A stretch of 64,000 bases of DNA from contig NC_068575.1 in the NCBI RefSeq assembly GCF_025698545.1, positions 59,901,980-59,965,979 on the forward strand, given 5' to 3'. Below the pieces are notes generated by a model, which saw only the letters and a program-made list of their open reading frames with translations, did not search any database and was not told the DNA's origin. A program made the translations under genes and the position numbers. Positions 1 through 64,000 of this stretch are shown one piece after another. The stretch is from Gossypium raimondii. Its lineage: Eukaryota; Streptophyta; Magnoliopsida; Malvales; Malvaceae. How positions within the stretch are numbered: position 1 is the stretch's first letter; each line of letters starts with the position of its first letter.

Positions 1-309
1 CACTATAGTAATTCGGCTAAGCTTAGGTTATATTGAATTGTGTGAATTTTGTGTATTTGTAAAATAAGAATTAAATTGAATAAATGTGAAACTTTAGGGG
101 CTAAAGTGCAAAAATGTCTAAATAGGTATTTTTGGATGAAATTGAATGAATAGGTGATTAAATGAGTTAAATTTGAATTCATATAGATCAAGAAAGAAAT
201 AAATCAGATTTAGATCGGGAGAAATCGAAAGTTGACGAGTAGTTGATCCGATCCATCCGTTTTCGTATGAGGTAAGTTCATAAGTAAATAAATATTTTTG
301 AATTTAAAT

Positions 310-600
310 GTATATGTTTTATACACTGCCGAATTTGATTTGTATATAGATATACTATACATTGCCGAATTTGAATTGTTTATAGATATACATTACCGAA
401 TTTGAATTGTTTATAGATATACATTGCCGAATTTGATTTGTATATGGTTATACATTGCCGAATTTGATTTATATATGGATATACATTGCCGAATTTGATT
501 TGTATATGGATATACATTGCCAAATTAATTTGTATGTAGATATACATTGCCGAATTTGATTCGTATATGGATATATATTGTCGAATTGATTTGAGCATTG
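310..600. repeat. 31-bp tandem repeat in LTR
   Basis: About nine imperfect copies of a 31-bp unit built around 'tacattgccgaatttgattt' follow each other. Clear unit starts lie at 421, 452, 483 and 514, giving the 31-bp period. The block lies inside the LTR relic. Confidence 0.85.
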
Positions 601-699
601 GATGACTGGTTTCGTGCATGAATTGATTTAATTACGAAGTTGAAAGCTCCGAATGAACCTTAGTAAATGTATTGGATATTGATGTCATGATATTAGGAC

Positions 700-915
700 T
701 TCCGAGGTGTGATTTCGTGTAATACCATAACTAGGCTATTGGCATCGATTTGTGATTTTGTGTAAGACCATAGCTGGGCTATTGGCATCGATTTGAGATT
801 TCGTGTAAGACCATAGCTGGGCTATTAGCATCAATTTGAGATTTCGTGTTAGACCATAGCTGGGCTATTGGTATCGATACGAGATTTTCATGTAAGACCA
901 TGTCTGGGACATGAC
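700..915. repeat. 43-bp tandem repeat in LTR
   Basis: About five copies of a 43-bp unit containing 'gaccatagctgggctattgg' are present. The 'gcatcg' element recurs at about 742, 785 and 828, fixing the period at 43. The last copy, near 880-915, has diverged to 'accatgtctgggacatgaca', a phrase I associate with cotton gypsy LTRs. Confidence 0.85.
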
Positions 916-2509
916 ATTGGTACGATACATTATGTACGAGTTTTCCTAAGTACACTTAGTGTTCCAAGTGGTTCAACGGGTAATCCAAAGATTATGTCAA
1001 AGAAAAGACAAGGTATGATCATGTTGAAAGGATACAAGTATGTACGAAAAATTCATGAGTAATGAACTCGATGTATATTGGACATTTTGGCAATAATGTA
1101 AATGAGTAAGTCATACTTATGAGAATGATCTTGTGATGACCTTGTGATTATAGGTCTATACTTATGAGGTATAAATATGTGGTAATTTTGATTGATGAAT
1201 GTGTGAGGCTTTTAGGCCAAATTAAATTGAGACATGATATGTTTAAGTCTTTGTTGTTGATATATAGGTGAAATTGGTCAATGAATGGCATGTGAATATA
1301 TGATAATGATTAGCTATTGGAATGACTAGTTATGGATATGCTTTGGTGTTATGTGTGTCGAAATAAATGTTAATACAAAGAAATCATGAAAGATTAAAAT
1401 TTGCAATAAAATAGTTTTGAACAGTAACAATTGTATAACTTTGAAAACTCACAAAAAAATTGTGGAAATCGCATTAGAGGTTGAATAAGACATTAAATTA
1501 AATTTTATTGAGTCTAGTTTCACATAGAAGAAACGATGTAAGCAAAAGAATCTCATATTATGAGATATTAGAATTTTTGTGAGATAAGGTCAGAATAATT
1601 TCGGAATCTCCTGTTCTGACTTTGGAAAATCATTAAAAATTGTATAAAAATAATTATGGGTTAGAATTTATATGATTAGAATTATTAATGAGTCTATTTT
1701 TCAAGAGAAATAAACAGAAACATCATTCGAATTCCGTACTAAGAGATAATTAATTTTTAGAGAAGAAAGGTCGGAACTGTCAGACAGCAGAACAGAGACG
1801 ACTTTGAAGAATTAACTGTACTTATTGGCAAAACCAAAAAAATTTAAAATTTTATGATAAGAATATATGTGAGTCTAGTTTCAGCAAAATCAAGCGGATC
1901 TTAATTTTGAGTTCTGTAGCACAAGATATAAATAATTTAGTGACTATGACTTGAGTAGATAGCTTAATGTGAACATGAGTAAATAGTGGAACTATGTGCA
2001 ATTATGATTGTATTATCTTGAGAACATATTGTGAGGATTGGTAAAAGCATGTTAACAAATTATTTATTATTTACATACCAACTTACTAAGCTATATAACT
2101 TACCCACTTTCTTTCTTTAAACCTCTCTTGGGTCATAAATAATACGAATCAAAGCTTTTGGGAGTGGCTTATATAGGTTTTCAAGAGGGGTTCTTGTAAA
2201 CAGTGCCGACTTTTTTGCTATGCTTTATGGTCAATCTGGAGTTCAAGGAATCAGCTAGTACATGAGGGAAAGAACACGATGGGAAGGGAATTATCACAGA
2301 GAATACATATGTATATGGCAGAATTATATGGTTTGGGAGAAAGGAAGACTACTTCAAATGAGGATAGAAGCCATAGAGAACGAGAAGGGAGCACGAGGGT
2401 GACGATTCAGTTTGATGCAGCTTTTGACAAAAAAATTCCAAATCGGCTTCGGGTCTGTGGTTTAGGGTCTGATGGGCGAGATTCTAGCATCGAAGACAGC
2501 CCTACATAA

Positions 2510-2830
2510 CGACGTTTCCTATCTGTTTGCGGCAGAGGCATATGCAGGTTTATAGGCCATTAAGTTAGGAATCTCAATGGGTATCCTCTCAGTAACAATC
2601 ATGGGGGATTCGCGAACAGTCATCAAGAAATGCCAAACAGCAAAGCCAGATAAATCAGTTATTGGGGTGATTATTAGGGATTTTCAAAGCAAAAAATCTC
2701 GTTTTCAAGAAATTATTTTTTAGTTTATTCATAGATTAGAAAATGTTTGTGCCTATAAACTTGCACAAGAAGCTTTAGAAAAGGGAGAAGAATCGCACCT
2801 GATGAGAGTAGTTTCGGATCACAATTGATC
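2510..2830 (+). pseudogene. Decayed RNase H-like (RVT_3) fragment
   Basis: Conceptual translation on the plus strand gives phrases typical of the plant RVT_3/RNase H-like domain: an 'AEAYAGL' helix, 'LGISMGILSVTIMGDSRTVI', 'VIGVIIRDFQSKK', 'ENVCAYKLAQEALEKG'. The order matches the domain, whose GDS motif carries an active-site aspartate. The frame is interrupted and there is no start or upstream domain, so this is a broken remnant. The domain is common at the 3' end of plant LINEs and as stand-alone degenerate copies; which source applies here cannot be told. An ORF at 2279-2509 just upstream shows no recognisable domain. Confidence 0.6.
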
Positions 2831-3630
2831 TACTCCGGAAGGACGATGGTCGAGGAACCCCGATTGAGGAGGCTTCGTGGAGAAATAAAAGCAAAACATA
2901 TAGCAGATAAGGAAAATATCTTGGAAATGGCTATCGTCTGAACAAATGGAACAAGTGATGTAAAGAGACGATAGAGTTATGGTGTCCAGCTGTTGCGGTT
3001 AACTGGGTTAGATATTTGGTTTCCTTTTTATTTATTGCTTTGTCTTTTGCTTTGGTGTTTTTTAGGGGTGTTCACTGATAACAAAATTGCGAGGCCCGAT
3101 TTTACATTTAGGATTGATTTGTTTTAGTAGGCCTAAGCCCAGCTTTTGGGAAACAGCTTATGTTTTTCTATAATATAATTTTAATAAATATCCAGCCGAT
3201 TTTATTCAAAAAAGAATAATTATTTTTATTAATTTATTGTATACAATTTGTTAAATTATTGATTTTGTTAATTCTTTACATAAAATAATTGAGTTATTGA
3301 TTTTAGGAGTTTTAATACAAATTTTAACAAATTTCAAATTTCGGAAATGATTACAAAATTATGATAAATTAAAATAAATGAATTATCTTTAAATAATGCA
3401 TATATTAAATTATGTGATTATAATAATCTTTAACACTGTTTGAATAGTGAAGGATAGGAAATAAAACAATATTTTAATAATAATAATAAATAAAGATCCC
3501 TTGAATTTTATATTTTAATAATAATAAGTGTTATTAGAAATGATTGAAATTTATAAAATATATATTTTATAAAAATAATTATTGAACCAAATCGATTTTT
3601 CTTTTTCAGCATTATGTAAAGATCGCATTC
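2831..3630. other. AT-rich intergenic region, no gene seen
   Basis: Low-complexity AT-rich sequence, with no ORF or RNA gene that I can support. It separates the RNase H fragment from the ALDH10 promoter. Confidence 0.6.
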
Positions 3631-3634
3631 ATAG

Positions 3635-3644
3635 GACACGTGAC
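3635..3644 (+). promoter_or_regulatory. G-box/ABRE-like element
   Basis: The sequence GACACGTGAC contains the ACGT core in the CACGTG context bound by bZIP (ABF/AREB) and bHLH factors. It lies about 260 bp before the ALDH10 start codon. ALDH10 genes are often induced by ABA, drought and salt, so the site is plausible, but function is inferred from motif and position only. Confidence 0.45.
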
Positions 3645-3903
3645 AGCATCAGTAACCACCAGCTGGACAGATATCTATTTCTCGACAAAATATTTTTGTA
3701 AGCATTATGATTTGTGAAGGCAAAAAGACAATACAGACACAGTAGAAGCAGAGAGGTTCGCCACAGAAACGCAAAAAAGCAAACCCACAAAAAAAGAAAA
3801 AGTCGCTTTCAGCTGGAACTTTTCGAGTAATGGCATCGGCAGCACCATTATTAAATGGCCTGTATCAGTTATCAAATTATCAAGCCACTCTACTCGAGCA
3901 AAA

Positions 3904-6900
3904 ATGGCAATTCCGATCCCCAGTCGGCAACTGTTCATCAACGGCGATTGGGCTGAGCCTTTGCTCAAGAAACGCATCCCTATTATTAACCCTACTACTG
4001 AAGAAATCATCGGTTTCTTTTTCATTTTCCTGTTACTTTTCCTTTAGTCTTTATAAAAATTGTGGTTTTCTTCTTAATTCTTCTTCTTCTTCTTCAGGTG
4101 ATATTCCGGCGGCGACTGCTGAAGATGTGGATGTTGCGGTGCAGGCTGCTCGGAGCGCACTTACTCGGAACAAAGGTAAAGATTGGGCCTTTGCTTCGGG
4201 TGCTGTCCGTGCTAAGTATTTGCGTGCCATTGCTGCTAAGGTAATTGCTATTTTAAGTCTTCCTTTGCTTTCTTAGTTGTTATTATAGTTAATATACTAC
4301 TTGATTTTGGTTTCAATGTTGAATTTAATACTGATTTTTAATTTCATTTTGGTACCTGAGTTTGGCCTCAATAGTCAAATTGATACCTGAGTTGAGTTTT
4401 TTCTTTTTCCAATTAAGCACCTGAATTTGGCTCCGATCTGGTACATGAGGTTCTTTTTTTTCAAAATTAACCATGCTTTTTTTTAACTAAAGCACATATA
4501 AGAACATTAATGATTTTTTTTATTACTAAAAAACATATATAAATATTCATTGGATCACTTGATGTTATTTGGTCTGAGTGCCAAATTGAACATTGGAGCC
4601 AAATTTAGGTATCAAATTGGAAAAAGAACTGAGGTACCAAATTAAGCATTGAAGTCAAAGTCAGCTACAGAGTGTTATGTTAACCTTTGTTATATTTGAT
4701 TTTGCTTTTATTTATTTATTTTTGGAAGAACTTGATGAATTGTTATTTAGCTATGCTGTTCGCTACCAGAGATCATATCGCTAAAAATTACCGTTGTACA
4801 ATTAATCACAATCTTCTAAAATATGAGATAAAATCCATGGTTTTTAAGTGGTGAACTCTTAGGTAATTCTTCAACTTTTACTGTTTAGCCCTTTAGTTAG
4901 TTGCTTTTTATCTTTTTTGGAGGAATTTTGCTATAGAATGTAAAGCAATAGCAACAAGAAGAATTATAACTTAATTGGAATGGTTAAACAATATAAAAGT
5001 AACATCATTCAATCATACAATGGTCGTGATTACTAATGAAAAATTGGGATTTTTTTTCCCTTGGAAAGCTGGTTATTTGAAAAAGAGCGCTCAAATGAAG
5101 TGTTACTTCACTACTTGCCACTGTTTACTAGTGTAAATAATTGAAATAATGAGCCTGATTTATCTGAATAATGGTCCACAATTTTGAAATATCACTTCTG
5201 CAATAAAGCCTAATGTGCGAACTTGAGCCCAGATATATCTGTGTAACTTAGCAAAAATTGTAAATTGCACCCTTTTCCTACGATTTTCTTTTTAATATCT
5301 CAGGCTTATCCTTCCTACAAAACAATCTGTTTGCTTTCATGAAATTTATGAATATGCTATTGGGATTATGGTCTGACTGAAATCTGTTTCCTTTTCTTTA
5401 ACTAAAAGTTCCTTCTTGTTAGATTCATTACTTTAGTGGACTGAAAGAATGGCTTCAGATATGCCAGGTGTAATTGATTCAAGTGTAACCATTCTTGGTT
5501 CAACTGATGAAGAACTTGCGTTGTTCTTTAAAGCAGAATATCAAACAGAGTTTACTTTTAACCATGATACTTGTATGTTTATTAGCTTTTGCAATTGTTA
5601 TGCTTTGTTGATGGAAATGACTGCAACCTTTTTAATGTCATGACCTATATTCAATGTTTTTTTTTTTTCAATAATGCAGATAAAGGAGAGAAAACCAGTA
5701 CTTGCGAAACTTGAAACAGTTGATTGTGGGAAACCACTTAGTGAATCTGAAGCAGATATGGTATGCCTGAAATGAATTTGCAAAGGTTATGTTACTATTT
5801 TTTTGTTGGATTTTGACCTTTTCTTTTTGTGAGTTTTAGGATGATGTCGTCGGATGCTTTGAGTACTATGCAGACCTTGCTGAAGGTTTAGATGCCAAGC
5901 AAAAGGCTCCTATCTCTCTTCCGATGAAGACATTTAAGAGCTATGTGATCAAGGAACCCATTGGGGTTGTTGCGTTGATCGTCCCATGGTACTTCCAGTC
6001 TGTTGCGGTTGTTATTTTCACTTCTGTTTTTTGTCTTAATAAATTTGCTGCTTACTTGGCCTCACTGCATCTGTTTCCCTGATGAACAATCCTTGAGTAT
6101 TGCTCTTCTCCATTTCCCGATACTTAGTTGAGATATCTGGTTAACCTGGTTTCTTTGGTTTGCTTTTTGATTTGCTTAAGGCTAGTTCCATTTGCTATAT
6201 AAATGAGTGAGTGGATGTGGTGGTCTTTAACTTCTATGTCTCTTATTAGTGGACCTAGTTAGTAAATAAATTCGCTTAATTGTTTCTCCTGATATTAAAT
6301 TATAAACTTATTATGGATGCCAGAGGCTGCATGTTTTAAGCACAATACCTTCCTTAGTGTTTTTATTAAGATGATTTATGATGATTGTGGTCCTAAATCA
6401 TCTGAGGCCATTTAAGGGCTTGCAATAGTTTGGTGCATTGTTTAGTGCATAAAATTTATGTGGACTCATTCAGTTTGATATTTAGTAACGGTGATCTTTA
6501 TCCTTGGCAGACATGGTGCTCTATGGTTCAATGATTTTTGTCATCTCATTTTTAATGGTTATCCTGGTATTCAATAACTAAGAAATTTCTTTTGTTTTGA
6601 AGGAATTACCCACTTTTGATGGCTACATGGAAAGTTGCTCCAGCCTTGGCTGCTGGTTGTGCTGCAATACTGAAGCCTTCTGAGTTGGCATCTGCGTACG
6701 CTCTCCATTTACTTGCTTCAGTTTTCATGTTACTTTCTCATTTGTCTTAAATTATATACAGAAATTTTGGCTTGATTTTGCATTTGAGATTAATGTTGTC
6801 CTCTCATTTTTTTATCCCTTTTCCACTTCAGAACCTGTTTGGAGCTGGGAGAAGTGTGTAGGGAGGTTGATCTTCCTGCTGGTGTCCTCAACATTCTGCC

Positions 6901-9543
6901 CGGACTAGGCCCTGAAGCTGGTGCATCTTTGGCATCTCATCCCCATGTTGATAAGGTTAAATCAATATTGATCATTTTGTTCAATGATCCTTTCTCCAAG
7001 ACTGAATTTCATTAGATGATTGGAAATTATTTCAATTCTAGTTGCTGATAATTTGTTGCTAACAGATTTCATTTACTGGAAGCACAGTCACAGCGGTTAA
7101 GATAATGACAGCTGCTGCTCAAAGGGTCAAGGTTTGTTGAAGTTCTAGCATATGATCACTGAGTTCTTTTTTATGATCCAGTGCGTAAAATCTTCTTTAT
7201 TGTTTCTACGGCAGCCTGTTACCTTGGAGCTTGGTGGCAAAGGTCCAATAGTTGTGTTTGAGGATGTTGACATTGATAAGGGTTAGTGCCATGTGAATCA
7301 CTTTTAAGCCTTCATGTTGCCTGTATATCTCTTCAGAATTGATTGTTCATATTTTACTCATATGAAACTGTCAATGCAGAAAAATAGTCTCTTTATTCAG
7401 TTTCTAATTTAGCCACCTGTGCTTGTAATAGCTGTTGAGTGGACCATATTCGGTTGCTTTTATACAAATGGCCAGATCTGCAGTGCAACATCACGCCTTA
7501 TTGTGCATGTAAGTCCTGGACCCATTTTGTCCTTTTTAGTTAATAATACATATATTTTTTATTTCATATTACATGTGGCTTGAGGTTATGATACATATGA
7601 AAAAACTGTTTTAATATTACCTTGTTCACACTTGCCACAACTAAGAGGGGAACCAGTCCAGTCCTTTCATAAACTGATAAACTGGCTAGACTAGGCACGT
7701 TAGCAAGCATTACTTTTGGGTCCACTTTAGCAAGTACCTAATCCAGGAAACCAACCCTCGTAAGCATAAGTTCAAAAATTTCCAAACACCATTGGACAAG
7801 CATTACTATGTTATGGAAGTACTCCAAAGATATCGACAGCCTAGAGAAAACAGAAACCATCCCAACCTCATGGACTCTTCCATCCTTCCTTCCTCTTGTG
7901 GATGCAGTAGTTTGTGCATTATCTAGCTGTGAATAAGTATGAACAAATCTCTTTAGTGGCTCCATGTTTCATTGTTATTTTTACCTATCTGATAAGCTCC
8001 TAAAACAGGAGTTGTCATGGAAATTATTCTATTTCTCCTTCCTCATAACTTCATAACTCTTCTTGTATGGGAACATGGTTGGATGAAAATTATTGTTATT
8101 ATGATTCAAGTCAAAGTCACACCTTAGATCCAAGAAGGGAACACTAAGATTCTGCTACCACGAGTTCTTGAACTAAGCCTGTAGCATGTCTTCGTCAGTT
8201 TTGTTATATATATATTTTTCTATTTCCAATTCATGACGAGGCAAAGCTTGTTATTTGTTTGGCAGGAAAGTATTGCAGCAGAATTTTTGGACAGGCTTGT
8301 GAAATGGAGTGAGAACATTAAAATTTCAGATCCCTTGGAAGAAGGTTGCAAGCTTGGCCCCATTGTTAGTAGAGGACAGGTATTATTTCATTATTTTAAC
8401 TATATATTTATGTTGGATGAAAATTATTTTAACTGATGTAACTCAAAATATAACTGTTGGTAATATCTAAGGTTTCATATTTGGAAAAGAAATTTTCGAA
8501 TTAATATTTGATTAAATTGCTGCAGTATGAGAAAGTAATGAATTTCATTTCGAATGCTAAGAGTGAGGGAGCAACTATTTTGTATGGTGGGAATCGTCCT
8601 AAGGTATAATTGTCTGCTTCTTAATTATTGGCATTATTCTCCTTTTAAAATCCTTAACCATTTCTTATTCATAAATGCTTGCCAGCATTTAAAGAAAGGA
8701 TTCTTTGTTGAACCAACCATCATCACTGACGTAACAACCTCCATGCAAATATGGAGAGAAGAAGTTTTTGGACCTGTTCTTTGTGTCAAAACATTTACCA
8801 CCGAAGAAGAAGCCATTGAATTGGCAAATGATACCCAGTAAGTTAACATATACAATCCAATGAGTTGATCCTTCCATATCGATAATGAGAATGGAGTGTG
8901 ATTTAGTAATTTATTTTGTCCTTCCTCTATCCTTTTAACCAATTCTGACCTCCACTCCCCAGACTAGAAAAGCCGCTTACTGTTTTGATCACAGAATTCA
9001 ACTAATTCCTTTCTAATATTTACTTAGTTATGGTTTGGGAGGTGCTGTGGTATCGAAGGATCGAGAAAGATGTGATCGTGTAAGCAAGGTAAGATCAATC
9101 CTTGAAGCGTCTTCCAAGCATGCAACCTAAGCATGCTGTAAGATTAAATACCTTTGCTTCTTTCATACAGCTTCTGCAGAATGGTGCTGTGTGGGTCAAT
9201 TGTTCACAGCCATGCTTCTGCCAAGCTCCATTTGGAGGCACCAAATGGAGTGGCTTTGGGCGTGAACTAGGGGAATGGTATTTACCCAAACTTCAACTAT
9301 TCTTTTCAGATAACTATTATCTCAACTACTTGGAATATCCTGTTTGTCAACACTCAAAACTCAGGGATTTAATATCTTCTTCCTCTTGCTATTTTTATGA
9401 CTAATCGGATTAGTAGTACTGACTTACTTTTGGCTTTTTAAAAAAATTGTGGCAGGGGACTTGAAAGTTACTTGAGTGTAAAACAGGTAACAGAGTATGT
9501 CTCAGATGAACAATGGGGTTGGTACCAGCCTCCAAAGCAATGA
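3904..9543 (+). CDS. ALDH10: ALDH10 aminoaldehyde / betaine aldehyde dehydrogenase
   Basis: NAD-dependent oxidation of aminoaldehydes or betaine aldehyde (glycine betaine and polyamine catabolism). Fifteen exons: 3904-4012, 4098-4240, 5680-5760, 5840-5988, 6603-6695, 6832-6955, 7066-7131, 7215-7281, 7432-7508, 8266-8379, 8526-8603, 8686-8837, 9028-9088, 9171-9277, 9456-9543. They sum to 1509 nt, 502 residues, the usual family length; all introns are GT-AG. The start ([16 protein letters not shown]) matches the family N-terminus. Visible catalytic residues are Asn162 (PWNYP), Glu260 (LELGGKGP) and nucleophile Cys294 (GQICSATSR). Ala444 corresponds to spinach Ala441, linked to betaine aldehyde use, but aromatic-box positions 288 and 459 are Tyr and Phe rather than Trp. 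The C-terminus ends PPKQ and lacks the peroxisomal SKL-type signal of many family members; no plastid peptide is evident, so a cytosolic enzyme is likely. Confidence 0.96.
4076..4097 (+). repeat. (TTC)n microsatellite at intron 1 acceptor
   Basis: A run of TTC triplets forms the polypyrimidine tract directly before the AG acceptor of ALDH10 intron 1. Confidence 0.8.
4325..4685. repeat. Foldback MITE-like insertion in ALDH10 intron 2
   Basis: The left part (around 4350-4440, 'ggtacctgagtttggc') recurs as a reverse complement on the right (around 4560-4650, 'gccaaatttaggtatc' and 'gaggtaccaaattaagc'). This gives an imperfect inverted repeat of roughly 360 bp. No clean target duplication was found, so the superfamily is open and the ends are approximate. 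Confidence 0.5.
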
Positions 9544-9960
9544 AGTTCAACATGGAAATACAAATAATATTTACTGCTCTACCAAAAATAACGGTAAAAA
9601 AGTGTGCGGAGAGCCAATTTGTTTTCGAGTATGTATGTTTGTACGTATGTTATCCCGTCCCGTTGGAGGTATGTCTATGGATTTTAGTTTCACGTTTATA
9701 TGTATGTTTGCATGTACGTAATCCCTTTGGGGGCTATGTCAATGGCATTGAGTCTCGTTTGTATGTATATTCTATATTACATTTTGGCTGACCTGTTTGG
9801 AATGCAAGTTACGAATGCATGTTACCTACTAGTTTTGTTTTGCTGGCTCATTGCGTGGGCCAATTTTAACCAAAGTGTCACCCGAGGCAGGCAGTTTGGG
9901 GTTCATTCTAAATCTTGCCGTACCTTGCTTCGATTCTGATAACATAGATAATCTATGTAC
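9544..9960 (+). other. Probable ALDH10 3' UTR with imperfect duplication
   Basis: The sequence after the stop contains two related stretches, about 9640-9715 and 9716-9780. Each has a 'gtacgta..atccc' start, a 'ggctatgtc/ggtatgtct' middle and a 'gtatgtat' end, which looks like an old tandem duplication of about 65 bp. Short ORFs here have no recognisable domain. Confidence 0.45.
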
Positions 9961-11861
9961 CTAATGGAGATTACATTAATTTAAATTTCCACAGGATTAT
10001 GTTGGTGGTTGTGACCAAATTGCAACCAAAAGAATCACTATTTTATTTTATTAGGGATTCGTTGTTATGTATGTGAACATGAAAGTGAATGTATTCTATT
10101 CTAATTTTATTGTATTGAAATTGGTGGAAGGTGTAGATATAAAATATAGTTGATACTCAGCAGTTAAGAAGTACCAACTACTTGATGCTTTGCTCTATGG
10201 TCTAATATATGTCTCCACAAATCTCGGTGCAATCGATAGGTAGTTTATAATTGTACCTCCCCAAAGTATTACAAAGAGAAATTATGCCATTCATCGTATT
10301 TATGAGGTATATTAAAAAATATTTAATACCAGTTGATGAGTTATTGTCGGTGTAAAGAACTTGAACTCTTAAAAAATTTAATAACAGAAAATATGCTTAT
10401 AATGAATAAAAAAAATCTAGTTTTGTTTAAAGTTAGTATGGATCGAATTGTATTTTGTTTTTAATTAAAAAATTATCTATTGATTTTTATATTTTTATTA
10501 AAAAACTGTGTATTGAATCAAAGATTAAATTGATTATTATATTAAAATTTACATCTATTTTTATCAATAAAAGTTGTCCTTACGTATCAGGGTTGGTAAC
10601 TTGATTATTTTATCAATTACATTTCAGTGATACTAAGAGATGCCTATGATATTTTTACATCTAATTTCCCATCTCGATGTGGTTCATTATTTTCAAAGAA
10701 AGCAGCTAGGCTAATGCTGTTGTTCAATATCAAATGCTTCCAAGTCTACGGTCTAAGAATAAGAGTTGGAGACTCGTTAATCCGCTTTAAATGAAGGGGC
10801 CAATTCTGAATGCATGCCAAGACTTTTGGTGTTATAAGCCGTTCTTTCCACATTTTTCTCAATTACACACATTTACTAATATCCATATTTTAAATATCTT
10901 TAGAAAAAAAGAGGGAATGATATATCATAGCTCTTGATTCTAATAGTTAATATATATATATGTATATCAAAAGAACAAGTGATGATTGTCTATACCCTGA
11001 AGTCAACTACTGATAAGTCTTATCTATGGTAAAGAATAGCTGATTCTTTGACACACTTTTAAAGTCTTTTTAGCTGCACTAAGGAATCATTTGGTAGGTT
11101 AGGTATCCATTGCTTCATACTTTCAGTGTACGCAAAATGCAAGTTGAAAAGACAATAGTCCCTCAGTCAACGTGTGATCATATCCTCTTCACTCATCAAC
11201 AAAATTGCAGTAACAGTAACACCGTAATTCTATATTGAAAATTCATAAAATTTTAGAGTTACATGCGAAAAGTCTCCTGCATTAAAGAAAAGGGATATCT
11301 GTGAGTCAGCCTAATAATAGGAACCATTCATTCATTCATTGGCATTGGCGTTGGTCTTGCCCTGACCCTCTTTTAAAAGCTGTTGTTCTCAATGCATTAA
11401 ATTACTAGGGTCATATTGTGACAGGATTTTATGACACCTCCCTCTCTGTACACCAAAGCTAGCTCACGACCTCAGTGAAAATTTAGTAGTATATGTGCTC
11501 TCCAACCCATCTTATCTCTTTGTATTTTTCTTTTGTTCAAATTCTTCGTATATGGAGACAAAGTTTGTATCATGCACAAGCATTTACTTTAATTGATTAC
11601 ACGGCAAAAACCGACACTGCACCCACTGAAAATAAAATGGCATCCTGTATGTGTGCTTCAATTTTCAATACTTGCAGTGTTGGTATTTTCTGTGAATCAC
11701 CACACTAGACAACAATAAAATTTAAATGTACCTAAAAATAAATTTGAAAGTGATTAATATTAACTTAATTAAAGCTTGCTTCATTATTGTTCTTTTGTAA
11801 AAAAAAAAGAAGTTTAGGGTTTAAAAAGTATCATAAATACAGTGCAAAAACTTTCTAGTAA
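9961..11861. other. Intergenic region, no gene seen
   Basis: AT-rich DNA between the ALDH10 3' end and a foldback element. A 71-codon ORF at 11493-11708 has no recognisable domain. I see no RNA gene. Confidence 0.55.
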
Positions 11862-12111
11862 GGGTAAATTCAACTATTGGTATTTCTTTTATCACCCAAC
11901 TATGAAAAGTTACAAAATGATCACTTAATTATTCAATTTTGTCTTTTTAGTCACCTAGCTATCCTGGATTTTCGGCTGTTTCAATTTTTACATTAGTCCG
12001 CTTATAACTAAAAAAGATAAAATTGAATAATTGAGTGACTATTTTATAGTTTTTCATAGTTAGATGACAAAAAAAATACTAATAATTAGTAACTATTAGT
12101 GCAGTTTATCC
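11862..12111. repeat. Foldback MITE, Mutator-like ends
   Basis: The 250-bp stretch begins GGGTAAATTCAAC and ends as the reverse complement of GGATAAACTGCAC. The arms pair over most of their length; for example 'cacccaactatgaaaagtt' on the left matches the complement of 'tttttcatagttagatgac' on the right. No matching 9-bp flanks were found, so the insertion is old or the ends are slightly off. Confidence 0.6.
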
Positions 12112-13578
12112 AAATATGAAAAATAAAAGTGTCTTTTAATATATAAGTCAACTTTCATATTGTAAAAAATTATTTTCATTCATCTTCTTTGAACTCGAGT
12201 GATGCAATTAATTTAATTCCAGGGGTGTAGACATGGACAGATAATGACATTGTCCTAGAAAAAAATGAAAAATATACACTTTAAATCCTTAAAAAAATTA
12301 TTATTTATTTGTGTCCCTAAAACAAATTTTTTGGCTTCAGCTTGTGGGTAGGCTAAAGGGTTATTAACCCTAATTTTATTATTAGTTGTCAAATAAAGCC
12401 AGTAGGCCATTTTTAACGTCTAGCATTGTGAAAAAAAGCCAAAATACACTACTTTCTTTCATGCTTTACGCAGAAGGTCCAGAGACATTTTAAGTTGTTT
12501 GCAGTTGTCTCACCGTGAGTTTTATAATTACCTTATTAATCAAAGGCCAAAAGGAATCGATAATGCGGCAATAAAATCAAAATTAGAAAAAAGATTCCTC
12601 TTCTTTTAATGTGCTATTTCTTTATTTTTAATGATCAAAATAATCTGAATTATGGTATAAAAAATAATATCTACATAATTTAAATTTCAAACTAGGAATT
12701 ATTAAGCTATTAAAGGAGGGACATTATCACCTGGGATATGCACTTTTAATAATCTATTTCACCCTTTAACTACTTATGGACTTTAGGGACCATATAAGAG
12801 AGAAAATAAAATTAAAAAAAAAAAAAAAAACAGAGGAAAAGCTATGGTCCAACAAGGCAATTATTGCAGCCTCGATTCCTTTGTATTTTAGTAGCCTATT
12901 GGTTTTTCAAATATATATAGAGTGGGTTTATTTATTTATAGTATACAGGGGAATTGATATGATGTGTGGCCTACTTGCACAAAACAACAATTATTATTGA
13001 TATATACCTACCTCTCACTCCCTTTGCCTTCTCATATTCATATTCTCCTCTCAATTCATTTGCTTTCTCCCTTCCTGGAACTGCCTTCTTTCCCCCTTAA
13101 TTACTAAATAATCTCTGAGATAAGATAAAACAAATATCTGATTTCTATAATGTCAAATGAACAAACGCCTTACAACTCACCATCAAGGTTGAAGTGTATA
13201 AATTAATTTGTACGGATATATTAATTTTATTTAGGCAAGCAACCAACTAATATATATATTTTTTAATTACAGTACATTGATGGTACTGATATATAAAAAA
13301 CTTCAAGAGTTGTATTGAGAAAAAAATACTAACATTCGATTACATAATAGTGCTGGATTACATAACTCTGGTTTTTTTTTTTTTTGGATGTACAATTATG
13401 CATAGCTCAGATCTGCGGCATGAAGAAAGTAGTGGTTTTTTTTTTTTTTTTTTTTATGATTTGCTAGCGTATACCTGCGATCCTAAGTGAGAGAAACTGT
13501 ATTTGGTTGTTTACAGGTTAAAAAAAAGGCTTGGGTCTCTTATGCAGTCATTGATGTGCCGAAATATCAATCATCCTT
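12112..13578. other. Intergenic region, no gene seen
   Basis: AT-rich, with poly-T tracts near 13370-13455. One 74-codon ORF at 12776-13000 is low complexity at its start and shows no domain. The right end probably contains the 3' UTR of the minus-strand PADRE gene. Confidence 0.55.
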
Positions 13579-14271
13579 TTAGCTTGCTGCCTCAGAGATG
13601 CTTTGTAATGAAGGCTGCCATGTCTTTGATCTAGAACCGGTGTTACTTGATGTTGTTGACCTTGCTCTCTGCCTGTCATGTTTGCTCACCTGCAGATGTT
13701 TCAATATTTTAAGCATATATAACAGGGATCCAAATTAAAGATATAATATAGGTGTTTTTAAGGAAATTCACCTTATTTTGATTATCTGGTTCAGATCTCT
13801 GATCAGCTTTCTCATTTGGGTCTGATTCTTGTTGGCTTTTCTTCATCTTTGCATGTTTCTTTGCATACAATCCCTTCATAACCTCTAAGAACCCCAACAA
13901 CTCAAAATCAGATCACAATCTCAAATAAAAACATTACCCTTTATTACCAATACAAAAAATAAATGGATACCTTGAGTGGTGATGAGCCTGTAAACATGGC
14001 CAAGAAGAAGAGTATCAGTGGGGCGGAGAAGCTTAATCCTGGTTAAACGAACAGGGTTGACGTTGGTCTTGCTGCCGGTTCCTTGTGGAGCTTTATCGTT
14101 GTTATTTGGATGTGAATGATATAAGGTGGTAGAGATAAGCAGAGCAACATAATGACCAGGGTTCGTTTTCATAACCTCACGAGCACTCATCGGCCAATAA
14201 AACCTCTCGACTTTCCCACACGGGTGTTGAAGAACCAGAGTGGCTGCATCAGTAGCTTGGCAGTTCCCCAT
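13579..14271 (-). CDS. PADRE (DUF4228) domain protein
   Basis: Three exons on the minus strand: 14271-13971, 13884-13772 and 13689-13579, total 525 nt, 174 residues, phases consistent. The N-terminus MGNCQATDAATLVLQHPCGK, the following 'VERFYWPMSAREVMKTNPGH' block, 'IKLLRPTDTLLLGHVYRLIT' and the C-terminal 'RSKTWQPSLQSISEAAS' are hallmarks of the plant PADRE family. These are small proteins often induced by pathogens and abiotic stress, with a disordered middle. Gly2 and Cys4 suggest N-myristoylation plus palmitoylation and so membrane attachment. The middle exon is rich in Lys, Gln, Glu and Asp, fitting the disordered segment. Biochemical function is unknown for the family. Confidence 0.92.
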
Positions 14272-14352
14272 TTTTTTTGTGTGTGTGTGTGTTCAAAGGA
14301 AGGAAGAGGGAGGAGGTATTTGGCTGAGAAGGAGAAATATGCTGTGCGATAT

Positions 14353-14359
14353 CTTTATA
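14353..14359 (-). promoter_or_regulatory. TATA box of the PADRE gene
   Basis: TATAAAG on the minus strand lies about 80 bp upstream of the start codon at 14271, a usual distance for a plant TATA box with a short leader. Confidence 0.5.
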
Positions 14360-14459
14360 GAGAACCACATCCACCCACCAAACTTAATATCATAGGGAGG
14401 GACTTAAATATTAATAAATCGAAGGTATTGGGGAGTCAATTAAAGTGGGAATAAAGCAG

Positions 14460-17317
14460 TGACTTTGGTCATTTTAATTGAGGCGTTGGCCCTATTATGC
14501 AATGATTTAGTGAGCTGTGACTGGTTGTCTAAAGGGACAAAGGTGAAAGCCGCATGCCCACAGGCTATACTTTCTCTTAACCTCTCTACTTTAAAGTTTT
14601 TTTAACTTTTAAGCGATACGTTATTACTAAAGCTGCCAATATATTAAAAATTATCAAATTACGTTTCAGTCCATTACACCATTGTCAAACATCACTGTTC
14701 CATAGAGGCTATAACATTGCCACGTCAACCAAGTTCATCCAACTAACTCATGTTGGAATGGACGGTTATGTATGGATACGTGGACTACATTTTTTCAGCA
14801 ACGTGGCAAAGATATATAAATGTTAATTTATTTATTCAAGCAGTTTTTTATAAAAAAAAATAACATTTATTGAGTCAATTCAAATTCAACATTGATCTTT
14901 TCTTTTTCTTTCTTTTTAGTATGGTGCTGACTATTTTGCTATTCTGATCATTATATTTTAAATACAATTTTTTTATAAATTTAAATTATTTAGATTTAGG
15001 TTTAACAAACCCTAATAGTAATATTTTACAAAAAAAAAGCGACGTAAAAATATTGATAAGAAGTTATGATATTTATATAAAATAAGTATTTTAAAAGTAG
15101 GCCTGAGGATGGATCATGCCTATTTTAAAAATATAGTATTGAGTTCGACATAATTTTGATTACTAAAATTAATATTTTAAAAAATGCTTTATTTATATTA
15201 AGTATTGTAAATATTTAAGCATTAATTATATTATCAAATTAATATTTAGATACTAAATTAATAAATTTCATAAAAAGAATCAAATTAAAAACAACTTTAG
15301 AAGGGTGAAATATAAATTTATTTTATTTTTAAACATTGATTATAAGATCAAAATAAAACAAAAAAAAAACTTTTAAAACTTAAATGTTACAACATTTAGG
15401 TTCGACCTTGACCCCAAGGGTAGGTTAAAGAGGGAGAGGCGAAATGTAGGTGAATGAAAGAATGTTAATGTAGTTTAATGTAAGTTCACCCATATCCTAA
15501 ACAAAGATATTGTATTTTATAACCATCAACAATCAGTCGATAAGATGTTTAAAATAAAAAGCTCCTTAGAATATTTACTTATCTCAACTTGCTTTAGCCA
15601 AATCTCATCCATACGAATGTTTATCTTAATTTGGTCATCCAGGTTTAATTATTATTTAAATTTGTTTGATTTTTAATTCAAACGATAAAAATATTACTTT
15701 TGTTTGAAGTAAATAGGTTTTTTATTTACTTTATAATTCTTTATAATATAAATTTGATTAGTATTGTAGAAAATAGAAATAGTGCAAAATATACAAACCC
15801 AACACAGAAGTTTGCTCCTTTGGAAGGCAACAATAATTGAGACAAGTATAGAAGAGTAAACAGGTCCCATTTGGGCACGCTCCAGTGATCGAGAGAGTGT
15901 GACGCCGCGGTGGACCATGGGCCATTTCATATGGATCTGCCATCCAACCTGAAAATCTAGGCGTGAAAATTTATGTGCGTGCGTGTGAAAGGACCCTCAA
16001 ACTTCCTCTTTATAATAAAATATATATTACATTAAAATAATAAATTTACATTTTATTAAATCTGTAATTTAAAAATTATTATTATATTTGTATATCTAAA
16101 TTCGGGTCTTCCAATTGAGAGTTGCCACGTATAAATCTCCCATTCTACTATTTATTATTTAATTTAATTATATATTATAATTATTTCATGGAAATCTGGA
16201 TATAAAAAAATTGAAAAAAACATGCATGAGCGGCGTGATTACGACTGAGGGAAACCGGGACTCGCCTGTAAAATTTTTCGGAAAAAGAAGGATCCAATTT
16301 GCCTAAAGCAAAGGCTTTTTTTCTTGCAGGCGTGACCTACTAAAGGCACATTCTTTTCCTAGATTTGATAATTTTATTTTTATAATAGGCAAGTAGATTA
16401 GAAAATAATCTTTTATATCACAGACTAAGCTATTTCATACATTAATGGTTTTTATAACAAATTTTAATATAATCATATATTATGATTGTATTTATATTTT
16501 AATAATTTCTCATATTATATTAATATTCTATATAATTACATTTTCTTTTATGATAAGCTAGATCTACTTTTAATTGGAGCGCACCCTATGATAAAAAAAA
16601 TATTTTCTTGATTTTGCATGTTAATTTTACTACATTGTCAAAGGAATCAAGTTGTGTCGTGTGGATGCATGAGGAAGTTATATTTTGTTCAAACATCATT
16701 ACTACTTAACGTACGTTTGTTTTTTCTTTTTTTCATTTCAATTTTTCAAATAACTTATGCTTATAATCATATAAAAATAATTATAAATTTAAAAAAAGTA
16801 AAATTGAATTGGAAATTTAGAATACATATAAAATATTAATAAATAATTTGTAATTGTATCATCTTTATTTAAAAATAACTATTATTTTGATATACAAATG
16901 ATCATAATTGTATAAAAAAAAAGCAATCAGGTATTCCTTTATTAATTTCCAACATGTATAAAATATATTATATTATCAAATTAATTTCTTTGAAATATTT
17001 AATTTTTAACTATTTATCTATATATACTAAATAGTTGAAAATTAATGATTTTAATGATAATTTTCAGCTTGAGTTGACCATGCATGACTTTATTGTGTGT
17101 ACTTTTCAAGCACAAAACGACTCCATGAGATCAAACAAATATGATTATGTTTTATACTTAAAGAGAGACCGTGTGAATTTTCATGCTTGGTTGGTGAAAT
17201 CGGAAACGAAAACAATTCATCATTTGTCATATGAAATTGTGGGGTTATTCAACCTACCAGATTTCTTTTATGTCCCTGAAATTTGATGATAAAATTTAAA
17301 AAAAAAACAGTTACAAT
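14460..17317. other. Intergenic region, no gene seen
   Basis: Very AT-rich. Short ORFs (for example 17035-17286, 83 codons) show no domain or family signature. No RNA gene, and no bounded transposon with a target duplication, was found in this stretch. Confidence 0.55.
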
Positions 17318-17931
17318 TAAACATGATCATGGGCTTGATTAAAAGCAGTTACAATTAGACATGATCACGGGCTTGATTATCTATTGAAGTTCGAAGGCCC
17401 ACTCGAAAAGTAAGAGTGTTTGGATAAAAATATATAAGTTCGAAAAATAGATTTGGACAAAAAATAAGACTTGTTTTCTAAATGAGTTGGGCATCGGATA
17501 AGATTTTTTGGCTCGAGCCCAACCCGAATTTGCCTAAATTTTTTTGTCACTGATGCTTGTTGTCATTTTGATGTTGTTTTGCTGCCATTTTACTATTATA
17601 TTACTATTGTTTTAAAGGTATTTGCTTGTTAAGTTGCAACTATCTCAGTGTTATTTAAATATAAAGACTTTTTTTAAATGCATTTTCAATTTGTTGGGAA
17701 ACATTTTTTTTTGTGTATTTGTTATATTACATTTTTAATTTTGTTTTTATATAAAAAAATTAATACAAGTGGGTCGAGCCAGGCTCGAATTTAGCATTTT
17801 TTTTATCTGGACTAAACTTGAGCAAAATTTTAAGCCTATTTTTCGGGCTGAGACAAGCCTGGACCTAAAAAATAGGCCTAAAATTTTGTAATAATCCGAC
17901 CTAAAATCGACTCAACCGATGATCAAGTTTA
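17318..17931. mobile_element. hAT-type MITE with duplicated left end
   Basis: The left end TAAACATGATCATGGGC pairs with the complement of the right end (TAAACTTGATCATCGG). Flanks are GTTACAAT (17310-17317) and GTTGCAAT (17932-17939), an 8-bp target duplication with one difference, typical of hAT elements. The left flank plus terminal repeat occurs twice: a second 'cagttacaattagacatgat' starts near 17346, so the left end is tandemly duplicated by about 36 bp. The element has no coding capacity. Confidence 0.7.
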
Positions 17932-17939
17932 GTTGCAAT

Positions 17940-18617
17940 GTGATATAATAATTGTTATTTTGACATTTCAATTTTATTTGTTACCGATATTTTTAATTCA
18001 AGATAATACTCATTATATTCACAATTGTATTAAATATAACGCGGCCAAAAACACGTTTATTATTATAATTTAAATCTTGGATTTTATTTTTTAGTTGAAA
18101 CACAAGATTTTTGGGACAAAGTCTTAAAAGATTAATTAATGGCAAATCTCACATAAATCTCCTAACTTTAACCTTTTGGACCACAATAAATCTCATTATG
18201 TGTGTGGTTCACAGGCTGCTTAATTTCCCTTTTCTTCAATCCCTCTCAATGTTGTTTAATTATGATTTGCAAAGCAGAATTCTCCAAACCACAAAATATT
18301 AGAATGTATCTGTCAGTGTGTAGTATAAATCTTTGGTTTGGTATTTTTATTTGTAGACAATTATTCTCTTATGCTTTTGAATTGACTATTCCTATATGGC
18401 CTAAGAACATTGTATTGGTATAATTAAGACTAAGACCATACCTAGAAGGAAAAAGAAAATAAAAGAAAAGAAAGCACCCATTTTAAATGCTCTTTGCAAT
18501 TTTCCCCTAACTCGATAATATTAAAAAAAAAACATTAATTACCAGCAAGTGGTTGGGTGTAATGACAAATCACATTACACTTTCAATGGGAAGATTCAGG
18601 TTTAAACTTTGAAGACA
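17940..18617. other. Intergenic region, no gene seen
   Basis: Only short ORFs without recognisable domains (18111-18302, 18202-18423). AT-rich. Confidence 0.5.
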
Positions 18618-18625
18618 GTATTGTT

Positions 18626-18860
18626 CAGAGGCGAATCCAGGGGGGCTAGCAGGGCCCCGATCCTCTCTAAAATGGAAAATTATTGTTTTGGGCCTTTAGA
18701 AAATTTTAAAATTTTAAATTAGTAAAGGTAAAATTACACTTTGGCCTCCCTAAAATTATGAAAATTTAATTTAATCCTTTAAAACTTATAAAGATATAGA
18801 CTATTAAAAATTAAAATTTCATTTCGACCCTCCCGAAAAAATTTTCTGACTTCGCCCCTG
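18626..18860. mobile_element. hAT-type MITE, 235 bp
   Basis: The left end CAGAGGCGAATCCAG and the complement of the right end CAGGGGCGAAGTCAG form terminal inverted repeats. The element is flanked by identical 8-bp duplications GTATTGTT at 18618-18625 and 18861-18868. The size, ends and 8-bp duplication identify a non-autonomous hAT element. Confidence 0.88.
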
Positions 18861-18868
18861 GTATTGTT

Positions 18869-21229
18869 AATATATAAACGAACAAGAAGTAAATAAAAAA
18901 AAAGGACATTGAAGAATATCAACATCTGATATTTTATCTTGTTAACTATTTTAAATATTCATCCGAAGAGTCAATAGATCTTGTTAATTTTTGTTTAAAT
19001 ATGCTTGTGCTCTTCGTAAATTTAAAATTTAATCGTTGTATTTTATTTCAAGAAATTTAGACCCTTTACATTTAGATTTAAAATGTAAGTCTAGTTGTTG
19101 AAATTGTCAAAATTCTTTTCTTAGATTCAGTTAATTACAATGTCAATTTTTCAGTTATGTGATTACCAAACAGTATTTCTTTTAATTTCAAAATGTAACA
19201 CCAATAAATTTAGCAAAAAAAGTTAACGTGTTAAACAATTGAATCTGAAATCTAAAAAGTAGAGACATTAAAAACTTGTAAATAAAAATATATGGACAGA
19301 ATTCTAATTTACTAAAAGTATTGGACTTAATAGCATATTTTAACCTTAAGCTTGTTTCTAGCACATGCAGGATTTTCTCAAACCAAATAAATCTAAATCA
19401 CATGCCAAATTGAACTGCAAAGCCATTTCCACGACCTAGCCATAATCGATCAATCTGCAATTACTTAATGGGCATTTAAAATATGAAAACCTCCTGCAAT
19501 TTGGTCTCCTGTACAAGAAGCACTTTTAACACTTCAATTATTTTTTTATTCGTAACATTTTGAAGTGATGTTAGTGCAATTGTGCAAAGAATGACTAACT
19601 CAAAATTATAGCTTTTTGGGTGGAAAAAATATATTCATAAAAACATCAAAATTAACTGTATTCGATTTAAATGGTAAAATTAGGATTTTGTAGTTCATGA
19701 ATCAAGACTCGTTAAGTTCAAATCTCATCATGTATGATTATTCTTTTAAATTAAATTTGAAAAAAAATTGGCGGCTTAACTATTTCTCAACTGAATTAGT
19801 ATTCGATTAAGTCGTGACACCAACTCAAGAGCTTAAATATAATTAGATTAATGGTATGCTATATGATGTGAATAAAAAATAATGTAACAAATATATTTAT
19901 TAAAAATTACGTAAAAACTAATTAAATGCTTTGTTACAGTAGTCAAATTAATAATTTGTATTGCATGATGTTGCGAGTTCAAAATCCACTAGAGTTCAAA
20001 TTTCATTGATTTATTATATTAAAAGGAGACAAAAACACTTTTACAAAAATATAATTTAATTCGCATATGAGAATATTTTAATAATTTCATGAATTAATAT
20101 CTGATTGACCAATGATATAATTCAATATAACACATATAAATCATGACTTCATAAGATTTTTATTTTGGCTTAAATTAAATTTCCGCTTCGTTTCCATAAA
20201 ATAAACTATCATTTAGTTAAGGGAAATACAAGTGTCAATAGATTTTAAAAATTTTACAAGTAAGGTTGATATATATCAAATTTGTGAAAATTTGTAAAAT
20301 TAAAAAAAACTTAAAATAATTATGAGCTGGTCGAGGGATTTTTCCTGTGTATAATATCACACTGCCAATTTGAATAGTACCGCAACCTGTCTTGTCTTTT
20401 CTCCATTTGTTTTTTCACTAGATGACAAAATAAACCTTGAAACAATTTGAATAGTACCGCATTTACGCTGCTTGAGTTTTATGCCATTACGCTTCACTGG
20501 GCTCCTCTAGTTTGGTTGGGCAAAGCTGAATTGCGATGGCACCTTTTTGGAGAATCCGGACTCTGCATGTTCGGGAAATGGATGGTGAGATCACATCAAT
20601 TACATTTCAATATGGTTGCGAAAAGCCATAGTCATTCTTTTGGGGTTAAAAAATGAAGCCCAAGAGTTTGACTTTTATTTTTGTAATATATAACACTGGT
20701 GATGTATTGATTGATCTGTATATTTTACTTTTAAGTTGTGGTTAGGCATTTAGGGCCAATAATTGAAAGTTGTTGCAGCCTCCCTTTGTTATCCTTTGCT
20801 TCCCACGATAAGTAACAACACGAATAAATTATTTATTTGTTAATATACAAAAATCGCTTTCAAATCCTGTACATAATGTCATGGCAGTTGAAATATATTC
20901 CATGTAAATTTTTTAAAAGATTGAACAATGTAATTCCATGAGCATTAGCTAAAGTCCATGGGAAAATTAAGTCAAAGCTGTCATATGGTATTAAATCGCT
21001 AAGAACTCCTTGTTGTCTCCGGGTTTCTGCCCAAAAAGACACGAATCTTTACAATCTAGCTTTGCAATCTTCGTCAACCAACAACAATATTTCGTGATTT
21101 ACTCAAGAAAGGTATGACTTCATTATGCTATCCAATTTTCATTCCTTTGGGGAAGCATTGCATCGTCTTCGGATCAACGACAAGCCAAAATTCCAATGAC
21201 TTGAACGGTAATTACGAAGAACTACGGCC
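18869..21229. other. Intergenic region, promoter of the receptor kinase at right end
   Basis: AT-rich, with no supported gene. The 19-bp sequence 'caatttgaatagtaccgca' occurs twice in direct orientation, at 20366 and 20443. ORFs at 20447-20656 and 20860-21042 have no family signature. The last few hundred bases should include the promoter and leader of the LRR receptor gene. Confidence 0.5.
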
Positions 21230-24028
21230 ATGAATTTAGCTCTAAAACTTGTATCCCTGCTTTCGTGTATTACGACGTGGAGCAGTGTCCTTGCGTTAAT
21301 ACCAATTATAGGCCGGTACTACCCGAACGAACAAGCAGCATTGTGGCAATTGAGGGACTCCGTTGGTTCTTCCAACTTGTACTCGAACTGGACGGGGCCT
21401 CCTTGCATGAACAACCAAAGCAGATGGGGTGGCATTGCTTGTTCGAATGGCCACGTCGTACATCTCGTCCTTGATGGGATTCGGCTAATGGGATCTCTTC
21501 CGCCGGCGTTTTTAAACAACTTGACTCTCTTGACTAAACTAAGCATGAGAAACAATTCGATTTCCGGACCACTTCCGAATCTGGGCAACCTCGTAGGTTT
21601 GGAATATGTTTTCCTTTCGCGTAATCTGTTTACGGGTTCAATCCCTTTCGATTACGTTCAACTGCAGAGCCTGAAGGAGATAGAATTGCAAGAGAATTAT
21701 TTACAAGGAAAGATTCCGCCTTTCGATCAGCAAAGCTTGATCGCCTTCAACGTCTCGTATAATAGTCTCGAAGGCCCGATTCCTCAGACCGATGTGCTTC
21801 GAGGGTTCCCGGAAAGCTCTTTTTTACATAACTCAGGTCTTTGCGGCAATCCTATAAAGAAGCAATGCCCAGTTCCGCCTGCCCCATCACCATCGCCATC
21901 GCACAGCGGTAAAAAGAGTAGTTTTGAAACACGGGGTTTGGTTTTCATTATCGCTGTCTCTGTCCTGGTTCCTTGCCTAGTTATTTTCGTCTTCTTATGG
22001 TATTATAAGAGAAGGCATAGAAAAGAAACAGCCAAAAACTCAGGTATGAACAAGTACCATGTAGATTTCAATTATAATTTCTTTGAATTTTATGTTGCTA
22101 CGTACTGGCTCCCCTGTCTTAGCAATTCTTTATTTTAATGTAGAACTAGGAGAAACTGCTATAGAGTTGGAAACTAAGAAAATGAATGCTTCTCAAAGGG
22201 CATTGGATCCAGAAAGAACAGCTGAATTAGAATTTTTTGAGAAGAGTATACCAGCTTTTGACTTGGATGATTTGCTAAGGGCATCGGCTGAAGTTCTGGG
22301 CAAAGGGAAATTAAGCACTACGTATAAAGCATCGTTGGAATCAGGACTTGTCGTTAGCGTGAAGAGAGTTAAAGACATGAAGGGGTTAAGCAACAAGGAA
22401 TTTATTCAGCAGATGCAGTTGTTAGGGAAGCTTAGGCATGAAAACCTGGTACAGATCATTTCTTTCTACAATTCCAATCAGGAGAAGCTCATAATCTATG
22501 AATTTGTACCTTCTGCCAACTTATTCGAGTTATTACACGGTCAGTTTAGTTCTTTCTTCCCCTCCATTTTCCTCTTTATTGATTTCTTCAAAATTTTAAA
22601 TTAATTTCACCATTCATTCTCACGACCCATATTTTAAACTAGGTTAAGATGCATTTAATCTTTAATAAAATTTCAGATTTAGTCCATATATTTAAATTTT
22701 TAAAAATTAAGCTTTTTTTATTTTTTAATTGAAAATTCTTAGTCCAATCATTAATTTCGTTAATATTTATCAACTTTACATATTAATTAAGATGTCTTCA
22801 TATGACGCTGTTTTTGTCCGTGACTAACAAAAATAAACATATTGACGAATGTCGACAAAGATTATCAAAATGATAATGTTTGGACTACGATTTTCAAATT
22901 GAAAAGTAAGATGGTTGGGATTTTTAATTTTAAAGTATAGGATTAAATCTCAAATTTTGTAAAAGTACAGGACTAATGTCATATTTTAACCTTTAAATTA
23001 CTCTCTAAACTTTAAAAGGTTTTAATTGAATCATCATAGTTTTACTATCATATTGATTAGGTTTCTCCATTAATTCAACAGTTGATGTAAGCTCAAATAC
23101 AAAAGGAAACATATTTAAAATATGTGAATCAAATTGTATTATATAAACTGTTCGAATTTGACTTATTGGAGAAAAATATCTCATAAATTTTATTGATGTT
23201 GTCTACTTTTTTTAACTTGTAAGATCCAATTTGTTACTTCATAGATCTAAATTGAAATTTAATGCTTAAATTGATGGATAGTTTTACGAATGAAACGTTA
23301 TTGATGTAATATTAATACTTTGAGGGTTTAATCAAAATATTTTGAAGTTTAAATACTAATTTAAAATTTGAGGGATAGTTTGAATGCATGCTGCAATTAA
23401 AACTTTCATTGGTATATGGCATGCAGAAAATAGAGGTTCGGCAAGAATACCACTAAATTGGGGTATAAGACTGTCCATAATCAAAGATATAGCAATGGGC
23501 ATGAATTTCCTGCACCAGTCCTTACCTAATCACAAAGTTCCGCACGCCAATCTCAAGTCTTCAAACGTTCTGGTCCTTCGCCAAACCCAAAACTACCATT
23601 CCAAGATCACAGATTATGGTTACTACCCGTTGCTATCATCTCGAAGATCCTTAGAAAAGCTAGCCATTAGCAGATCACCAGAATTCTGTGAAGGAAAGAA
23701 ATTAACGAACAAGGCCGACGTGTATTGCTTTGGTATTATGTTACTGGAGATCATAACAGGCAGGATCCCGGGAGACGAGATTTCGTGGGGGGATGAAGAA
23801 AAAGCTGAAGACCTGTCGGAGTGGGTTAAAGCTGTGGTCAACAATGATTGGTCGACGGATATATTGGACGTAGAGATTTTAGGAACGAAAGAAGCACACG
23901 ATGAAATGTTGAAGCTTACAAATCTGGCTCTGGAATGTACCGCCGCCGCACCGGAGAAGCGGCCTAAGATGACTGATGTTTTAAGAAGGATAGAAGAGAT
24001 CGAACAAAGAAAAAGTGATAATGATTGA
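21230..24028 (+). CDS. LRR receptor-like pseudokinase (LRR-III type)
   Basis: Three exons, 21230-22043, 22144-22539 and 23427-24028, total 1812 nt, 603 residues. Order: signal peptide (about 1-22), an N-terminal LRR cap with the pair WTGPPC and WGGIAC, about five leucine-rich repeats (LxxLxxLxLxxNxxxGxIP pattern), a Pro/Ser-rich juxtamembrane stretch, a transmembrane helix (about 236-258, followed by KRRHRK) and a kinase-like domain. The domain layout and 'DLDDLLRASAEVLGKG' are typical of plant LRR subfamily III. The ATP-binding Lys345 (VSVKRVK) is kept, but the catalytic loop reads HANLKSSN in place of HRD (Asn445 for Asp), the glycine loop is GKGKLST, and DFG is DYG (466-468). It is therefore probably a catalytically dead co-receptor or scaffold at the plasma membrane. 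Intron 2 holds a foldback element. Confidence 0.93.
22641..22995. repeat. Foldback MITE-like insertion in receptor intron 2
   Basis: The left end 'aggttaagatgcatttaatc' and the complement of the right end ('aaaggttaaaatatgacatt') are related, and inner blocks ('tttcagatttagtcc' against 'ggattaaatctcaaa') pair as inverted repeats. The layout resembles plant Mutator-type foldback elements. No clear target duplication was found. Confidence 0.5.
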
Positions 24029-25371
24029 CGCTCTTTTTTACTATTTGTTAAGGTTTAAATGCAAAATTCGCCCTGAAATTGTACATTTTTTTCACTCAAG
24101 TATTTAAATTTTTTTAAATATACTTAAATTATCATTTTCTTCTCATTTTATCTTACTGCGTAATATCAATCAATAAGAATATGATTGTCAATATTGCACT
24201 GAATACAATCAGATTTAACATCGTATGTAATTAATAAAATATCAAATTTTGAGTGTCCTAAGTGTAATATAACATTTTATATGTAAATTAATACATCTTT
24301 GTAAGAATTTAAATTGATTTCTTTTATAAATGATGATTTCATAGATGATCATCACACTTAATTAAAAGGTTTAAGATGTTGAAGGTTTTTTTAATTTTTA
24401 AATAACAACGTAAAATATAATATTTTTACATCAATTCTTATCACTAAAACGCCACTTATAATATCAAAAAGTAACTTAATCCACATCTTTGAAAATATAA
24501 ATTTTATGATAGTTAAAGCTTTGAAAAGGTAAACGATTGATTATGAAATGTAGCCACCATTTTCATAAGCGGAGATTATACTTCTTACCACAAAATTAAA
24601 GAATAAAATGAACAACTATGGGTCCACACTTGCCTCATTTTTTTTCTTGTCATATTCTAACTTTTCCTTAAATGGAATAAACTTTAAATGTTAATTATCC
24701 AATTTTATAGACATGCAGGTGTTATGCATGTTACAATTTAAAAACATTTTACGTTAAGAAGTTTATTTAAGCTGTAATGCTTGATTAATTAAAAAAAAAT
24801 ATTTAGCCAGTGGGTTAACCAGACTCTATTATTATGGGACGAGGCTGAATTTTTGAGAGCATTCACTCAAACTCTTGTGTTTTCTCTTTTCTGTGGATTT
24901 TCTCTTCTTTTGAGTTCTTTTCTCTTTCGAATTGTTTCTGCTTTGTATTGGTGTCTTAGAGAATTCTAAGAGAATTTTAAAATTTGAAAGTTAAGTTGAT
25001 CTAGGCATTTTTGAAATGAAGAAATCGTTTAAGACTACACGGATTGTGAGATGAAAATTTAAAATTCTAATCTGTGACACTAATATTTGCTTGTTTAGGA
25101 AAGGGATAGTGAGAAGAAAAGAATAGAATAGATAGAATAAAATACAAAGAGTTAAACCAATCTAATGGACTTCCTTATTAGCATTCTCAAATTCTCCTTT
25201 ACTTTGTATGATATCTTTGGAAAAAGGCAATCCCATTAATGAGCAATGAAATTGATGGGGGTATCTTTTCTTGTTTGTAAGAAATAGAATTTCCCACCAA
25301 TGAAACTAAAGAATAATGTTCCTTTTCCTCTTCCTTTTCCTACTCTCACTACCTCTCTCTCTATATAAATT
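24029..25371. other. Intergenic region between receptor and sucrose synthase
   Basis: AT-rich and without a supported gene. A pyrimidine-rich tract (25320-25370) directly precedes the sucrose synthase TATA box. Confidence 0.5.
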
Positions 25372-25378
25372 CTTCCAA
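25372..25378 (+). promoter_or_regulatory. TATA box of the sucrose synthase gene
   Basis: TATATAA about 90 bp upstream of the start codon at 25464, preceded by CT-rich sequence as in many plant promoters. Confidence 0.55.
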
Positions 25379-25463
25379 CTAATAACACAATATTACATTG
25401 TTAAATTCATAATCGTTTGTGCTATTATTTGCTTTGCTTTTTTCTTTTTTTCTTTAAACTAAA

Positions 25464-26344
25464 ATGGCTTCCAGACAATCACTCAAACGATCGGATACGA
25501 TAGCTGAAAGCATGCCTGATGCTTTAATGCAGAGCACCTCCCATATGAAGATATGTTTCAGCAGGTACATACATTACATACATAACATACATACATTCAC
25601 ACATTTATATATAGTTTGATCCTCTAACTAATAACATGCGAAATCGAAAAAAAAAGGTTGGTCGAATCGGGAAAACGGCTACTGAAACGTCAGCAGTTGA
25701 TGGACGAAGTTGAGAATTCGATAGAAGACAAGGCAGAGAGAAGCAAGATCCTGGAGGGACTAATTGGTTTCATTCTTGTATCCACGCAGGTCTTTAAGTT
25801 TTAATTAATGCTATCATTTTTGGGGGGTATAGCTGGTAGGTATGCATGCATGCATTTTAGCTGTAAATTTTTATATATATTTTTTGCAGGAGGCTGCTGT
25901 CATTCCGCCGTACGTTGCTTTTGCCGTAAGACCGAACCCGGGATTCTGGGAGTTCGTCAAGGTGAACTCGGAAAACCTCCTTGTTGATGAAATTAAAGTT
26001 TCAGAATACTTGAAGTGCAAGGAAATGGTGTTCGACCAAAATTGGTACATAATTTATGTTACTTATCTCTGCAGTTTAAATTGGATATCCCTAGAAAGTT
26101 CTTTAAGTATCATATTATTATGCTATGGTGCAGGGCAAAAGATGAGAATGCTTTGGAAATTGATTTTGCATCCATCAACCACAGTACCCCTCATTTAACC
26201 CTTCCTTCTAGCATTGGCAATGGAGCCAGCTACATCTCAAAGTTCATGTTCTCAAAGTTATACGAGAGCTGCGACGGTGAGAAGCAGGTGTTGGACTACT
26301 TATTGTCCCTTAATCACCAAGGGGAGGTAAATACACATGTGCAC

Positions 26345-26385
<41 letters not shown>

Positions 26386-29190
26386 TATGTTTGTATTGCA
26401 AACAACATTGAGAATCATACATGAATGTGCTTGGAGTTTCAGGATCTCCTGATAAACGGAAATCTAAATACGGTTGACAAGCTTAAAACAGCTTTGAGGG
26501 CAGCTATCAGTATCATTTCGGAATTGCCCAAAACAACACCATATGAGAATTTTGAGCCAAGGTTATATATATTTAGATTGCAACTACTACTTCATGCATA
26601 ATTTACTTAGTTTCTGAATGGTGGCAATGAATATCAGGTTGAAAGAGTTGGATTTTGAGAAAGGATGGGGCGATAACGCAGAAAGAGCTAAAGAGAGTAT
26701 GATGACACTTTACGAGGTGCTACAAATGCCGGAACCGGCAAACTTTGAGTCACTCTTTAGCTGGCTCCCGGCTGTGTTAAGGATCGTAATCCTGTCACCT
26801 CATGGTTACTTTGGGCAGTCGGATGTCCTCGGCTTGCCGGATACTGGAGGCCAGGTACAACATAATTAACATAAAGATGTGGTTCAACTGAGGTAATTAA
26901 AGTACTTACACAGAATTTTTTTTGCAAATGTAATAGGTGGTTTACATTCTTGATCAAGTAAGAGCTCTTGAGGAAGCCTTGCTACGTAGAATAAAATCAC
27001 GAGGCATGACCGTAAAGCCTCAGATTGTTGTGGTTACTCGCCTTATACCAGATGCTCGAGGAACCAAATGCAATCAAGAGATCGAGCCGATCATCAATAC
27101 CAAGCATTCCCACATTCTCAGAGTCCCGTTCAGGACTGATAAAGGGGTGCTTCAGCAATGGGTCTCACGGTTCGACATCTATCCATATCTAGAGACATTT
27201 GCACAGGTATATACTTTCTTGCCTCTGTTATGTTCTAATTCCATGGACTTAAAACTTACTTGTTATCAATGTGTCTCTACGACTAGGATGCTCAAGCAAA
27301 AGTCCTTCAACATATGGGATGTAAACCGGACCTCATAATCGGAAACTACAGCGACGGAAACTTGGTGGCATCTCTAATGGCTTCCAATCTTGGAATCACT
27401 CAGGGAACAATAGCTCATGCTTTAGAGAAAACCAAGTATGAAGATTCAGATGTGAAATGGAAAGAGGTTGATGCTAAGTATCACTTTTCATGTCAATATA
27501 CAGCTGACATACTAGCAATGAATGCAGCTGATTTTGTCATAACAAGCACCTATCAAGAAATCGCCGGAAGGTTATTTAGCTTTTTATATGTTTATCATGT
27601 TATACAACATTAGACTGATTTTATATTAACTAAAAAGTGGTGAATTTCCTATTTGAAACAGCACTGAAAAGCCTGGACAATATGAAAGTCATACAGCCTT
27701 TACCATGCCTGGACTATGCCGGGTTGTCTCTGGCATCAATATATTTGACCCCAAGTTCAACATAGTTGCCCCAGGGGCTGACCAGTCGGTCTACTTTCCC
27801 TACACAGAGAAAAACAGGCGTTTATCCTCTTTTTATCCAGCCATTGAAGAGTTACTCTACAGTCAGGACGATAACAATGAGCACATGTAAGTACGGAGCG
27901 ATTAGTATCTGCATTGTATGTTCGTTGTTAGTTGGAATTAAAGGCAATTTTAATCATGTTATGCTTGCAACAGAGGATATCTGGCGGACAGGAGGAAGCC
28001 GATTATCTTCTCTATGGCAAGACTTGATACTGTGAAGAATATTACAGGTCTAACTGAGTGGTATGGAAAGAATAAAAGGCTTAGAGATTTAGTAAATCTG
28101 GTTGTGGTTGCTGGTTTCTTTGATCCATCCAAGTCCAATGACAGAGAAGAACAAGCGGAAATTAAAAAGATGCATAGTCTGATGGAGCAATATCAACTTA
28201 GAGGTCAATTCAGATGGATTGCAGCCCAAACTGATAGACATCGCAACGGGGAGCTGTATCGATGCATTGCTGACACGAAAGGAGCTTTTGTGCAACCTGC
28301 CTTGTATGAGGCCTTTGGTCTCACTGTTATTGAAGCAATGAACTGTGGATTACCCACCTTTGCAACTAACAAAGGAGGTCCAGCAGAGATTATTGTGGAT
28401 GGGGTCTCGGGTTTCCATATCGATCCGAACAATGGAGACCAATCCAGCAACACCATAGCTGATTTCTTTGAGAAGTGCAAGATGGATGCTCAACATTGGA
28501 ACAGGGTGTCAACTCAAGGACTTCATCGCATACATGAATGGTACCAAAACCATACACTAAAATAGCACCAATGAACAATTTTCATTGAAGGAATAGCTTC
28601 AATTGATGTCTGTTTTTTTATTTATTTGAAAACCACAGCTACACATGGGAGATCTATGCAAACAAACTGTTGAACATGGGATCCATGTATGGATTTTGGA
28701 GGCAGTTGAACAAAGAACAGAATCTAGCTAAACAAAGATACATTCAACTGCTCTTCAATCTGCAATTCAGGAAGTTGGTGAGTGAACTTAGGACATTATT
28801 ATTTATAAATGGCAAGCGAATATAATTTTCTCACACAAGTTAATGTAACAGTCAAAGACTGTGCCTGTTCCAAGGGAGCAAGCCCTAGTATCTGTTCCAG
28901 TGCCACCTGAAACTCCTAAACCAGATACAGTTCCCGCTCCAGCACCTGATGCAGGACAACCCAAATCACAACCAGCTGTGCCTGGACCAAAAAGGCATGC
29001 CCTAACTTTTGGCTTCTACTCAAGCTTATATAATCTAAAAAATAAGCACACTTAACCAAAAATATTTTGTCGCAGGTCTCCAAGTTTGCGGAACATGGAT
29101 GGCTCTCTTATGGAATTGTGCGTCATAGTTGGTTTCTTTTATCTCGTTTATTATTTCATAAAAAAGTTGTTTTACGGGCTTATGTGGTAA
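25464..29190 (+). CDS. SUS6: Sucrose synthase, SUS5/SUS6 clade, with C-terminal hydrophobic tail
   Basis: Reversibly converts sucrose and UDP to UDP-glucose and fructose; this clade is known in Arabidopsis to supply callose in phloem sieve plates. Thirteen coding exons: 25464-25564, 25657-25789, 25890-26044, 26134-26326, 26443-26561, 26638-26854, 26937-27206, 27287-27570, 27662-27886, 27974-28540, 28639-28777, 28852-28994, 29076-29190; total 2661 nt, 886 residues, phases all close. The sucrose synthase N-terminal region is followed by a GT-B fold with [26 protein letters not shown] (Arg582, Lys587) and the E-x7-E motif in [13 protein letters not shown]. 'ECYTW' and a proline-rich C-terminal extension (about 802-849) mark the SUS5/6 clade. 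The final exon adds a hydrophobic segment (864-877, [14 protein letters not shown]) followed by KK. The last intron starts with GC (28995) rather than GT. Which of SUS5 or SUS6 is orthologous was not resolved. Confidence 0.95.
26336..26386 (+). repeat. (ACACAT)n-type microsatellite in sucrose synthase intron
   Basis: At least seven tandem ACACAT/CACATA hexamers just after the exon ending at 26326. A likely polymorphic marker. Confidence 0.9.
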
Positions 29191-29960
29191 ATGGTGATTG
29201 TATAAGTTGATGACAGACCAGAGCATTCTTTCAATTTGTATGCGTTAGTTAATGAAGAATAAGATACTTTCAAAGCTTTAATTAATACATGATCAAAAAG
29301 TTCTTGCAGAAATGTACTGACTCCCTAGTTAGAATATTTTCATCATTTTTACTTTTCATTGCTTTTTACCATTAAATATGCTTCTAATAGTACGTCTTTA
29401 TCCAAATGTTAGTCAAAAGCTGAATCTCTTGGCATTTGCTAACATCTAAATTCTTCAAATGTTTTTATTAAATTGACTAGATTGTTAAATTTTTATTTTT
29501 AAAAGTCCGATTAGTGGATCAATACCAATTCCTTAAATGAAAATTTTACATAATTAATGACCCTTTTGCAATTTTTTAAAGTTGAGTGACCAAATAGTTT
29601 AATTACCTTTGATGTAATTTACCCTTAATAAAATAAATAGAAAACGATGGGTACATCTTTGCAAATTCAAATTTCTATTCTGAAATTGTATAATGATTTT
29701 GTTAAACAGACTGACAGACTGCACAAACCTAGTGAGGAAGCAATCTATCTACAATTAGTTTAACTGCCAAACTAACATCTTCTATCTGTTTATTTGTAAA
29801 GCTTAACAACATAATATAATAAACTGAATTGAAATCCAATAATAATCTGTGAAACCTAAACATCCTACACCACAACACTAGGATGATTTCCTTTAACAAA
29901 CCCTCAAATGGTCTTTGGGGGGGGGGGGGCACATAGCACACCACCAACTCTAGCCTGAAA
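29191..29960. other. Convergent 3' region between sucrose synthase and RH30
   Basis: The two genes end tail to tail here. The interval holds an AT-rich half-foldback remnant (about 29490-29640) and a G homopolymer of about 12 at 29918-29929, close to the RH30 stop. No gene is seen. Confidence 0.55.
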
Positions 29961-33869
<3,909 letters not shown>

Positions 33870-34986
33870 TGGGGCCGTAAACAAAGATTCAAAGAAGAGA
33901 TATTTCAAGAAAAAAGAAGACTTTAATATTAAAAAAATAGAAAACACTGGTTTCCGAGTTGGGAGATTTTTTTTTTCTGAAAGCTCCGAATTTGTGAGCG
34001 ACGGAAAGACCCGGACTGCGCTGTCTGAAATATGACCTAGCTGATTGTTATATGTTGGGCTGGGAAGGAATGAGGGTGAGTATTTGAGTTGAGTATATAA
34101 AAAGAAAAAAAAAATTTAAGTTACATTAATACTCATTTAATTATATTTTTTTCACTTAATTATAAAAAATAACAAAATAATCATGGAATTATTTTTTATC
34201 ACTCAATTATCTTATATTTTTAGTTTTTCATTTTTATGTTTTTAAATTTTATAAGCTTGGTTTGATATGGTAATTTTTTATTAAGTGCATATTAAATTAG
34301 ATTAACTCAATCAATAAAAATATACCATACTAAAATTATTTTCTCATTTAATTATAGTGTGTTCTTGTTCTAGTGACAAATTATTAAATTTTTTTATCAT
34401 TAGCATTATGAAACTTGACTTTTCTTATCATTCCTTTGTTAAATATATAATGAAATGCTAACGTGGATCATTTTGATACACTTAGATGCATTAAGTGGAT
34501 TAATTTTATTACCTAATTTTTTAAAATTTATATATTTTGTCATTCAGTTTACTCACAGTATTCTTTGCTCTTTTCACAAGATTCATAATTGATACGTGTT
34601 GACTGGGTTAAAATGTTGACTATGATAATTTTTATTGTGCGATATCGATAAAAGAAATTATTAAATTAAATGATAAACTACCTTAATAATTACTCATCTT
34701 TATACAAAAGTTAACATGGATATTAGAAATGATATCATTGGAAATTATATTCAAATTATTATTTTTAAGTGAATCAATGCTTTTGGTTTAAAATTTTTAT
34801 TAAGTAAAGTAGACTATTTTTCTCAATTCTAAGAAAATAAATCGATTTTGTAAAGAAACAAAAATCACGTCTTATTAGAAGCATTTTTTGCTGACCCGGT
34901 AGCCAAGAGTTGAAAGTTCTTTCCAAATTTTCAATGCACATAAAAAATTTCCCTTAGCTGACACCTCAGTAAAAAATGCTTTCGGC
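33870..34986. other. RH30 upstream region with degenerate foldback sequence
   Basis: RH30 leader and promoter, then AT-rich DNA (about 34090-34700). That DNA carries phrases typical of Mutator-type foldback elements ('ttaattataaaaaataac', 'gtcattcagtttactcac'), but I cannot define ends. No gene seen. Confidence 0.45.
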
Positions 34987-35370
34987 TAGGGGTAAGTATT
35001 CAATTGAGTCGAGTTGAATTGAATCAAAAAATTTTGAGTTAATCGAGTTGATGAATCCTAATTTAGCAATCGAAATCAATTTAAATTTTTTCAAATCGAA
35101 TAAAGTAAAAAAAAATTGGAATCGAGTTAAAGAATCCTATTATTTATACTCAATGTTGCATTTACATGGACAGATTGTTTAACTAGTATACTGAAGTACA
35201 AGATAATTTAATTACATAAACAATATAATTGTGTAATTCATATTCGAGTTAAACTAAAAACTTGATTTTTGTATTCAAAATGATTCAATAACTCGATTAA
35301 CTTAAATAACTAGAACTATTTAATTCAAATTTAAATTTTTATCGAGTTTTTCAATCGAATCAATTCCTCC
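34987..35370. mobile_element. hAT-type MITE copy, right end lost
   Basis: It begins TAGGGGTAAGTATTCAATTG and continues with GAGTCGAG/GAGTTAATCGAGTT blocks shared with the better bounded copies at 40946-41422 and 49908-50433. The matching right terminal repeat and target duplication were not found, so this copy is truncated near 35370. Confidence 0.6.
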
Positions 35371-35703
35371 TATTTCCAATAAAACTCGTTTTTATTTTTC
35401 TCCTCAAAATCAAATTATTTCCTTAACTTCAGAAAAAAACCGCCTACTTCGCTTATTAAGTTTTAAAACTTTTTTTTGCTAATTTACCCAATGTTTTTAA
35501 TGGTAATTATTTATGGTTAAATATAAAAGAAAAATGTTGAAAGAAAACATAGGTTAAAAATATTAAAAAGTGTAATGTATATGAGTAGGATGTTGGAAAG
35601 GTGGAAGGTGGCGTCATTAATGGGACTTAATGAACAGGTGATTGATTAAAAATAAAAATAAAAATAATTAAAGAAGAAAGTCGTTAGTAAATAAATAAAT
35701 AAA
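35371..35703. other. Intergenic region, no gene seen
   Basis: AT-rich spacer between two transposon copies. Confidence 0.5.
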
Positions 35704-36503
35704 GGGTAAACTACACCCATAGTCATTTTTGTTTACCTTAGCTTACATTTCAGTCATTTATGTTTGAAATGTTACATTTTAGTCACTTACGTTACCGTGT
35801 TGTAACATTTTAGTCACTGAGCCGTTAATTGTCGTTAATGGTGTAATGGTAAGCTGACATGGCACGTTAAATCATCATTTCAAACAAAAACTTTAGGTTA
35901 AATTATACAATTGGTCCCTATAATTTTTCGTTTTGAGCAATTTAATTCTTTTATGTTCCTTTTACTTTCTTTCTTTTTTTTTTTTTCCATTCTCTTTTGC
36001 TTCTCCCTCTGTTTTTCTACCTTTTTTTTTTATTTCTTTTAACATATCAAGAAGTCGAATTGGTAGTGAAAAAAGAAGCATGGTATGGGTTTATGGGTTT
36101 TGGTTATAGGCAAATGATGACAGTCGACTTCCTACTTCTTTTTTCATTGCCAATTCGACTTCCTAATATGTTAAAAGAAATGAGAAAGGTATGAAAACAG
36201 AAGGAGAAACAAAAGAGAATGGAAAAAAAGAAGAAAGTTTAAAGAACATAAAAGAAAAAAAATTAAATTACTTAAAACAAAAAAATATGGGGATTAATTA
36301 TATAATTTAACCTAAAATTTTGTTTGAAATGATGATTTAGCGTGCCACGTCAGCTTACCGTTACACCATTAACGACGATTAATGGCTCAGTGACTAAAAT
36401 GTTACAACATGATAACGTAAATGACTAAAACGTAACATTTCAAACATAAGTGACTAAAACATAACCTAAGGTAAACAAAAGTGACCATGGGTGTAGTTTA
36501 ACC
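35704..36503. mobile_element. Complete Mutator-type foldback element, 800 bp
   Basis: It starts GGGTAAACTACACCC and ends as the complement of GGTTAAACTACACCC. The flanks are identical 9-bp duplications ATAAATAAA (35695-35703 and 36504-36512). The inverted arms are very long, nearly 390 bp each, and pair up to a small loop around 36085-36115. The 9-bp duplication and long inverted repeats fit a non-autonomous Mutator (MULE) element. It is the same family as the inflated copy at 40754-50547. The 65-codon ORF at 35997-36194 falls in the arms and loop and is not a gene. Confidence 0.9.
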
Positions 36504-36763
36504 ATAAATAAATAAAAGGCAAAAAGTTTGTTTTTGTTGGAAACTGAGAGAGAGAGCTTGCGCTAGAAGGAAATTCCGCGGCTTCCGATCCGTATGCTCT
36601 GCTACTCCCTGAAGGAGAAACAGAATATGGAAACCTTCAACATAATAATACCCCTACTATTATCCTCTCCCATTCCATCCTTTCTATTTCTTTAATCTAA
36701 GACTTAGGTTTACATAACTTCTCTTTTATCTCTACATCTTTCTTCCTATTCATTGCCTAACCC

Positions 36764-39700
36764 ATGGAATCCGATCTCGTTATCAAGGTTCTTTTTTTTT
36801 TCTTTTATAATTCATCCATCTTTTTTTCAGGCTGCTTTTTTTTTTATTTCGTCGAAAAGTTTCTATTTTACAGTACTCGGCAGTCTTAAGGACTTTCCAT
36901 TTCAAACTGCCCGTTGTCTTTTCTTTCATCATTTAATTCTGTTTGTTTCCCGAGGAAATGGGGAAGTTTTTTTTTTCCTTTCCAAAATGAGACTGCGATT
37001 GTGCTCATAATTTTTGTTTTCATTGTTTTGAATTGTGGTTATCGCATGCACGTGCAATAGACGTCTTTTTTTTTTACCTCAAAACTATGAGTTGAGGGGA
37101 ATTTCATGTACCTGTGATAATTTCAATGAAGTTTCCCTATCTCCGGGGTGATACATGATCACCCCTAACTGTTCTATGTGAAATCGTTAAATTGATTTCT
37201 TGTTTCCTTGATTTATATATGTCATCGAAACTTAAACCGTAATCCATGATGCTTTGTTTAAATATCTTTTATTTTATATTCCTTGTTTATAATTTTTTGT
37301 TTTCTTTTTTGCTTCGCTAATGATATGGATACAGGTGAAGTATGGAGATACACTAAGGCGTTTCACTGCTTGTATTGATGATGGTGAACGTCGTGGTCTT
37401 AACATGGCTGGACTGAGGGCAAAAATTTCTGGGCTTTTCAATTTTCCTGTTGATACTGAACTTACTCTGACATATATTGATGAAGATGGGGATGTTGTTA
37501 CCCTTGTGGATGATGATGATCTGTATGATGTGATGAGGCAACGCCTCAAATTCTTGAGGATTGATGTGCAGCCGAATAATGATAAGCTTGGTGAACCATG
37601 TGCCGCATCAAGCCAAAGTTCTACCCCTTTGAGATCGCCGTCTTTTCAGCCTCCATCGGAGGGCTTTAATACTGTTGCTGCTGATATTCTGAAATCTGCA
37701 CCGGATCCTCTACGTGGCACTCTAAGTGAAGTTTTATCAAACCTCTCCTCTGATGTTGCTTTGATAGTGGCATCTGCTAGTCCAGTGTTGGGTGATCTGG
37801 TGGAGTGCTTGTCTAAGACGGGACAATCCTACCTTGGTCCTGTTTCGAACTCTGGAGCTGCTGCTGATTCAAGCATGCAACCTGTAGCATCTTCTGTGAG
37901 CCATTGTACCACAGTTGGTGCTACTGACCCAGATCCTTTAGGGGATGGTGGCTTGCGAGTGGTTTTACCTAAATCTACAGATGTCAATTCAACTTGCAAG
38001 GCTAACAAGGAAGGCAATACTGGAAATGCAACAAGAGGTGTGAATGTACCTGCTGTTCCTGATCCTGATTCTATTGATTTGAATGTTGACCCACTTTCTG
38101 ATGCCAACCTGACCGGATGTGCTCCCATGGCTTCTGAACCATCTTCATCGAACATTTTTGCTTGTAATGACCAGAAAAACGCTAAAGAGATCATGGGTCG
38201 TAAGAAGGGAAAGAGTGTTAGCTTTGATACATCAGCTTCCTTTATTGATGCTACGGTGAAATTTTATCCCATCAACGTGATGGGTAAGGATCCTTCAAAT
38301 GAATGTCCCTTCAGTGGAGTGCCAGTAGCAAACGACCCTGTTGCGCCTCCTTCCTTTAGTCCAAGTAAGAGGGTCTTTTCTTCGACTGCTGGAAATGTGA
38401 TGTTTGGTACATTCCACAAGGGAATTCAATGTGATGGTTGTGGGGTTCTTCCCATTGCTGGACCCCGGTTCAAGTCCAAAGTGTAAGAAATGTTCTGTTT
38501 TGAGCGACTGGTCATTCCTTTTGGATTCTGTTTTCAATTGTCAGTGAGTATTTCTCTTAATTTGGAATGCAGAAAAGACGATTATGATCTTTGCAGCATC
38601 TGCTTTTCCAAAATGGGAAATGAAGCTGATTACATCAGAATGGACAGGCCTGTGCATTCCTCTAATCCATGGTTTTGCAGGGCATCAAATGATCCTGTAA
38701 TTTTCTTTGCCTGTAATTTCTTCTTTAACTGTAAACTTCTTTTCAACATCGTATTTGTGCTTTTATAATTTATAGATTCCAAGTGCACTCCCACATGTCT
38801 TGAGGAATCGTGCATTGATGTCAGCTCAGCCTAAGCTAGAAAGTCGCTTCGTCTTGGATGTCAATGTAATAGATGGGACTGTAATGATGCCATCTACTCC
38901 ATTCACAAAGATCTGGCGGATGCGCAATAATGGTACTGTGCCTTGGTTTCATGGTATGCAACTGGTCTGGATTGGGGGAGACAAATTAAGAAACACAATT
39001 TCAGTTGATATAGAGGTAGAGTGTTCTTATCTTTTACATTATTTGCAAGTGCACTGTTTCATGATTTTGTTCAAGGCTGAATGTAATTATTTATCGGTGT
39101 TTCCAACTTATGACATCAGATTCCTCCTGATGGTGTACCTGTTGATGGGGAACTAGATATTGCTGTTGATTTTACTGCACCACAGTTGCCAGGTCGATTT
39201 GTTTCTTACTGGAGGATGGCATCACAAGCTGGCATAAAATTTGGGCAACATGTCTGGGTTCTCATCCATGTAAGCCTTCTGTTTCAGAGCTTTAATCTCT
39301 TGAGGATAAAATCACATTCATTTTTATTATGATTTGCCTATGCAGGTTGATGCTTCTCTTAAGGATATGAATACTGATAACGCTCAGGGATTGAACTTGA
39401 ATTTGCCCCCTGAAAATAGTGGCTCAAGAGACACTGAGGTTTGCAACTCTAATGTAGGCCCTGCACTGGTGAAGCCCCTGATTAATGAACAATCAACAAA
39501 GGAGCAGTCATTAAACAACAGAGATGTTACAACCCCTATTCACACATTATCTTCATTTGCGGCACATTCTCCCATCATTGATCACCAAGATATCTCACTC
39601 CTTGCATTTCCGGAAACTCCATCTCCGTCATCGTTATCATCCTATCCCATCATTGATCTCTCAGAAGCAGCTCTTGATGAGCCGGTGCCACTGTCACCCC

Positions 39701-40094
39701 TGCCTGCACCATGCGAACAAGCACCATCTGAAGAGGAAAGTGAAAATGCTGTTGAGCAAACACTACTAAAGGAGCTTGAAGATATGGGATTCAAGCAGGT
39801 CGATTTGAACAAGGAGATCTTGAGGATGAACGAATACGATCTGGAGAAGTCTATAGATGATCTATGTGGAGTAGCTGAATGGGATCCCGTACTTGAGGAA
39901 CTGCAAGAAATGGTAAATTGTCTGCATAAATTGTGGTCTCCCTTTTATGTTTTTTACTTGGTTGATTAGGATTATGTATTGTTGCGTGGGTGCAGGGTTT
40001 CTGTGATGCAGAAATGAACAAAATGCTGCTGAAGAAGAACAATGGGAGCATCACAGCAGTTGTCATGGATCTTCTAGGTGGAGAAGGGGCTTAA
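36764..40094 (+). CDS. NBR1: Selective autophagy cargo receptor NBR1 (Joka2)
   Basis: Links ubiquitinated or aggregated cargo to ATG8 on forming autophagosomes. Seven exons: 36764-36787, 37335-38482, 38573-38696, 38776-39015, 39120-39269, 39346-39912, 39996-40094; total 2352 nt, 783 residues, somewhat longer than Arabidopsis NBR1 as I recall it. Order: PB1 domain (about 6-90) with both the basic cluster (VKYGDTLRRF) and the acidic OPCA patch (YIDEDGD...VDDDDL), allowing head-to-tail oligomers; a disordered middle; a ZZ zinc finger (about 365-415, CDGCG and CSICF); the four-tryptophan NBR1 domain (about 440-560; IWRMRNNGTVPWFHG, SYWRMAS); a first UBA domain (about 690-735); the ATG8-interacting motif WDPV (741-744); and a C-terminal UBA domain (752-783). 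The first exon is only eight codons, followed by a 547-bp intron. A complete foldback transposon lies about 260 bp upstream. Confidence 0.97.
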
Positions 40095-40266
40095 ATGAGA
40101 GATATGACGGTTGATTCTTTCCTATGGTTGGACAAGCCTTTTATATATATGAATGAATAAATGAAGCGTGCTTCTAAACCTGGTCATCTTATTCCAACAT
40201 ATGATATCCATGAATTTGTATCCAGAAAGAAAAAAAAAAACTTTTAATATTAATTCCATGACACCC

Positions 40267-40315
40267 TTCTCTCTCTCTCTTTCACAAGTGACCAATTATA
40301 TATATATATATATAT
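40267..40315. repeat. (CT)n and (TA)n microsatellites after NBR1
   Basis: A CT run at about 40267-40281 and a TA run at about 40296-40315, roughly 180-220 bp after the NBR1 stop. Confidence 0.75.
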
Positions 40316-40945
40316 ACATAATACTAATGGATAAAAACCATTAAGTCACTTTTAATTAATTTTGATATTGAGTAAGTTGATCTCTAACAAATATTAATAT
40401 AGTTTTATCAATTTTGAAGACAATTATAGCATTTACTTTCTTTGTCAATTTATCTTATTTTTATTTGATATAATAATAAATTTAACTTTTACAAATTTTA
40501 TTGGTCATGATTTTTAAAATTTCAACAAATTTAACTTTTATTACAAATTGACAAAATATGTAAATATTAAGTGCTATTATATACTAATCAAACTAGGATA
40601 AATTAATAGAAAAAATAAGCACCATGATTATTTTTCCTTAATTGCTTGCTTTTAAAATTTAAAGCGGTTAAATTACTTTAATATTTTTAAAAGATCAATT
40701 TCAAAATTGAAGGGACCGAAAATGTTGCTTTACCAAAATATACTAATGATATCGGGTAAACTATTAAAATAGTCATTTTGTTTATCTCAAATTATATTTT
40801 AATCACTTATATTTGAAATGTTATATTTTAGTCCATTACATTATCGTGTAGTAACATTTTAGTCACTGAACTGTTAATTGCCATTAATGATGTGACGGTA
40901 AACTAACGTGGTATGTTAAATCATCATTTCAAACAAAATTTTAGG

Positions 40946-41422
40946 TAGTGGTGAGTATTCAATCGAGTTGAGTCAAAAAAAATTGAGTTAATCGAGTTGA
41001 CGAATTCTATTTTAGTAATTGAACTCAATTTGAAATTTTTTTGAATCAAATTGAGTAAAACTTTTTGAGTCAAATCGAGTCAAGTTAACAAATCCTATTA
41101 TTTATACTCAATATTGCGTTTACATGTACCGATTATTTAACTAGTAGGCGAAGTACCAAAATGAAGAAGTTTTGTCTTTTAACTTAATGGATTTGACTTT
41201 AATTTTAGAAAAGGTAAACATTTATCAAAACAACGTAGTTTTAACTTTTCTTATTCGGATTTTCAGATAACTCGAACTGTGTAATTTATATTCAAGTTAA
41301 ACCGAAAATTTTGATTTTTTATTCAAGTTGATCTGAATAACTTGATTAACTCGAACTATTTAATTCAAATTTTGAATTTTTTATCGAGCTTTTTGAATCG
41401 AATCGGATTTTGCTCACCTCTA
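40946..41422. mobile_element. hAT-type MITE in left arm, 477 bp
   Basis: The ends TAGTGGTGAG and the complement of CTCACCTCTA (TAGAGGTGAG) form short inverted repeats. Identical 8-bp duplications ATTTTAGG flank the element at 40938-40945 and 41423-41430. The interior has repeated GAGTTAATCGAGTT-like blocks, as in the copies at 34987 and 49908. Confidence 0.88.
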
Positions 41423-41608
41423 ATTTTAGGTTAAATTACACAATTAGTCCCCATATTTTTTTGTTTTGAGCTATTTAAATTTTTTTCTTTTTTAATCAAG
41501 CTTTTTGAATCAAATCAGATTTTGCTCACCTCTAATTTTAGGTTAAATTACACAATTAGTCCCCATATTTTTTTTGTTTTGAGTTTTTTTTTTCATTCTC
41601 TTTTGTTT
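41385..41608. repeat. 112-bp tandem duplication
   Basis: The stretch containing 'ctttttgaatc', 'gattttgctcacctctaatt' and 'acacaattagtccccatatt' occurs twice, with starts at about 41389 and 41501. It copies the right end of the hAT MITE together with adjacent Mutator-arm sequence, so the duplication happened after the MITE inserted. Confidence 0.8.
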
Positions 41609-43229
41609 CTCCCTTTGTTTTCTTCCCTTCTCCGTTTCTTTTAATGTATCAAATAACAAATAAATATCGAACAGGATGGTCTTAAAATACAAACTAGGTC
41701 TTAATAATGTAAGCGACGGAAAGAGAACTCTCTAAATCCTGAAATGAAATGTGTCATAACTAGTCTTAATAAAGAATAAATTATTGTGAAAAACAAAGGT
41801 AAACCCAAAAAAATAGGTAATTAAAAAACTCAAGATCCTTTCCAAAATTAAACCAATTTTTTTCCTTCCCATTTTCCCAAACTATTTGAGCATCCAAACA
41901 CCCCAAAGAGTCCACAAAAAAAAATTTGCTAACGACTTTGCAAGGGTTTTGATATTGCAATCGATCATTTCTTGCTTAGTAGCTCCTTCTTCACTGGGCT
42001 TATCCATAATGATAAGCCAGTGAATAACACCCCTAACCCGAATCCATCTCCGGAATAGGGTTACGGAGCATTACCAAAATTTACAAATTAATTTTCAGAC
42101 ATTTCATTTCATCTAGCATTCATATTTGAAACCAACCAAAATCAAAACATTAATGAGCCAACGTTGGCCAAATTAACTTATACATACCATTATAACCAGA
42201 ATCAAATCATCCAAAATTATCGATAGAACTAATGGATAGTGTGATATATCTCTGACAAGCTTCCAACCCAATCGAGCTTTCGATAATTTGTAGGGTAAAT
42301 AAAAAAAAATACGTAAGCAATGGATGCTTAGTAAGCTCGTGTAGTCTTTAATCATATTAGTTCATTTAAAATATGAAATCTATACATATCAAGAATAATC
42401 CAATAGTAATACCATAGTACTCATGAAGCTATATTCATCAACTCAAAATGTGAATAAATTCACAGTATCACTTACATATTATCCCAAGCTTAGTAGGACT
42501 TTATATAACTTTAACTCTTCATAATTTCTTTATTTTCATTTGCATTTCTTTACTTTCCACACTTATTCCATATGCGTGACACACAAGTCATAAACATATC
42601 ATTCAATCATAGTCACAAGCTACTGCATTTAACTAAAGCCTTTACCGAATTGATCACATGGTAAGTCATTTCATAATTTAAACCATACCACTTTTTCAAG
42701 AACACTAGCATATTTTCCTTCAAATACTTATCAATTCAATGCTTCCATTAAATAATCATATTACTATTCAACCAATAGCTTGGCACTTGCCTAAGCATCA
42801 AGCAACAACACTGGTTAGTGTACTTGCACACATTACATATAAACTCACTATGCATAATTTTCTTGTATCAACATATTAAAGATAATCATACATTTACATG
42901 TCATGATACATATCATTCTCTTATCGTTTCTTCATAGGTATATATCATTCATTTTATTATTTCGATATTTCATGTACCATCATTTTCATGAATTTCGCGT
43001 ACATACCGGTAATAGTTCATTTCAAACTCATGTTATCTCATTTCAGAAATTTATCCATTGTATCATTTAAATATCAATGGTTACATTTATTTTAGATCAA
43101 TACTAATAATAATCTATAAATCTTTCAATTCAACCACATAAGTCTTTTACCGTTTCTTTCTGTATCGAAGAACGACTTACGGATATGAGTACATCGTTTT
43201 CAGAAGCCCGAAGGCTGAACTTAAGCTCA

Positions 43230-43770
43230 TGAGAGCTAAACAGATAGTAAACACGAAAGTCCGCAACAAATGCTAAACCTCGGTTTACTTGGGTAATTTG
43301 CCGTCAATTCATCCTTTACATTTGTAATGCCATAACCCAGTTATGGTCTTATCCGTCAATTCATCCTTTAGCACAGAACGATTGTACTCAATCCCGCGTT
43401 CAATCCAAACTGGGTATTAAATTCGATAATATATTTCCAATAATAATTCAATTCCATGTTTTCTATTACCCTTATTATTTTCCATATTTATCCCGTTAAA
43501 TTTTCGGAAATTCGATGGATTTTCAGAGGTACACTTTTAGTATACAAATCTGGGTCCATCAATTCATATTCATGTGCGCACATTTTCATTTCAGAGAGCA
43601 CACTCCCGCGAACCTTATCCTTACAGCGGGATTATCAGTCCAGGCTAAATCCCCTGCAATGACAATTACTCTAATGAGCTTGGATCTAAATTATCAGTCC
43701 GGGCTAAATCCATTTTCCACATATTCTTTGGGAGGACTATATCAGTATAGGATCACCCGTCCAGGATAGA
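43230..43770. repeat. Imperfect repeats inside outer LTR
   Basis: The phrase 'cgtcaattcatcctttac/ag' appears twice around 43302-43372. A 'tatcagtcc(a/g)ggctaaatcc' phrase appears twice around 43630-43710. These are variable tandem-like modules of the kind seen in cotton gypsy LTRs. Confidence 0.6.
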
Positions 43771-46603
43771 TCCTTTTTACCGTCAATTCCTTTTCAAAAA
43801 TCCATCGAATTTTCCTTCCATTCAACCAAGATTTCTTCCCCTTTTTATCAAATATATCAATGTTTCATCAATTTTCATACAATGAACATTCAAATCATAT
43901 TCACATCAATAACAAACATTTCAAGCATTTAAGAATATAATTCAAGTTACACAAACTTACTGGGCTAAATTGCAAAATATCAAAATTGTGGACATTTTGG
44001 TAATTTTTCATTTTTCTCAATTTCCACCTAAATATTGATAAAATTAATATTTCATTCAATTTATTAATTTAAATGATAAAACAATTCATTTCATGCAATT
44101 TGGTTATTTTTGACATTTTACAAAATTACCCTTGAAATTTTACTTTTATTCAATTTAGTCCCCGAACCTAAAACATGTAAATTAGATATTTTAAAATAAA
44201 ATCATATTATCTGAATATTCACATATATTTTCCTCCTCCTCCACTCCATTCCACATCCTTGATATATACATAATACCACTATTTACTTGTTTACTCATAA
44301 CAAGCTATTCATTGGAGTCATAGTCACTAAATTAATTATATCTTAAGCTACAGAACTCCGAATTGAGATATGAAAATTTTATCTGAAGCTAGACTCACAT
44401 ATATTCTTACCATAAAATTTTCAGAATTTTTGGTTTAGAAAATAAGTACAACTTATTCTTTAAAGTTTCCCATGTTTCACTGTTTGACAGTTCTGACCCT
44501 CTTCACTAAAAATTAATTATCTCTTTGTACAGAATTCATATGATGTTCCCATTTGTTTCTATTGAAAATAGACTCATTAATGATTTTAAAATATAAATTT
44601 AAGCCTCTAATTATTTTTATTCAATTTTTATGATTTTTCAAAGTTAGAACTGGGGAACCCAGATTCATTCTGACCTTGTCTCACAACATTTATTATATCT
44701 CATGATTTACAATTCCATTACTTACACTGTTTCTTCTATGATAAACTAGACTCAATGAGATTTAATTTGATATTTTTTCATCCTCTAATTCTATTTCCAC
44801 GATTTATAGTGATTTTCCAAATTTAACCTACTGCAACTGTCCAAAACTGTTTTAGTGCAAGATGTTGATTACTAAGTTTATAACTCCTTATTCCCTTTCT
44901 CTATAATATTTCTCATCACTTTCATTTATTTTCCTTCACTAATATATCAAGAACGCAAGACCTTATATAAGAAAACTCTACTATAACATTAATTTCCTAC
45001 TTTTTCAATAATATCAAAGTCAAAAATATATTGAAATCTTGATGTTCTTACCTTGCTCTATTGATTTCAATCTTTAACTTGATTCTCTCTCTCCTCCAAC
45101 CTCTATTTCTTGAATCTAACTTGATATTCTAGCTCCCCATGATCTCCTTATCAATTTTCTCTCTTGGTGGCTATGGAAATTTCTTTGATTTCTAAGTGAA
45201 AATAGTGAATTTTTGGTGAAAGGACCAAATTGTAAAGAAAGTAAAATTTTCTTTCTTCTCTTCTCTTTTAACGATGGTTGCATGGAAAGATGATGATTTT
45301 TCATCATCTTTCTTCCCTTTTATATTAATCATTTAATAATAAAATAATACTAAAAATCTTAATAAAATATTAAGTAAATAACATTTATCTAATTAATTAA
45401 TTAAAAATATCACAAACATCATCTGTAACACCCCTTACACGTATTCAACGCCGGAATAGGGTATGAGGCATTACTAGAACACTTACACATGTTAGCCGAA
45501 TAAACATATAGCGTAAGCATTATAAGTATGGCCGAGTTCAACATTTATTCATGTATCAAACTTACCAACATGAGTTAATCTATAAACCATTCATGGCCTT
45601 ACTTCGTACCAAATATACCACACTCACATACTATGAAATTTTATTTTCCCATATGAGCTTAAACCATGATCATCACATATCAAAGACAAATGTTCTTGAC
45701 ATTTCCATTACATAAACCGAATTAATCAATGCAACTCAATGATATAATCAGCCATATATTATTATTATCATACACATATATATATCATGACTAAATTTCT
45801 TAAACATTTGGTCAATTGCTTTTCAAAACCGCAATAGTTCTTCAGTACCAATACGTATTTACCATTCAATTTAACATTTACCGATTAAAATCGGGCATAT
45901 GACCATTTATACACAATTCATTCATACATTTTATTGTCCTCCTCCTCCTCTCCATTCCACATCCTTAATGTGTATATCACATTTAAACAACATTAACTAT
46001 AATTTCACTATTCACTAACATGTATATTCAAAGCTGTCTATTCGAGTCATAGTCACTAAATTATTTTTACCTGGAGCTACAGAACTCTAAATTAAGATCC
46101 GTAAATTTTCTCCAAAACTATATTCACATATCTTCTTACCATAAAATTTTCAGAATTTTTGGTTTAGCCAAATAGTACAGTTTATTCTTTAAAGTTTCCC
46201 CTGTTTCACTGTTTGACAGTTCTGACCTCTCTTCACTAAAAATTAATTATCTCACTGAACAGAATTTGGATATAGTTTCCGTTTGTTTCTCCTAAAAATA
46301 GATTCACTGATAATTCTAAACATATAAAATTTATCCCATAATTATTTTTGTACAATTTTTTACAATTTTCCAAAGTCAAAACAGGGGATTCCAAACTCAT
46401 TCTGACTTTGTCTAATTAAACTTCAAATATCTCAAAATATATAACTCTTTTGCTTTCTCTATTTCTTTTATGTGAAAATAGACTCATTTAGCTTCAATTT
46501 AATATATTATTCAGCCTCTAATTAAATTTCCACCATTTTTGGTGATTTTTCAAAGTCACACAACTGTTGCTGTCTAAACTATTTTGTTGCTAATTGTACT
46601 CTT

Positions 46604-47225
46604 TAGGGGTGTGCATAATTCGGGTAAAACCGAAAAAATTCGGTTAACCGACCGAATTCGGTTAATCGGTCAGTTAACCGAATTTTTTCGTCGGGGTCGG
46701 TTAATTTTTATGATTTTTCGTTAACGGTTAATTCGGTTCGAAACCGTCGGTTAATCAAAATTTTCGTTAACCAAAAAATTAATAAATAAAATTATCCAAC
46801 CCAGCCCAAACTCAATTACCCAACCCAATTACCCAACCCAATAAAACTAAAACTAAAGTTTACCCAATTACCCAATCCAATAAAACTAAAACTAAAAAAC
46901 AACCCAATTTACTAAAGTCTAAAACCCAATTTACTTTAATAATTTATAAATTTTTTAAATTTTAAAAATAAAAAATAAAAAAATTTCAGGTAATTCGGGT
47001 ATTTTTCGATAATTCGGTTAATTCGGATAATTCGGGTAATTTTTAACCAAAAATAAAAAATACATAATTTTCGGTTAATTCGGTTAACCGACCTTATTAA
47101 CCGAAAAAATTTCGGTTCGGTTAATTTTTTTTTTTAAATCGGTTCGGTTAACGGTTAAAATTTTTGGAAGGTCGGTTAATTCGGTTATAGTAATTTCGGG
47201 TCGGTTAACCGAATGAACACCCTTA
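46604..47225. mobile_element. hAT-type MITE inside the inner LTR, 622 bp
   Basis: The left end TAGGGGTGTGCAT and the complement of the right end TAAGGGTGTTCAT form inverted repeats. Identical duplications GTACTCTT lie at 46596-46603 and 47226-47233. The interior consists of many short 'cggttaaccgaa', 'aattcggt' and 'acccaa' motifs and no coding. The ends and 8-bp duplication indicate hAT. Confidence 0.88.
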
Positions 47226-47414
47226 GTACTCTTTCATAATTTCACTTTTTCACTTTCAATCACAATTCAATTCAAAATTCACTTTTCCATTTCTAAGTCG
47301 ATATTCAATTCAGTTCCACACCTTTATTCATTATTCAATTACACTTAGTCAATTTCCCGTTGAACACTCGGAATTTACATGGATACGTAGAGAATTAGCA
47401 CATAAGTGCCACAC

Positions 47415-47515
47415 TGATATGTAGCCGGTTACCATCGAAATGTAGCCGGTTACCATCGATATGTAGTCAGTAGCTACCATCGATATGTAGCCAAGCTACC
47501 ACCGATCAATAACAC
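47415..47515. repeat. Short tandem repeat in inner LTR
   Basis: Four diverged copies, 22-31 bp long, of 'atgtagccggttaccatcga', comparable in kind with the 43-bp and 31-bp blocks of the LTR relic at the window start. Confidence 0.8.
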
Positions 47516-49253
47516 TGAAATGTCTACGGCCTGCTCACACAAGTCGTCAGTGTCTGCAACACATGCTAGATCACCCAGAACCCGGGACTCACTGTAACAC
47601 TGATCTCTAGTGACATGTCACTTGTATCCACTTCTATTCCTAAGTTCAACTGGGAATTTACACTTAACACTTTATTTTCAACACTTTAACACTTGGATAA
47701 TTCATGAATAATTTTCCTTCCACATTTAATATTAATTCACATATCAAATATAATTCACAATTTATAAAAATATAACTATTATTTACACGTAACTTACTTT
47801 GATGCAACAATATAAAAATTTAGCAATTTAGTCTTTAATCTTTTCTTTTCTCCGGTCAAGGTCGATTCCACTTCTTTCTTAATCTATAATAACACATTTG
47901 ACTTATTTAGTACTCACATTTATTAAAACAGTCCTTGACCCAAACTTTGGTAAAATTTCAATTTTGCCCCTAAACTTTTGTATATTTACACTTTTGCCCC
48001 AAAGCTCGTAAATTAAACTTCATCTCTTATTCTTATGTATTATGACATGCTGAACATTTTTCCCTTCTATGGCAACATCAATTTGCCACTCTAACACTTA
48101 CTTATGAACATTTAGCATTTTTATCGATTATGTCGTTTTACTAGTTTTCACTGAAAATCGCTTAGCAAAAGTTGCTTAACATAATTTCTAGCTTCATATT
48201 ATACCATAAAACATCAAATAAACATTTTTCACATATGGGTATTTTTCCAAATATAAACCCTAAATTAAATTATTACTAGAATAAGCAAAATCAAGTTACC
48301 GGGACTCCAAAAACGTAAATAACATTAAAAACGGGGCTTAGAATCACTTACTATGGAGCTTGGAAGCTTGAAAACCCTAAATATGGTTTCCCCCTTGCTG
48401 ATTTCGTTCACCATGGAGAAGATGAGCACAATTTGCCATCTTTTTCCCTTTTAATTCATTTTAATTACTAGATTACCAAATTGCCCCTAACTTAAAAATT
48501 TCTTATTTCACTTGTCTCATGCCCATTTTTGTCTACCAACTTAACCAATGGTCTAATTACCATATAAGGACTCCAGTTTAAAGTTTCATAACAATTGAAC
48601 ACCTCTAACATGTAGAACTCAACTTTTGCACTTTTTACAATTTAGTCCTTTTGACTAAATTGAGTGCCCAAACGTCGAAATTTTCGAACGAAATTTTCAC
48701 AAAATCATTCTGTGAAATTGTAGACCATAAAAATATAAGAAAAATAAATTTTTCCTCATCGAATTTGTGGTCGCAAAACCACTGTTCCGACTAGGCCCAA
48801 AAATCGAGCTGTTACATCATCATTACCTTCTAGAATTCTCTCTCTATTTGGCCATTTTGCCCTTCATAATCTTTTGAAATTCCATCATTGAGTCATCACT
48901 TACTTTGGTAAAATTGTAATTTAGTCCCTCAAAATTCTTCACATTTTCAATTCGGTCATAATTCATCCATTTTCCTTAGTTTCTAGATTATTCCACCCTT
49001 AAAATATTTACACTATTGGTCATTCAACTTTTTCACATTTACACTTTAACCCCTCAAATTTTGAGTATTTACTCTTGGGCAACAAAACTTCTCACTTTCG
49101 CAATTTAATCCTTTCTTGAATTAATATGTCATAATATACTTCCCAATGTTGACATAACTCAATATTACCCTTTTTATCACTTTATTTCCTTATTTTATTA
49201 TATCAGAGATATTATCTTACTTTCCTTACTGTAGAAATTTTCGAAGTATTACA

Positions 49254-49899
49254 TAGTGCTCATAATCACAACTTGAAAACAGCAGGGCCATTTCAATCGG
49301 TAGTTGGTTGCTGAAGTTCGATCCAAAGTTGAATGGGGAGTAAACGGAGTTCTCAAAATGGTTGACGTGGCATCGGATGGAGGTGAAGCGCGTGGGGGCA
49401 AGAGGGAGACATCAGACGGCATGTGAAAGAGGGGTAAAAGGGTAGCGGGAGAAGTAGAAGGAAGGTATGGGAGGAGGATAGGTGATGAATTTGGAGGATA
49501 GGAGACATTTGAGGAGGAGAAATGATAGAGTAATGTGGCATGTGAGGGTGGATGTGGCGGCACGTGTAAGGGTTTGTGCCATGATGAGTAAGAGATTGAA
49601 TTTGATCAGAGTCAAGAGTGTAAAAGAGGATAAGCTGAGAGAAGGTTTGTGCCATCCTGTTTGATACGCTAAAAGAAGTGGAGAAGGAAGGAAAATAAAG
49701 AGATAAGCGGAAGAGAATGAAAAAAAAAACAAAAAAGAAAGTTAAAAAGAACATAAAAGAAAAAAAATTAAATTGCTAAAAACGAAAAAAATATGAGGAC
49801 TAATTGTTTAATTTATCCTAAATTTTTTGTTTGAAATGAATATTTAACGTGCCATATTAGCTTATCGTTACACCGTTAGCGATAATTAACGATTCGATG
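49254..49899. other. Interior and right arm of the large Mutator-type element
   Basis: Purine-rich sequence (about 49370-49740), then right-arm sequence pairing with 41583-41650 and 40860-40940. ORFs on either strand here are low complexity and carry no domain. Confidence 0.6.
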
Positions 49900-49907
49900 A
49901 CTAAAAC

Positions 49908-50433
49908 TAAGAATGGGCAAAACTCAATTTGATTCGAAAAAGTCGAAAAAATTTTGAATTTCGAGTTAATCAATTAAAGTTATTCAAGTCAATTCGAATA
50001 AGTAATTCAAGTTTCGAATTCAAATTGAGTTAAATTTTACAATTCGAATAATTTGATTAACAGATTGATGTAAATACACTTTTGGTCCCTATCAAGTTTG
50101 AAAATAAACAAATTAGTCTCTTAACAAAATTACAAAAAAAATCCAAAAAAAATTCAAAATAATTGTTAAAATTCAAAATACTTATAAAAATTTCAAAATG
50201 ATTCTAAAAATATATAAGGAAAGTTGAATTAAAAATTTCTAGAATAATAATTTTGGACCTAAATAAGTTAATTTGACATGTTTTATTTTTTAATTTAACT
50301 CGAACAATTTCACTCGATTTGACTCGACTCGATTCGAAAAAAATTTCAAATTAAATTAGAATGATAAAATAAAACTTGCTAACTCGATTAACTCGATATT
50401 TTTTCACTCGATTCAATCGAATGCTTACCCCTA
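49908..50433. mobile_element. hAT-type MITE in right arm, 526 bp
   Basis: It starts TAAGAATGGGCAAAACTC and ends GCTTACCCCTA. The flanks ACTAAAAC (49900-49907) and ACTAAAAT (50434-50441) agree in seven of eight bases. The interior shares ACTCGATTAACTCGA-type blocks with the copies at 34987 and 40946. It sits at a different arm position from the left-arm MITE, so it is an independent insertion. Confidence 0.75.
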
Positions 50434-50706
50434 ACTAAAATGTTACAACACAATAACGTCATTGAGTAGAACATAACATTTCAACATAAATAACTAAAAT
50501 GTAACCTAAGGTAAAAAAAAAAAAGTGACTATTTTGGTAGTTTACCCAATGATATCAATTCATTTTGAGAAATAAAATTTAAGAAATTATAAGGCGAAAT
50601 TCCCCTAATATGATTCATCAGAATCTTACCACCCACAAGAGAAAAAAAATGGTAATAAGCTGAAATTGGTCATTCCATCTGTCTTCGAAAGTAACAAAGC
50701 AAAAAA

Positions 50707-52569
50707 TCAAGCAGTAGATTTGGTGCCAAAGAGTTGAGATGTTTTAGGATGATTACGAATATGATGAGGGCATTTATATAGCAGATCTTGTGCCTCAGTA
50801 TGTCTACCTTCCTCCAAAAATGATTCAAGAGTATGAAGGTAAGCTCCAATGCTTGGATATTCCTTCACACTCAATGCTTTCAAGAACTCCACAGCGTCCT
50901 CCACAGTCCCCTGCTTTGAAATATATTGAACGAAAGGTTCAGGGTAAGGTGGGTAGTTTTGTTTCTTCATCAACTTAAGAAGGTTCATCGATTCTTCGAG
51001 TTTTCTTTTCCCCAGAAGCTTCTCTATAAGAAGTTTAAATGTTGCTTGCCAAGGTCTTAAGTGAACTACATTTACCATCTCCACCAGCAATTTGTATGCA
51101 CCATCTACTCTATTCTGACTGATGAAACTGTTTATTAAGACATCCAACAAGTCAGCATCCGCTTCGCAGGTTTTCACCATCTTTGCGAAACACATCAATG
51201 CATCATCGATCTGATTAGCATCACAATGGCCTTGAATCAAAATAGTCCATGTCTTGATATCCGGACAGCATCCATTTGCTTTCATTTCATCCAACACTTT
51301 GCAGGCTTCTTCGAGTCTTCTTGCTTTACAAAGTCCAAACACCAGTTGGCTGTACGTAATGTTATCAGGTTCGCACCCAGCATTTTTCATTGCTTTCATG
51401 ATCTTCTCCGCTTCATCAAACTTACCCACCTTGGTTAAAGAACGATGAATCCCGTCATAAATAGCCTTGGACAGTGAATATCCAGCAGCCTCGTATTTAT
51501 TCACTACCCTGAACACCAAACTCAAATCTTGTCCATCAGCACTGGAAATGCTCCGTAAGAGTAAGCTGCAATCTTGTGCTGAAGGCTTATATGGACCATC
51601 CATCATGATTTCATAAAGTTTCACAGCATCCTCCAACATCTTAAACTTCTGAAAGTTCCTCGAAACTTTTATATACGTATCGATATCCATCTCAAATCCT
51701 TCACCTTTCATCTCATCAACAACACCCCAAAACTCAGCAATAGAATCAAGCCTAGCAAGAACCCTTATAAGAGCATTGTAAGTAACTGTATTATGCTTAT
51801 AATTCGAACCCTTACTGGCCCAATGAAAAAACTGTAAACCTTTCCTAGGGTAAGTTCTAAGTTCCTTCAACACCCTTATCACTAAATTATCAGACAAATC
51901 AGTTCCCATACCATCTAATATTTTCTCAGTCTCACTGCTCCATTCATCCCCAGCAATAACATCAGCTACCTTACGAGCAATACTATCCTTAGCATTCTCT
52001 TCAACCATCCTTTTATAAAAATGGGTTAAGGCCACAACATCACTAGGCATCTTATTGTTTCTAAAAGAAGAATGGATTGTATAATAAGTTTCTTCGTCAA
52101 GATAAAAACCCAGGTCCTTCATTTCCCTTAAAGTTATCCAGAACTCTTTCATTGTGGCTTTATTAGCAAAAATCCTAAGCATAAAGCTATAGACAGAAGA
52201 ATTGGGTTTAAACCCATTTTCTTGACGCACCCAATTGAAGAAACTCGATGCCTTTTTGGAGTCTTTATCGAGTTTCTTAAGAACATAGATGACAGTTTCA
52301 TGAGTCAATGCAGATTTAAACTCGTGTAAGGAGGTTTCTAACTCGCCAGACCAATCGTTGGTCAGAATGAGTTGAAGCAACGAGTTGGGTTTTGTAGAGA
52401 AGGAAAGGCTTTGATGGATGTTGGTTAGAAGAGAAGAGTGTGATTGAAACGAGAGCTGTGAAGAGAAGCGAGTCACCTGAGAGGAGAAGGAAGGAGTTGA
52501 GGTGAGTCGAGTGGAAAGAAGCGAGTTGGCTAACCTGAGTGAGGAGAGGATTGCCTTGGACCGATTCAT
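50707..52569 (-). CDS. Pentatricopeptide repeat (PPR) protein, P type, organellar
   Basis: One uninterrupted 620-residue ORF without introns, as usual for plant PPR genes. The first 60 or so residues are rich in Ser, Leu, Arg and Thr with few acidic residues, fitting a mitochondrial (or plastid) targeting peptide. From about residue 95 there are repeated 35-residue PPR helices, the clearest being 'NTVTYNALIRVLARLDSIAE', 'DNITYSQLVFGLCKARRLEE' and 'DIKTWTILIQGHCDANQIDD'. No E, DYW or SMR domain follows; the protein ends in a degenerate repeat region. Such proteins bind organellar RNA and act in splicing, stabilisation or translation. It recalls the Arabidopsis At3g48250 (BIR6)/At3g02490 group, but I could not verify that. 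Confidence 0.93.
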   Translation of the reverse strand: MNRSKAILSSLRLANSLLSTRLTSTPSFSSQVTRFSSQLSFQSHSSLLTNIHQSLSFSTKPNSLLQLILTNDWSGELETSLHEFKSALTHETVIYVLKKLDKDSKKASSFFNWVRQENGFKPNSSVYSFMLRIFANKATMKEFWITLREMKDLGFYLDEETYYTIHSSFRNNKMPSDVVALTHFYKRMVEENAKDSIARKVADVIAGDEWSSETEKILDGMGTDLSDNLVIRVLKELRTYPRKGLQFFHWASKGSNYKHNTVTYNALIRVLARLDSIAEFWGVVDEMKGEGFEMDIDTYIKVSRNFQKFKMLEDAVKLYEIMMDGPYKPSAQDCSLLLRSISSADGQDLSLVFRVVNKYEAAGYSLSKAIYDGIHRSLTKVGKFDEAEKIMKAMKNAGCEPDNITYSQLVFGLCKARRLEEACKVLDEMKANGCCPDIKTWTILIQGHCDANQIDDALMCFAKMVKTCEADADLLDVLINSFISQNRVDGAYKLLVEMVNVVHLRPWQATFKLLIEKLLGKRKLEESMNLLKLMKKQNYPPYPEPFVQYISKQGTVEDAVEFLKALSVKEYPSIGAYLHTLESFLEEGRHTEAQDLLYKCPHHIRNHPKTSQLFGTKSTA

Positions 52570-53799
52570 GATTGCTGTTCAGAGATAGAGAGCAGCGAAG
52601 ACAAGGATGGCAATTGGAAAATTGGAATAGAAGGGGATTTCAAGGGTTTAAGACTCGATGAAAGTTCTTTTGTTTGGCTCCATGCACCTGTGAGAGAAGA
52701 GAAGGGAAGGTTACCCGGTTACTTTGGGTCGAACCCAGCCCATCAATTTTGGGTAAGCCCTTTTATTTATTTCAAGGATTTTTTTCTAAAATATTAGTAA
52801 TTACTAGTACAAGGTTTATAAAAAAAGTATTATTTTAAATGAATTATTATTGTCGAGGCTTTAGGTTATTGAGTTTAAATTCGATACACATCACGCATAA
52901 TTATTATGTTTATGCGTGGGTTTCTAGTTTTATTAGAGTGTTGTTTTCATGTTCATTTCAGTTTGCTTACTTTTTTATCTTTTGTATTCATTTAATTTTA
53001 CTTTGTAATTATTTGATTATGTATTTCTGTTTAAAATAATAATTCTATGAGTATTCGTATTCGTATTATTAAATAAATTTATACTATTACCTACATCTAT
53101 ATATTATTATAATGGTCATGGATTAATCTGGCAGATGGAAAAGATTTAATTTTTTAAAAAGAATTATTATTATTATGACGGTGTTTTGTTTTTTTTATAT
53201 GAAATCTTTAAATAAAAATACTAAAATAAATCAAAAGTCTAAGGGTGAAACTCAAAATTGATAAAAAAAAATTGTATGTAAAACTTTTACCCCTTCAATT
53301 ATAGTTCATTCATAATAATTTATAAAAATATAATTTTTCCATTAAGATTTTAGGATTCCTCAACCAATCCGTTGGGCCAATATAGGGTTCTGCTGTTCCC
53401 ATATTGCCCGTAAGACCTTTTCTGGGCTTATTAATCGTACACCGATACTCTTCTTCGCATAGAGCTTTGATGGGAGGAAAATAAAGGTCGTGGTGAAGTG
53501 CAAGTGTAAAGTTACCCCATAGCGGAGAGTTTAAAGTGCGAAAAAATAAGGTGGTGCCAAATCTTTAGCGTTGTTGTTGTCGAATCAGTTGGATAATTTT
53601 AATAATGTTTTGAGAAACAAGGTTATTTCGGAGGATGATTTTGTTGTCTTAGTTGATATGATGGAAGATTAGAAGGACGGTGATCAGGATAAGCGGGGTT
53701 AATGCGGATAATTCTATTTAGAAGTCTGGTTTTGAGAACTCTTTCCTAGTTGAAGCGAAATATTTTTTTTGGTGGAATTTGGATACTGTGACAAAAGGA
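52570..53799. other. Intergenic region, PPR promoter at left end
   Basis: Short leader and promoter of the PPR gene, then AT-rich DNA with no supported gene. Confidence 0.5.
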
Positions 53800-53970
53800 T
53801 GTATCTATGAATATTATTCAAGCTTGGGAGCATAGCTGTCATGCTGTGTTATTAGAAATTGATTATTTGAAAGCGCTGTATCATGTTAAGGATAACAACA
53901 GTTGGATTCGTATGTCATTCGTGTCATTGAAACCTGTAACATCAAGATTGAAATATTAGTATTAGTCATG
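53800..53970 (+). pseudogene. RNase H-like (RVT_3) fragment
   Basis: A short plus-strand reading (start near 53807, stop at about 53959) gives 'MNIIQAWEHSCHAVLLEIDY' followed by 'LKALYHVKDNNSW'. This matches the pattern of the plant RVT_3/RNase H-like domain, where an 'AWE.G...V.LE.DS' segment holds the second active-site position. Only this piece remains, and a Tyr stands where the usual Ser follows the Asp. It is probably a leftover of a LINE-type element or of a dispersed RNase H pseudogene. The weak coding-like sequence at 53560-53800 may belong to it. Confidence 0.4.
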
Positions 53971-54690
53971 TGCATTGAAAATGTAATACGACGTTGCTTG
54001 CTTAGCAAAGATTACAAAAGAAATAATTATTGACTTTTACTTTTGATCCCAACCTCTTGATATTATTTTGAATATGTTATATAATGATATTACTTATTTA
54101 TCTTTTTTCTAAATTGATTGTTATGTACTTAATAAAAAAAGTTCTCCCAGTCTGGACATTTATTGGTTACCCAGGCACGGACAGGCAGGTAGCAGCCTGG
54201 CACTGGCAAATGGCATGCAAACAGGGGGTGTTGAGAGAAAAAAATATTCCAAGTACAAAGCAAGAACGGCATTTCATGTTTACTTTGAAGGACAATATTT
54301 ATACCATGGATGGATGGATGAATACATTAATGTATTAGCCCAATCAGATCCTGACAGTTGCCTTACCTCACATTCCTTTTTTACGAAACTAAAGCAAAGC
54401 TCCATTTGGCTACTGTTTTATTTATGCACTTGGACTAATTCACACAAACAAACTACTTTTTACTTGGCAAGTGGCAACTACAAAAAGCACCGCATTCATA
54501 CAATTTATACATACCTTCCTTCCGAGTCCCAACATATCAGTGTCTGCCCGCCAACACCACACTATTTTCATACCCTAAACCACCTACCTACATAACACTA
54601 GAATCATGTTTCTATTTTCAGACTTCATTAATCTCTCAACTTTCCTATTTATATAATAAATAATATATACGGCAAAAGTAGCAGTGAATA

Positions 54691-54700
54691 TATATATAAA
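54691..54700 (+). promoter_or_regulatory. TATA box of the F-box gene
   Basis: TATATATAAA lies 66 bp before an in-frame ATG at 54757 and 183 bp before the ATG at 54874. A start of transcription about 30 bp downstream would include both ATGs in the leader. Confidence 0.5.
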
Positions 54701-54873
54701 AGAAGACATCCAAGGAACGTGGAGAAGTTGTCTGTAAAGTACAGATAAATACTTGCATGCTCGGTTCCTCAAAACCTTCAACTCCTCTTCCTCCCTTTCT
54801 CTTTTCCCTTTCAATCCGTAAAATTAGAACAAGGAACCAAATCAAAAGTTTTCAGGAAGGTTATTCTAAGTTG

Positions 54874-55821
54874 ATGGAAAAAGAAAATGAAGGCAATAAA
54901 ATATCATCATTTCAGGGTTTCCTTAAACTAACCAAAAGAGTTAGAAAAAGCAAAACAAATTCATTTACAACGTCCATCTTCTCACTTCCAAATGAGCTAC
55001 TCATCACAGAGGTTTTAGCTCGGGTGGCTGCCACTTCTGTCTGTGATTTCTTGAATCTCATCTTAAGGTGTTTTTATTTTTATTTTTTTGGGTCTCCATC
55101 TATATTTAATTAAAGTTGATTAATTACATTTTGTTTCTGTTTCTCTAATTAATACCATTTGATCAGCTGCAACGCTTTTCATCAAACGGCTAATGATAAC
55201 TACATACTTGGACATGTATCCCTTGACAAGGTTCCTGTTATTCCATGGCGTTCACCTAAACAAGCTTTCTTCTTGGAAAAATGCAAAGAGACTGGACATC
55301 CAGAAGCTTTATACAGGGAAGGAGTGGTTCGTATTACATTCTTCTTTCTTTCGTTCTTTTCTTTATGTGGGTATTTATTCGATCCTGCCGAGAAATTAAA
55401 TATGGAAATAAATTAATACCAATATCAGGTCCAATACTTCAGCTTCGCAAAGGAGGGAGAGGGACTAAACTGTCTAAACAGTGCAGCAAAAGTAGGGCAT
55501 GTGGGAGCTGCTTATGTGCTGGGAGTTATCCTACTTTGCATAGAGGAAGGAGGAGAGGGTAGACGACTTCTAAATTACGTAAAATCAAAAAAAGGAATCG
55601 GAGAAAGCCGAAAGAAATTTAAGGATGTAATTAATAGACTTTGGCTCAACAATTTCTTGGAACCCAAGCCTAATGCTTGTCCAATGCAAGCACAGCACAG
55701 AAGAAAACAAAGGTGGCCTAGCGACGATGACGATGACAATGATGTGAGTTGTGAAGCTTGCGGGTGCCACTTGCAAGTAATTTTCGTTTGTAATCTTCTA
55801 CGTGGGATAGTCACTTACTAA
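54874..55821 (+). CDS. F-box protein, At1g67623-like
   Basis: Probable substrate adaptor of an SCF ubiquitin ligase. Three exons, 54874-55067, 55167-55326 and 55429-55821, total 747 nt, 248 residues, phases close. The F-box is 'SIFSLPNELLITEVLARVAA' followed by 'TSVCDFLNLILSCNAFH'. The next blocks ('YILGHVSLDKVPVIPW', 'FLEKCKETGHPEALYREGV' and a Sel1-like 'AAKVGHVGAAYVLGVILLC') are typical of the plant At1g67623-type family. The C-terminus has an Asp-rich run and a CEACGC pair. An in-frame ATG at 54757 would add 39 residues; it has a weak context but would be first after the TATA box. A possible donor after 'CACTTGCAA' (about 55775) could change the last 15 residues. Confidence 0.85.
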
Positions 55822-57148
55822 ACAACAAATAGGAAGCAATCATTGTCTCAATGCTTTTGCATATCTAGTACTTACTTGCGGTAGCGGTGCTTGAAAGCAG
55901 CCGAGAGCGCCGTGTATTGAACTTTAATTTTGGAAGTGGGAAAGTTTGAACTGTAGCATCTCTATGGATTATGGACTTATGGTTCAATCATCAACGACTT
56001 ATAGTTTTGATGGCTTGACAAAACGTAAGAAGAGACCAGGTGAATGATGTCTTAAGTTGTTGAGCAACTGCCTCTTTAACTTGTGTTTATTGAAGATTCT
56101 GTATTCTCTCTGTCGTTGATATTTTGAGTAACGCATGTCTTCTTTCTGGGGTAATAAATAAATAAGAGAGAACTATCTACAGGGCTTTTTCTGTCTGGCG
56201 CCTGGCGGGGGCAAAAATCGAGTCAAAGAACATTCAATACTAGCACTGTTGTCATACGAGTCTTGCATCCATGATTAAACATTCAATTCAATCACCACTA
56301 GTAATTTCCTAGGTGAACTGATTTGAAGAGTGTTCCCACTTTTGGCTTAGAAAGAAAAGAAAATGAAATTGACGTTAACCTAAAAGATTAAAACTAATTA
56401 GTCAATTATAAAAGAAAATGGTCCTTGTGGCATTCCATCACAATTTAATATTTATATATTATGAAACCGTCTTTATTTGCGTATGATACAATGGAGTTTT
56501 GATTACCCAGTCTAGTTATTTATATCTTAAACCAAACAAAAAGTAAAGAACAATCTGTTTCATCAATTTACAAGGTTACTTCAAGTCAAAGGTATTTTCC
56601 TAACAATTTATCTCAGATTCTTGTACTATTCACAACGGCAAGCCTCTGCAACTCAAATAATTGATATACAACAAAAGCAAGGAAAGTAATATCTAGATGT
56701 ATATGCAAGACATGTCACTAAACTGGCGTGATGCTATGGATGAAATTTAGTCTGTTACCTCAAAACTGGAAAGATTTCAATCTTTCTCAGAAGCTTGACT
56801 ATATGGATAAAAAGCATATCAAGGAAAGGAGCTATAAGAGACTCAACAATTTCCACATCTGCAAACTATAATTTAGTCCAGACAAGATTTAAAAAAAAAA
56901 AAAATAGTTGCAAATAATATTGTTTTACCTACCTCAACCCTTTTCTTCCCTACTAATGTTGACAAAAGGGATTCGGGGTAGTATCAAGAAAGCTGTGAGA
57001 TGCCAAGAAAAATGCTCCACCCGTGAACGACCAAATTTGCACTACTCCATAATCGCAAGTTTATAAACTAGAAAAAGTAAAGGAAAAAAAAAGTTGTCTA
57101 CCTCATCGGATTTCAAAGCAAAACATCTAACTACAGAATGCACTAATA
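55822..57148. other. Convergent 3' region between F-box and LUC7 genes
   Basis: The F-box and LUC7 genes end tail to tail here. AT-rich, no supported gene or bounded repeat. Confidence 0.5.
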
Positions 57149-60100
57149 TCAGTGAACTGGACTTCTTGAGGACCTCCTGCGACTATGTCTACTGGGGGAA
57201 CGGGACCTGCTGCGTTTCCGGTGTCTATCCCTGCCTCCATCTCTGCCATTCCTGTACCTCCAATCCCTCTCTCCATCATGAATACCTCTCCCATTCCACT
57301 CTCGAGACCTTTCGCGATACAAATCACGTTCGCAATATCTGTCTCGGTCCTTGTCTCGATCATGATATTTGTCCCTATCACCTGAATCGCTTCTCCTCCT
57401 ACTCTCATATTCCTTCTCCCTCTGCTTTCTCCGTTCTTCGGCTTCTTTCTCTCTTGATAATTTTTCCTCTTCCCTTGCTTTCTCCTTGGCTTCCTGAAAA
57501 GTTCATTCAGGTTCCTCCATTCAGCGTAAAAGGTTGAACCGAAGCCAACAATTCATTCTGGGCAGAAACACTTACGTTGAACTCAGAGATGAAATCCCGA
57601 ACCATGCCATAACCAATATGTTGCTTTCCTGTAACATGTGATTGAGTCCTCTCAGCAGCGTCATTAGCTACTAGAAAAGATCCACAAACCTCACATAGGG
57701 CCATTTTTTTCTCCTGTGCAAGCATCAATACTTTATCATTCTGAGGTTGTTGAGCCAAGGCCGTCTTCTCAGCATTAAGCGCCTCCACCTATAAACAAAA
57801 AACACAGAAGGCCAAAATTCAAAATCTGAACTTCCCGTCATGATTTAAAAATTAGGAATGAAATAATTAAATAATCATAAATGAAGAACCAGTTAAACAG
57901 AGACATAATTTTCAAGGTGGTCAAACACCAATCCAGAATGTCGCAACATTGAGCAACCAATATCTCATAGACCATTTTGGATCAATTACAAACAGAAAAT
58001 GGAAACTCTCAACAGCACCTTTCTCATAAGCGCCTCAGCTTCATCCACCTTTCCAGCTTCACCAAGTGTCTCCACTTGTTCCAGCAAGTTTTTTATTTTT
58101 TCCTCCATGACAGATAGTTGTTCGGATTTTTCTGCAGATAATGGAGCAGGTGGTGCAGGTTCCACCTCTTGAGCAAGGCGCTCTCGACCGCGCCTAACTC
58201 TTCTGTCAAGGTCCATCACCTACAGCAGAATAGGCAGGTTACATACTAGATAAAAATGACAATTGTTGTCACAGGAAATTGAAAGGGAAAAAATAACTTG
58301 GAAGGAGAGGAAAATGGAACAAACCAATTTCTCACAAAACTGAGCCAGTTCAGCTTCAAATTTGGGCACGTAAGCATCATGTCTTGGAGACTTCTCAAAA
58401 CTAGTCAGAAATTTCAAACACCACTTAAATCACAAATCCAACAAGGCAATCAATGTAGTGTATGTTGATCAGAAAACGCAAAACTGGTTCTGACAACTCA
58501 ACCTCCAAAGCCAGAGGCTGCAAATTAGCTCATAGACAAGCTATATTTGTAAACAAAGCAAAGTAGTATATACAATTTCCAGGGAAAATAACAAGCAGCA
58601 AGGGAGCAAATGGGAAAAACCAATAATGTAGCATTGGATGCCAAAGCAGCAGCAAGAAAATAACTAGAACCATGGGCTATTTAGAGTCACAAGTTTTTAC
58701 ACCTTCATAACAATAAAATTTTTAAAAAATAAAATAAAATGTCAAATGTCGATAGTCTTTAGCAAAATACAAGCATTAAACCTGGCAAGTAATTACAATT
58801 TGAGAAAAGATAGCAAATACAAAACCCATAAAAGAGAGGGTAAATAATAAAAAATGCAAAGAGGTTATGTTGGAAAGATCAAGAAAAAAAAATGCAGTAT
58901 AATGCAATTTAATTGCAAGTAAGGAAGCACCAATTATCTCCGATGATGCCAACCACGATGCCAATGTCTTTAAGTAAGGATACTAGTAAGAAGGAAATAA
59001 ATCCAGTACCAAGATGTCAAGGACCAAGCATCAAGAGTAACGAACAATCAATCACTTGCATGTCAACTGTACAATATCAATTTTCATGGATATTACCATT
59101 CCAAGTAAAAGAAATACTATTTCTTACATGTCCACTTCTACAATAAAACTGAGGTCTTAAGCATTTCTTTCTGAGAAAATTCATAGGATTAGGAAGGACC
59201 CAATGTAAGATGGGGCAAGAACCAATAAATTAAACTCCCAAGCAAACATCCTATGCTTCTGAGCGTTCGATTATCTCTCCCTAACCCTTGCAAGTATCTG
59301 ATCAAAATGGTTAGATCAGTTACCTCAAAATGAAAAACCAGCAACACCTTAGCATACCGCGTGTAATGCATATATAAGTTCCATCCTACATGGACATATG
59401 AAGCAGCTAACTTAATAAAGTAAATACAATATCAATAACGTTCTTACGGGAAACAGACATTTTGATCAAAATTTCACTATTAAACAAGAAGGCTACGCAA
59501 AAGGTTAAAACAAACAGAATAAGCACAGGCATTTTAACAGATTATTGGATACCTTCATTCATACGAAAGTATATCTCATAGCATAGAAATCCAAATTCAA
59601 TCATACCTTTCTTTCAACTTTTGGTCATGAACTCTAGGGCATGGTCCTGATTCACAAAAATAGAAAAAGTTATTAAACATCTGCATTGTCTAAAAGCATA
59701 TTGATGGCGTAATTACTGATGAATATAAAGAAAATAAATATTCATAACCAATAAAACTTAAACCATTTTAGCTATTAGCTACTATAAGAATAGAATACGC
59801 TAAAATAAGTTAGAAAAATCCTATTATTTTATCAATTTTCTCAAGCACAAATATTTCCTTCTGCTTCATTTGCTTAGGATACAAACAGAAAGTAAAAAAT
59901 AAATCAAATACAGAATTTAAAACGCACCGAGATCACTGCGAGTGTTGACGAAGAGATCGTGAGGACAAAATCGAACCATGTAGAAAGCACACACCTCTTT
60001 ATCATCCCACCGGATTTCCCTATATCCCTTCTTCTCTTCGTCCGTTAGATTACGAGCTATAAAATAGAGAACGTCAAAAAGAAATACAATATCAAACTCA

Positions 60101-60203
60101 TATAACCACGAAGAAATAAACAAGTGCTACCAAAGTACAAATAAGGCATCTAAAAAGTACCAGTTCCCATGAGTTCGTCAAGCAAAGCTCGCTGTGCATC
60201 CAT
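57149..60203 (-). CDS. LUC7RL: LUC7-related U1 snRNP protein (LUC7RL type)
   Basis: Component of the U1 snRNP that helps choose 5' splice sites. Seven exons on the minus strand: 60203-60161, 60056-59928, 59646-59607, 58400-58325, 58219-58019, 57788-57576, 57493-57149; total 1047 nt, 348 residues, phases close. The N-terminus MDAQRALLDELMGT is typical. A first, CCCH-type finger spans about 35-64 (VCAFYMVRFCPHDLF...GPCPRVHD). A coiled coil follows (about 100-190, Glu/Leu rich), then a C2H2-type finger (about 190-222: LCEVCGSFL...SHVTGKQHIGY). The tail is rich in Arg with Glu/Asp, then RS dipeptides (RSRSPSRHSRRRSSRSPVH), as in splicing factors. It looks like the single-copy LUC7RL lineage (Arabidopsis At5g51410) rather than the longer LUC7A/B. 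Confidence 0.95.
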
Positions 60204-60206
60204 TGC

Positions 60207-60215
60207 TTAGGGTTT
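60207..60215 (-). promoter_or_regulatory. Telo-box at LUC7RL leader
   Basis: AAACCCTAA on the minus strand, four bases before the start codon. Telo-boxes are common in the 5' regions of plant translation and RNA-processing genes. Confidence 0.5.
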
Positions 60216-61201
60216 TTGAGATTAAAGAAACTCGAGGGTCTTCGCGTAAATAGAGAAGTTGAAATTATTGCTTTTAATAAGAACCAAAAAAAGAAGCAAA
60301 TCGAAATATTAAGTGAAACAAAACAATGAGAAAGAGAGAAAGATTTTAAGGAAGCAAGAAAGAAGAGGGGCAGAGCACTTGATTTTAATGTTTTAGGCAA
60401 CTGTGGGCAATCTGTTGATCTGAGGTTCGGTCTTTATTTAATAGTTGGGAATGGGGGCAAGGCAAGAGGGAGAGTAAAACGGCGCCAACTGTCGTACAAA
60501 ACGACGTCGTGGTGGTGTAGATAAAGTTACTACAGAACTGTGGTGATTGTTTACTTTAGTGCTGAGCTGAGCAATTACGACCAAATCAAATGGTAAAACT
60601 TAGTACTTTAATAAGTTTAAATAGAATATAAGAAACGAATAATTAGTGCAAAACCGATTCAATCGATTAAATATTTATTAGTGTTGATGTTTATATTATT
60701 ATTTATTTATATTTAAAAATTTTATTTTGTAACATCTTTTCATATTCATTCTCTTTACATATATAAAATTTGAACTCCAGATAATTTATTATTTTATTAG
60801 TAGCAATTATCATTCTTTTTTTTTTCTTTGATTAAGGTTCTCCCTCCCCTCTTTTACTTGGTTCAAAATTATGGTTAAAGTGACATTGGTTCACAATTTG
60901 CTACAACAAATTGCATTAGATGAACACTTTCAAGTTCATTCAATCTCATTTGTTCATTCAAGTAAACCTTGATTTACTTTCAATAAGCGAAAACATTCAC
61001 TACTTTCAAGTTCATGTTTAACCAACAAACACAGAATAAGTCAGTCTCAAAGCATTACACTAACTTTTCAATAGCCTCATCATAGAGTATTTCAAGAGGT
61101 CTACTAAACATATAAATATATAATCGTCTCAAAATTCTCACCCTTACAAAAGAAATGAAGTAAGTAGGTGAAACAAAAACAGCAAATATAATCCATGGGA
61201 A
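60216..61201. other. LUC7RL promoter and eL15 3' region
   Basis: Upstream region of LUC7RL, then AT-rich DNA and the 3' UTR of eL15. No gene seen. Confidence 0.5.
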
Positions 61202-62537
<1,336 letters not shown>

Positions 62538-62624
62538 GGCTGCTTGAGCTCCCTGCGGTCTCTGGTTCCGGATAAGGAGCTGCCAAGACTTGAGATGAAT
62601 AAATATGACGATTTTGGAGTCGCA

Positions 62625-62633
62625 TTAGGGTTT
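62625..62633 (-). promoter_or_regulatory. Telo-box upstream of eL15
   Basis: AAACCCTAA on the minus strand, about 90 bp before the start codon. Plant ribosomal protein genes typically carry this element, and it is often paired with a site II motif, as here. Confidence 0.6.
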
Positions 62634-62794
62634 TAGAAGGCATGGGTAATTTTATTTGACGACGTTACCCTTTTGGGAGTTCAATCTAAGTGGTCTGTTT
62701 GGTCAATCCAATAACTGGACCAAGATTGAAACGGGGTCCAAGTCGACTCAGTTTAATTTTTATCGTATATAGTACTAATGGGGCCACAGTATTT

Positions 62795-62800
62795 TGGGCC
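62795..62800 (+). promoter_or_regulatory. Site II (TGGGCC) motif upstream of eL15
   Basis: TGGGCC, the TCP-binding site II core, about 260 bp before the eL15 start codon and beyond the telo-box. Function is inferred from the known telo-box/site II pairing in ribosomal protein promoters. Confidence 0.4.
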
Positions 62801-63490
62801 AACCCCAATAGCTATTTGGTGAAGGGAAGAAAATCCAAGAAATGACAAGAAAATAAAAAGTAGAAGATGAAGAAATAGATTAAATATAAAATAAAAAATT
62901 AGATTTGTATATTAATTAATTATAAATATATAATTATTTTTATTTTTAATTTAATTTAATTTTAAAAAGTGATATGTATTACAATAGATTAATTAATGAA
63001 TATTTTGTACTTTTTTAAGAAATTAGTTCCTCTATTTTCACTTTTCAAAATTCATGTGCAACCATTAACATTGCTAAACTTTTTGGTTAATATTTTGGTG
63101 TGACATTTTGAAAAATTAAATTAAAAAATTCACTTCGTAATCATGTAATTATAAAATGACATGATCCTGAATTTAATAAAAAAAGTAATAGTGTTAGTAA
63201 TTAGACCTAAATTTTAAAATTTGAAAAATATATAAATTATAATTATTTTAGACTGTCACCACAACCAATCGAATAAAAATTTAATAATTTAATCGATATA
63301 ACCACAAATCTAATTTTAAAGCATTAATTTTAATACCGAAGAGATCACGTTTTAATTTAATTATAAATATATAATTTTAATCAAAATTAACTTAATTGAC
63401 ATTGTATTCTTATTTTAAATTTAAAATCAGCTTTGTATTTTTAATTTAATTTAATTATAAATATATAAATTTTTAAATTTAATTTAAGAA
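62801..63490. other. AT-rich intergenic region, no gene seen
   Basis: Long runs of A/T with repeated 'aattataaatatataattt' phrases (near 62920, 63360 and 63445), perhaps old low-complexity duplications. No gene. Confidence 0.5.
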
Positions 63491-64000
63491 TGTGATATGT
63501 GTCACTAAACTATTAGTATATTTACGTTTTAGTCATTTAATTTTAAAAATTTACACAAATGGTCATTAAATTATTCAAAAAATTTCATTTGAGTCATTGT
63601 ATTATTCAAAAATTTTTATTTAAGCCATTAGACTGTTAAGGGATTTTTTTTTTTAAGTTCAACTAGCAAGCTCCAAGTGATGATCCGACGATCGGTATGT
63701 TGGACCAATACCTATCGATGAGTAGAAGAACATACATTAGATCCAAGTCAATCTACTTGTTAGTGTCAAAGATTAGAAAATAATGCTTTTTGGAAATTGA
63801 TTCATAAATTCGTGATATTCAAAGTTATTTTATGAAAAAAAATGAATTGTAGAAGAGAAGGGGAATGAAAGCTTTCAATTGGTGTATGTAGTGCGATCAG
63901 AGAATGTCATATATCAATTACTTTAATAGCCTAACCTAGTGACATAAATGGAAACTTTCGAATAGTTTAGTGATCATTTTGTAACTTTTAGAAGTTGAGT
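63491..64000. repeat. Foldback element running off the right edge
   Basis: The left part has Mutator-foldback phrases ('gtcactaaactattagta', 'tttagtcatttaattttaaa', 'tggtcattaaattattcaaa'). The end of the window shows the complementary type ('tttagtgatcattttgtaac'), suggesting an inverted repeat whose right end lies outside. Ends and target duplication cannot be judged. Confidence 0.45.

Follow-up and report, generated by a model that had tools for sequence, protein, structure and literature searches.

Positions 40754-50547 of the window very probably hold a Mutator-type element that carries a fragment of the MORF2 gene and that was invaded by an outer solo LTR, which then received an inner solo LTR, which in turn received the hAT-type MITE m2; two further MITEs, m1 and m3, and a 112-bp tandem duplication lie in its arms. 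The window is the whole stretch of 64,000 nt that was analysed (Gossypium raimondii GCF_025698545.1, NC_068575.1), and all window coordinates count from its start. The nest is located between NBR1, recognized by matches to the PB1, NBR1 Ig-like and NBR1 C-terminal UBA domains within 37293-39966, and a PPR gene with PPR repeats at 50710-52578 on the minus strand. Its features are the following, with the strand given where there is one and the basis of each call at the end of the line.

40745..40753, left 9-bp target duplication AATGATATC, sequence read directly
40754..50547, whole Mutator-type element (read as a Pack-MULE) with nested insertions, 9-bp target duplication and inverted arms
40754..41653, plus strand, left terminal inverted repeat broken by m1 and the 112-bp duplication, arm alignment and repeat family
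40938-40945 / 41423-41430, m1 target duplication ATTTTAGG, 8/8 bases
40946..41422, hAT-type MITE m1 in the left arm, ends, duplication and empty site
41370-41481 / 41482-41593, tandem duplication of 112 bp, copied end of m1
41647..42022, minus strand, captured MORF2 (most of intron 1 and 3' part of exon 1), sequence comparison
42018-42022 (CAGTG) / 49254-49258 (TAGTG), outer LTR target duplication, 4/5 bases
42023..49253, outer solo LTR, 3,833 bp without its insert, where relatives stop matching and empty sites
45419-45423 / 48817-48821, inner LTR target duplication TCATC, 5/5 bases
45424..48816, inner solo LTR, 2,763 bp without its insert, duplication and empty site
46596-46603 / 47226-47233, m2 target duplication GTACTCTT, 8/8 bases
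46604..47225, hAT-type MITE m2 in the inner LTR, ends, duplication and empty site
49257..49651, minus strand, captured MORF2 (5' part of exon 1 and end of the 5'UTR), sequence comparison
49652..50547, minus strand, right terminal inverted repeat broken by m3, arm alignment
49900-49907 (ACTAAAAC) / 50434-50441 (ACTAAAAT), m3 target duplication, 7/8 bases
49908..50433, hAT-type MITE m3 in the right arm, duplication and opposite arm
50548..50556, right 9-bp target duplication AATGATATC, sequence read directly

An earlier note on this DNA had placed a Mutator-type element with a 9-bp duplication between NBR1 and the PPR gene, and the domain matches on both sides agree with that setting. It had also claimed an outer solo LTR in the interior of the element, an inner solo LTR inside the outer one, a hAT MITE inside the inner LTR and two further hAT MITEs in the left and right arms, and all six target duplications were found where it had put them. 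Judged from 200,000 randomly drawn pairs of window positions, a 9/9 match such as that flanking the Mutator-type element is expected by chance at 4.5e-5 per pair, as is one of 8/8, while the level is 9e-4 for at most one mismatch in 8, 2e-3 for 5/5 and 2.4e-2 for at most one mismatch in 5. These levels, together with the empty sites described below, rule out chance target duplications. Aligning the arms with each other, a check set beforehand, bore out the claim as well: once m1, m3 and the tandem duplication are taken out, the arms are inverted repeats, 81% identical over 302 positions with 53 gap columns, and their local score of 141 compares with 39 at most in 200 shuffled controls. The terminal inverted repeats are 0.30-0.35 kb each, and subtracting the coordinates of the inserts leaves a host element of ∼1.4 kb. 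A flank search in this genome found, among the best 40 of 58 candidates, no other unoccupied copy of the site at which the Mutator-type element inserted. Leaving aside the window's own flanks, the matches are confined to the left flank, a dispersed repeat with 70-86% identity; one of them (C9:31621737-31621903, 72%) extends five bases beyond the join.

In the case of the outer LTR, which was inserted within the captured exon 1 of MORF2, the 4/5 duplication is weak alone because of its chance level, but the ends are also fixed by the limits of the matches to relatives and by the empty sites. The insertion point is continuous in four of the five interior copies (L049-L052), with a 2-base overlap and 3 unaligned query bases, and the internally deleted L053 gave no usable pair there. 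The 5' TG reads AA in the window, eight of ten relatives start with TG, and perfect 5-bp duplications flank eight of the ten. The inner LTR, with its 5/5 duplication, is missing from all 12 outer-LTR relatives, which run continuously through its site, the overlap being exactly 5 in 10 of them and 3 with 2 unaligned bases in the other two (L065 and L067). The site of m2 is likewise empty in 6/6 loci, which amount to 5 distinct LTRs, with an overlap of exactly 8; two loci, L023 and L025, present additional partial pairing further off. All of these claims of insertion were thus upheld.

Both solo LTRs would have been left by LTR-LTR recombination, and both long-LTR elements may be Gypsy-like, going by resemblance. 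The inner family contains a two-LTR element (L056) with a PBS-like sequence, 107 differences over 2824 positions between its LTRs and an outer duplication GTTAG/ATTAG (4/5). This family member with two LTRs and the 5/5 duplication of the inner LTR itself both speak for a solo LTR here. A different possibility is that the two LTRs are independent non-coding units, mobile in their own right, as might be proposed from the outer family, in which eight of ten relatives stand alone between perfect target duplications and no complete member with a pair of these LTRs around coding DNA was identified. We consider this very unlikely, given the LTR pair of the inner family and given that, genome-wide, a PBS-like sequence lies 3-8 bases away from TGTAACACCCCTAACCC in 143 forward and 143 reverse instances, against 0 and 0 for the controls; TGTAACACCCCTAACCC is an LTR end that is common to related families and not specific to the outer one. 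With plant long-LTR retrotransposons in their solo form, the two LTRs have in common the 5-bp duplications, a TG start in most relatives and PBS-like sequence beside such LTR ends.

MORF2 is a nuclear gene whose product is a chloroplast RNA-editing factor. The interior of the host element is a piece of this gene that runs from the end of its 5'UTR through exon 1 and over most of intron 1, in total ∼0.77 kb, with the start codon at 49580-49582 and residues 109-139 encoded at 41930-42022; together with the inserts, this captured fragment makes up the sequence between the terminal repeats. Both halves of the interior match C3:5183047-5183834 at 84%. At this locus exon 1 is open, and the concatenated exons match the MORF domain (PF21864, 2.4e-41) and, best among solved proteins, chloroplastic MORF2 (5ydg, 3.2e-58). 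No Mutator-type repeat adjoins the C3 gene (L049), the sole repeat match being one of 54 bases at 68.5% located ∼1.3 kb off, and the gene is a candidate parental MORF2 gene outside any such element. An anonymous interior was ruled out when the matching C3 place turned out to be a gene that no such repeats adjoin. The MORF2 fragment is also found between Mutator-type repeats in full copies at C11:62.427M, C12:41.785M and C11:50.544M, and in a deleted copy at C9:31.619M. In the window copy, the 5' part of captured exon 1 has one premature stop in its frame, and stops interrupt the captured frame in all four full copies, which rules out that the captured exon is still coding.

Because repeats of just 0.30-0.35 kb each enclose ∼0.77 kb of the MORF2 gene, the host element is, judged by its sequence, a Pack-MULE carrying a MORF2 fragment and present in at least five copies. 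The term foldback element in the earlier note was incomplete: in a foldback element the repeats make up nearly the whole, whereas here ∼0.77 of 1.4 kb is captured DNA outside the repeats. The 15 innermost bases of the right repeat (49652-49666) correspond, apart from one mismatch, to an inverted piece of the MORF2 intron, and this right junction is common to the four full copies (0-3 mismatches), which points to one capture. A single capture, which seems probable, rests on these shared junctions since the inner support in the tree of captured fragments, built without the internally deleted L053, is weak (52 and 80 of 100). Target duplications were found in two of the other four copies (9/9 in L052 and 9/10 in L053), and the full copies L050 and L051 have worn termini without a clear one.

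An explanation that we also regard as very unlikely is that the MORF2-like DNA is a decayed gene duplicate lying in place, with the repeats inserted independently in or beside it. The exon and intron order is indeed kept, with the 84% identity to the C3 gene, but the fragment adjoins a repeat at either end, the same right junction with its inverted 15-base piece recurs in four full copies at four places, the 9-bp duplication encloses the whole element, and the matches listed by a protein search at the fragment-bearing places include none to exon 2 or beyond. That the arms are two separate Mutator-type elements with unrelated filler between them and a chance 9-bp match is barely credible: the arms are just 81% alike and their repeats belong to a common family, with 2478 first-look candidates, but the two-element reading is ruled out by the left and right interior forming one continuous stretch at four related places, three of them with repeats on both sides, and the 9/9 match has the low chance level given above.

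The MORF2 Pack-MULE resembles known Pack-MULEs like the PM-ZIBP family of tomato in its long terminal inverted repeats and 9-bp duplication, in the capture of a host gene fragment present in several copies with one capture junction, and in the acquired DNA built into the repeat ends (PMC3310237). It differs from that family in its cargo, MORF2 exon 1 and intron 1 in cotton, in being heavily nested and, compared with most PM-ZIBP copies, in having single instead of tandem repeats (PMC3310237). In the titles and opening parts of abstracts on Pack-MULEs, Mutator elements and nested insertions in cotton, a literature in which subscription journals mostly fall outside, we found no description of a MORF2-carrying nested element. 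The G. raimondii transposon catalogue GrTEdb lists only 12 Mutator elements, found via transposase similarity (PMC5467567), and Pack-MULE-like elements may be missed there because of this reliance. The nest is useful but ordinary, a clear case of a type of event already known. Its insertions form a well-ordered stack and its host is informative: there is a candidate parental gene, the copies number at least five, and a shared capture junction preserves a record of how the MORF2 fragment was acquired. The element probably has no function at present, and it is most unlikely that the MORF2 Pack-MULE family, whose captured exon 1 is enclosed by long inverted repeats, makes or made small RNAs damping MORF2 and thereby chloroplast RNA editing and that this control was partly lifted when the LTR broke the window copy.

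These events very probably proceeded as follows. A non-autonomous Mutator-like transposon captured the MORF2 fragment and spread until there were at least five copies, with the transposase presumably supplied in trans, and one copy jumped between NBR1 and the PPR gene, generating the 9-bp duplication. A long-LTR retrotransposon then landed in the captured exon 1 and would have been reduced to the outer solo LTR, a related one landed in the latter and would have been reduced to the inner solo LTR, and m2 subsequently landed there; m1 and m3 entered the two arms at times not fixed by nesting, and the 112-bp duplication arose after m1. The earlier claim that the order of insertion can be read thus stands, through the empty sites, for the chain from the Mutator-type element to the outer LTR, the inner LTR and m2, but it does not extend to m1 and m3, which nesting does not place relative to the LTRs.

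Branch lengths add to this in part. In the comparison that gave the LTR branch lengths, 12, 17, 18, 6 and 6 loci were reduced to 10, 12, 16, 5 and 5 relatives, respectively, plus the window copy, after removal of redundant sequences and of those with insufficient coverage of the piece. The terminal branch is 0.104 for the window copy of the Pack-MULE, 0.014-0.031 for the outer LTR, 0.017-0.036 for the inner LTR and 0.016 for m2. By branch length, the Pack-MULE (0.10) can thus be told from the LTRs, which lie at 0.01-0.04, but the outer LTR cannot be told from the inner one, and the longest inner-LTR estimate exceeds every outer-LTR estimate. Among the matches listed, the nearest relatives are 94-96% identical for the outer LTR and 92% for the inner one. 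As the branches overlap and the outer relatives are closer, the clock gives no support for the outer LTR preceding the inner one.

Regarding the MITEs, m1, m2 and m3 have 8-bp duplications, short TAG-type inverted ends and many copies (with up to 40 matches scored for each), as hAT-type MITEs do with their 8-bp duplications and short TAGGGGTG-like inverted ends. Such ends with 8-bp duplications are also present in m2 relatives and in some relatives of m1 and m3: the duplication is perfect in 3/3 m2 relatives; for m1 it is perfect in L006 and 7/8 in L008, with no clear one in the other five of seven; for m3 it is perfect in L046, agrees over the flank read in L047 and is not clear in L048. The m1 site is uninterrupted in 40/40 other matches (the best 40 of 2478 first-look candidates), some of which are the two arms of one element, and m3 is supported by its own duplication and by the opposite arm, which is continuous across the site. 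Finally, the 112-bp tandem duplication copies the right end of m1, its right target duplication and the adjoining repeat, and is later than m1 for this reason; it represents a sixth event, beyond the five insertions of the earlier note.

The DNA between NBR1 and the PPR gene had been read in the earlier note as one Mutator-type element (40754-50547) with five later insertions, and this is borne out by the boundaries, the target duplications and the empty sites in related copies. All six target duplications it gave were found in the window, where the chance of matches at this level between random pairs of places is 4.5e-5 to 2.4e-2, and the flanking genes are also as described, with PB1, NBR1 Ig-like and NBR1 UBA domain matches to the left and PPR repeats to the right. 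The nest illustrates known processes well and contains nothing categorically new; its new content is the identification of the host element as a Pack-MULE bearing part of MORF2.

Components of the nest, with identical bases in the target duplication and terminal branch (substitutions per site)
40754-50547, Mutator-type host element: 9 of 9; 0.104
40946-41422, m1, hAT-type MITE in the left arm: 8 of 8
42023-49253, outer LTR: 4 of 5; 0.028, 0.014 and 0.031 (three pieces, of which the first and second overlap, with 11, 13 and 17 rows)
45424-48816, inner LTR: 5 of 5; 0.017 and 0.036 (two pieces, 6 rows each)
46604-47225, m2, hAT-type MITE in the inner LTR: 8 of 8; 0.016 (4 rows)
49908-50433, m3, hAT-type MITE in the right arm: 7 of 8
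L049 1048-1835 (C3 locus), stretch common to the MORF2 gene and the window, minus strand in the window: the last part of the 5'UTR, the complete exon 1, and intron 1 except for roughly its final 15 bases

The search covered the whole genome (750,779,957 bases in 281 contigs, C1-C13 being 48-63 Mb each), in which the window occupies C11:59901980-59965979. The points where relatives' matches start and stop support the insertion boundaries independently of the target duplications. Of the outer-LTR relatives that extend to the 5' end, most begin matching at 42025, and on the 3' side most matches run out at 49253-49255; both inner-family relatives at the two-LTR locus L056 begin at 45424, with most 3' matches stopping at 48816-48817; and m2 relatives mostly begin at 46603-46604 and end between 47211 and 47229. 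Once m1, m3 and a tandem duplication are removed, the arms are inverted repeats aligned over 302 positions (81%, 53 gap columns), their local score being 141, whereas the best of 200 shuffles scored 39. A second Mutator-type element in the window, at 35704-36503, falls in this broad repeat family and has the same ATAA-rich 13 bases on either side, and m1-like stretches lie just to its left (34973-35361).

The right interior part of the host occurs at only five places in the genome including itself (six rows, all six candidates scored). For the left interior part, with 40 of 742 candidates scored, six rows among the matches listed exceed 180 bases, itself included, and the other 47 are short: 45 hit the repeat's inner end, one lies at C11:50.551M and one belongs to the C9 copy as its second piece. 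Among the places matched is C3:5183047-5183834, which lies in a gene and has no adjoining terminal repeats, the sole repeat match found in L049 being weak, 54 bases long and about 1.3 kb away. In this C3 gene, exon 1 begins at a start codon and runs to a splice-donor-like GT, after which come an intron and more exons; the translated exons match MORF domain PF21864 (2.4e-41), and the best solved-structure match is chloroplastic MORF2 (5ydg, 3.2e-58), ahead of MORF9 and MORF1. In a whole-genome protein search the C3 gene was the only match near 100% (99%); next came, at 63-85%, the copies of the Pack-MULE, along with MORF-like genes that are more distant. The host element is therefore a Pack-MULE, and its length with the inserts taken out is about 1.4 kb; judged by their coordinates, the full copies L050 and L051 are of similar length.

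The right junction is identical in position across the four full copies, with an inverted 15-base piece of MORF2 intron forming the innermost part of the repeat (mismatches: L050 0, window copy 1, L051 2, L052 3). Allowing up to two mismatches, this piece occurs in the whole window only at the element's two junction places. The common junction fits a single capture, during which part of the acquired MORF2 DNA would have been copied into the opposite repeat, the details of this step being inferred. Passages of one report describe other Pack-MULEs in which acquired DNA was incorporated into extended repeats (PMC3310237). K2P distances between the copies and the MORF2 gene are 0.13-0.17 and those between copies 0.15-0.21; the captured-fragment tree has short internal branches (0.005-0.008, with support values of 52 and 80 out of 100), a pattern as in rapid spread following capture. 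The captured frame is interrupted by stops in all four full copies.

The outer LTR interrupts captured exon 1 at residue 108/109, right where the MORF domain match begins (residue 107). This site is uninterrupted in four of the five interior relatives (L049-L052), the fifth, L053, being internally deleted; the alignment shows CAATG there in the three full relatives as well as in the gene, against CAGTG and TAGTG in the window copy. At L052 (C11:50542300-50551900), 1936-8650, an insertion of about 6.7 kb likewise splits another copy of this Pack-MULE within captured exon 1, though not at the point hit in the window copy. The inner LTR is absent from all 12 outer-LTR relatives tested (overlap exactly 5 in ten, 3 plus two unaligned bases in two), and m2 is absent at all six loci with inner-LTR relatives (five distinct LTRs; overlap exactly 8). 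Apart from the window copy itself, each of the 40 rows that the repeat search listed runs across the m1 site (40 of 2478 candidates scored). For m3, the evidence of insertion consists of its own duplication, those of its relatives (one a perfect 8-bp duplication, one agreeing as far as printed, a third ambiguous) and the left arm, which is continuous at the corresponding place. The m1 and m3 targets (40938-40945 and 50434-50441) both have the form NTTTTAGN, one per strand. This motif is a recurrent one in these repeats, and m1 and m3 may share a target preference.

The order proposed earlier along the nested chain is right, by nesting and empty sites. Divergence is clearly greater in the Pack-MULE copy than in either LTR. 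The outer and inner LTR branches are not separable, one inner estimate exceeding every outer one, so that the order of outer before inner LTR follows from nesting and not from a clock. Among the matches listed, the nearest relatives share 81% with m1, 76-80% with m3, 94-96% with the outer LTR pieces, 92% with the inner LTR 3' piece and 95% with m2, which hints that m1 and m3 are older, nearest-relative identity only bounding age. A sixth event is the left-arm tandem duplication (41370-41481/41482-41593), which must be later than the m1 insertion because it takes in m1's right end together with the target duplication on that side and adjoining repeat sequence.

Eight of ten outer-LTR relatives (all except L067 and L068) are flanked by a perfect 5-bp duplication and are thus solo LTRs. 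At C1:11.47M an inner-family LTR pair differs at 107 of 2824 positions (3.8%), and five bases from one LTR lies CTCTGATACCA, the complement of a primer-binding-site-like sequence. A genome pattern search for TCTGATACCA and TGTAACACCCCTAACCC joined at a distance of 3-8 bases gave 143 places in each orientation, against none for either control. Moreover, outer LTR 44226-44826 and inner LTR 45932-46559 share about 600 bases (85% over 197, 70% over 182 and 79% over 92 bases), so the two families are related and the inner LTR landed in its own relative. One outer-LTR relative, at L054-L055 (C2:43288500-43308000), is broken near its middle by an insertion of about 14.5 kb.
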